DNA from: Omnitrophica bacterium RIFCSPLOWO2_12_FULL_50_11
GTDB lineage: Bacteria > Omnitrophota > Omnitrophia > Omnitrophales > Danuiimicrobiaceae
Reading direction: 5' to 3'
NCBI GenBank assembly: GCA_001804315.1
Contig: MHFT01000104.1
Span: forward strand, 1-47,272
DNA length: 47,272 bases
Made by a program: the position numbers and the translations under genes. The notes beneath the pieces were generated by a model. That model was not told the origin of the DNA, ran no database searches, and worked only from the letters and a program-made list of their open reading frames with translations. Shown one piece after another: positions 1 through 47,272 of this stretch (within the stretch, counting starts at the first letter, position 1; each line of letters begins with the position of its first letter).

Positions 1-3000
1 AGCTTGGTCCTTGTCGGAGAAGTCTTTGGCGTACACGGTCACGTGAAAGAGGTCTTGGCCGTCAAACTCAGTCCCTGTCCCGGTTGTGAGCTTGGTCCTG
101 AGCGCAGGGTCGTTTATCTTTCTCTGTTCAATCCAGGTTACGTCGAGTTGCAGGCTATTTGTCGGGTCGCCGTCGGCGTCTGCCGCGGTTCCGTTTTCGT
201 AGCGGATGGATTGAATTCGGATCAAACTGCCATCACCGAAGACGTCGAGCTGGGTTGTTTCGCCCGTGGCGAAGTTGAAAGTGTTCGTATTGTAAGTGAT
301 GAGGTTTACTGCTTTCGCAAAAGGATCGAAGCCCACTGGGAGGTTGCCACGGAGATCCTCGAATTCAGCGATCTTAGTGAGATACGTTTGCTTAGCGAAG
401 GTATGTTTTCCCGTTTCTTCGTGATTTTCGATCTCCCAACTTTTTATGTAAAAAACGTTGTCTTGGCCCTTCTCCGCAACTTGGAATGTATGACTTTGAA
501 GTTCGGTGAAATTTGAATATTGTCGGGTGGTCTCGTCAAATACGGCGCTGTCGTAGACAAAAAGTTCCGTTCCTTTGGCTTCCAGATTGACACCGGCAGG
601 ATTGAGCTCGGAAACATTGTCCCTCCGAACTTGACGCGTATAGGTGTCGTCCGGCGTTCCTTCCTTGAAATCACTTCCGAAGTCGTGGATGACAAAGCTA
701 TCGTTGCCAATTTGCTGCTGGCGGAAGGAACTGATCTCGCGGTCTTCGGAACCCTCTTTCCTCTTTAAGTTAGAATCCAGTTCAATCTTGAACCGTCTCG
801 TAAAATCGTAATCATTCGTCTCATTCGTCCCATCTTTCATGTACTGGAGCACATCATACGAGGTATGAATGACAGCGGTAAGCTGCGCCTCAGGTCGTGG
901 ATCCTTCTCGAAATAATTAATCTGCTTCACGCGATCTGCGCGAAAAAGACCGACTTCATAAACCGTCTCTTGCACTTTGATACAGGAGGTCGAATTCCCG
1001 GAACACTGAGATGTCGCAAGAGCTTCAGAATTTGTCTGAGTGTCAATCGGCGTCAAAAGTTCATAAGTGGTGACTTTGTCAATCCGGTGAGCGCCGAGGT
1101 AATCGTAAACGGACTCGGAAAGCAGTTTGCCGCCGTCATCGAAACTTTGGATAAAGTCGACAAGGCCGATTCCAAATACGTCGGCTCGGCCAGTCGTCCC
1201 GCGAGGAAAGTAATGAATCGAGGTCTCAAGCCAGCCACCGGCAGCAGGAGGGACCGCTTTCTCAGCCGAAACATTCCATTGCTCCAAGCGGGCGAGCAGC
1301 CGAAAGTCTTCATGGTTTGAATCGGTGCCGCGATAGAAATAATCGCTTCTCGTAATAATCTTAGCGCCCTCGAAGTCATATATATAGGAAGTCGAGGCGC
1401 GGCCATCGGCGTCATATTCGGTAACATTCACATTCAGACGCTCTGTACCTGAACCCAGTTTCGTTTCAAGGGTCTTACGAAGCCGGAAACCGGCCGGGTC
1501 TTGAGGATCGGAATACTCATACTGGACACGATTTCCATCCGGCCTTTCCACGCGGTCGATCACCGGAGGATTCTTTGTATCGGCGTGGGGCTTGTAATAG
1601 GTCCTCGTTCGAAGTTTGAATGTTGACATCGGGCCGTCGTCTCGGATCGCGTAGTCAAGGTCCGGATTCCAACGCTCCGTCTCTGGAACACCATCTCCGT
1701 TATCATCGTTGTAAACATATGTTTCCACAGCGCCATAAACATCTTTGACAGAGTCAATTTCGTACTCGCCGCCCTGCTGGGAATATTTAACTTCCCTGCC
1801 ATCGCTAAATCGCACCGTTAACTTGCCATCGTTAGGATCCCTCACAATACTCTGAACAAAATCGGTTCCAATCACGCTTGTGACCGTGAAGTTGGTCACT
1901 TGATCTAGATTCTCATCCAACCAGTATTGGACAACGACGCCATTCGAATAGACGATCTCACGGTGGCGACAATTCGGAACGTCACTCAAGCAATTGACGA
2001 CCGAGGTCAAAGCACTTTTGTCAAATCCGACATCGCTTAAACGTCGGGATCTCGGATCGATCACGTGCTGAAACTCCTGCAAAATGTTGCCGTCTTTGTC
2101 CACGACGGCCGCGATGGCACCATTCTTAAAAAAGGTGGTAACGCCATTTTCATCGGTCACCGAGGTCAGAGCGCCGCTCTGATCCCACCTTCTAAAAAGA
2201 TCTTTTCGCCGCTCCTCAATTAAACGGGCAAAGTGCAAGTCTCCGGGATGAGCTTCATCGAACTGGTAGGTTTGCGAGACGTGTCCAAGACTCGAGGTAA
2301 TCGTGACCGTTTTCTTCACATCATCGTAGGCGTAGTGCAGGGTATCCCCGGTTCCCAAGTTACGGTACACACTGACACGACCTTGTTCGTCGTACACTTC
2401 CTCAACAAACACCTTTTTGACGGCATCGTAGACAAGCGCATTCAATATACGGTCATCGAAGGGTCCAAATACACCATCTGTACCTAATGAATAGGTAAAC
2501 CGAGAAATTGGGTCAATGCTAAGGTGGCCCGCCTGATCATAACGAAACGCGGTGACGGTTATCGTCCCGCGGTTCGGATCTTGTGCGTAGCGAGTTAATT
2601 GGCGCACGAAATCAAACGCGGCCTCTCGTTCGGTCAATGCGTACGAACCGTCCGCTCGAAGCAAACGTCCCATGTCATCTCGCCGGAACACCTTGGCGTA
2701 CCCATCGTAGGTCAAAAGATTTCCAGCGGAGTCAAAGGTTTCAACAAAAGATCGACCCTGCTCAAAGCCGAATACGGAACGGAACACGTCATCTCTTGCT
2801 CCGATTTTTCCGTCAGCACCCAACGCAAGTTCTGTCGTACTCAAAAGAGGGCCAGCAACGAGATCGGCGCTGATCGTGCGAACTTCAACGGTGACATCCC
2901 CGGCACCGTTATATTGATACGTGGTCATCGTTCCTGCGACAGGATCCACAATTTCCTTGATCCGATTGAAGCTGTCGAAACGCTTGACCAACTCACTCGC

Positions 3001-6000
3001 CAGCCTGTCATTTCCACCGCCCAACACGCCATCGACTCCCATGTCGATCGTAACCGCGGCCTGAACGGTATCGGTACTGTCTCGGAGAATAAGGGCTGCC
3101 TGATTGGTACCGACACCGAAATCGTACTGGATGGTTTCCCCAGTCGCCGTATTGCGGGAAGAAATCAATACGCCGCTCTGATACGTATGAATGATTTCTT
3201 CGCCATCCGCGTTGACTCTCGTTACGATCACCGTGCCACTGCCTGGAACATTCGCCCGCGGCATTTCGCCAAAGATTGCTAACGCTTGAGCAACGTCAAA
3301 GGTACTAGCAGTCGCTCCAACCAGAAAGTCGTCCGCATTACCGAACTCTCGGTCGCCGCCCATGCTGATCACACGGGCCGCCCCGCCAGGTAACGTGACG
3401 GTCACCACATTTTGAGCCGTGTCGTACGAATAGGAAGTAAGCTGTGCGAGCGTTTCATTGTAAGAGGAGACGATCTGGCCGTTTTGGTACGTTTCGACAA
3501 TTCGGTAACTGCGATCGTCCAAGTAGGAAAATTGAACCAGCTCAGGTTCGTCAAAGGGATTTTCCTCTGAGCGGTATCGGTACGTGTAAATCGAACCGTT
3601 CCTCGCGTGAACCGTAAACGTGCGATCTTGATGAAAGGTATAGGTGGCAAGCGTCTCGCCGGTGGTTAAATTCTTCGCTTCGATCGGCCGCCTTGTAAAA
3701 GGACCATAAATAAATTCGACGATTTCGTTCGCTTGATTGGTTTGCTGCAAGGCCAAAAGCGTATCGCTGCCTTCCCCTAATGACTTTCCTTCCTCCGGCC
3801 TCCAGAGCTGACGCATGCCGTTGAGCTCGATCCAAAACGTGCCGTCCCGATTGTCGAGGACGACCGCGCCTTCGACGCCGACCGGCGCACCTCCAAAACC
3901 AGCTATCTCCGGCATCAAAGCCGGCGCCGGCGGCGGATTGTGAAAGTTGGTGTCGCGGATGTCGAGACGTTCTTCTCCGCCCGTAGCGCCGCTAGCACCT
4001 TCGATAACGCCGCGGCCGCTCATGCTTGCGTTTTCAATTTTCCGCTGAAGGTCTTCGATATTTTTCCGGATTCTTTCGCAGTCCTCCGGATCCTCGGTAC
4101 TCTCTGTCGCGCATTGAATGAAGGAACGAATCATCCGTTTCAAAAGTTTGATTTCATTTTCAAGATCCGGCGCACCGCCCCCGCGTACGCGCAATGAAGA
4201 AAAGGCGGAACCGGCCGAACCCGGAGCGCCTTGCGGCACCTGATCTGGAGAAGGTTCCGGACACGTGATTTCCTGATCGTCCGATGTCAAGAGATTGCTG
4301 TCGGTGCCAAAGTTAAAGCATGTGATTTTCTCGCTCCCAGCCGCTTGCTTGGAATAATAGGTCTCGGAAAAATTGACGTAGCCTTCGAAAAGAAGTTCCT
4401 CGGGTGTCACGCCGTCTTCATTCAACCGATGAATCGCAATCGTATTCGTCACGTAATTGATCCGCGTAATTTGATGCGCGGTATCGTCATAACGAATCTC
4501 GTAGTTGTCGAAGGCGTTAGGATCAGGATCATCCGCCTTGGGAGCCCGATGGCGAAGCAAACGTCCGACGCTCCCGTCCGAAAGCTGCTCGTACTCAAGA
4601 AGAATGGATGTTTGCTCTGTACCAGCAGCGTCAAAAATTCGATATCTGCCGTCGGCCGCAACAAACTTTAGATTCGGTTGGTTGGATAACGTGGAGACGG
4701 CGACCGATACGGTGGAAAGAGGAGTTCCTGCTGGTGCGAGTCCCGCATAAATGGAAATGGTCCTGTCGATGTAGTTCAAAAAGGCAACGGTTGGTGGAGT
4801 AGTATCGGTAGCAGCGTTGTAAATGAGGGCATAATCTGAGAGTCCTAAACTGAGGGGGTCGCCTTCAGGAGGACCACGGTACCGGAGCAAGCGGCCGAAA
4901 TCTCCCGCTGGTAGCGCTTCGTATTCTGTGAGAACCTCTGGGTGGTCCGGATCGAGGATTTGGTAGACGTCGCCGGCTCGTTTCAGGGTGACTTTGAACT
5001 CTTTTGTGCCCACAGCCGTAAAGGTGCCGCTCTCGATGAGGTCGCCCGTCGATTCGTAAAATCCGGAGGTTTCATTGAGGCGAAGCTGGGTCCGGTAAAA
5101 GGTTCCCTGATCGTAATCAAGATAAGTTAGGATTCCATCTTCATCATCGTAGACGTATTCGACGTGGATCCATCGGGCGGCGTCTTCCGGGTCGGGACCT
5201 TGATATTCGAGAAGTCTTCCGACCCCGCCTTCCGCCAGCCGTTCCGTTACTTGGAGGTACTGCGCATTCGCAATATCATAAAAGCGTTACGTATCACCAT
5301 CTACTTCCGCGAGCACTTTAACTGTGACAGCGCCTGCACCGTCATGCACGAGAACGCCGGAGGCGATGAACTGGCCGTCTAAACGCCGCATGACAAACGT
5401 TTTGTCGGCATAGTCATAGTACGTAACGCGATCCTCTTCATATTGAAATTGGACATCGATTTGAATATCGGGCGTCAAGGGATTGTGGTCCTGGTCATAA
5501 AAACCCTGAAAGGCAAGCAGCCAACCTGTTCCGTTCTCCGTCAGCTGCCACACCTGCGTCGCAGCCGTGGCGGGGTCGAGAACAAGGAGCTCACGATTCT
5601 CCCAGTCGTAGATCCTGAGGTCAATTCCAACGAGCTCGCCGTTCTTCTCGATGATGATACCGGACCTGAGGAGCCTCCCTGGATCTGAAGTTCCCGGCAT
5701 AACTTCGTATACCTGAAAGGAATCGACTTCATCGGGAGCATGTGCCCGTGTAATGATCTGGACCTCGCCACTCGAATCATCATAGGAAAATTCTCGAACC
5801 ACGAGCTGGTCGGGATGTTCTGGATCCGTGAAATCCCCTATCTCCAGAATTCGATTGGTCAAAAGATCCATCTGAAAGTAAGCACAGGCAGCATCCGCAC
5901 GAGAGCAATCAGGGTGATCTCGATTCGGTGCTGTACACGTTTGAATTTGGCCGCTGCTTTCACAACTCATTTCCGTACTGGCAAAATCCAACGACTTGCC

Positions 6001-6387
6001 AAATTCAACAAAATCCGAAACTGTTTCCGCAGGCGGTTCCGCCCTCTCCGGCTCTTCGAAATCTTTGACTCCGATTTCAGGGTGATCGACACGCGTACGC
6101 GTCGAAAAATCCCGTGAATAGCGGACGTCACCGAATAGCTTTTCCTTGTTCAGGACGTCACTCACGTCATCCATCCAATCAGGTCGTTCCGTGAGAGGGA
6201 CCTGCGGAATGGAATATCCCATCGCGATCGGCAAGTCGAGTTGTGTGGTGATAAACGTCACGATCACGGCCACCGAAATCATTCTCATCAGCGGCCAATA
6301 AGTCGGCGTTCTGAGCGGCGTGAAGATTTTTTGTCGATCCATCGTTCTACAGGTTTTGATAAGTCTTGGAAATCCTTTCAGCCCCAA
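1..6387 (-). pseudogene. Giant YD/RHS-repeat-like cell-surface protein, partial (runs off left edge), interrupted by one in-frame TAA at 5287-5289
   Basis: N-terminal 366-aa ORF (5287-6387; TTG start at 6387, ATG alternative MDRQKIF at 6342) has a hydrophobic signal/anchor segment. I scanned plus-strand triplets 1-5286 in the same frame and found no tta/cta/tca, so the frame stays open to the left edge. Translation is YD-rich (e.g. AFRYDQAGHLS, YAYDDVKKTVTITSSLGH, YVYNDDNGDGVPETERW). Confidence 0.8.
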
Positions 6388-6397
6388 GACATAAAAA

Positions 6398-6437
6398 AAT
6401 GCTAGCCGCCCAGCATACGCTCGCCTCCGCTAGCATT
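6398..6437 (-). terminator. Candidate intrinsic terminator between the porin gene and the Rhs gene
   Basis: On the minus strand, aatgctagc...gctagcatt followed directly by a T-run (tttttttatg). Arms 6398-6406 and 6429-6437; loop is long (22 nt). Confidence 0.5.
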
Positions 6438-6685
6438 AATCTGATCCAGAAAGACTCATGTTTGTGTTTGTCACAAAGTTAATCTATTTATAAAAACATC
6501 AACTACAAGTGATATAAGTATACCCGAACTTCTTAAATGATGCAATATTCTAACAAGGAAAATATCCTGCATTCGGATAACATACGATTCCGCTCCAAAC
6601 TACCAGGGAGGGATAAGTAGACTGTAGCAAAAAGATACAATATTTACAGGTAGGCTTACTGAAACTACCCCTCCATAGGGAACGC

Positions 6686-8080
6686 TCACACACTAATAAG
6701 GGTTTGAACGTAGAAAAACTCGGCCGCGTCATGAACGCCCGTGTCTTTGACGAAAGGGCCCGCGTGAAAGTGAGAATAGCCGATTAAAAACCCAATGTGC
6801 TTAGTCACCTCCCACCTGGCCAGCAGATCCAATTCTTGACCTACAGTCGTACTCGCGCCTGATCGGGCGGGACGGATGACATTCTGCCCTGCACCAAACC
6901 AGGCACTGCGATTTGTATCCAAGAAAAACCAATGATAATCACAACTCAATTTAATCTTTCTGTGCGGCTTCAAGTCTGTCCCTATTGTTACATCGTTCAT
7001 ATTCCTGAGACTGGCAAAATCCATATAGCCATAGAAAAAGTGATTGGTCGGAAACAAATTGTCAAAATTTTTAAAGTCCCCATCTCGCGGATCATCATCT
7101 CCCGAACCATGATTATATTCGAAGTGAAATCTTGGTTCCCACGGCAGGACCACAAAGGTATAACCAACTTCATTGTGCCAAGCCCACGCTTTGATGTCAT
7201 CGTGCGAGCGCGATCCAAACTGCCACGCCCACTCAATTCCGTAGTCAAAATTCCACTTCTTCCCTTTGAACCGGTTTCCAGCCGTATACTCTTTGAGCTG
7301 CCCAAACGCTCCCGCTTTTTCCCCCACAATTTCATTATTCCGGTTGTGCCGGATGAAAAGAAACGTGTCAAAAACATGATCAAGAAGGGGTCTCAAACTT
7401 GTATAAACGCCGTATAAATTGTCCTCATGCGCTCCTGAGTCTGCTCGATTGCGCCTCACACGAGTGACTTGGCTGAACCAAGCATCCGCTTGAAGCCAAG
7501 GAACAGGATCATAAATTACCTTGGCGGCATCAAAAACCCGCCCGACGTTCGACCAACCAAAAGGGCCAACGAACCGTTGGTCCCCATAGCTTAATTCTTG
7601 TCGTCCTGCTTTAAGGGTCAGAGGAACCTTCTTCCACGGACTTTTCAGCTCCCCATAAAGCTGGCGGAGATCCATCCGATCAACGAAAGCAGTGGTGCGA
7701 TTAAGACTGCTGTCCGCAAAACTTTCCGCATCTTGACCTTCAATAAAAACTCTGAAATATGGGTCGAAAGCAAGATCGGCATTCAGGCGATTCCTAAAAA
7801 GATGGACAGCATCATCCTCATTCGCAGCGTCATTAAAATTGAAATCGTCACGAAGTTCAAGACGGTAACGGAACTCGCCTCCGAATTTAACTCTCACTCG
7901 ATCTCCATGCAGCGGAACCGGTCTCGTCAGACCATCCAGGAAGCCATCTGATACGCTTAACATCTGAGAAGCAGGGTGAAGTGTTCGTGTAGGCTCTTCA
8001 GCAAAACTTGAACCTGCTGAAAGGGCGAAAACAACAATCACTAAAACGGCCCTCCTTATATTTTGAACGAGGGAGTCCAT
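6686..8080 (-). CDS. Outer-membrane beta-barrel porin, alginate-export family-like
   Basis: 464 aa, signal peptide (VLVIVVFALSAGSSFAEE), VKFGGEFRYRLELRDDF...LFRNRLNADLAFDPYFRVFIEGQDA, GRQELSYGDQRFVGPFGWSNVGRVFDA; amphipathic strands to the C-terminus. Confidence 0.75.
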   Translation of the reverse strand: MDSLVQNIRRAVLVIVVFALSAGSSFAEEPTRTLHPASQMLSVSDGFLDGLTRPVPLHGDRVRVKFGGEFRYRLELRDDFNFNDAANEDDAVHLFRNRLNADLAFDPYFRVFIEGQDAESFADSSLNRTTAFVDRMDLRQLYGELKSPWKKVPLTLKAGRQELSYGDQRFVGPFGWSNVGRVFDAAKVIYDPVPWLQADAWFSQVTRVRRNRADSGAHEDNLYGVYTSLRPLLDHVFDTFLFIRHNRNNEIVGEKAGAFGQLKEYTAGNRFKGKKWNFDYGIEWAWQFGSRSHDDIKAWAWHNEVGYTFVVLPWEPRFHFEYNHGSGDDDPRDGDFKNFDNLFPTNHFFYGYMDFASLRNMNDVTIGTDLKPHRKIKLSCDYHWFFLDTNRSAWFGAGQNVIRPARSGASTTVGQELDLLARWEVTKHIGFLIGYSHFHAGPFVKDTGVHDAAEFFYVQTLISV

Positions 8081-8646
8081 GATTTCATGTCCTCTTTGGT
8101 ATTGATATTAAAGAAAAAGTTGGAACTAAATTCGGACCGAATCAGCTTCTTTTCGGGCACCGTCGATAGAAAATCATGCATCGAAAATTTATTCTTTTCA
8201 ATCGCCTCTTTTTTTATGGAACCAGACAGCCGAGATTCATACAGGCCGGGAAACGGCTGCGTTTGATTCCCACTCGTGCAAAACAATGTGACCAGACTTT
8301 GCCGGTCATGCTGATTCAAAAGCGTCTCAAGCACAAATGTCGTGAGCGCGGGCATATCGCAAGTCAGAACCAAGAGTGAAGTGTTTGGAAAAGTGAGACA
8401 CGCCGTGTACAAACCGCCAATGGGCCCACAGTTTGGAATCAGATCTTTTTCGATGCGGCAATTTAAAAATGAGTGTTCCCGCTCGCGGCTGGTCATCACA
8501 ACCGGCTCAAGATTGAGTTTCCTTAAAAGTTTGACCGCTCGCTCAAGAAGGGTCACCCCGTCGAGGCGAGCCAGTGCCTTATCCTGCCCAAAACGGGTGC
8601 TTTTTCCACCCGCAAGCACAATTCCTTTAATGCCGTCGCGCCTCAT
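8056..8646 (-). CDS. mobA: Molybdenum cofactor guanylyltransferase MobA
   Basis: 196 aa, GIVLAGGKSTRFGQDKALARLDG nucleotidyltransferase signature, VLTCDMPALT. Confidence 0.85.
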   Translation of the reverse strand: MRRDGIKGIVLAGGKSTRFGQDKALARLDGVTLLERAVKLLRKLNLEPVVMTSREREHSFLNCRIEKDLIPNCGPIGGLYTACLTFPNTSLLVLTCDMPALTTFVLETLLNQHDRQSLVTLFCTSGNQTQPFPGLYESRLSGSIKKEAIEKNKFSMHDFLSTVPEKKLIRSEFSSNFFFNINTKEDMKSWTPSFKI

Positions 8647-9073
8647 GAATCAACTCCGCTGGATCATCGCAACGCATCCACTCCGAAGTTCCATCTGCAT
8701 AAACTTCCTTTTTCCAAATGGGTACGCGCTCTTTAATTTGATCGACCACGGCTCTCACCGCGGCGAAAGCCTCATTCCGATGAGGGGCAGTGACCGTAAT
8801 GGCCACCGCTACCTCGCCCACCTCAAGCCATCCGACACGATGCAGGACCCTAATCTCGTGTGCTTCGTACCGCCCTTTAACTTCATCGATGATGGAACGA
8901 ATTGCCTTCTCTGCCATCGAAGAGTAAGAGTCATAATAAAGTCCTTTGACGCGACATTCTTCCTCGTGACTACGCACGACGCCGATGAACGAAGCGACGG
9001 CTCCGCAGGATTCATCAGGCTGTCGGCTTAAGAAATCGGAAGCAGAAATAGGTTGATCGGTAAGATACATCAA
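8627..9073 (-). CDS. moaE: Molybdopterin synthase catalytic subunit MoaE
   Basis: 148 aa, GAVASFIGVVRSHEE..., VLHRVGWLEVGEVAVAITVTAPHRNEAFAAVRAVVDQIKERVPIWKKEVYADG. Confidence 0.92.
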   Translation of the reverse strand: MMYLTDQPISASDFLSRQPDESCGAVASFIGVVRSHEEECRVKGLYYDSYSSMAEKAIRSIIDEVKGRYEAHEIRVLHRVGWLEVGEVAVAITVTAPHRNEAFAAVRAVVDQIKERVPIWKKEVYADGTSEWMRCDDPAELIHEARRH

Positions 9074-9319
9074 TTAACCACCCGACATGGGGGGCAAAAT
9101 AGCCAAGACATCTTGATCTTTCAACTTTGTATCCGGCGCTACGAATTCCTCGTTCACCGCATATCGAAGAGACATTAATTTCCATGGATCTCGATCGACG
9201 CCGCTAAATAATGACTGTGCAAGTTCCCCTACAGTCGTACACGCTTCGACTTGAAGCATTCGCTCTCCAGTGCCAAACACGTCCTTCAATTGAGCAAAGA
9301 AAAGAACCTTGACGGTCAT
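9074..9319 (-). CDS. moaD: Molybdopterin synthase sulfur carrier subunit MoaD
   Basis: 81 aa ubiquitin-like fold pattern ending in ILPPMSGG (C-terminal GG); adjacent to moaE. Confidence 0.9.
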   Translation of the reverse strand: MTVKVLFFAQLKDVFGTGERMLQVEACTTVGELAQSLFSGVDRDPWKLMSLRYAVNEEFVAPDTKLKDQDVLAILPPMSGG

Positions 9320-9351
9320 CCCACCACCTGTTTTTCTGCCGTTTCCATCAC

Positions 9352-10572
9352 CTATCCGCCTGCCAGAAACGGCAGAACATGCGTCACCACCTTCTCACCC
9401 TTTTTTACCCCTCTGCCATTCGGAGGAATCAGGACTAAAGCATTGGTGTCACACAAGGAAGAGATCATGTGAGAACCCTGATGAGGCAAAGGGGTTACTG
9501 CTCTTCCATTTTGCGAGGGTTGAACCTTCGCCTTCAAAAAAACAAGTTTCTGGCGATCAGATGCAACCGCTTTTGAAAGCTTTTGCTTTTCCGTGCGTAG
9601 ACCAGGATTCACAAATCCAGACATGGAGCGAATTGCTAAATAAACGTATTCATAAAAACAGGTGAACACACTCGCAGGATTCCCTGGGAGGCCAAAGACG
9701 ATGACGTTTCTCCTCTTCCCAAAATAAATGGGTTTGCCTGGTTTTTGATTCACCTTCCAAAAAATTTGACGAACCCCTAATCCCCGTAGAATGTCTTTCA
9801 CATAGTCATAATCACCAACTGAAATTCCCCCGATGAGAATCACAAGATCGCTTGAACGAAGCGCCTTGCGGACGATTTTCCTCAAAATTCCTGGTCTGTC
9901 CTGAACGGTCTTAACCAAGAAAGGCTCTACCCCAAGCAATCTGAGCGCAGAAGAAATCATCACGGAATTGCTGTCATAAATTTTCCCACGCGTTAATTTC
10001 GTCCCCGCCTGAATCAATTCACTCCCTGTCGCAATCACCGAAACTCTTGGGCGTGCAAAAACTTGTACCTTTCCTTTTCCGAGTGACGCGAGGATCGCCG
10101 CGACCGCTGGATGAATGACGGTGCCGTTAAAGACCACTTGGGCTCCTTTTTTTAATTCCTCACCTCGCAAACGAATATGCGCACCGGGTGCCACCCGTTT
10201 TGTGATAACCAGATCCTTGCCTTCTACTGTAGCTTCCTCTTTCAGAAGGACGGCATTGCCCCCGCGAGGAATCAATGCGCCTGTCATAATTCTGTAGGCC
10301 TTTTTGGGAGGTAAGAATTTAGGAGGATCCCCTGCTTTAAGAGCGCCCGCGATTTTAAGAAAAATTGGATTCTTCTTCGAAGCAGAATTTATATCCCGCG
10401 ATCTCAACACATACCCATCCATTGCTGAATGATCATATTGAGGCAGCGGAAAAGGCGTCTTAACGTCCTCCGCAATGACATAACCTAAAGAATCCGCTAC
10501 CCGAATCGTCTGTCTCTTTGGCCCTGGGGTATTTTTTTCGATCAATCGTTGCGCTTGTTGAAAGGAAATCAC
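9352..10572 (-). CDS. moeA: Molybdopterin molybdenumtransferase MoeA
   Basis: 406 aa, PLPQYDHSAMDGYVLRSRD, IMTGALIPRGGNAV, SVIATGSELIQAG, GGISVGDYDYV, GLPGNPASVF. Confidence 0.93.
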   Translation of the reverse strand: MISFQQAQRLIEKNTPGPKRQTIRVADSLGYVIAEDVKTPFPLPQYDHSAMDGYVLRSRDINSASKKNPIFLKIAGALKAGDPPKFLPPKKAYRIMTGALIPRGGNAVLLKEEATVEGKDLVITKRVAPGAHIRLRGEELKKGAQVVFNGTVIHPAVAAILASLGKGKVQVFARPRVSVIATGSELIQAGTKLTRGKIYDSNSVMISSALRLLGVEPFLVKTVQDRPGILRKIVRKALRSSDLVILIGGISVGDYDYVKDILRGLGVRQIFWKVNQKPGKPIYFGKRRNVIVFGLPGNPASVFTCFYEYVYLAIRSMSGFVNPGLRTEKQKLSKAVASDRQKLVFLKAKVQPSQNGRAVTPLPHQGSHMISSLCDTNALVLIPPNGRGVKKGEKVVTHVLPFLAGG

Positions 10573-11315
10573 AAGAGACCCAAAAGTAATCTCACAGAAA
10601 CATATAAAATGAGAACCGCGAACATTTGCTGGAGCCGTATTTTTGGCAAATGATACGCCCCGAGTCGAGAACCAATTTGCCCTCCAATGAAAACAGCCAA
10701 TCCCAGGGGCAGCATCGAACCCACCTCCACTGTCCCTTTGTGAATTTGTCCAAAGAGACCCGCAAGCGAATTCGCCGCAATAAATAAACTAGCCGCGGCG
10801 GCTGCTTCCTTTACGTTCACCCATTTCATCAGAAGCAGTAAGGGACTTAAAAAAATTCCGCCGCCGATTCCAACAAGTCCTGAAAGAAATCCAATGAAGC
10901 CACCTAAAGGTAAGCCAATCGTCCACGCTTCTTTCGCTGAGACCTGCCTTGAAACCTCAAACAACTTTTCAGGGAGCAGCATTCTTAAAGCAACAACAAA
11001 AAGCGAAAGTCCTAAAAGAAGTGAGAACACATCCTTGCCGATCGACGTCCGTCCGCCAAGATACGCCATCGGAATGGATAAAACAAGATAGGGCAGCACC
11101 CGTTCAAACTTAAGGTACCCTCCGCGGTAAAAGTGCCAAAGCCCGCCTCCTGTCACAATGATATTACAAATCAATGCGATCGGAGGAATGTTTTGATACG
11201 GAAGACCCGCGAGCGCAAGAAACGCAAGATAGGACGATCCTCCGCCAAATCCCATCATGGAATAAATGAGCGCAATCGCAAAGAAGACAGGCAGCAGCCA
11301 AAATGGAATTGTCAT
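10569..11315 (-). CDS. TauE/SafE-family anion permease
   Basis: 248 aa polytopic; MMGFGGGSSYLAFLALAGLP and GFLSGLVGIGGGIFLSPLLLLM duplicated motifs typical of TauE/SafE. Confidence 0.85.
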   Translation of the reverse strand: MTIPFWLLPVFFAIALIYSMMGFGGGSSYLAFLALAGLPYQNIPPIALICNIIVTGGGLWHFYRGGYLKFERVLPYLVLSIPMAYLGGRTSIGKDVFSLLLGLSLFVVALRMLLPEKLFEVSRQVSAKEAWTIGLPLGGFIGFLSGLVGIGGGIFLSPLLLLMKWVNVKEAAAAASLFIAANSLAGLFGQIHKGTVEVGSMLPLGLAVFIGGQIGSRLGAYHLPKIRLQQMFAVLILYVSVRLLLGLL

Positions 11316-11340
11316 ATCTAAAACACCTCAAGAAATCCCT

Positions 11341-11448
11341 GTCATCCTGAGCCCTTCGCCGTCATCCTGAGCGGAGCAGCGGCTCAGGACAGGCTCCGCG
11401 AAGGATCTCACGTTCCGAGATCCTTCGGCCTACGGCCTCAGGATGACG
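11341..11448. repeat. GTCATCCTGAG...AAGGATCT-type palindromic intergenic repeat (copy 1)
   Basis: gtcatcctgagc...gcgaaggatctcacgttccgagatccttcggcctacggcctcaggatgac; terminal gtcatcctgag/ctcaggatgac inverted arms. Confidence 0.8.
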
Positions 11449-11460
11449 TCTTGTTAATTC

Positions 11461-12369
11461 TTAATGTCCCAATCCATCCATCATCTGATACGCGTGCAGG
11501 ATGGACGGAAACATCGCGTCCAGTGACTCACGAACGCCACGAGATGAACCCGGAAGGTTAACGATCAACGTATTTCCTTTTTGAGCGGCAACTCCCCGTG
11601 AGAGCATCGCGTAGGGTGTCCGTCTCTGCCCATAGGCGCGGCAGGCTTCTGTAATGCCTGGAATTTCGCGGTCCATAATTTCCTGAGTTGCTTCAACGGT
11701 TACATCACGTGGTCCGAGACCGGTTCCCCCCGTAGTCAAAATCAAAAGCACACCTCTTTCACAAAGCTCCTTGAGTTTGGCTGCGATCACGTGTTTGTCG
11801 TCCGGCAATACGTCAACGCTGGGATGAATCCCGTACGCCTCAAACCTTTCCTTTATCATTTTTCCCGATTGATCCTCGCGCGTGCCTCGAAATGTGCCAT
11901 CCGAGGTAACGATGACAGCGGCAGAAAAATTCTTTGGAATCCACTCCTTCTCGCCGGATTTTCCACCTTTTTTCTTGATCAATTTCGTAGAAACGATCTC
12001 CATCCCCTCGTCCACGGGTTTCAACATATCATAAATCGTGAGCGCCGCTACCGAGGCGGCCGTTAAAGCTTCCATTTCAATTCCGGTTTTCCAAACCGTT
12101 TCAACGGAAGAGGTGATCACCACACGATCCGCTTGAACGTCAAAGTTAATTTCAACGGAATCAATTGGAATCGGATGACAATAAGGAATGAGCTCACTCG
12201 TCTTCTTGGCCGCCATCACCCCCGCTGCTTTCGCGATTGCTAATACATCTTTCTTAGGAAGATCATTTGCTTTTAAGCGTTCCAACGTTTCTGGTTTCAC
12301 GAGGACGGTACTCGCTGCGACTGCCTTCCTCAATGTGTCTGTTTTATCCGTAACCGATTTCACGGTCAT
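11461..12369 (-). CDS. Fusion of cyclic pyranopterin monophosphate synthase (MoaC) and molybdopterin adenylyltransferase-type domain (MogA/MoaB)
   Basis: 302 aa. Residues ~1-160 MoaC-like (AAKKTSELIPYCHPIPIDSVEINF, TGIEMEALTAASVAALTIYDMLK); ~165-302 MogA/MoaB-like (LILTTGGTGLGPRDVTVEATQEIMDREIPGITEACR...LIVNLPGSSRGVRESLDAMFPSILHAYQMM). Confidence 0.9.
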   Translation of the reverse strand: MTVKSVTDKTDTLRKAVAASTVLVKPETLERLKANDLPKKDVLAIAKAAGVMAAKKTSELIPYCHPIPIDSVEINFDVQADRVVITSSVETVWKTGIEMEALTAASVAALTIYDMLKPVDEGMEIVSTKLIKKKGGKSGEKEWIPKNFSAAVIVTSDGTFRGTREDQSGKMIKERFEAYGIHPSVDVLPDDKHVIAAKLKELCERGVLLILTTGGTGLGPRDVTVEATQEIMDREIPGITEACRAYGQRRTPYAMLSRGVAAQKGNTLIVNLPGSSRGVRESLDAMFPSILHAYQMMDGLGH

Positions 12370-12379
12370 GCCCTCCTAT

Positions 12380-13402
12380 TTATCCGCCCACTTGGCACAT
12401 ATAAGCAACAGCTTCGTCTTCCACGGAACCCGTAAACTGATGTCCCTTTGGTTTCAACTGGGCTGCCTCACGAATCAACTGGACAAGTTCCGCTTTCGAT
12501 TTTCCTCCGCGGAGCGGCGTTCTCAAATCGAACGTCTCTTCCCCATGAAGACAAAGTTTGAGCGTTCCATCTACACGCAGGCGGATGCGGTTGCACTCGG
12601 AACAAAACGGATGAGAAATGGAACTGATGAAGCCAATTTTTCCGACGCCATGGGCCGGCCGATAAACTTCTGATACATCTCCTGGAAGCCGCGGCTCTGG
12701 CAGGAGAACTGCCCATTTTGCGATTTCATTCTTCACCCAGTCATTCGAAACGAAGTATTTTTTCTTTGCGACGAAAGAATTATGAGTCGGCATGAGTTCG
12801 ATAAAGCGCACTTCCACAGGATGCTCCATGGCGAAAGCGACGAAGCTTTCAATTTCATCGTCGTTGATTTCCTTCATGATGACCGCATTGATTTTAACCG
12901 GATGAAATCCAACCTGAATTGCTTTTTCGATTCCCGTTACCACCCGATGGTGCACATCCCAACCGGCAATCTGTCGGAATTTTGCGGAGCTGAACGTGTC
13001 CAAACTGATATTGATCCTCTTAAGCCCTGCCTCGAAAAGGTCTTCTGCCTGGTCGGCAAGGAAAATTCCGTTGGTCGAAAGAGAAAGGTCTTTAATTCCT
13101 GGGATTTGACTTAAAGCGTTGACCAAAGAAGAAAGATTTCGACGCGCAAGCGGTTCCCCGCCCGTCAGCCGAATCTTATCAATACCCAAGTCCACGAAAC
13201 ATTCACTCAGGCGGAGAATCTCTTCATAACTCAAAATGTCTGTGCGACAGGTGAATGGAAATCCGCCAGGCGGGATGCAATAGCAGCAACGCAAATTGCA
13301 GCGATCCGTTACGGAAATTCTCAGGTAGGAAATTCCGCGGCCGAAAGAATCGACGAAGTCGTCCTGAATCACTTCTGCTCTCCTTTCCAATTCTCCCACC
13401 AC
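12380..13402 (-). CDS. moaA: GTP 3',8-cyclase MoaA (radical SAM)
   Basis: 340 aa, RISVTDRCNLRCCYCIPPGG radical-SAM Cx3Cx2C, C-terminal CSECNRIRLRVDGTLKLCLHGEE, ends VGG. Extreme N-terminus (GTG start) overlaps a palindromic repeat. Confidence 0.92.
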   Translation of the reverse strand: MVGELERRAEVIQDDFVDSFGRGISYLRISVTDRCNLRCCYCIPPGGFPFTCRTDILSYEEILRLSECFVDLGIDKIRLTGGEPLARRNLSSLVNALSQIPGIKDLSLSTNGIFLADQAEDLFEAGLKRINISLDTFSSAKFRQIAGWDVHHRVVTGIEKAIQVGFHPVKINAVIMKEINDDEIESFVAFAMEHPVEVRFIELMPTHNSFVAKKKYFVSNDWVKNEIAKWAVLLPEPRLPGDVSEVYRPAHGVGKIGFISSISHPFCSECNRIRLRVDGTLKLCLHGEETFDLRTPLRGGKSKAELVQLIREAAQLKPKGHQFTGSVEDEAVAYMCQVGG

Positions 13403-13515
13403 CTGCTGGAGCGCCTACGCCACCAAAAACGGCGGATCCGCCCCGCTGTTTGGCGGAGAAGCCACCTCGGCTTTGAGCCGAGATGCCGCTCTGCAGCAAA
13501 ACACGAGGTGGTGGG
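13395..13515. repeat. Composite palindrome with CCCACCACCT/AGGTGGTGGG outer arms and inner hairpins, at the moaA start
   Basis: Outer arms 13395-13404 and 13506-13515; inner ggcggatccgcc palindrome and ctcggctttgagccgag hairpin. Confidence 0.75.
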
Positions 13516-13576
13516 ATCGGGAGGCGTACGTCATTTCTAACGTCGCCCTAACGTTTTAGAAACCCTAGCACCGGCC

Positions 13577-13702
13577 GTCATCCTGAGTCCCGCCTTCGGC
13601 GGGACGAAGGATCTCGAGATTCTTCGCCGATCCGACCGATCGGTGCCAAATGACCGAGCGGCCGTCCGCCGCTTGACCGACTGGCGCTCCTCTCAGAATG
13701 AC
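13577..13702. repeat. GTCATCCTGAG-type palindromic repeat (copy 2)
   Basis: gtcatcctgagtcccgccttcggcgggacgaaggatctcgagattcttcg...ctctcagaatgac. Confidence 0.75.
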
Positions 13703-13745
13703 AAAGGCTAAGCCTTAGGCATCTAAAATCGGAGATCGTTTTTGC

Positions 13746-13901
13746 TCAACTATCGTGCTTGGTAAGCTCCGAAAGTGATTTTTTAAATTCCTTGATTCCT
13801 TGCCCTAGCCCCTTCGCTATTTCTGGTATTCTCTTAGCACCAAATAAGAGAACCACAACAAGGAAAATAAGCAGGAGCTCCATAGGACCCGGCATACTCA
13901 T
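13746..13901 (-). CDS. tatA: Twin-arginine translocase TatA-family protein (51 aa, absent from the ORF track because of length)
   Basis: Reverse-strand translation [53 protein letters not shown] helix, FGxxKxPE motif, amphipathic helix. Confidence 0.92.
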
Positions 13902-14506
13902 AGCACTTCCTCCGCTTGAGCCGTCGTTTTGGACTCGCTCGACTTCGATAAAACCATCTCAATAGCAGGAAAATTATTAACGGTTCGGCAGGCGGCTTCA
14001 CACATGGCACAACCGTCACAAGCAAAAGAATGAACGACCGGCTTTTGATCGCACATTTCTATTGCCCGATCCCGCAAAGGACACGCAAGATAACACAGTT
14101 GACAATTAGCTCCTCCCCACGCAAGGCAGCGAGAAATGTCAAGACGTGCGATCCGCGGCCCTGTATCCAAGCAATCGTCAATGCGAGGGTACGAACCTAA
14201 CGTAGGGGCGCCATTTTCCGCCATACAGCGCGGCGGATGCGCCGAGATTTTTTCCGCCAAAAGACGCGGCGGACCCGCCACGTTTTCTGGCGGGGGCGGA
14301 ATGGCGCCCGACGAGACGGGCGCGATGAATCGCGCCCCTACGTCGTATGGCTTGCTGTCTCGTCCGCCAAAGGACGGACCCGCCTTCTTTGTGGCGGGCA
14401 ATGACGTCGCTGTTAGGATTTGCCGAAACCCATCAAGCAACCGCTGAGGAAAGCTTTTTACAAACTCTCGCCGATTCATGTGATTTACCTTTTGTGCAAC
14501 GCTCAT
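13898..14506 (-). CDS. Ferredoxin-type 4Fe-4S protein (NapF-like), with a repeat-encoded insertion
   Basis: 202 aa; [17 protein letters not shown] and [12 protein letters not shown] clusters; residues around [46 protein letters not shown] are encoded by a palindromic repeat. Confidence 0.75.
14201..14342. repeat. GC-rich composite palindrome (GGCGCC family), copy 1, inside the ferredoxin ORF
   Basis: Outer arms cgtaggggcgc (14201-14211) / gcgcccctacg (14332-14342); internal gcggcgga...tccgcc-type hairpins; related copy at 32212-32305. Confidence 0.85.
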
Positions 14507-15381
14507 ACAGAAACGTTCACCCTTGAACGATAAAGTTCAAAACACTGGCGGCAAATTCCTCTCGATCGCTCCCAGCCTGGATGATCCCTTTCAATTTTCC
14601 GGAAAACGGCTGCCTCTCTCCCCTGCCCATCAGAAATCTGCTCGTAAGAATGAAATCTGCACAGAGGGCACTCAAATCCGCCTTGAGCCGACATTTCCGA
14701 AGCCCGCCCATTTTTTGCGAGCTCAAGAAGCTGTCCCTGAGTCCAGTGCCTCCGCTTTCCAATTTCTTGAAACGCTTTTGAGGCGGGGAGATTTTGTACG
14801 AGGCGGCGATCGATGTAAAGGTCCCAGAGAAAACGGAACCGGTCGCGGATCAAATTCTCTTCCGCGGGAGAGTCTCCTCCTAAAGGAGTCTTTGGGGAAT
14901 ACTCGAAGCCGGGATCGAGCATGTCCGAAATCCTTAGGAGTTCATGCCGCACGAAAGCATGAAGAAAGGGACGCTCCAGAACGCGCTTAGTCTGGAGGCT
15001 TAAAAACACAGTTTTTAAATCACCCTCCCAATAAAGTTCAGATCCTTCTTCTTTTTTTCCAAAAGCGCGTCTGATCAGAACCATCGTGTTAAGATCTAAA
15101 CGTGTAAACTCCGCGAGGAGTTCCTCAAAAAGAGCGCGAAGACCCAGCGTTACAAAAAAACTCGCAGCCAATTCCTGAAAAGCTTCCTCGCTCCTCGCGC
15201 CCTCATAAATTGAATTTCTCTCGGTATGATAAGCGCTCGCGATCGAACGGTCTCCCGCGGCTTCAAGAGACCTCACGGTCCAGAACACTGCTTCTTCCAC
15301 AAAAGAAGGTTCAAATTCTAAGCGATACGTCACGAAAACTCCATTGAAGCAACCGGCCGGGCAAACTCGCAAGAGACACAA
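14503..15381 (-). CDS. Uncharacterised accessory protein of the molybdoenzyme operon with C-terminal paired CxxC motifs
   Basis: 292 aa; C-terminus FECPLCRFHSYEQ...[19 protein letters not shown]; located between the TorD-like and ferredoxin genes, overlapping both neighbours. Confidence 0.65.
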   Translation of the reverse strand: MCLLRVCPAGCFNGVFVTYRLEFEPSFVEEAVFWTVRSLEAAGDRSIASAYHTERNSIYEGARSEEAFQELAASFFVTLGLRALFEELLAEFTRLDLNTMVLIRRAFGKKEEGSELYWEGDLKTVFLSLQTKRVLERPFLHAFVRHELLRISDMLDPGFEYSPKTPLGGDSPAEENLIRDRFRFLWDLYIDRRLVQNLPASKAFQEIGKRRHWTQGQLLELAKNGRASEMSAQGGFECPLCRFHSYEQISDGQGREAAVFRKIERDHPGWERSRGICRQCFELYRSRVNVSV

Positions 15382-16259
15382 GCGGCCTCAATTTTCTCTT
15401 GGACCGCACGAAGCGGAAGATCCTGGGAGCCCGGTTTGATGTTTTGGGCAAGACAATCCTGAACGACAAATTCAAAGGCGAAATCAGCAATTCCTTTCAA
15501 AAGTCCTTTCGAATATTTGGACACGCGAAGGCTAAAAGCGGGAAACCAGTAACTTAAATGCTCCGAGAGGAAATGGCGGCTCGCCTCCATCGAAATTTGA
15601 GCTTTTTCTTCTTTGCCGTCCTCCAAAGCAAGTATTTCTTTATAGAGAAGGAAGTACATGAATTCTAATTCAACCGAGGCATGATCGGCCCGCTCATGAG
15701 AACGGTTTGAAAGCTTAAGCCCGAAGGCGCTGTAGAACGCTGTGATATCCGCCAATTGGTGAGGCTCGCGGTGGGTATGCTCCTCACCATATTCCAATTC
15801 ATAAGCTGAGGCGACTCCTTTTACCGTATGGCCTAAAAGTTTTTCGTACTCCTCCGCCCATTCTTTGGGCGTTGTGTTTTTTAACCTCCCGAGAAGCGCG
15901 TCCAAAAGCCCTCTTAATCTGTCTCGGTTGTGGAAAGGAAGTGTATCGACTGCCGCTTGCCAGATGCCCCTCGTCTTATCGACGAGAGAAAGGTCTTGAG
16001 CAAGATCAGGACGTCTGAAGAAGAACGAAAGCGCCTGATAGAGAATGCTTCGTGACAGGAGTACGGCTACGTCAACGTCATTCTGAGCGCAGCGAAGAAT
16101 CTCGAAACACGGAGATCCTTCGGCCCGGAGCCTGTCCTGAGCCAGAGATCCTTCGCCCCTTCGGGGCTCAGGATGACTGGCGAAGGAGGCCTCCGGATGA
16201 CGGGAACTCCTGCCGGCGTTCCCGTCAAATTGAGTTTTGGTGAATGTTCGGTCTGACAT
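15330..16259 (-). CDS. TorD/DmsD/NarJ-type molybdoenzyme maturation chaperone (N-terminus repeat-encoded or mis-called)
   Basis: LSRSILYQALSFFFRRPD, YEKLLGHTVKGVASAYELEYGEEHTHREPHQLADITAFYSAFGLKLSNRSHERADHASVELEFMYFLLYKE: TorD-like helical protein. First ~65 aa come from the 16078-16202 repeat. Confidence 0.8.
   Translation of the reverse strand: MSDRTFTKTQFDGNAGRSSRHPEASFASHPEPRRGEGSLAQDRLRAEGSPCFEILRCAQNDVDVAVLLSRSILYQALSFFFRRPDLAQDLSLVDKTRGIWQAAVDTLPFHNRDRLRGLLDALLGRLKNTTPKEWAEEYEKLLGHTVKGVASAYELEYGEEHTHREPHQLADITAFYSAFGLKLSNRSHERADHASVELEFMYFLLYKEILALEDGKEEKAQISMEASRHFLSEHLSYWFPAFSLRVSKYSKGLLKGIADFAFEFVVQDCLAQNIKPGSQDLPLRAVQEKIEAACVSCEFARPVASMEFS
16078..16202. repeat. GTCATTCTGAG-type palindromic repeat (copy 3) inside the chaperone ORF
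   Basis: gtcattctgagcgcagcgaagaatctcg...gagatccttcgccccttcggggctcaggatgac...; read on minus as SHPEPRRGEGSLAQDRLRAEGSPCFEILRCAQND. Confidence 0.8.
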
Positions 16260-17463
16260 GAAAAGGTTCTTCCACTTGGGTTCGAATCACTTCTGTTCCT
16301 AGGTCATCATAGCCGATCACGGTGTCGTTATAAAGCGTAAAAGGCTTGCCGTGAATCTCGGTTTCAAACACTTTTGGGCCTTCCTTGATTTCATAGCGGA
16401 AGATCACACGGGTCGTTTTTCTAAAAAGTTGAAGCACTGCTAAAAGTTCCCGTTCCGGCACCATGTAGGTCTCAATGGCATGATCCACTCCCGGACCAAA
16501 CATCTGCTTCAAATAAGCACGCGGAACCCAACGCGGAGGGATGTAATAGCCGTTTGGCTCTGTCCCAAATTGCGGATAAAGAGGAAGGGCTACTTTCGCA
16601 ATTTTTACAAGATAATAAATAGGATGGTAACGATCTTCCGCCCACCCGCCGTCCTTTCCAATCTTGACTAAGCCCTGAAGACGAATCTGCCCAATACATT
16701 CGACCATGCAGCGGGTCTCCATCGGTCGTCCCCCTGTTTCCGGATCCCTTCCTTCAAGCCGCGGATAGCAGGCAATGCATTTTTCCATAATGCGGGTGGT
16801 CGGCCGGTACATTGTCTTTTTATAAGGGCAGCCTTCCATACATTTCCGGTAGCCGCGGCAGCGTTCCTGATCCACAAGGACAACGCCATCTTCAGGCCGC
16901 TTGTAAATCGCGTTACGCGGACAGGCGGCGAGACAACCGGGGTAGGTGCAGTGATTGCAAATTCGGGCGAGATAAAAAAACCAAGTCCTGTGTTCTGGCA
17001 GCTTCACTCCCTCTTTGTCATAAGCATCGGGCACGCCTTTTCTACTCAGAGCGGTATCTTCGTAAATATTCGGGAAGCGCCACTCTTCATCGGTTGGAAG
17101 ATAGCCGAGAACGCGCTGCGGTTCTTCGCCGATATGTTTTTGGGCTGCCTCAAAAATCGTTTTTCCTTCAAAGGTCTTTCCATTCCACTTCTGTCCGCCT
17201 GGATTTGTTTCTTCCAGCATATTCAACAATTTGACATCCCAGAATTGGGGATAGCCTCCGTAGGGCTTGGTTTCGACATTGTTCCACCACATGTACTCCT
17301 GACCTTTTGAAAAGGTCCACGTGGACTTACACGCAAAGGTACACGTTTGACAGGCAATGCAGCGATTCAAATTAAACACAAAAGCAAATTGCCTCTGGGG
17401 ATGATGCTCCGCATGGGGATATTCCATCCTTCGATGAATCTGCCAGTTATAGACTTGTGCCAT
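16225..17463 (-). CDS. NXR/NAR-like molybdoenzyme beta (iron-sulfur) subunit
   Basis: 412 aa with four Cys clusters: CIACQTCTFACKSTWT, CNHCTYPGCLAACPRNAI, CRGYRKCMEGCPYKKTMYRP, CIACYPRLEGRDPETGGRPMETRCMVECIGQIRLQG. Confidence 0.9.
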   Translation of the reverse strand: MAQVYNWQIHRRMEYPHAEHHPQRQFAFVFNLNRCIACQTCTFACKSTWTFSKGQEYMWWNNVETKPYGGYPQFWDVKLLNMLEETNPGGQKWNGKTFEGKTIFEAAQKHIGEEPQRVLGYLPTDEEWRFPNIYEDTALSRKGVPDAYDKEGVKLPEHRTWFFYLARICNHCTYPGCLAACPRNAIYKRPEDGVVLVDQERCRGYRKCMEGCPYKKTMYRPTTRIMEKCIACYPRLEGRDPETGGRPMETRCMVECIGQIRLQGLVKIGKDGGWAEDRYHPIYYLVKIAKVALPLYPQFGTEPNGYYIPPRWVPRAYLKQMFGPGVDHAIETYMVPERELLAVLQLFRKTTRVIFRYEIKEGPKVFETEIHGKPFTLYNDTVIGYDDLGTEVIRTQVEEPFHVRPNIHQNSI

Positions 17464-17750
17464 TAAATTCTCCCCTCATCTGGGCGCCACATCCTGATGG
17501 CGTCACCAATCACCGAGCGAATGAACTCATCTCCTTTTTGCTTCCAAGCAAGATAAGGACCCTGATAAAATGGATTCCGAAAGACGGCGAAAATTTTTTC
17601 CTCATCCCAGCCTTCACGAACAAATTCTTCGGCAAAGCAAAGGGTCATGTCACGAAGCGCTGCTTCGCTTTGACCTCGCAACTGAACACCAATAAATTCA
17701 ATGGGGTCTTCTGGATCAAATTCGCTCTTTGGCATTTGCTTACTGAACAA
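17463..17750 (-). CDS. Small 95-aa protein between alpha and beta subunits, unknown function
   Basis: MFSKQMPKSEFDPEDPIEFIGVQLRGQSEAALRDMTLCFAEEFVREGWDEEKIFAVFRNPFYQGPYLAWKQKGDEFIRSVIGDAIRMWRPDEGRI; overlaps the alpha stop by a few nt and abuts the beta start. Confidence 0.75.
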   Translation of the reverse strand: MFSKQMPKSEFDPEDPIEFIGVQLRGQSEAALRDMTLCFAEEFVREGWDEEKIFAVFRNPFYQGPYLAWKQKGDEFIRSVIGDAIRMWRPDEGRI

Positions 17751-20700
17751 ATCCTCCGCTCAGATACTTTTTCATTACCTCATTCTCGCTCGCCGGTGTA
17801 AAGCCGGTGGTAGCGGGCGCCCAAATTCCTTTTCCTCCCAAGCCGCCGTCTTCAGCCTTACTCACCCGTACCAGTGTTTCTTTGGGAACCGTGTTCACGG
17901 CATGATTGTCTGCTTCACCGCCGAAGATAAACGACATAGATACCTTTGCCTTATGAAAGAGCGTATCGGTTTGGTGCATCGGCATATGCCAATTGCGCGT
18001 GACACTCTGTTGGGAACCGTAGCGGAAATTCGCTTGGTATGCGCCGCCTTCGGACAATGCCCTTTTATCCGGGCGCGTTTCATGAGCCTTCACGGTTTTC
18101 TCCGTTGCGATGTTGGTTCCATGTTTCATCATCACCGTGTTGTAAGGAAACGCGGGATTATATTTCACTCTGAGCATGAGACGCGTTACCTTGTAGAAAG
18201 GATCATCCGGTTTTGCTCCGATATAGGGGCGGTCCGCTGGATTGGCGTCCACGTAGACATAATCCCCGTCATTAATCCCAAAATCCTTCGCTGCTTGGGG
18301 ATTCATGTGAAGTTGTTGCTCGCCCACTCCGGGCGTGCGTTTATCCATCCGATAGGGATCACCGAAATTGGAATCCCAAATCTCATGCCAATCGACATTG
18401 CTCCACATAGAATGAACCCGATGCCGGCTTTTGGGTGTAAGGCAAAAAAATTGAAACCCTCGTTCCCAGAGAAAATTCTTCGTCTTCTTCACTTCGGCCC
18501 ACGGCAATTTGACGTTGCGAACGGTTCGCGCGTCCCAGTGCTCCGCCTCGAGAGGAAGTCCGTAATCATTCGGACGAACGTAAGGATTGGACGTCACAAT
18601 CACATTCGGTAGATAGGGTGTCGCTTCAGGTCCCTCACGGTGTACAATGAAGTTCTCGCCGTATTCGATCGCTTCAGAGACATCCGTATAAGCTTGGAGG
18701 CGCCCCGTTTCGGTATAGAAGGGATAATCCTCATGAATCTGTTCCCAAAAGGGGATGCGCGGATAGGTTCTAAAAAGCATCAGGGCGCCGCCTGAAGGCC
18801 CGTATTTACCAGCCATGATGTCTTCCAGTTTGTAGCCTGCTGTCGTCGTCGAAGTGTCAAGAAGCCGTTGGATATAAACCTCGCGTTTACCTTCTAAGGC
18901 AAATTTCCAGTAGTCGTAGAATCGTTGGTCGCCGGTGATCTCGCCCAGCTTCTGCGCGATGCCGGCGATAATCAGGAGGTCATCTCGGCTGTCAAAAACG
19001 GAGGGAATTCCACCTTTCCAAATCTGAAGAAAGGGGTTTGAACACGAGGCTGTCACCTCAAGCCCTTCAGACTCAACCCAGCTATTCGCGGGAAGTCCAA
19101 TGTCTGCATACTCAATGGAGGCGGTCATTTGAATATCAATGGAGACAATCATCTCCACATTCGGATTGACGTTCTTGATCATGTCGTAGACATGTTTGGC
19201 ATTGTTGATGAGATTCACATTCGTAAACACCATTGCTTTTGTAGGAGTCGGCATGTGGGTTTTGCCCGTGAACACCCTCCTTCCCTCCTTTGGCGTCTCA
19301 ACGATGAGCGGCCGATCCCCGTGATTCCAATAGGCGGGTTCCTCATCTTTGAAAAACGCTTTCACATGCACGTCCTTCCCGTGTGCGTTCGGATCGAGCA
19401 ACGGATGAAAAGGATCTTCAGCCACCCAACCTTTAAATCCGTGTCCTGTCCAAGGAGACCCCTGGAAGAGGGCGGCTTTATAATTGCCGGCCCACGTATG
19501 ACAGCCGGCACCTGGCTTTCCAATGTTCCCCGTGAGAATTAAAGGCAGATAGGCAGCGCGGTTCATTTCTGTCGCATGAAAATAGTGATTGATTCCTTCT
19601 CCTTGGTGGATCGCCGCCGGTTTAATCGTCGCGATGTCTTTGGCAAGCTGCACAATTAATTCCTTAGGGGCATGGGTCATCTCAGCAACGGTTTCGAGGT
19701 CGTAGTCCATAAGATGAATCCGGTAAAGAGAAAAGAGCGTCATCACCTCGATTTCTTTTCCATCAGTTGTTTTCACCTTGAACGTTCCGTGAAGAGCCAG
19801 CTTGATTCCTTTCTCGGCGAATCGCCTGCCAATTTCATCCCGCGTGAGGGCGACGGGTTCATTGTTCCCTTCGTCCCACGCCACAAAATCACCGAGTTTC
19901 TCATACTGCTCATCTTTCAACCCTTGATACTGATAACTTGGACCCTCTTTAGAAAGACCGTGCCGATAGTTGGGGAAAATCTCCTGAGCCCTGAGGCGTT
20001 TTAGATTATCGGTTCTGACGAGGAGCGGAAAATCGGTGAACCGGGTCACAAAATCCCGGTCATACCAATGGTTCTCGATCAGGAGGCGCGCAAGGCCTAG
20101 GAATAAAGCTGCGTCGGTAGCGGGACGAATGGGAAGCCAATAATCCGATTTCGTGGCCGGCGGACTGTACTCGGGAGTGATCGTAACAAGTTTTGCACCG
20201 CGCTCCATACATTCGATGAACCAGTGGCTGTCGGTCAGCTTATTCTCAACTAGATTTTTGCCATCTTGAATAATCAGTTTTGTGAAGCGGAGATCGTTGA
20301 AATCACAATCTGAAGCTTGGAGCCCATGAACCCATGGATGCCCCGGTGCTTGATCTCCATGCCACGTATAATTGGACCAGGCTCTGCCCGCTTTTGCTTC
20401 CTCCTCACCAACGCCCCGGATACGAGTGTCGAGCAGCGCCATCGTATTCGCAAGCCGGTACATCCCATATTTCCCAAAAACCCCTAACAGTCCCATCCCG
20501 CCTCGGAATTTCATCGTACGAATGCCTGAACCTTCCATCGGCGCGAGCATTTCCTCAGGATATCCTTCGGCGAGAAGTTTCCTTTTCCCTTCTTCACCAC
20601 TGTAGCGCTTTCCAATCGCGATCAAGGCTTTCGCAATGTACGTATTGGCCTCGTCCCACGAAATTTTTTCGAACTGATCCGTGCCGCGCGAATCGAATTT

Positions 20701-21171
20701 GTATTTCGCTTTATTCTCCGACGTCAACTCCGGAAAGCCGGCGTCCGCCCACTCGCGCCAACCCCGCCGGACAATGGGATACTTCAAGCGATACGGTCCG
20801 TAGAGCAACCGATGAAAACTAAGACCCTTCTCACATTGACGCGGATTCCAGTTCGGAGTGGCTTTGTTTCCATAAAGGTCGGCATAATTCTGGTAGTCAT
20901 ATTGGGAACCGATGCGGACCACGATCCCATTCCGCACATAAGCCTGAACGCGACAGGCATGAGTATCATTGGGAGAACACACCCAGGAAAAGGCGCGGTC
21001 GTAACGGTATTGGTCCCGGTAAATCTTTTCCCAATTCCGATTGGGATAATAAGCGAGTGGGTTTTCAATCTCTTCGACGGGCTCAAGCGCCCAAAGGGGA
21101 AGGCCTTTCGAAAGAAGGGCAAGACCCATCCCCGTCAGCCCTGAAAGTTTCAAGAATTCACGACGTGTCAT
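17740..21171 (-). CDS. NXR/NAR-like catalytic alpha subunit (molybdopterin oxidoreductase, type II DMSO-reductase family), Tat-exported
   Basis: MTRREFLKLSGLTGMGLALL Tat signal; VCSPNDTHACRVQAYVRNG...WNPRQCEKG FeS motif; KLVTITPEYSPPATKSDYWLPIRPATDAALFLGLARLLIE; QGEGINHYFHATEMNRAAYLPLILTGNIGKPGAGCHTWAGNYK. Track ORF extends to 21279, but residues 1-36 are repeat-encoded. Confidence 0.9.
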   Translation of the reverse strand: MTRREFLKLSGLTGMGLALLSKGLPLWALEPVEEIENPLAYYPNRNWEKIYRDQYRYDRAFSWVCSPNDTHACRVQAYVRNGIVVRIGSQYDYQNYADLYGNKATPNWNPRQCEKGLSFHRLLYGPYRLKYPIVRRGWREWADAGFPELTSENKAKYKFDSRGTDQFEKISWDEANTYIAKALIAIGKRYSGEEGKRKLLAEGYPEEMLAPMEGSGIRTMKFRGGMGLLGVFGKYGMYRLANTMALLDTRIRGVGEEEAKAGRAWSNYTWHGDQAPGHPWVHGLQASDCDFNDLRFTKLIIQDGKNLVENKLTDSHWFIECMERGAKLVTITPEYSPPATKSDYWLPIRPATDAALFLGLARLLIENHWYDRDFVTRFTDFPLLVRTDNLKRLRAQEIFPNYRHGLSKEGPSYQYQGLKDEQYEKLGDFVAWDEGNNEPVALTRDEIGRRFAEKGIKLALHGTFKVKTTDGKEIEVMTLFSLYRIHLMDYDLETVAEMTHAPKELIVQLAKDIATIKPAAIHQGEGINHYFHATEMNRAAYLPLILTGNIGKPGAGCHTWAGNYKAALFQGSPWTGHGFKGWVAEDPFHPLLDPNAHGKDVHVKAFFKDEEPAYWNHGDRPLIVETPKEGRRVFTGKTHMPTPTKAMVFTNVNLINNAKHVYDMIKNVNPNVEMIVSIDIQMTASIEYADIGLPANSWVESEGLEVTASCSNPFLQIWKGGIPSVFDSRDDLLIIAGIAQKLGEITGDQRFYDYWKFALEGKREVYIQRLLDTSTTTAGYKLEDIMAGKYGPSGGALMLFRTYPRIPFWEQIHEDYPFYTETGRLQAYTDVSEAIEYGENFIVHREGPEATPYLPNVIVTSNPYVRPNDYGLPLEAEHWDARTVRNVKLPWAEVKKTKNFLWERGFQFFCLTPKSRHRVHSMWSNVDWHEIWDSNFGDPYRMDKRTPGVGEQQLHMNPQAAKDFGINDGDYVYVDANPADRPYIGAKPDDPFYKVTRLMLRVKYNPAFPYNTVMMKHGTNIATEKTVKAHETRPDKRALSEGGAYQANFRYGSQQSVTRNWHMPMHQTDTLFHKAKVSMSFIFGGEADNHAVNTVPKETLVRVSKAEDGGLGGKGIWAPATTGFTPASENEVMKKYLSGGFVQ

Positions 21172-21270
21172 CCCACCACTTGCTTGACAAGACTCCCCCT
21201 TTAAAGGCGGAGTCTTGTCTTCCTTAGGTGATCCGCCGCCCTCGGGCGGCGGCCAAGCAGGTGGTGGGAT
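21170..21270. repeat. Composite palindrome with ATCCCACCAC/GTGGTGGGAT outer arms and two inner hairpins, abutting the alpha-subunit ATG
   Basis: Arms 21170-21186 and 21254-21270 (one mismatch); inner gacaagactcc/ggagtcttgtc and gccgccctcgggcggc hairpins. Confidence 0.85.
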
Positions 21271-21292
21271 CATCCCCATCGTAGCGCCCTGT

Positions 21293-22987
21293 TCATTTTT
21301 CGAGTGTCAGCTCATCCCAAATGGAAACCATCTTTTGACCATTTCGATCCTTTTCAAACCCATCCCACACGGCAAAAGCGATGTTCATGGGTTTGCCGAC
21401 TGCAAACTGCAAAGCATCTTTCTCCGATGCGTTCATAGATCGGAGGAAAACCACTCGCCAACCTTCATCCTGCCAAACGCCTTTGGCATCCGCCTTTCCA
21501 ACTTTTGGAATCTGAATCGTTAAGGAACCAAACCCTTTTGCTCGAGCTTCTTCGGCTGGCCTTCTTTTTTTAGGGTTTGAAAGTGGATTTCCCGCACCCC
21601 AACCGGTTATAAAAAGCGGATCGTGAAACTCGGTTTTCGAATCCCGCGTTTCAAAAGGACTGCCAGGCTCGTAATTCGTCTGATCCGGGTACCAATCGAT
21701 GGCCGTGTTGGGGTATGCCGTTTCAACGTCCACATGTTCGGCAACATCCTTCTGCCAAGATGCCTTCCAATGCCAAATATAAACGGGCGATGTGCTGCTC
21801 CCCATCGCAAAGAAAGGCGGATCTTCTTCCATGGAAAACTGTAACGCGGCCCCATCGGAAAAGGATTGTGGCGCTATGATCGAATCATCCTGCGCTGCAT
21901 CCCTCCAACTCAGGAGAATCGCAATCTGGGTTCCATTATGGAGTGCCCTTACCTCGATACCTTCAATCCGATCGTTTCTCCACCAAAGAGGCGTGACCGA
22001 TACAAATACGGGTTCAATGTTTGACCAGTAACCTGCCAATGGATCAACCGTCAAAGTCTCTTGTGCTCGGTGCGCCACGATTTTAACACGGCGCAGACGA
22101 GCTCGCTCTTCAGCACCCGGTTTTGGAAGTGTCCGAACGTAATGAATCAAATCCCAAATTTGCTCTTCCGTAAACGCACCGTGATAACTCGGCATCGGAG
22201 AACCGGGCAGCCCGCCGACAATCCGGCAATACAATTCTTCCGGACTCGACGCTCCTTTAAAAATTCCTGCTGTCAAATCGCGGGGTTTTAAGGGAACTCC
22301 CAAACTATCCTTCATAATTTGTCGGCCATCTCCGCGTCCCATGTTTCCATGGCAAGCAGCGCACGCCTTCACAAACAACTCACGCCCGAGCGTAAGACCC
22401 TCTTCTTTAACGGACGGTTCTTGAGAAGCCTTGATGATTGCCTCCGGATCTATTTGCGCCGTTGCCAGTTTCTTCTTTTGATCCCACAGAAGACCTTTCT
22501 CAATCCTTTCGTTTGTCATCTCGCCTTTTTCTTCACTCATACCCAGCTCGATCAAATATCGAACATAATAAACGAGACCCCAGCGATCTCTCTCATTTAG
22601 AAATTCCCACGGGGGCATGACCGAGCCTGGCATTCCGCGTGTGATCGTTTTAAATAAATCCTCATCTCTCACGGTCATGTCCGTGGTCGAAACCAGGCGA
22701 AACTCACCGCGCGTGAAATCCCTCGGTTTCGGATACAAAAGATAAGCAGCTTCGCCGTCTCCCGCTCCCAAGGCTCCGTGGCAGCTCACACAGTGCTTTT
22801 GATAGAGAGCCTCTCCCTTTGAAAAAAGCGCTTCGGTCAAAGGAGGCTTTCCCAGAAATGGGACTTGGGATTGTGCAATTGACGTCCGAGGAGACAAATC
22901 AAAAAAGAAAAACAGAATTAATATGAGGCAGGCACCAACCAGAAAAAGTTTTACCGGATCGAACTTCTTTATCGTAAGGTCATTCAT
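21293..22987 (-). CDS. Membrane-anchored cytochrome: two c-type heme domains fused to an ethylbenzene-dehydrogenase-like heme-b (gamma subunit) domain
   Basis: 564 aa; N-terminal TM; CVSCH and CAACH heme c motifs, each followed by a GxP/MP segment; C-terminal ~250 aa GYWSNIEPVFVSVTPLWWRN...IAILLSWRDAAQDDS...GAALQFSM...IWHWKASWQKD...PMNIAFAVWDGFEKDRNGQKMVSIWDELTLEK. Confidence 0.8.
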   Translation of the reverse strand: MNDLTIKKFDPVKLFLVGACLILILFFFFDLSPRTSIAQSQVPFLGKPPLTEALFSKGEALYQKHCVSCHGALGAGDGEAAYLLYPKPRDFTRGEFRLVSTTDMTVRDEDLFKTITRGMPGSVMPPWEFLNERDRWGLVYYVRYLIELGMSEEKGEMTNERIEKGLLWDQKKKLATAQIDPEAIIKASQEPSVKEEGLTLGRELFVKACAACHGNMGRGDGRQIMKDSLGVPLKPRDLTAGIFKGASSPEELYCRIVGGLPGSPMPSYHGAFTEEQIWDLIHYVRTLPKPGAEERARLRRVKIVAHRAQETLTVDPLAGYWSNIEPVFVSVTPLWWRNDRIEGIEVRALHNGTQIAILLSWRDAAQDDSIIAPQSFSDGAALQFSMEEDPPFFAMGSSTSPVYIWHWKASWQKDVAEHVDVETAYPNTAIDWYPDQTNYEPGSPFETRDSKTEFHDPLFITGWGAGNPLSNPKKRRPAEEARAKGFGSLTIQIPKVGKADAKGVWQDEGWRVVFLRSMNASEKDALQFAVGKPMNIAFAVWDGFEKDRNGQKMVSIWDELTLEK

Positions 22988-23108
22988 GTCCTTCGGTATC
23001 CATCTCGCTCATCGACCGAAAGAGTAAATGAACCGACAAAAATATGCCGTGACGGACGTCACATGCGCTTCTAAGAAAACCGTCATCCTGAGGAAGCGCC
23101 CTAAATAG

Positions 23109-23254
23109 GGGGACACAATACTTAATTCACCCCGCTCCACGGCTTGACAGCCGTGGCCTCAAGGTCATTACCCTTCTGGCGAGCGGTACCATTCCTCCCC
23201 GCCTTGACAGGCGGGACTTCCTATGGAGCGGGGTGAATTAAGTATTGTGTCCCC
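23109..23254. repeat. 146-bp MITE/REPIN-like element with perfect 31-bp terminal inverted repeats and two inner hairpins
   Basis: ggggacacaatacttaattcaccccgctcca (23109-23139) and exact reverse complement (23224-23254); inner ccacggct-tgac-agccgtgg (23137-23156) and cccgcct-tgac-aggcggg (23198-23215). Confidence 0.9.
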
Positions 23255-23392
23255 TTTTACCTCCCGTTCATAAATGCTCACCGCCTCGCGGAGTTTTTCT
23301 GAACACGCCTCACCGGCACTTGCTCGAGTGACTTCAGGAGGTAGGTCGCGTTGTAACCGGCATTATGATTGTGCCTGAAATGTGATTCATCT

Positions 23393-23608
23393 TCATAACT
23401 TCAAAGACCCTAAAATGATTTCTGCGTTATGCTGTCTGCCCATGTCCGTAACTTCAAGCTCAAGCGTAGACAGAAGGGCCATTCTAATTGGTGGCAGATT
23501 GCTCACCGGAGCATTCTGAGGAACGGTGATATGAAAGATAGGAACGTCCTCTTTTAAAACGCTAAAGGTATTATCTGGATTCAAAATGGCCGCTTCCGAT
23601 AAAAACAA
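23393..23608 (-). CDS. Hypothetical protein (71 aa)
   Basis: MFLSEAAILNPDNTFSVLKEDVPIFHITVPQNAPVSNLPPIRMALLSTLELEVTDMGRQHNAEIILGSLKL; coherent but short, possibly truncated. Confidence 0.45.
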   Translation of the reverse strand: MFLSEAAILNPDNTFSVLKEDVPIFHITVPQNAPVSNLPPIRMALLSTLELEVTDMGRQHNAEIILGSLKL

Positions 23609-23618
23609 TTTTTAAGAA

Positions 23619-23807
23619 TCATTTTTCTGACTCCTTCTTTGCCTTGATTGGTTTTATCTCGGACAGGGGTTTTGCCGACAACTCAAACCATTCAAAGACA
23701 TTTTCTTGTGAAATTTCATTTCGGGCAATTTGTTTAATGATATGGTAATAACCGTCCAAATCAGATACGTCATGGGCATTCAATCGAAGAAAAACCCTTC
23801 CGCACAC
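23619..23807 (-). CDS. Hypothetical protein (62 aa)
   Basis: MCGRVFLRLNAHDVSDLDGYYHIIKQIARNEISQENVFEWFELSAKPLSEIKPIKAKKESEK; just upstream of the 71-aa ORF on the same strand. Confidence 0.45.
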   Translation of the reverse strand: MCGRVFLRLNAHDVSDLDGYYHIIKQIARNEISQENVFEWFELSAKPLSEIKPIKAKKESEK

Positions 23808-23895
23808 AAAGGATGTCCGCTTGTTTCCCGCTAGCCCCCTGATATAATTGGACCGCCGATAGCAGAAAGTCAGCGGGCGGGAAAGGGGCTAAGAA

Positions 23896-24087
23896 ATGCC
23901 GAAACGGAAATGGAGTGAGGATGAAAAAAAGCTTGTGGTTTTGGAGCTTTTGAAAGGGGGCAAAAGCGCGAGCCAGATTTCAAAAGAACGCGGAATCAGC
24001 GACGCTTTAATCTATCACTGGCGTGATCAAGTCTTGAAAGCGATCGATGGCGCTTTCAGGGGGGAACGGACGCAATGGCGGATCTGA
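23896..24087 (+). pseudogene. IS3 OrfA (HTH) N-terminal part, frameshifted at a G6 run
   Basis: MPKRKWSEDEKKLVVLELLKGGKSASQISKERGISDALIYHWRDQVLKAIDGAF; coding continues in another frame as GSDFSAERDRLLRIIGEQACLIETLKK up to an A8 run. Confidence 0.75.
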
Positions 24088-24222
24088 TTTTTCTGCGGAG
24101 CGCGACCGGCTCTTGAGGATCATCGGCGAACAGGCTTGCCTCATTGAAACGCTAAAAAAAATCTCGGCGATGCGTTCACCATTGGTTTAAAACGCAAGAT
24201 CATTACCGAACTGAGGAAATCG

Positions 24223-25050
24223 ATGACCTTGAGTGCGGCTCTGGAATACATGGACTTAAACAAAAGCAGTTATTGCTATGAAGGCCGGCCGAGATCAGAG
24301 GACAAGCGGGTTTTCCCTCTGGATTCCGAGCTGGAGACGGCGCTGAAAGAAATGGCCGGTTATGAACTGACCTTAGGCTATGACAAGGCAACGGATTATC
24401 TGCGGGCCAAACACGACAAGATCTGGAACCGCAAGAAAGTCTATCGGCACATGAAGATCTTGAGATTATTGCAGCCTCGCCACATCAAGTGCTTATGGAG
24501 GAAAAACAAGCGCCTGGCAACCTTCTGTCCGCTCCAAAGCAATGTACGCTGGGAAGCCGATCTGACATGGGTCGCGACACGGATGGGCATGATGTATCTC
24601 GTTGTGATCGAAGATGTCTATGACCGGGAAGCGCTTTCCGGGCACATGAACATTCGTGCCGGTGCCGAAGAGGCGATTGAATGTCTGAAGGAGGCCTTGA
24701 GAAAGCGATTCGGCCGGGAACAGGCTCTGGGATTGCGCCTGACTGTCCGTGTCGATCGCGGCTGTCAATTCACCGCAGAAGCGTTTGCCGAGTTTGCGCA
24801 CTTGGCCGGCATTGAGCTTGAATTTTGCGGTGTTCAGACGCCTAATGACAAGCCGTACATCGAAAGTTTCATCGGCTGCTACAAACTTGAAGAGGTGTAC
24901 CGCAACGATTACCAAGCATTCTTTGAAGCTTACGAAGGTTGGAACAATTACATGACCTGGTACAACACGGCCCGGCCGCACGGAAGCTTGGATAACCTAT
25001 CGCCGGCAGCGTTCCGGGAACAGAAAAAAGTGTCTGCTAAAACCGGCTGA
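24223..25050 (+). CDS. IS3-family transposase OrfB
   Basis: 275 aa; VRWEADLTWVATRMGMMYLVVIEDVYDREALSG, RVDRGCQFTAEAFAEFAHLAGIELEFCGVQTPNDKPYIESFIGCYKLEEVY: DDE core. Confidence 0.9.
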   Translation: MTLSAALEYMDLNKSSYCYEGRPRSEDKRVFPLDSELETALKEMAGYELTLGYDKATDYLRAKHDKIWNRKKVYRHMKILRLLQPRHIKCLWRKNKRLATFCPLQSNVRWEADLTWVATRMGMMYLVVIEDVYDREALSGHMNIRAGAEEAIECLKEALRKRFGREQALGLRLTVRVDRGCQFTAEAFAEFAHLAGIELEFCGVQTPNDKPYIESFIGCYKLEEVYRNDYQAFFEAYEGWNNYMTWYNTARPHGSLDNLSPAAFREQKKVSAKTG

Positions 25051-25966
25051 TTTTGGTCCAAAAATATGGGGGTTGACACGAGAAGGATGAGCAGACGGGT
25101 GATGCGGAGGCCAAAAGGCGCTGTCCGTGTTGCGGCGGGATCGGCAAGAGCCGAGAAGAGGCGAAAGAGCATCGGGATTTGATCGGCGAACGCGGCTCGG
25201 TTGGTTTTGAGCGGGAAGGCTATTATTGCGGCCGCTGCCGGAAAGTTTTTTTTCCCTCTGGAACGGCGCATGGAAATCGGGGCGGAAGGATATAGTCCAA
25301 GCGTGCTCGAGAAGATTGAATATGCGGGAGCCAAGGCAGGATCGTTTCAGGAAGCGGCTGAACATATGAAGGTATTGGCGGAGATAAAAATCAGCGATCG
25401 GCATATCGGAAGGCTGACGGAACGGATTGGAGCTGAAAGGCAGAAGAAGTGTAATCTGGAAGTGGAGTTGATGAAGCAAGACAAACTTGAAGTCAAAGTG
25501 CTCAATAAGCCTGAAGTCTGTGCGGTTTATGTGGATGCTGGTAAGGTACAGACGAGAGCTGATGACGGCGGGGGACCCGGAGTGCGCGGACAGGCTTGGG
25601 CGGATACGAAAGTGGCATGTCTTGTAACGTATCAAGCTAAGGAACACTTAGAAGATCCGCAGCCTGAGGTGCCTTCGAAACTTATGGATCGCCAGACGGT
25701 CAAAGAAATCTGCCGTCAGATGGCGATGATTCACGGCAAGACCCAAGAGCCGTCGGCCGAATCCAAAGTGGCATCGACGAAGGTGAAGGATAACAAAGAG
25801 CCCGAAGAAAACAAGCAGGACTTTGAAAAGCCAGAGCCCTTGGTGCGCACGGCGGTAGCAACCCAGCAGAAGGTCGATGAATTTGGCTACATGGTGGCAG
25901 CAGAGGCCCAGAAGCGAGGCTTTTATGAAGCCAAACGCAAGGCCTTTGTTGGGGACGGAGGCAATT

Positions 25967-27830
25967 CCCGACTTTGACACTTGTCTGAGCGTTTTCACCT
26001 TATAATTTTTGGAAAAATCGGTTTGTGATACCACGCTTTCAAGTCTCTTTCAGCACTTTGGGCGGCAGCCGCATTCCGATGGCTGTAAACAGCTGAGCTG
26101 CGTTTCCATTAATATCGGTTCTCACCCAAAGGGTTTTTTCCGCTCCGAATCGAACCGGGACAACCCTGACTTCGCATAATTCTTTCATGATTTCTGATAC
26201 CGTTAAAGGCCGTTCCTTGATGATTCCGTCTTCGATTGATTTGGAAGTCAACCGCTTTGCTTTTTGGCGCAGCACCTTTGTCATGTGTGCTTCGCAGAGA
26301 TAAGCCAGAAAACATAAGGTTAAATGTCCAACAATCCGGCGGTCTTTCCAATGAAATACGGGTCTGGTTTTCAGCGTACTCCCTTTGAATTCTCCAAACG
26401 CATCTTCGATCTTCCATAAATCCTTATAATGCATCACAATCTCATCCGCCTTTAAATCTTTTACACTCGTGACCACTCCGAAGAATCCGTCCTTTTTCTC
26501 ATCTTCTTGAATCGCTTCTTCATTTAAAACAGGTTTGCTCTTTCCGTCCAAACGCACAAACCGCCGGTAACTCCGGTTGGATATAAACGTTTCGGCCTTT
26601 ACTTTTTTTGACCCGAGTTTTTTGAGAATCTTTTCCAGGATATCTCCGCGCGCTTTCTGATCCCGCTCGTATCGAGCGCGAGACCATGTCACGATCAGCC
26701 GATCTCCTTCATATTCGGTCTCATAGACATAAAGCGATTCGTTAATGGGACGGAATCGATTCAGATCATAAAATTCTTCGTGTCTTTTGCGGACCACACC
26801 CAGCTTCATCCCCACGATGAATTCCGTTCCGTCTTGGCTTAATAAATCCAGGTTCTTCTTGGAGAAGATTCCCCTATCTCCGACAAAGATAAACCGGCGC
26901 ACCTCGAATTTAGCTCTCATTTTCTCGACGATATCCTTCAAGGTCTCTCCCTCGAAGGTATTTCCGGGATACACCTCAAATCCCAAAGGAATTCCATCCG
27001 TATCTACCAATAAGCCAAACACCACTTGGGTGCAGTCGGTCCGCATCTCTTTGGAGTATCCAAACTGCCTCAAGCGTCCCAAATCAGTGCGCGTGCTTTC
27101 AAACCTCAAGGTCGTCAGATCATACAGCACCACATCTACCGGCATATTTAAGAGATCGCGCCCGTGCCGGTACAGCTTCTTTTCGATTTCCTCTTTATGA
27201 GCGGCCAACAAATCCATGGTCCGATAAAGTGTATGGACTTCGATTTTATCCTTTATCATTTCGGGATAAAATTTCTCAATCCAATGGTCATACACCTTTA
27301 ATTTTGAGCTCGACCGGACGAACCGCGAGGCAACCAGTGCGAACAACTGCGTCATTAAGTTGAACCCTAATCTCGGATGTTGATCCTGAATGTGGTTCAT
27401 GACTGTACGGATTCCCAGCTTCTCAAATAAATGCTCCAGCACGAGCAAAGGCCCCAGAATGAATGTTTCATCCACCGACACCTGCTTGGCTAAATCGCAA
27501 GCGGTGAGTTGTTTTCGATGGCGGCTGATTGCGCCGGCAAGATCTTCGATTTTGTGATCTTCAATCCGTCCCAAGGTAAGCAGCACTCGTTTCCTGACTT
27601 GGCCGTTATAACGGAAGGATTCCACCAGCTGATAATATGCCTGCCCGGAATTATTTTTAACGGTTCGGATATACATGCTCGTAGTGTACCCATATATTAA
27701 TAGAGAGTCAAGATAAATAACAAATAATATTCAAATATTATGCTCTATTTCGTGTACCCACATTTTCAATTTTTATGGAAATTATAAGGTGTAAAGCTTT
27801 CCCAATCGCGATTTAAGTGTCAAAGTCGGG
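25967..27830 (-). mobile_element. IS1634-like (IS4-superfamily) element, 1864 bp, 12-bp TSD
   Basis: TIR cccgactttgacactt (25967-25982) / aagtgtcaaagtcggg (27815-27830); direct repeat acggaggcaatt at 25955-25966 and 27831-27842. Confidence 0.92.
26039..27676 (-). CDS. IS1634-family transposase
   Basis: 545 aa; VDVVLYDLTTLRFES, IFVGDRGIFSKKNLDLL, YKDLWKIEDAFGEFKGSTLKTRPVFHWKDRRIVGHLTLCFLAYLCE. Confidence 0.85.
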   Translation of the reverse strand: MYIRTVKNNSGQAYYQLVESFRYNGQVRKRVLLTLGRIEDHKIEDLAGAISRHRKQLTACDLAKQVSVDETFILGPLLVLEHLFEKLGIRTVMNHIQDQHPRLGFNLMTQLFALVASRFVRSSSKLKVYDHWIEKFYPEMIKDKIEVHTLYRTMDLLAAHKEEIEKKLYRHGRDLLNMPVDVVLYDLTTLRFESTRTDLGRLRQFGYSKEMRTDCTQVVFGLLVDTDGIPLGFEVYPGNTFEGETLKDIVEKMRAKFEVRRFIFVGDRGIFSKKNLDLLSQDGTEFIVGMKLGVVRKRHEEFYDLNRFRPINESLYVYETEYEGDRLIVTWSRARYERDQKARGDILEKILKKLGSKKVKAETFISNRSYRRFVRLDGKSKPVLNEEAIQEDEKKDGFFGVVTSVKDLKADEIVMHYKDLWKIEDAFGEFKGSTLKTRPVFHWKDRRIVGHLTLCFLAYLCEAHMTKVLRQKAKRLTSKSIEDGIIKERPLTVSEIMKELCEVRVVPVRFGAEKTLWVRTDINGNAAQLFTAIGMRLPPKVLKET

Positions 27831-28494
27831 ACGGAGGCAATTGGATCGATTCCTTTGGAGCGCTGCATTTTCCCGCTCCGGATTGGATGCATGTTTTGGA
27901 TTTCATGCACGGGATGACCCATTTGTGTGGCGCAGCCTCTGCTGCTTACGGCAAAGACACGAAAGAAGCCTGGGAGTTTTACAAACGGCTTGTCACGAAA
28001 GCTTGGCAGGGAGAGACTGGGAGCGTGATTCGGATGTTGGAGAATCAGGTGAAGCAAGTCGGCAAGCCGCCTGAAGGCACCGCTCCAAGTGATTCACGAA
28101 AGATTGTTTCCTTGACGCTGGATTATGTGCGCCGGAATGCGCACCGGATGGATGATCCGGCTTGCAGGAAATTAGGGTTACCGATCTCAAGCGCCCCCGT
28201 CGAATCTTTAATCAAGCAATTCAACCAGCGGGTCAAAGGGACGGAGAAGTTTTGGCATCGGGACAGGGTGGAAGCTGTGTTGCAGAGCCGAGCCGCGCAT
28301 TTAAGCCAAGACGGCCGTGCTTAGAAATTCTGGTTTGAGCGAAAACCGGCTGGCAGAGCGGCTGGTAAAAAACGTTTCTGTCAGGGTGCCATCCCCGTTA
28401 TATGACTTAACAATTCCGGTCTTGCACCCCCTTATCATTGCGCAGTTGACCTGACCAAATCAATGTGTTGCAACGCCTTACAAGAGGTGCCCTT

Positions 28495-28713
28495 ATGGAA
28501 TCTAGCCTTACCATTCGGATTTCCCGCAAGCTCAAGCAAAAGCTCTTGGCAGTCAGCAAAGCTCATCACATTCCTATTAGCGACCTGGTGCGAAGCTCGA
28601 TTGAAGGGATGGTGGCAGTCCGTCAGTTCCGGACTTTAAGAGGAGAAATCTTACCTCATGCTGAAGCGCAAGGCATTTTGACCGATGAGGACGTGTTTGA
28701 CAAGCTTCAATGA
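28495..28713 (+). CDS. RHH-type antitoxin
   Basis: MESSLTIRISRKLKQKLLAVSKAHHIPISDLVRSSIEGMVAVRQF; start of the PIN gene overlaps its stop. Confidence 0.75.
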   Translation: MESSLTIRISRKLKQKLLAVSKAHHIPISDLVRSSIEGMVAVRQFRTLRGEILPHAEAQGILTDEDVFDKLQ

Positions 28714-29114
28714 AAGTGGTCTTAGATGCAAACGTGCTGATCGCAGCTTTTGCAACCAGAGGTTTCTGCCAGAGCGTTTTTGAACTTTGCGTCGCACCGC
28801 ACGAAATTGTCCTGAGCGATGGCATTTTGGATGAGGCAGAACACAACCTCAGGACCAAAATGAAGCTGCCGGAAACCAAAGTTCAAAGCGTACTCGCTTA
28901 TCTACGAGAATATACCCAAATCACCAATCCAAAAGAGATTGCCATTCCCGAATGTCGTGATCCCAAAGATGTTAAGATTCTGGGTGTTGCTGTTGGCTCA
29001 CAAGCGCGTGCGCTTGTCACCGGCGATCACGATCTCCTAATACTCAAGAAAATTGGCTCCACTCCTATTTACTCGCCAAGACAGTTTTGGGAGAAAGTTC
29101 GCAGAAGAATTTGA
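28710..29114 (+). CDS. PIN-domain toxin of a type II TA system
   Basis: 134 aa; MKVVLDANVLIAAF, LSDGILDEAEHNL, CRDPKDVKILGVAVGSQARALVTGDHDLL acidic PIN residues. Confidence 0.85.
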   Translation: MKVVLDANVLIAAFATRGFCQSVFELCVAPHEIVLSDGILDEAEHNLRTKMKLPETKVQSVLAYLREYTQITNPKEIAIPECRDPKDVKILGVAVGSQARALVTGDHDLLILKKIGSTPIYSPRQFWEKVRRRI

Positions 29115-29160
29115 TTGATTCCGAACGCGAGATACGATCACTCACCCATTGATCAACAAC

Positions 29161-29242
29161 TGCGGCGAGAGGGAGTTGAACCCCCACCCCTTTCGGGACA
29201 AGATCCTAAGTCTTGCGCGTCTGCCAATTCCGCCATCGCCGC
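29161..29242 (-). tRNA. tRNA-Leu (anticodon TAG)
   Basis: gcggcgatggcggaattggcagacgcgcaagacttaggatcttgtcccgaaaggggtgggggttcaactccctctcgccgca; long variable arm, pairing acceptor, TTCAACTCC T-loop. Confidence 0.93.
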
Positions 29243-29324
29243 AGAAAAGAAATGAAAAAAAATTTAAAATGCGAAATTAATGAAGGTTTGCGGAATCCTT
29301 TGGTTTCCTCGTCCTCGTGAGCCT

Positions 29325-30044
29325 TCACCGCTGTTTGCCGCGCCGACCTCGTATTCGCCGAGCGGTCCAAGTATAAACAACGGTCATCGTCAAGCCAATC
29401 GCGAATATTGAAACTGCGAGCGTCGAAACACTCAAGGCTCGGTGTTCCTGGTAGAACTCTTGGCGCAAATAGAGCCCGAGAAATAAAACGACGATCGCAA
29501 GAATCGTAATCCCTTCCCCGTGGCCCCCAACCCGATGCAACGCGAACCGTGCGTTCTGACGTCCCGGATAAGGAGTTACACGCGGAAGAAATCGAGGAAC
29601 TGCCGCGGCATAATCCGAGTAAGGCTTCCCGAATCTGAAAGCTAAACGCTCCTCTTCCCCTTTCACCGTAACCCAATAAACCAAAAAGAAACCGACTACA
29701 AAAAAGGTGAAGATCAGCGGATTCCAAATGACGGCGCAGAACCCAAGTCCAAGCAGAAAATTTCCTAAATAAAGCGGATTTCGTACGTAGGCATAAGGAC
29801 CGTTCGTAGCAAGCGCTCTGATTTTCCTGAGGTAGCCGTGAGACCAAAGCCGCAACGCTTCGCCAAGCACGATCGGAGGGATTCCGATCCAAAAGCCCTG
29901 TGCTGAACTCTCCGCATAAATCGCAAGAATGATGGCAAATGGCCACCCCAACCAAAGGCGTAGTTTTCGCAAGCGGTAAAAAACGGTTTTAGGAAGGTGG
30001 TCGCCGATCTTCCGGTAAAATCGGCCTTGAGCGTCCTCGATCAC
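29325..30044 (-). CDS. Isoprenylcysteine carboxyl methyltransferase (ICMT/PEMT)-like membrane protein
   Basis: 239 aa polytopic; GYLRKIRALATNGPYAYVRNPLYLGNFLLGLGF...VKGEEERLAFRFGKPYSDYAAAVPRFLP. Confidence 0.85.
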   Translation of the reverse strand: MIEDAQGRFYRKIGDHLPKTVFYRLRKLRLWLGWPFAIILAIYAESSAQGFWIGIPPIVLGEALRLWSHGYLRKIRALATNGPYAYVRNPLYLGNFLLGLGFCAVIWNPLIFTFFVVGFFLVYWVTVKGEEERLAFRFGKPYSDYAAAVPRFLPRVTPYPGRQNARFALHRVGGHGEGITILAIVVLFLGLYLRQEFYQEHRALSVSTLAVSIFAIGLTMTVVYTWTARRIRGRRGKQR

Positions 30045-30057
30045 CGGGGTCCGAGGG

Positions 30058-30489
30058 TCATGAGTCGTAAGAACTCGCAGTTTTTATGTACACCAGTTCC
30101 GGCAATTCTTCTTCGGCGGATTTCCGATAAATGATAGTAGCCATCGACCCACTTACGAGATCGCGGACCGACTGCATACGATCTCCGCCTTGAACAGTCG
30201 CCCGATGGGAGTCGGCCGATAGTCGAAGGACTTTCTCGGAAAGAACATCTCGAACGTTGAGGATGAGCTTGCCATCCGGTTCATCCAATTCTTCGATATC
30301 CATAATCTTCCCCTCCAAGACCAAAAATTCGCCACGCTCAAGATTCGTCTCCTCCTGAGCGGATCCAGTCGTAGGGAGGGTGAAACAGAAAGAGAACACA
30401 ATCACAAAAAAAAAGAATTGTTTATTCATACACATTTTTCGCTGCCTCTGATCATCCCCCACCACTTTAAGTTTCATCCCAAGGGACAT
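30058..30489 (-). CDS. Hypothetical exported protein
   Basis: 143 aa with signal peptide (FFFFVIVFSFCFTLPTTGSAQ); DUF-like domain LEGKIMDIEELDEPDGKLILNVRD. Confidence 0.6.
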   Translation of the reverse strand: MSLGMKLKVVGDDQRQRKMCMNKQFFFFVIVFSFCFTLPTTGSAQEETNLERGEFLVLEGKIMDIEELDEPDGKLILNVRDVLSEKVLRLSADSHRATVQGGDRMQSVRDLVSGSMATIIYRKSAEEELPELVYIKTASSYDS

Positions 30490-30509
30490 CCCTTAAAGTG
30501 GTGGGGGAT
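30454..30509. repeat. Perfect 18-bp inverted repeat ATCCCCCACCACTTTAAG/CTTAAAGTGGTGGGGGAT
   Basis: Arms 30454-30471 and 30492-30509, 20-nt spacer, between the HIT gene and the next ORF; overlaps the HIT stop. Confidence 0.85.
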
Positions 30510-30850
30510 CAACCGGGCGGCCACCACATACGCCTGCCGCCAAGCAGATGGAGATGAATGTGAAAAACGGACTGGCCGGCTTCCGGTCCGTTGTTAAAAA
30601 CGAGACGATAACCTTCTTCCAAACCTTTTCGACGCGCGAGATCTCTCGCGCAGAGAATGAGATCTCCGATCAACAAAGCGTCCTTCCCATCCGTATCGCT
30701 GATTCTACCAATGTGCTTTTTGGGTATCACGAGCACATGCGTCGGCGCCTGAGGATTGACGTCCTGAATGGCAATCATCGCATCATTTTCAAACTCCACT
30801 TTTGAAGAGATTTTCCTCGTGATAATTTGGCAAAAAAGGCATTCGCTCAT
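30509..30850 (-). CDS. HIT-family nucleotide-binding protein
   Basis: 113 aa; CLFCQIITRKISSKVEFENDAMIAIQDVNPQAPTHVLVIPKKHI, AGQSVFHIHLHLLGGR HIT motif. Confidence 0.93.
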   Translation of the reverse strand: MSECLFCQIITRKISSKVEFENDAMIAIQDVNPQAPTHVLVIPKKHIGRISDTDGKDALLIGDLILCARDLARRKGLEEGYRLVFNNGPEAGQSVFHIHLHLLGGRRMWWPPG

Positions 30851-32199
30851 GCTCCCGCTCCCATGGAAGCGACCTTAGAATAATTCATTGTAACATATCC
30901 GATTCGCTCGATCACCTCCTGTTTACCGAGGATCGCCATCACTTCGAACAAATTAGGTGTCACTGCGCGTCCGCTAATCGCTACACGCGTCGGATGGATC
31001 AAGTCACGGGCTTCAATCCCCATCTCGTGCGCCGTCTTCCGCAAGATCTCTTCCAGCGCTTTCGGATCTTTAAAATCTCCTTCTTCTTGCAAGACATTCT
31101 TCCACTGCTCAAGATGGACTCGCGTCTTGTCGCCTGTTAAATATTTCCGAACTGCTGCAGGATCAAACTGAACCCGATCCGTGAAGAAAAAAGCGCATTG
31201 CTCTTTCAACTCACCGAACGTTCGAAAACGCTCTTTGTAGAGCAACGCGATGGCGGTCATTTTCTTGGGATCCTCAAAAGCGACCGGCTCCATAAACTTT
31301 TTAACTTCCGCGTTATAATGGTCAGGCGGCAAATGCCGGATGTGTTCGCCATTGAGCCACTTGAGTTTCTCCGAATCGAAGCAAGCGTTCGTCTTGTGAA
31401 CGTCTTCGAGCCGAAACGCCCGGAGAAGTTCCGCACGAGTCATGAACTCTTGGTTTCCACCGGGCGACCATCCCAGGAGGGCCAAGTAATTTAAAAGTGC
31501 TTCTGGAAGATAGCCTTCTTCCCGATAACTAGCAAGTGACACTGCAGTATGCCGTTTTGAAAGCGGGGTGCGGTCAGGCCCGAACACAAGAGGCAAATGA
31601 GCAAATTCAGGCGGTTTCCAGCCCATCACGTCATAAATGGCGAGATGCCTGGGTGTATTGGAGATGTGGTCATCTCCGCGGATCACATGCGTAATTCCCA
31701 TTTCGTGGTCGTCTACCACGCAAGCTAGATGATACGTCGGAAAGCCATTCGATTTCTGGATCACGAAGTCACCAAGTTCCTCACCTTCAAATTCAACCGC
31801 CCCATGTACAAGATCCCGATAGCCAATCTTAGCTTTTGGCATTTTCAGCTTGACCGCTCTTCCACCACCGGCGACGGAAGCTTGAGACACGTCTACCGCG
31901 GGCTCCTCACTCCAGTAAGCGAGCCCTTGTTGGATGAGACCCTTTGCAATCTGTTGATAAAGGTCAAGATGTTCACTTTGCCGTCTCACCTCCCCATCCC
32001 AGTCGAGACCAAGCCAGTGCAAAGAGTCTAAAATTTCCTCCTCGTACTTCTTCTGCGAACGTTCCCGATCCGTATCTTCGATTCGAATTAAAAAAGCGCC
32101 TTGTTCCTTCCGGGCAAAGAGATAATTAAAAAGGGCGGTTCGGACGCCGCCGATATGAAGGGTGCCTGTGGGAGACGGAGCGAAACGAACTCGAACCAT
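30847..32199 (-). CDS. gltX: Glutamyl-tRNA synthetase
   Basis: 450 aa; VRFAPSPTGTLHIGGVRTALFNYLFAR (HIGH-type), PLSKRHTAVSL (KLSKR-type). Confidence 0.95.
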   Translation of the reverse strand: MVRVRFAPSPTGTLHIGGVRTALFNYLFARKEQGAFLIRIEDTDRERSQKKYEEEILDSLHWLGLDWDGEVRRQSEHLDLYQQIAKGLIQQGLAYWSEEPAVDVSQASVAGGGRAVKLKMPKAKIGYRDLVHGAVEFEGEELGDFVIQKSNGFPTYHLACVVDDHEMGITHVIRGDDHISNTPRHLAIYDVMGWKPPEFAHLPLVFGPDRTPLSKRHTAVSLASYREEGYLPEALLNYLALLGWSPGGNQEFMTRAELLRAFRLEDVHKTNACFDSEKLKWLNGEHIRHLPPDHYNAEVKKFMEPVAFEDPKKMTAIALLYKERFRTFGELKEQCAFFFTDRVQFDPAAVRKYLTGDKTRVHLEQWKNVLQEEGDFKDPKALEEILRKTAHEMGIEARDLIHPTRVAISGRAVTPNLFEVMAILGKQEVIERIGYVTMNYSKVASMGAGA

Positions 32200-32211
32200 T
32201 TGAAATGGTTA

Positions 32212-32305
32212 CGTAGTGGCGCCATTTCCGCCACACAACGCGGCGGATCCGCCGCGGCTTTTGGCGGACATGGCGCCCGAGGGCGCGATAAATCGCGCCC
32301 CTGCG
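32212..32305. repeat. GC-rich composite palindrome (GGCGCC family), copy 2
   Basis: cgtagtggcgccatttccgccacacaacgcggcggatccgccgcggcttttggcggacatggcgcccgagggcgcgataaatcgcgcccctgcg; closely matches 14201-14342. Confidence 0.85.
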
Positions 32306-32323
32306 CCCGTATGGTGTGTTTCC

Positions 32324-35300
32324 TTAACGGCGGAGGTGGTCAAGGCGCTGGCTGCCTGCAACGTGCGCTTCGAGAGACAGGGAAGATAATAACTGTTCCG
32401 CCTTTTGTCTCGCAGCTTCCATCTTGGGATAACGAACGTCCCGGTACCCGTTGACCGCGTCAGGAACTCTGAGTGCCTCCACATAAGAATCATAGGAGTC
32501 GCGATCTTCGTAGTGAAAATTCTTGACCAGTTCAATATACCAATCGCGGAATGCCTTCTCACGTGCATGCCAGCCAGGCAACAAGCGGCGCAAGAATTTC
32601 ATCCGTTTCATCACGTTGAGCTGCCAATCTCTCGTCACCATATCGAATCGAATACGACAGCCAAACAGGACAAATTCAGGTCGTGTCATATGGCGATACG
32701 TCACCCGGTCACCCCGATTCGGATCAATACGATACCGTTTAAAATCGCGCTTCCGCTTCTCAACACTTGTCAAAAGATGAGCAACAAAAACCTCGTCCTT
32801 AATGGCCATCACCTTGTAGAGAAGATGAATCACCGCTTGAGTCGCTTGAAAACCGTAGTCCGACCGGTCCACGCGCTTCACCTCTCGCACCAAACGAGCG
32901 TAAGATCGGGCGTAGCTCAAATTTTCGTACTGGATGAGATCGTAAATACGAAGAGCAAGGTGCATATTCGTCTCATCGTCCATTTGCAGTGCCGCAACCG
33001 TCCGCACCACAAAATTTCGATACGCACGAGATAGGGGTTTCCCACGCCAGCCCTTGTGGGCCAAGATTTCCTCCTTTTCCGCCAGTACCGACTCATACGT
33101 GTCGGCTTCTCCGATGCTGACGCGCCCCGGGTTTTGGACATAGAGACGCCCTAAATGGAATGCATCCATGTTTTCCTTGATCGCATCTTTTGGAACGGAT
33201 TTCTCAATCGCCCAAAGGAGGTGCTCGAGGTGGATCGGCAGCATTCCCCTCTGATAAGTTATGCCGAGCATCACCAGGTTGACAAAGACCTTGTTCTGGA
33301 AATACCGTTCCGCAACTTCCGAAAGGTCAGCACTGAAATAGCATCCTGGCTGGCTCACACGGCGAATCAAATCTTCTAGATCTTCCAGTTTGACATCTTC
33401 TTTGCCAAGCAACATCGTGACGGTCGGCGTCTTATGTGTGTTCACAACCGCCGTCGTCCATCGCGGACTGGCAACACGCAAGTTCACCTTCGGGTCCACG
33501 CTTCGCGCCGCTTCTAGAAGATCGAGTCCGATTAAGAGGTTCGCTTTTCCATAAGGCGTGATCGGTGAAATCGGTCTTCCGTCCTTCGAGAAAAAAATGT
33601 GAGAGTAAACCCCGCCGTTCCGGATCGCCAGACCTTTTTTGTCTGCGAAGCAAACTTGATAACCCTGTTTCATCCCGGCTTGAACGAGAATCGCCGTCAC
33701 AACTCCGATTCCCATTCCGCCCACCCCAGCGATATACGCGCTCCAAGTACCTTCAAAGCTGGGGACTTCCGGTTTTGCGAGCGATTCGCCCCGAACATCG
33801 GCAAACGATTTATCGGGAGGTCGGCTGCGCTCAAGCACAATCTCTTCAAATGAGGGACACGCGTGAACTTTGGTGCAAGCACCGTCCGATTTACACCAAC
33901 TCAAATCCGTGACCAATTTAGGACCATAATGGGTTTTTTGAACCGTCAAGCCGGGACAACCAGTTGCCTTCGTGCATTCGAGGCAATATTCGCAGACTTC
34001 AGGTGTGATGTTGATGTACCTTTTTTTCGGAAGGAATCCTCGCTCCCGGATGACCTTCTTTTCTTCACGTTGTACCTTTCGGTCGTAGGTAATGCCACAC
34101 TCCTTATCCGCAATAATGACCTTCACGCCGTCCTTTAAGAGTGTGTCTTCGATCAGATTGCGATACGCTTCTCGATACGCAGGATTGATCCGCTCGACGG
34201 GAATTCCGGCCCCTTGGGCCATCCCACGGATGATTTCTTCTATCTTCTGAACCACCGTGGGATTCCCCATCAGGTCTAACTCTTGAGCGGGCGTTGGTTG
34301 GTGGCCCGTCATCGCGGTGGTCCCGTTATCCAAAATAATGAAGGTAATGTCTTGATTGTGTTTGATTGCATCGGAGATCGCAATCATGCCGCTGTGAAAA
34401 AACGTCGAATCGCCCATGAAGACCGCTTGTTTATTCGTAATGAACGGGTCGATGCCGGCTCCTGTTCCGCCGCCAAGACCCATTCCCGAATAGTTGTGCA
34501 TGAGCTCGCTGTTCGGTTCGAACATGAGCATCGTGTAGCAGCCGGTATCCCCATGAAAGACCAAATCCACCGGCTCACGCCGATGCCGTTTGCTCATGTA
34601 CGTCGCATCTCGAAATTTTCGCTTCACTTCCAAGAGTACGCTTGATGAATCCCGATGGGGGCAGCCGGGACAAAACGTGGGCGTCCGCTGGGCGAGTGAA
34701 ACGTCAAGCGTCCCAGTCTCGCGAATCAGAGCCAATTCTCTTTCCAAAACTTCCAAGTTGAGATCAGATGAACCCAGGCACCGCTCTTTGAACAAGGGGA
34801 CCAGACGCTCGATCAAAAGCGAAGGATTGAGACCGCGTGTGGACGGGATACCCTGACAGCCGTTGGGAAATCGCTTGCCCCACAGAGGAACAAAGCGTTT
34901 CGACTTCCCTTCTTGATAGGCACGAGTGATGATCGTTCTAATCTGCGATTCAAGAAAATCGCGCTTCTCCTCGATCACGAACACCTCTTCTAGCCCATCG
35001 CAAAATTGTAAAACGAGTTCTTCGTCCAAAGGATAAGTAATCCCCAGCTTCAAAATTGAAAACTGACCCTGAAGCCCTAGTTCGCGCAAAGCATGTTCCA
35101 GGTAACTGTACGCAAGTCCGGAGGTGATAAAACCAATTTTTGCTCGGCTGCTTTTATAGAGCATTTGATTGACCTCGTGAAGCTGGCTAAAACGGATGAG
35201 CGCTTGATATCGATCCGCCAGACCCTCTTCACGCGCGGCAGTCCTCGGCGACAGCACTACGGTTTCCTCAACCGGAATTGACTGTGTATCGATTTCAACC

Positions 35301-35902
35301 GGACGCTTCGTATTGATTCTCGGGTATTGATTCGGATACACCCTGACGGTCCCGCCACCGTCTGCAAGATTCGTCGTGATGAGGTACGCAACGTACAAAC
35401 TGGATTTTGCGGACAGGTCGAGTCCGACGGAAACCCAATCCTTCAATTCCTGAAACGTAGCGGGTTCCATGACCGGCATGTGAAGATGTTTTGCAAGGAA
35501 CCGCGAATCGCTTGGAACCTGCGTGCTTTCGGACCAAGGATCATCGCCGATCACAACGAGGGCACCTCCTCGATGAGAAGACTTTGATAAATTCCCTAAA
35601 GCAAGTCCGTCGCTCGCCACATGCGCTCCCACACTCTTCATGGCAGCGATCGCTTTGATATCTTCCATCTGAGAGCCGTTCAAACGCGCGGCACTCAGTG
35701 CTTCGTTGTTCGCAACCTGAAGCACAATACCCTTTTCTTTGAGTAAGTCTCTCACGCTGCGCGCCACATTGAAGAAATCAGCGATGGGAGAACCCGGATA
35801 GCCGGTGAGGAGACTCACTCCGCTTTCTAGTGCCCCCTTTAAAAGAAGCTCCATGCCCGTGTAAACCTGAATACCGCGTTCCTGCACAAAGCGTGGGTCC
35901 AT
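32324..35902 (-). CDS. Long-form indolepyruvate ferredoxin oxidoreductase (alpha/beta/gamma-type fusion)
   Basis: 1192 aa; LLTGYPGSPIADFF, TFCPGCPHRDSSSVLLEVKRKF, DTGCYTML, MGLGGGTGAGID TPP-binding, CEYCLECTKATGCPGL..CKSDGACTKVHACPSF, GVGGMGIGVVTAILVQAG gamma domain. Confidence 0.9.
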   Translation of the reverse strand: MDPRFVQERGIQVYTGMELLLKGALESGVSLLTGYPGSPIADFFNVARSVRDLLKEKGIVLQVANNEALSAARLNGSQMEDIKAIAAMKSVGAHVASDGLALGNLSKSSHRGGALVVIGDDPWSESTQVPSDSRFLAKHLHMPVMEPATFQELKDWVSVGLDLSAKSSLYVAYLITTNLADGGGTVRVYPNQYPRINTKRPVEIDTQSIPVEETVVLSPRTAAREEGLADRYQALIRFSQLHEVNQMLYKSSRAKIGFITSGLAYSYLEHALRELGLQGQFSILKLGITYPLDEELVLQFCDGLEEVFVIEEKRDFLESQIRTIITRAYQEGKSKRFVPLWGKRFPNGCQGIPSTRGLNPSLLIERLVPLFKERCLGSSDLNLEVLERELALIRETGTLDVSLAQRTPTFCPGCPHRDSSSVLLEVKRKFRDATYMSKRHRREPVDLVFHGDTGCYTMLMFEPNSELMHNYSGMGLGGGTGAGIDPFITNKQAVFMGDSTFFHSGMIAISDAIKHNQDITFIILDNGTTAMTGHQPTPAQELDLMGNPTVVQKIEEIIRGMAQGAGIPVERINPAYREAYRNLIEDTLLKDGVKVIIADKECGITYDRKVQREEKKVIRERGFLPKKRYINITPEVCEYCLECTKATGCPGLTVQKTHYGPKLVTDLSWCKSDGACTKVHACPSFEEIVLERSRPPDKSFADVRGESLAKPEVPSFEGTWSAYIAGVGGMGIGVVTAILVQAGMKQGYQVCFADKKGLAIRNGGVYSHIFFSKDGRPISPITPYGKANLLIGLDLLEAARSVDPKVNLRVASPRWTTAVVNTHKTPTVTMLLGKEDVKLEDLEDLIRRVSQPGCYFSADLSEVAERYFQNKVFVNLVMLGITYQRGMLPIHLEHLLWAIEKSVPKDAIKENMDAFHLGRLYVQNPGRVSIGEADTYESVLAEKEEILAHKGWRGKPLSRAYRNFVVRTVAALQMDDETNMHLALRIYDLIQYENLSYARSYARLVREVKRVDRSDYGFQATQAVIHLLYKVMAIKDEVFVAHLLTSVEKRKRDFKRYRIDPNRGDRVTYRHMTRPEFVLFGCRIRFDMVTRDWQLNVMKRMKFLRRLLPGWHAREKAFRDWYIELVKNFHYEDRDSYDSYVEALRVPDAVNGYRDVRYPKMEAARQKAEQLLSSLSLEAHVAGSQRLDHLRR

Positions 35903-35909
35903 ATCTTAG

Positions 35910-36776
35910 TTAAGCCGGGAAATCAAACTTCTCTCGTAAGGTTCCAAAGTACGTGCGCTTTGAACTTTTCACGAGCTTGAAACGATTCTCCGATCGAGTC
36001 ACCTCAACCGTGGACTGCTCGTCAATTTGCGCGTCCATTTGCCCATCGGCCGTGAGCAGTGCCTTTTCCTGATTGCCTGCACATTTGATTTGGATTCGAA
36101 TGGACTCTCGTCCGGGAACGACAAGCGGCCGAAGTGCTGACGCATGAGGACAAATTGGCGTGATCACGATACTGTCTAATGACGGATGAACGATGGGTCC
36201 CCCAGCAGAAAGTGAATAGGCTGTTGAGCCGGTCGGCGTTGCGCAGATCACACCGTCCCCAAAAAAACGGGTGGCACACTCACCGCCTACGTCGATTTTG
36301 ATCGTCATGTAACGCGTCAGTCCCTCACGGTTAATCACAATGTCATTGAGAGCCTGAAATCTTTGCTCCGACCTTTTCTTGCCCTCTCCAAACGACCAAA
36401 CGCGCGCACTTAAAAGCATCCGTTCCTCCACGTCAATTTCACCCGCGAAAATCAACTTCAACTCCTCATAAAGTTCCTCGCTTCGCACCTCGGTCAAAAA
36501 TCCGAGACCCCCTAGATTCACTCCGAGCACCGGAACCTGACGGTCGATCATCCTGCCTGCCAAATGCAGAATCGTTCCGTCCCCACCAAGGCAGACAAAG
36601 AGATCCGCATGGGGAACCGTTTTTTCAAGCGGCGTTTCGATCGAATCAAACACCTCGACATTGCGTTTGCGAAGCCACTCGAGCAGCTCCTCGCGCACCT
36701 GATTCGCATTCGGCTTTCGCGAATTCGTAATAATTCCAATCCGATGGATCGAGGTCGTGGTCATCGACTGGGTCAC
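35910..36776 (-). CDS. nadK: NAD kinase
   Basis: 288 aa; FVCLGGDGTILHLAGRM, GVNLGGLGFLTEV, FFGDGVICATPTGSTAYSLSAGGPIVHP. Confidence 0.95.
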   Translation of the reverse strand: MTQSMTTTSIHRIGIITNSRKPNANQVREELLEWLRKRNVEVFDSIETPLEKTVPHADLFVCLGGDGTILHLAGRMIDRQVPVLGVNLGGLGFLTEVRSEELYEELKLIFAGEIDVEERMLLSARVWSFGEGKKRSEQRFQALNDIVINREGLTRYMTIKIDVGGECATRFFGDGVICATPTGSTAYSLSAGGPIVHPSLDSIVITPICPHASALRPLVVPGRESIRIQIKCAGNQEKALLTADGQMDAQIDEQSTVEVTRSENRFKLVKSSKRTYFGTLREKFDFPA

Positions 36777-38671
36777 GTCGTCTGGTGATGCAGCTGCGTT
36801 TCGTGCTTGAGCGTTTGGTGAATCGTCTGCGCGATTTTTTCGCCAGAGAGACCATTCGCTTCCAACAACTTCTCACGCGAGCCATGTTCAATAAACTCAT
36901 CCGGAAGTGCGAGGCGCCTCACGTGGCAACCTTCGACTCCCTTTCGTTCCATAAATTCAAGTACTTTCGAACCAAATCCGCCGGTGAAGACATGCTCCTC
37001 AACCGTAAACACAAATGGTGTTTTGGTCATCGCCTCTAGGATCAACCCTTCGTCAAGAGGTTGTGCAAACCGGAGGTTACAAACCATTGCTTCTACCCCG
37101 TCAGCAGCCAGCAATTCTGCTGCTTCGAGCGAAGGCGAAACCATACTTCCCAACGTGAAAATGGCAAGATCCACTCCTTCACGCAACACCTCCCCCTCGC
37201 CGATCTGAAACAGTTTCGGCGGCGTTTTCATGTCCGCTGGAATTGTCGCTCGCGGATAGCGTAGAGCAAAAATGTGCGGATAGGCAATCCCTAGTTTTAG
37301 CATGTGGTACAGTTCTACGTCATCCTTCGGTGCGGCAATCACGGTTCTCGGGATATGTCCGAGATAACTGATGTCGAAGACGCCGTTGTGTGTTGCACCG
37401 TCGGCACCCACGAGACCTGCCCGATCCAAACACAAAGTGATATTCAGACGTTGGAGCGAAACATCATGAATCAACTGATCCTGAGCCCGTTGAAGAAACG
37501 TTGAGTAAATCGCACAAACCGGTTTCATGCCTCCTTTAGCGAGTGCCCCGGCAAATGTGACGGCATGTTGTTCCGCTATGCCGACGTCAAAAAAACGATC
37601 TGGGAATTTTTTCGAGAATTCAACCAAACCAGTGCCGGAGGCCATGGCAGCTGTGATTGCGATGACCTTTTCGTCCTCCCGAGCGATTTGAAGCATCGCC
37701 TTTGTAAACGCTTCTGTGTACGTCATCGTATTTTTCTTCTTCAACTCTGAAGGATTTTCGATCTTTTCTCCTGTGATAATGTTAAACGGTGTCACCCCAT
37801 GGAATCTTTCCTCATCTTTCTCCGCAAAGTCATAACCTTTTCCCTTACGCGTGACAATATGGAGCAAGCAAAGTTGATCCAATTCCAGGACATTCTGAAT
37901 CGTTTTAACGAGCGCCATTACATTGTGTCCATCTACAGGGCCAAAGTAGCGAAATCCCAACTCCTCAAACATCAGGCCAGGGACGATCAGGTGTTTCAAG
38001 CTCTCAAGGGTGTAATCTGCCAGTTTTCTGATTCGCGGGAACCGCCGAAGTTGTCGCTCCACCTCCGCACGAATTCGATTGTACAAAGGATTCGTGATTA
38101 CCTTGTTCAAATATTTGCTGATCGCACCCACGTTCCTTGAAATAGACATCTCATTATCGTTTAAAATAATGAGCATTCGTTTTCCAAGATGGCCGGCATT
38201 ATTCAAGGCTTCATAAGCCAGCCCGCCGGTCAGTCCGCCATCGCCGATCACGACCACGATTTTTTCACTCCGGTTCCGTAAATCGCGCGCTACCGCCAGA
38301 CCTAATCCTTGGGAAATCGCCGTACACGCATGTGCGACGATAAATTGATCATGAGAACTTTCAAACGGCGACGGAAAGCCGCTCAAGCCGCCGGCTTGGC
38401 GAATCGTCGGCATTCGGTCGCGCCTGCCTGTGATCATCTTGTGGACATAGGCTTGATGGCCGACGTCCCAACAAATCTTATCTTTCGGGGAATCCAAAAC
38501 GTAATGGAGCGCGACGTTGAGTTCCACCGCACCCAGGCTCGCTCCCAAATGCCCGCCCGTCTTCGAGACAGCTTCAATTAAGGATGTACGGTATTCCTCG
38601 CACACGTTCGGCAGCTGGGATAAAGGGATTTTTTTAAGGTCTCTGGGGGAATCAATTTGTGAGATATACAT
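36773..38671 (-). CDS. dxs: 1-deoxy-D-xylulose-5-phosphate synthase
   Basis: 632 aa; GGHLGASLGAVELNVALHYV, KICWDVGHQAYVHKMITGR, VVIGDGGLTGGLAYEALNNAG, FDVGIAEQHAVTFAGALAKGG. Confidence 0.96.
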   Translation of the reverse strand: MYISQIDSPRDLKKIPLSQLPNVCEEYRTSLIEAVSKTGGHLGASLGAVELNVALHYVLDSPKDKICWDVGHQAYVHKMITGRRDRMPTIRQAGGLSGFPSPFESSHDQFIVAHACTAISQGLGLAVARDLRNRSEKIVVVIGDGGLTGGLAYEALNNAGHLGKRMLIILNDNEMSISRNVGAISKYLNKVITNPLYNRIRAEVERQLRRFPRIRKLADYTLESLKHLIVPGLMFEELGFRYFGPVDGHNVMALVKTIQNVLELDQLCLLHIVTRKGKGYDFAEKDEERFHGVTPFNIITGEKIENPSELKKKNTMTYTEAFTKAMLQIAREDEKVIAITAAMASGTGLVEFSKKFPDRFFDVGIAEQHAVTFAGALAKGGMKPVCAIYSTFLQRAQDQLIHDVSLQRLNITLCLDRAGLVGADGATHNGVFDISYLGHIPRTVIAAPKDDVELYHMLKLGIAYPHIFALRYPRATIPADMKTPPKLFQIGEGEVLREGVDLAIFTLGSMVSPSLEAAELLAADGVEAMVCNLRFAQPLDEGLILEAMTKTPFVFTVEEHVFTGGFGSKVLEFMERKGVEGCHVRRLALPDEFIEHGSREKLLEANGLSGEKIAQTIHQTLKHETQLHHQTT

Positions 38672-38695
38672 TTAGCCCATATGTTGCTGCTGTCC

Positions 38696-38771
38696 AGTCC
38701 CCCACCCCTTTTAAGTTTGGTAGTTTGAACAGCTTATTTGATGACTCATCCGAAAAGTGGTGGGGGGGACT
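38696..38771. repeat. Imperfect CCCACCCCTTTT/AAAAGTGGTGGGGG inverted repeat at the ispA-dxs junction
   Basis: agtcccccaccccttttaa ... gaaaagtggtgggggggact; overlaps the polyprenyl synthase stop codon. Confidence 0.7.
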
Positions 38772-39702
38772 AGGTCGTCCGATTTCCAATCCAGTCTGCC
38801 ATTTCCAGTAACCTTTGGTTCATCTTAAAGCTACTCAGTTCTTTCTTCGCTTTCGTGATCAGATCACTGGCTTTTTCCCTCGCCTTATGTGCACTCATAA
38901 AGTGCAGGTAACCATTCCTGTCCAGTATATCATCTACGATTTGGAACGCGAATCCCAAATATTCTCCAAACTTGAGAATCCGTGTTTCGGCATCCTGATT
39001 CGCACCGCCCATAATCGCCCCAACCATACCGCTGACTCGAATCATTTGTCCTGTTTTATTGATATGAATCGCATCGAGCGTTGGCAGATTCATCTCAAGA
39101 CTTCCTGAAATCAAATCCATCGCCTGCCCGCCTACCATCCCAAAAGTCCCGGCAGCTTGAGCGAGCTCGCGCGTGAGCCGCTGTCCCTTCCTTTCATCTT
39201 GAAGCTTTCCAAGCAGATGAAATGCAAGGGTCAAAAGACCGTCTCCCGCGAGCAGCGCCATCGCCTCACCATATTTCTTGTGGCACGTCAGCTGTCCCCG
39301 TCGCCATTCATCGTTATCCATGCACGGTAAATCGTCATGAATCAATGAATAGGAATGAATCAACTCAATCGAACATGCAGGAATCAAAATCTGCTCTGAG
39401 TCTCCCCCAAACATGTCGCAAACCGCCATCGCAAGCAGTGGACGGATCCGTTTTCCGCCATCTAAAACTGAATAGCGCATCGCTTCATGGAGCACCGCCG
39501 GATTCTGGTCCGCGGGAGGTAAAACTCGATCGAGCGCGGCTTCCAGCCGAGCCATCTGCGCCTTCACGTATTGATTTAGAGAGTCTGACTTTAAGGATTT
39601 CTGGGCCAAATTGTGCACCTCACAACGTTTCCGCCATATCTGACGGGCGTGATCAGTCTCGCCTCTGCGATTACAATAATAAATTGTCGTCGGTTTGCTC
39701 AA
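38770..39702 (-). CDS. ispA: Polyprenyl (farnesyl/geranyl-type) diphosphate synthase; true start probably internal
   Basis: DGGKRIRPLLAMAVCDMFGG, SYSLIHDDLPCMDNDEWRRGQLTCHKKYGEAMALLAGDGLL, FGEYLGFAFQIVDDILD. Confidence 0.88.
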   Translation of the reverse strand: MSKPTTIYYCNRRGETDHARQIWRKRCEVHNLAQKSLKSDSLNQYVKAQMARLEAALDRVLPPADQNPAVLHEAMRYSVLDGGKRIRPLLAMAVCDMFGGDSEQILIPACSIELIHSYSLIHDDLPCMDNDEWRRGQLTCHKKYGEAMALLAGDGLLTLAFHLLGKLQDERKGQRLTRELAQAAGTFGMVGGQAMDLISGSLEMNLPTLDAIHINKTGQMIRVSGMVGAIMGGANQDAETRILKFGEYLGFAFQIVDDILDRNGYLHFMSAHKAREKASDLITKAKKELSSFKMNQRLLEMADWIGNRTT

Positions 39703-39979
39703 ATGATGGCTGAACCTTTTTTGGTTTTTTGGGTCCTCCTTTTCTTAGGCTGTTCTCACGATCGGCGGATTCGGGCTCAAGGGCACTGTTTAAGGTACGC
39801 GTCAACTCCTCGATTTTCGTTTGCGCCTGTTCGAGTTTTTTGCTGCAGTCCCTGGAAAGCCTTACCCCTTCTTCGTACTTTTTAAGCGCGTCCTCAAGAG
39901 GCATATTGCCGCTTTCCAAATCCTCCACAATCTTCTCAAGCCGTTCCAACGCCTTTTCAAACTTGATTTCCTGCTCCAT
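39671..39979 (-). CDS. xseB: Exodeoxyribonuclease VII small subunit
   Basis: 102 aa; KFEKALERLEKIVEDLESGNMPLEDALKKYEEGVRLSRDCSKKLEQAQTKIEEL. Confidence 0.95.
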   Translation of the reverse strand: MEQEIKFEKALERLEKIVEDLESGNMPLEDALKKYEEGVRLSRDCSKKLEQAQTKIEELTRTLNSALEPESADRENSLRKGGPKKPKKVQPSFEQTDDNLLL

Positions 39980-39981
39980 GG

Positions 39982-41205
39982 CTACGCTCCTAGTTCCAGC
40001 ACTTTTGACTCAATCGTCCCCTTCCTCAGCCTTGTCCGGATCACCTCTCCTATTTCGGTTTGTTTCGCATCTTTCAACAAACGACCCTCCGCATCAAAAG
40101 TAAGACTGTATCCCCGCTCTAAACTTGCCAATGGACTTAACGCATTTAATTTGCCCATAAGATTTTGAAACTGCTGCCTTTTCGTTTCGACAAACCCCCT
40201 CAGATAATTTTGCAGTTGTCTTGCCAGTTCGTCGACACGCTGAGCAAGTTGCTGGAGGTAAGCTTTCGGCTGCCGAAATGCATAGCTATCCTTCAGGCGC
40301 GCCAATGCTTCGCGTTTCATGTCAAAAATAACCTTCATTTGATTCCGCATCCGCTCCCGCAGCTGGCGAAGTCGCATCTCAAGCTCGTCCCAGTGGGAAA
40401 CAACCTGTTCGGCAGCTGCTGTTGGTGTATGAGCTCGGAAGTCAGCAACGAAATCTGCAATCGTCCAGTCTACCTCATGACCCACTGCAGAAATAACGGG
40501 GATCCTGGAACGCGCAATAGCGCGCGCGACCACTTCCTCATTAAACGCCCACAAGTCTTCGAGACTCCCTCCACCCCTGCCCACAATCAAGAGATCGAGT
40601 GGTTCAAATCGACCGAACCAATCAATCGCGTCGCTGATTTCCTGTGCAGCACCGTCACCTTGAACCCGGACCGGAAGTAAGAACACATGCAAGCCGAACG
40701 TTCGCTTGCGAAAGATCTTGAGCATGTCTTGAATCGCCGCACCCGTTGGTGACGTGATGAGCCCGATTCGTCTGGGATACAAAGGAATGGGTTTCTTTCG
40801 TTCGGGAGCAAAAAGGCCTTCTTTTTCAAGCCGTTCCTTTAATTGCAAAAAGGCAAGCTGAAGCGCGCCCAGCCCTTTAGGTTCCATCCTCTGAACATAT
40901 ATCTGGTATTGGCCTCGTTTGTCGTAGACCGAAACACGGCCGATGCAAATCACCTGGAGCCCGTCCTTCAACTCAAATTTCAAATGACGATTGTCACCTG
41001 CAAAAAAGACTGCGTTGATTTGAGCCAATTCATCTTTTAAGGTGAAATAAATATGGCCAGAACTGTGGCGTTTGAAATTGGAAACTTCTCCTTCGATCCA
41101 GACCACCGAATACTTGGATTCCAAAAGAGCGCGAATTTGGCGGGTGATCTCACTGACCTTGAAGATCTTTTGCGTACCCACCTGTTCACTTGCGATCTGA
41201 TTCAC
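39982..41205 (-). CDS. xseA: Exodeoxyribonuclease VII large subunit
   Basis: 407 aa; VWIEGEVSNFKRHSSGHIYFTLKDELAQINAVFF, RIGLITSPTGAAIQDML, LLIVGRGGGSLEDLWAFNEE. Confidence 0.96.
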   Translation of the reverse strand: MNQIASEQVGTQKIFKVSEITRQIRALLESKYSVVWIEGEVSNFKRHSSGHIYFTLKDELAQINAVFFAGDNRHLKFELKDGLQVICIGRVSVYDKRGQYQIYVQRMEPKGLGALQLAFLQLKERLEKEGLFAPERKKPIPLYPRRIGLITSPTGAAIQDMLKIFRKRTFGLHVFLLPVRVQGDGAAQEISDAIDWFGRFEPLDLLIVGRGGGSLEDLWAFNEEVVARAIARSRIPVISAVGHEVDWTIADFVADFRAHTPTAAAEQVVSHWDELEMRLRQLRERMRNQMKVIFDMKREALARLKDSYAFRQPKAYLQQLAQRVDELARQLQNYLRGFVETKRQQFQNLMGKLNALSPLASLERGYSLTFDAEGRLLKDAKQTEIGEVIRTRLRKGTIESKVLELGA

Positions 41206-42005
41206 GGGAGCCTCTCATGAATCCGCCGAATGGCTCGGGCGCGGCCGCTTTCTGCTTCTATTTCGATCAGAGCCCCTGAAATTCTGGCGTCTTCCTCAGC
41301 CACGTCCATAGGACCTGGCATCTGAGTCCGAAACCGGTGAACGACTTGATCGATCCGGCGGCCAATCACGGATCGATAGGGCCCGCACATGCCGAGTTCC
41401 GTGATGTATGCTGTCCCTTCGGGAAGAATCGTTTCGTCTGCCGTCTGGATGTGGGTATGCGTTCCGTAAACGGCGCTCACTCGGCCATCCAGAAACCAAC
41501 CCATCGCCACTTTTTCGCTCGTTGCCTCTGCATGGAAATCCACGAGGATGATTTTCGCTTGCGAACGAATCAATGTCAAGACAGACTCCATCGTTTCAAA
41601 GGGACAGTCGAGCGCTTGGAGAAAGACGCGGCCCAGCACGTTGATGACCGCTATTTTGATTCCGTTACGGGTGGTACACAAAGCAAATCCACGTCCAGGC
41701 GTTCCTTTAGGATAATTGATCGGCCGGAGGACGTTCGGATGATTTTCGATGACAGGCAATGCCTCTTTTTTCCGAAAGACATGATCGCCGGTCGTGATGA
41801 CATCCACGCCATGAGAAAAAAGCTCTGCGGCCGTATCTTTCGTGAGCGAAGAACCGTGAGCCAGGTTTTCTCCATTGACCACCACGAAATCAACTTCGTT
41901 TTCATCTCGTAGCTTCGGAATGAGCGCACAACATGCTTTCCTTCCTGGACTTCCGACGGTATCTCCAAAAACTAAAACCTTAACCAGTTCTACCATGACG
42001 TTCAC
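41202..42005 (-). CDS. YmdB/TIGR00282-type metallophosphoesterase
   Basis: 267 aa; VLVFGDTVGSPGRKACCALIPKL, DFVVVNGENLAHG, DVITTGDHVF, VDFHAEATSEKVAMGWFLDGRVSAVYGTHTHIQTADETILPEGTAYITELGMCGP. Confidence 0.92.
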   Translation of the reverse strand: MNVMVELVKVLVFGDTVGSPGRKACCALIPKLRDENEVDFVVVNGENLAHGSSLTKDTAAELFSHGVDVITTGDHVFRKKEALPVIENHPNVLRPINYPKGTPGRGFALCTTRNGIKIAVINVLGRVFLQALDCPFETMESVLTLIRSQAKIILVDFHAEATSEKVAMGWFLDGRVSAVYGTHTHIQTADETILPEGTAYITELGMCGPYRSVIGRRIDQVVHRFRTQMPGPMDVAEEDARISGALIEIEAESGRARAIRRIHERLP

Positions 42006-42574
42006 GCATTGGTGATCACGCGATTGACTGTTTCATCGTCTTTGGCAAACGGAATTGAATCAAACAGCTGAAAATCAAACGCGAGTCCGATCCGTTTCAC
42101 GTGAGGAAGCAACGACTTAAGAAACCGATCGTAATAACCTTCTCCCCGCCCCAGACGGTGACCCGCTCGATCAAATGCAAGGCCAGGTACGAGCACAAGA
42201 CCGAGACGGCTCACATCAAAACGATGCCTTCGATCGAGCCGCGGTTCACGAATGCCGTACGTTCCCGGGATAAGGTCCTTGTCCGGATTGCGGATTTGAA
42301 CGGCATCAATAGACCCCGTCATCCGCTGAACAACCGGAACGGCCACGCAACAACCCCTTTGAAGCACCTCCTTCACCAGCGGCAAGGTATCTACTTCTAT
42401 CTCCGTCGCCACATAAAACATGAAAGCGCGGCTGCTTGAAAATGACGGGGCTTCGCGCAACCGAGACATAATGATTTCGCTTTTCTTTTTTCGTGCAAGC
42501 TGGGATTGCTGCCTCAACTGCTCCAGCACCAACTTCCTCAGCTTCGCTTTCTTATCCTGAATCGACATGATCAC
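42002..42574 (-). CDS. 5-formyltetrahydrofolate cyclo-ligase
   Basis: 190 aa; GTYGIREP, LVLVPGLAFDRAGHRLGRGEGYYDRFL. Confidence 0.93.
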   Translation of the reverse strand: MIMSIQDKKAKLRKLVLEQLRQQSQLARKKKSEIIMSRLREAPSFSSSRAFMFYVATEIEVDTLPLVKEVLQRGCCVAVPVVQRMTGSIDAVQIRNPDKDLIPGTYGIREPRLDRRHRFDVSRLGLVLVPGLAFDRAGHRLGRGEGYYDRFLKSLLPHVKRIGLAFDFQLFDSIPFAKDDETVNRVITNA

Positions 42575-42583
42575 TCGGATTCC

Positions 42584-42656
42584 TGCCCCTGACTGGACTC
42601 GAACCAGTCTCCCCGGCTTAGGAGTCCGGTGCTCTATCCGCCTGAGCTACAGGGGC
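42584..42656 (-). tRNA. tRNA-Arg (anticodon CCT)
   Basis: gcccctgtagctcaggcggatagagcaccggactcctaagccggggagactggttcgagtccagtcaggggca; full cloverleaf apart from one 31-39 A-G mismatch. Confidence 0.92.
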
Positions 42657-42663
42657 GATAATC

Positions 42664-43018
42664 TTAAGCTGTTTCATATAAACGACTTACGATTTCATCA
42701 AATTTGTCGTTTTGCTCAACCACCGGCTTGGTGTCCATATAGGTGTCCATCAAATTCCCTATACGTTGCACTGCCGACGCTTTGTGATCGCCTGATAGAT
42801 GAGCATATCGCTGGGTCATCTGAATCGTTTTGTGTCCCAAAAGGTCCTTTATCGTCATCAGATCCACACCAGACATTGCCAGATGACTCGCAAAGGTGTG
42901 CCTTAAATCGTGGAAGCGGAACTTATGGATCTTGGCTGCTTTGAGGGCCGTTTCAAACGACTTTCGAATATTATACGGAGAGCCGTCCTTTTTGCACAAG
43001 ATATATTCGCTCTCAGGA
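42664..43018 (-). pseudogene. Tyrosine recombinase/integrase, C-terminal fragment truncated by ISAs1
   Basis: KFRFHDLRHTFASHLAMSGVDLMTIKDLLGHKTIQMTQRYAHLS (HxxR...H...Y). First residues of the track ORF (MRLPC) are read from the IS terminal repeat. Confidence 0.88.
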
Positions 43019-44254
43019 CAGGGCAATCGCATCTAAATTATCTGAATAATATTCTCTCCAGGTATTCATGACTCCATCCTGCCCTTAGCCTTCTTGTTTT
43101 AACTCCCAGCTTTGCAGCCTTATCTCGTTTCAGCAGATTCAAGGCAAGACGCCTGAGAAGTGCAAAATTCTGAGCTGCATGCCTTTGGCGGACCCGGCAC
43201 TCATCCTCTCGGAAACTGATATCCAACACATAATGCAGTCCATTTTCCACACCCCAATGTCCGCGTACAGCTCTGGCAAATTCTTTAGCATTGGCATCCA
43301 AACTGGTTAAGTAGCAACGCTGCTCTACACGTGATTCTTCTCCAATGGTCCGCTCTGACTCCACCATCCCAATGCTTTTAAGTTTTGCCCATTCTGGTTT
43401 TGCATCCATCCACTCAGTGTCTGAAGTAATCCAGTAGCCACGCTTCTCAATCCGGCCATGGTCCTTTTCTACGGTTTCATAGTGATCCGCTTCTTGCTTG
43501 AGTGTTTCGTCCTGCCAGTAGAGCTTTACCTCTTCATGGATCGTCTCTTGATTGCCCTTCAGTGAAAATACATAATCGCCACCTTGCTCTGTGATCTCCT
43601 TGGCAATTGTCTTCTGGCAGCCCATCGCATCGATGGTCACAATCGAGCCTTTTAGGTCGAGCATCTTCAGGAGCTTGGGGATGGCTGTAATCTCATTGGA
43701 CTTGGTATCTGTTTCCACCTGGCCTAAGAGCATGTGATTCTCACTGGCCCAGGCATGGACCAGATGCAATGCCTCCTTAGCATTTTTGCGGTCATGGGAT
43801 CTCCTTGCTGTCTTGCCATCCAGGGCAATCACTTCCCCTTGCGTTTTCTTGTGGATGGAACGAACCCAGCTTAAGAAACCCTTGTCAAACTCCCTTGGAC
43901 TCAGAAGCGCAAAGAAACGGCCATAGGTGTCGTGGGAAGGAATCCCATTTGGAAAGTCAACGTACTCGGAAAACCACGTCTGTTTGTCTTTTGCAAACTG
44001 CGCGACTTCCGTCCAATGCTCTGCGCCTGCAATGACGGCACAGATAGCCGTAAAGACAATGGTATTGAGGGGATGCCGCTGGGTCCGATCCATTCTTGGG
44101 TCTCGGATGATACTGAAATGACTGATAAAATCACTTGCTTCTCCTTGCATCGCGAAACTTCCTCCTTTCTTTCCGCTTTTTCTCATTATCGGAAAGAACT
44201 GCTGGAAGTTTCCTATCTACCTGGCCTAACTGGATTTAAGATGCGATTGCCCTG
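43019..44254 (-). mobile_element. ISAs1-family (H-rpt-like) element, 1236 bp, no matching target duplication
   Basis: TIR cagggcaatcgcatctaaat (43019-43038) / atttaagatgcgattgccctg (44234-44254). Left flank tctcagga, right flank attatcgt do not match. Confidence 0.88.
43038..44186 (-). CDS. ISAs1-family transposase (H-repeat-associated type)
   Basis: 382 aa; FSIIRDPRMDRTQRHPLNTIVFTAICAVIAGAEHWTEVAQFAKDKQTWF, IALDGKTARRSHD, VRGHWGVENGLHYVLDISFREDECRVRQRHAAQNFALLRRLALNLLK. Confidence 0.93.
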   Translation of the reverse strand: MRKSGKKGGSFAMQGEASDFISHFSIIRDPRMDRTQRHPLNTIVFTAICAVIAGAEHWTEVAQFAKDKQTWFSEYVDFPNGIPSHDTYGRFFALLSPREFDKGFLSWVRSIHKKTQGEVIALDGKTARRSHDRKNAKEALHLVHAWASENHMLLGQVETDTKSNEITAIPKLLKMLDLKGSIVTIDAMGCQKTIAKEITEQGGDYVFSLKGNQETIHEEVKLYWQDETLKQEADHYETVEKDHGRIEKRGYWITSDTEWMDAKPEWAKLKSIGMVESERTIGEESRVEQRCYLTSLDANAKEFARAVRGHWGVENGLHYVLDISFREDECRVRQRHAAQNFALLRRLALNLLKRDKAAKLGVKTRRLRAGWSHEYLERILFR

Positions 44255-44400
44255 ATTATCGTAGCCATAGATTGTGACTACTCCACTAAAGTGCGTGAGG
44301 CTTACGAGTCTTCCGGCTTCATCGTATCGATAAGCGGCCCTTTGGTTGAGCCAGTTGGTGCATGCCCGCCACCCAGAGTAACGGTACCGTCCCTATGGCA
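44255..44400 (-). pseudogene. YD-repeat (Rhs) fragment adjoining ISAs1
   Basis: Minus-strand reading CTNWLNQRAAYRYDEAGRLVSLTHFSGVVTIYGYDN. Confidence 0.75.
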
Positions 44401-44448
44401 CCGTCTGTACCCTTGCGGTGCCTGGCACCTTCACGTTTCAGAGCGTCC

Positions 44449-45003
44449 TTAAGTAGAACGTCTACTGTTTAATGCATGCTTGGTGTTTGCCATCTCTCTT
44501 TCAATTCTCGATACATATCGGGATACTTCGCTAAGCAAGAGCGTGTAACCCTTGCACTTATTTTTTCTTTTCCGATACTTTTTGATCAGTTGTCGTGCCC
44601 TCTCAATCTCCTTAGGCGTTGTCATAAACTTCTGTTCACTGAGTATAATTAGAGCATGACATTGGACTTCATAATCGCCATACAATGCGAGCTTTACCAT
44701 CGGAAAAAACAAATGATTACAGTTGTGAGTCTCTAATGCATAAACGAGAGTACCATTAAAGTGACGGTTTTTAGGATTCCTAACAGCCTCCATCAAAGAC
44801 GCAGCTGCGCGACTGTCACCAATCTCACGCAGTGCAAGAGCCACTGAATTTCTCACGCTAGGCCTTCTGCTCTTCAACATAGGAATCAACACATTCAAGA
44901 CTTCGTCACCGCCCATGGCTGCAAGCCTATCTGAAGCGGCTAAACTTACGTCCCAGTTTCTAGACAGTAACTGCTTCTTTAACCTGGCCAGTTGTCTCAT
45001 CAA
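44449..45003 (-). CDS. HEAT-repeat-like protein, candidate immunity protein
   Basis: 184 aa; AASDRLAAMGGDEVLNVLIPMLKSRRPSVRNSVALALREIGDSRAAASLMEAVRNP; immediately downstream of an Rhs tip. Confidence 0.7.
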   Translation of the reverse strand: MMRQLARLKKQLLSRNWDVSLAASDRLAAMGGDEVLNVLIPMLKSRRPSVRNSVALALREIGDSRAAASLMEAVRNPKNRHFNGTLVYALETHNCNHLFFPMVKLALYGDYEVQCHALIILSEQKFMTTPKEIERARQLIKKYRKRKNKCKGYTLLLSEVSRYVSRIEREMANTKHALNSRRST

Positions 45004-45021
45004 TCCTCCCTTCTCATCTTT

Positions 45022-46224
45022 TTAGGAAGATCCACCACGGGAGCCGAACCGTTGATACTCCTCGTAATAAGACTGTGCTTCTTCTGTGCTGCTAATGTTC
45101 GGCGACCCAGCCTTTTGTTTGTACCGATGCCGCCACTTCCAAAATCCCAAATCTTTTATACCCCAGTCTCTATCACGCCGCCCACGCTTACCGCCCTTGA
45201 ACTTCCCTCCACCTTTTCCACCACCTCTCGTTAGTACACCACTTCCTGGCAGACCAGTTATTCCAGGTCCAGGTGTGGGAACTGGAACTGCAACACCAGG
45301 CCCACCCGCTCCCGGAACAGGGACAGGTGTTCCAAATGGAGGTATGCCAGGCGGTATCTCGATACAGCGACCGCCGAGAAAGCAGGCTATTCCGCCGCCT
45401 TGTGGTCCCTGTGCTTCGAGCCCCAAAGGATCGATCCAATTGATGGGGTCATTGGATACATAAGCATATAAGTTCACATCGCCTGCAGCAAAGTGAATAG
45501 GGTCTTCTGAAATGAACCTTCCGATGATGGGATCGTAGTAACGGGCACGCATGTAATAGAGGCCGTTTGGTTCTTGGGTGACGCCATATTCTCCTGAAAA
45601 GGTAAAGGGCTGATCAAAGGTTTCATTCTCGGTTGTGATCCCGAATGGGGTGTAGGCATAGGTGTTTTGGATGTTTCTTGCTTGATCCGTGATGGCGATC
45701 GTGTTGCCGGTGCCGTCATAGTGATAGGTGAAGGTTTCATCTTGAGGTGTGACCATGGCAAGGAGGCCGAGACCATAGACATAATAGGTGAAGATTTCAT
45801 TATTTGCATTTGCTTCGGCTAAGAGGTTTCCTTCAAGGTCATAGATGTATCTGGTTTCAATGCCAAAATGGATTGAGCGCAAACGTGTGCCAACGCCATC
45901 GTATTCATACGTTGAAATTCCAACACTGGTAAGCCTGTGCTCATAATCAAAGGCATGAGTGAGGCCACCCATTGTGTGTAACTGTCCTTCATCGTCATAG
46001 GTCAATGTGACTCCTCCGACCTCGATGAGTCTATTCTTCTGGGGATTATAGGTGTAGGGCACATTCATTGTCTCGATCGTGGGCACAAGAGGCGCAAGCA
46101 TGTCGATAGAGGTGCGGTTGCCGTTACCGTCTAAGGCATAGGTATAACGGGCGATGATGTTATTGGTTGCAGCATCTTTATGCTCAAGACTGGTCAGGCG
46201 ATTTGCATCGTTGAAAACAGGCAA
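45022..46224 (-). CDS. Truncated Rhs module (orphan tip): YD repeats, RHS core and C-terminal toxin tip
   Basis: 400 aa from a TTG; GLYYMRARYYDPIIGRFISEDPIHFAAGDVNLYAYVSNDPINWIDPLGLEAQ, Pro/Gly linker, CT ...RDWGIKDLGFWKWRHRYKQKAGSPNISSTEEAQSYYEEYQRFGSRGGSS. Confidence 0.88.
   Translation of the reverse strand: MPVFNDANRLTSLEHKDAATNNIIARYTYALDGNGNRTSIDMLAPLVPTIETMNVPYTYNPQKNRLIEVGGVTLTYDDEGQLHTMGGLTHAFDYEHRLTSVGISTYEYDGVGTRLRSIHFGIETRYIYDLEGNLLAEANANNEIFTYYVYGLGLLAMVTPQDETFTYHYDGTGNTIAITDQARNIQNTYAYTPFGITTENETFDQPFTFSGEYGVTQEPNGLYYMRARYYDPIIGRFISEDPIHFAAGDVNLYAYVSNDPINWIDPLGLEAQGPQGGGIACFLGGRCIEIPPGIPPFGTPVPVPGAGGPGVAVPVPTPGPGITGLPGSGVLTRGGGKGGGKFKGGKRGRRDRDWGIKDLGFWKWRHRYKQKAGSPNISSTEEAQSYYEEYQRFGSRGGSS
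45245..45318. repeat. Direct repeat (74 bp) shared by two Rhs linkers, copy A
   Basis: Identical to 47199-47272 by direct reading. Confidence 0.95.
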
Positions 46225-46274
46225 AAAAACAGCTGCCCAGCACTTGTTGTTGTCATGAAGACTCGCATACGGCG

Positions 46275-47003
46275 TTAGTGTTTAGCTAACGCACTCCTAG
46301 TATAGGAATTTAATCGGGTTAATAAACGATGGACAGCGCGCCTTGATTTGTACCGTTGCACCGTTCTATCCAACTCCATACCGTCTTCCACCTTTCGGTA
46401 AATCGGGATTATGTCATCGATGCCCGCAAATTCGGCAATAGATGACGGTTTGCCATCTCTCCTGATCTTGATCACCATTTTCTTTGTCTTCTCTTGAACA
46501 GCGAGGCGATAAGCATTTTCTATGGCTTGGTGTCTGTTTGTAGCCTTTACTATGCATTCACAAGTTGTAACTTTTCCAAATTTGGATTCTAAACGAGGTC
46601 GCACAAAATAAACTAGTTTTACGCGACACAAATTTTCAGATGATGGCTTTCTCTTCCATTCAAACATACTCAACTCAAATTTTGATTCCGGCGCCACAAA
46701 TCGAAGCGCATCCTGCCATGTTTTTCCGAAATCCTTGAAGCAGCCAAGCATTCCTCCAGCGACAGGTGGTGTAAAACACTCATAAACATGGATTGGCCCG
46801 ACATATTCCCATTTTGCATTGGGAACTCGACCATGAGGATGTGACGCGTGCTTCCAAAGCCTTACTGCTTTACGTAAGGCACGCTGAGGAGAATTTTCTT
46901 TCACTAGTGTTTCGATTCTAAAAGCGGTATGTTGATTTCTTTTTGTTTCAAGAAATAAAATTTTCACGCCATACCACTTTCTAAATCGTTTTAACCTTCT
47001 CAT
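46275..47003 (-). CDS. Candidate immunity protein for the upstream Rhs tip
   Basis: MRRLKRFRKWYGVKILFLETKRNQHTAFRIETLVKENSPQRALRKAVRLWKHASHPHGRVPNAKWEYVGPIHVYECF...; track ORF start at 47030 is a TTG overlapping the tip stop; ATG at 47003 is more plausible. Confidence 0.6.
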   Translation of the reverse strand: MRRLKRFRKWYGVKILFLETKRNQHTAFRIETLVKENSPQRALRKAVRLWKHASHPHGRVPNAKWEYVGPIHVYECFTPPVAGGMLGCFKDFGKTWQDALRFVAPESKFELSMFEWKRKPSSENLCRVKLVYFVRPRLESKFGKVTTCECIVKATNRHQAIENAYRLAVQEKTKKMVIKIRRDGKPSSIAEFAGIDDIIPIYRKVEDGMELDRTVQRYKSRRAVHRLLTRLNSYTRSALAKH

Positions 47004-47026
47004 CCGATATACCTCCCTCCGATCGC

Positions 47027-47272
47027 TCAAGCACTTGGTCCGCCTCCAGCTCTCTTTTTAGGAAGCCACTTCATCCGTGGATCCTTTTTCTCCCCACCTT
47101 GATCTCTTCGTCTTCTTTCATCCCCTTTCTCATGCTTTTCTTTTGTGCTCGGACGCTCACCCGTCGTATGTCCACCTCCTTTGGTAAGCACTCCACCACC
47201 TGGCAGACCAGTTATTCCAGGTCCAGGTGTGGGAACTGGAACTGCAACACCAGGCCCACCCGCTCCCGGAAC
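47027..47272 (-). CDS. C-terminus of a second Rhs protein with a different toxin tip (runs off right edge)
   Basis: Minus reading VPGAGGPGVAVPVPTPGPGITGLPGGGVLTKGGGHTTGERPSTKEKHEKGDERRRDQGGEKKDPRMKWLPKKRAGGGPSA*; not in the ORF track because it has no start in the window. Confidence 0.8.
   Translation of the reverse strand, partial: VPGAGGPGVAVPVPTPGPGITGLPGGGVLTKGGGHTTGERPSTKEKHEKGDERRRRDQGGEKKDPRMKWLPKKRAGGGPSA
47199..47272. repeat. Direct repeat (>=74 bp, reaches window edge) shared by two Rhs linkers, copy B
   Basis: cctggcagaccagttattccaggtccaggtgtgggaactggaactgcaacaccaggcccacccgctcccggaac. Confidence 0.95.

Follow-up and report, generated by a model that had tools for sequence, protein, structure and literature searches.

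Giant open reading frames (ORFs) of Omnitrophota are reportedly the subject of a preprint by West-Roberts et al., which PMC12057145 cites. Omnitrophota are known for giant ORFs in which few domains are recognised (PMC10066038), and another PVC lineage has been reported to have a giant extracellular protein that includes an RHS region (PMC12057145). In Serratia, rhs gene fragments have decayed by nonsense and frameshift mutations (PMC2935791).

The window analysed here is a complete contig (C104) of 47,272 bases from a draft genome of 2.24 Mb (107 contigs, 94% complete). Like the giant ORFs of Omnitrophota, a gene on its minus strand shows a very long frame, an export signal, repeats and few annotated domains, but the copy in the window is stopped after about 350 codons and its frame leaves the contig, having covered at least 6.4 kb as compared with the criterion of >20 kb for Omnitrophota giant ORFs (PMC10066038). 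It shares with RHS/YD-repeat proteins (PF05593) a 3' RHS_repeat match above the curated cut-off, with many more in the genome, although the available stretch, which ends at the contig edge, contains no core or C-terminal tip. A premature stop in an rhs-type gene is also known from the degenerated rhs fragments (PMC2935791); in contrast to those silent and further degenerated sequences, the gene in the window has a single stop in an otherwise intact frame. The premature stop in one copy is a further data point and not a new kind of thing. If real, it means that one point mutation is enough for the loss of a giant RHS-type surface gene of Omnitrophota in at least some cells, and such a loss would fit the idea that costly giant proteins are dispensable under some conditions. 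Gene callers will report fragments of 366 and 1671 codons here instead of one giant gene.

The interrupted frame and its orthologues

The stop codon appears as TTA on the plus strand and is read on the minus strand in the context GAT GGT GAT ACG TAA CGC TTT TAT GAT (Table 1). From a probable start codon, ATG 6342 or ATG 6288, the long frame extends with this one TAA at 5289-5287 to position 1, where it runs off the contig. On the 5' side, 366 codons are open from TTG 6387 (380 from stop to stop), and on the 3' side 1762 codons are open from 5286 to 1, confirming on the minus strand what a sequence-only reading of the window had described as an in-frame TAA with about 1762 open codons on one side and 366 on the other. 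Over 2129 codons the gene frame has 1 stop, for which base composition predicts about 97, whereas the other two minus-strand frames have 72 and 111, so that the TAA interrupts a real gene and is not background.

Table 1. Coordinates of the interrupted giant gene and of the putative Rhs tip array in the window.
Feature	Position	Strand	Remark
In-frame TAA	5287..5289	-	repeat-unit position, Tyr in 4/4 orthologues
5' part of the giant gene	5290..6387	-	predicted N-terminal hydrophobic export signal (MRMISVAVIVTFITTQLDLPIAMG) and first beta-rich repeat units
3' part of the giant gene	1..5286	-	further repeat units, then YD/RHS-repeat region
RHS_repeat PF05593, single repeats	about 2887-2979 and 3379-3483	-	in the 3' part
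First possible in-frame restart, GTG	5011..5013	-	91 codons past the TAA
End of one Rhs core and tip	within 44279-47272	-	member of the putative array
DUF4288-like protein	46275-47030	-	putative Rhs tip array
Second Rhs core (TIGR03696) and different tip	45022-46224	-	putative Rhs tip array
HEAT-repeat protein, possible immunity protein	44449-45003	-	putative Rhs tip array
Third Rhs fragment	within 44279-47272	-	putative Rhs tip array

The export-signal-like N-terminus is followed by beta-rich repeat units and then by RHS/YD repeats, the RHS_repeat model matching the 3' part with an E value of 1.2e-13 and 51.5 bits (curated cut-off 22). The RHS-associated core (TIGR03696) and a variable tip were not found within 1-5286, which ends at the contig edge. 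Around the TAA neither a Pfam match nor a hit in the profile search of solved structures was obtained. The interrupted gene is predicted to encode a secreted, giant surface-type RHS/YD-repeat protein.

Four orthologues were found at the family level, all of which align uninterrupted through the TAA site and carry Tyr there (GDTYRFY, GDTYRFY, GFYWFY and GDTYRFS), encoded once by TAT and three times by TAC. Identity to the orthologues is 40-48% before the TAA and 43-50% after it, where two of them could be aligned, and the residues right after the stop (GGVGRLLEYQGPDP and neighbours) are among the best conserved. When the repeat-unit profile was run over the relatives, the column of the TAA site was aromatic in 33 of the 39 units having a residue there (24 Tyr, 7 Trp and 2 Phe), which bears out the earlier observation that the stop occupies a conserved aromatic position. 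All 38 family matches, drawn from 32 genomes of the order, are free of internal stops; one TAA flagged as such in the relative G004 was rejected because it is positioned upstream of the G004 start codon. The named relatives are metagenome-assembled genomes of Omnitrophota, groundwater included, and homologous frames in the same order have matching N-termini and reach up to 21,284 codons. A single-sequence scan of genome contigs and a scan of viral contigs returned no relatives.

Compared with the orthologues of G005 and G001, the window gene has one extra repeat unit (AADGRYRIFD) within 4425-4900 on the minus strand, apparently a gain or loss of a unit within the N-terminal domain. In each of the five family genomes that have it, the giant gene coincides with the end of a contig or a gap in a scaffold (loci L021, L022, L023 and L024, and position 1 of the window), a pattern suggestive of a repetitive or multi-copy 3' part that resists assembly.

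Origin of the TAA codon

We favour the reading that a nonsense substitution recently changed a Tyr codon to TAA and that this is a real allele in part of the population, with a probability of roughly 0.66; this value and the weight given below to an error are judgements and were not computed. As is typical of a recent pseudogene, the stop occupies a conserved sense codon and the orthologues are intact. The change of a Tyr codon to TAA, put forward by the sequence-only reading as the simplest account, gains support from the orthologues and from a frame with no further lesion. Nonsense alleles are generally frequent in large, costly, non-essential genes. A single-nucleotide change would have turned the Tyr codon into TAA in a giant exported surface-type gene with RHS/YD repeats, and ribosomes would halt within one of the first repeat units, in the middle of a beta strand. 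Translation would yield an exported fragment cut short at about 330-350 residues, with >5 kb of the gene left untranslated; cells in which the TAA allele is present probably lack the full protein, and its function is presumably abolished. In a structure model of an orthologue, which is of medium confidence (pLDDT 68, pTM 0.50), the Tyr is residue 280 of the modelled piece and lies in strand 279-283, so that the truncated chain would end mid-strand. A Foldseek search with this model placed teneurins and Rhs proteins on top, at TM-scores of only 0.08-0.12 over the query, which suggests a repetitive beta sheet and nothing more.

Among the accounts listed in the sequence-only reading, a recent nonsense mutation and a sequence error are supported, while phase-like switching and readthrough are not. 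The main rival is a wrong base in the metagenome assembly, caused by low coverage or a strain chimera, with the gene itself intact. Such an error fits the sequence as well as a young mutation does, and the flawless remainder of the frame is expected of the one as much as of the other. It is favoured by the draft state of the genome with its 107 contigs, by the difficulty of assembling a giant gene that runs into the end of a contig or a gap both in the window and in each of the four relatives, and by a stated coverage of only 4.4 for the contig of one relative. However, the site lies 5.3 kb in from the end of the contig, where the sequence is unique and occurs once in the genome, and the 25 neighbouring genes checked, 10,304 codons in all, are free of internal stops, which counts only weakly against frequent errors since these genes were chosen as open frames. 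Overall, we regard an error as rather unlikely, but as an explanation to be taken seriously.

Regulated or constitutive readthrough of the TAA would yield the full-length protein, the stop keeping the level of a costly product low. The frame is open and conserved on both sides of the TAA and nothing in the sequence alone forbids readthrough, but TAA is also an ordinary terminator nearby, ending 9 of the 25 neighbouring genes, and is generally the tightest stop codon. A covariance model detected 42 tRNA genes in the genome, and no suppressor tRNA was seen among them; ARAGORN assigned ordinary anticodons to 41 of them, and the last, cut off at a contig end, has an anticodon loop reading CGT (Thr). 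A missing release factor was considered as well and rejected, given that two genes with a peptide-chain-release-factor (PCRF) domain are present, as for the class-I factors RF1 and RF2. The RNA downstream of the TAA folds no better than shuffled sequences (z -0.82), and the relatives, free of internal stops, do not share the stop. The hallmarks of programmed or suppressor-dependent readthrough, namely a suppressor tRNA, a missing release factor and a conserved stop, were thus not found, and we see no sign of a special decoding mechanism in the sequence. Readthrough is therefore very improbable, and we give hardly any weight to a variant in which low-level TAA readthrough limits the giant surface protein with neither a suppressor tRNA nor a special RNA element.

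Reversible on/off switching, whether by phase variation, inversion or retroelement-driven diversification, might also have placed the TAA, and in its favour stands the general tendency of surface proteins to undergo such switching. Against this, homopolymers in the roughly 90 bases to each side of the TAA do not exceed 4, there is no flanking inverted repeat and no tandem repeat, and the genome contains neither a template for the region nor a second copy of it. The site is thus devoid of the simple-sequence repeat, invertible segment or silent copy that marks phase-variable genes, and the phase-like silencing suggested earlier appears scarcely conceivable. Equally hard to believe is a split into two functional genes with the TAA ending the first, because, although both halves keep their coding character, there is no start codon for 91 codons past the TAA, the GTG at 5011..5013 is not preceded by a ribosome-binding-site-like sequence, the second product would lack an export signal, the stop is predicted to fall inside a beta strand of a repeat unit and no relative is divided at this site.

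Age of the lesion and state of the downstream frame

Apart from the TAA, no second stop or frameshift was found in 6.4 kb (2128 other codons), and homology and coding composition are kept downstream, the GC content by codon position being 0.596/0.396/0.546 before the TAA and 0.577/0.414/0.558 after it. Given this intact downstream frame, any decay must be very recent. A random substitution in this gene would be nonsense in about 3.4% of cases, Tyr codons being among the largest classes of nonsense targets (22% at kappa 2), and with zero further stops the gene can have diverged neutrally by no more than about 1.4% (95% bound) since it was inactivated. The unbroken frame narrows the neutral divergence to below this bound.

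A relative-rate test against the G005 orthologue gave 28 unique residues for the window and 35 for G005 before the TAA, and 21 and 15 directly after it, which is no excess, whereas >300 alignment columns past the TAA the window had 83 and G005 43 unique residues (Fisher p 0.007 for the far-downstream contrast). Post-stop decay was rejected as the cause of this excess, since about 49 changes over 441 sites imply roughly nine further stops by our own arithmetic from the nonsense fractions, and none was seen. As its onset is not at the TAA and it is too large for decay without further stops, the residue excess predates the TAA or has another cause; a more likely source is rapid evolution of the RHS region or exchange within it.

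Other Rhs genes and neighbouring clusters

In the whole genome, 67 RHS_repeat matches are distributed over eight contigs (C25, C28, C32, C44, C54, C56, C80 and the window). Several of them are near contig ends, and frames of 1334-1756 codons occur beside shorter Rhs fragments. The opposite end of the window (44279-47272, minus strand) looks like an orphan Rhs tip array (Table 1). Next to it, within 42584-44186 on the minus strand, a tRNA-Arg gene is followed by a C-terminal fragment of a phage integrase (42664-43032), and a DDE transposase gene (43038-44186) abuts this fragment, an arrangement that looks like an integrase gene interrupted by a transposon. Between the two Rhs regions, a predicted cluster for a molybdoenzyme of the type II DMSO-reductase family occupies 8056-22987 on the minus strand. 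It encodes a catalytic subunit of 1179 aa, an iron-sulfur subunit, a nitrate-reductase-delta-like chaperone and a cytochrome c plus ethylbenzene-dehydrogenase-like subunit, and the cluster also includes the cofactor genes for MoaA, MoaC, MoaE, MoeA and a MobA-like protein.
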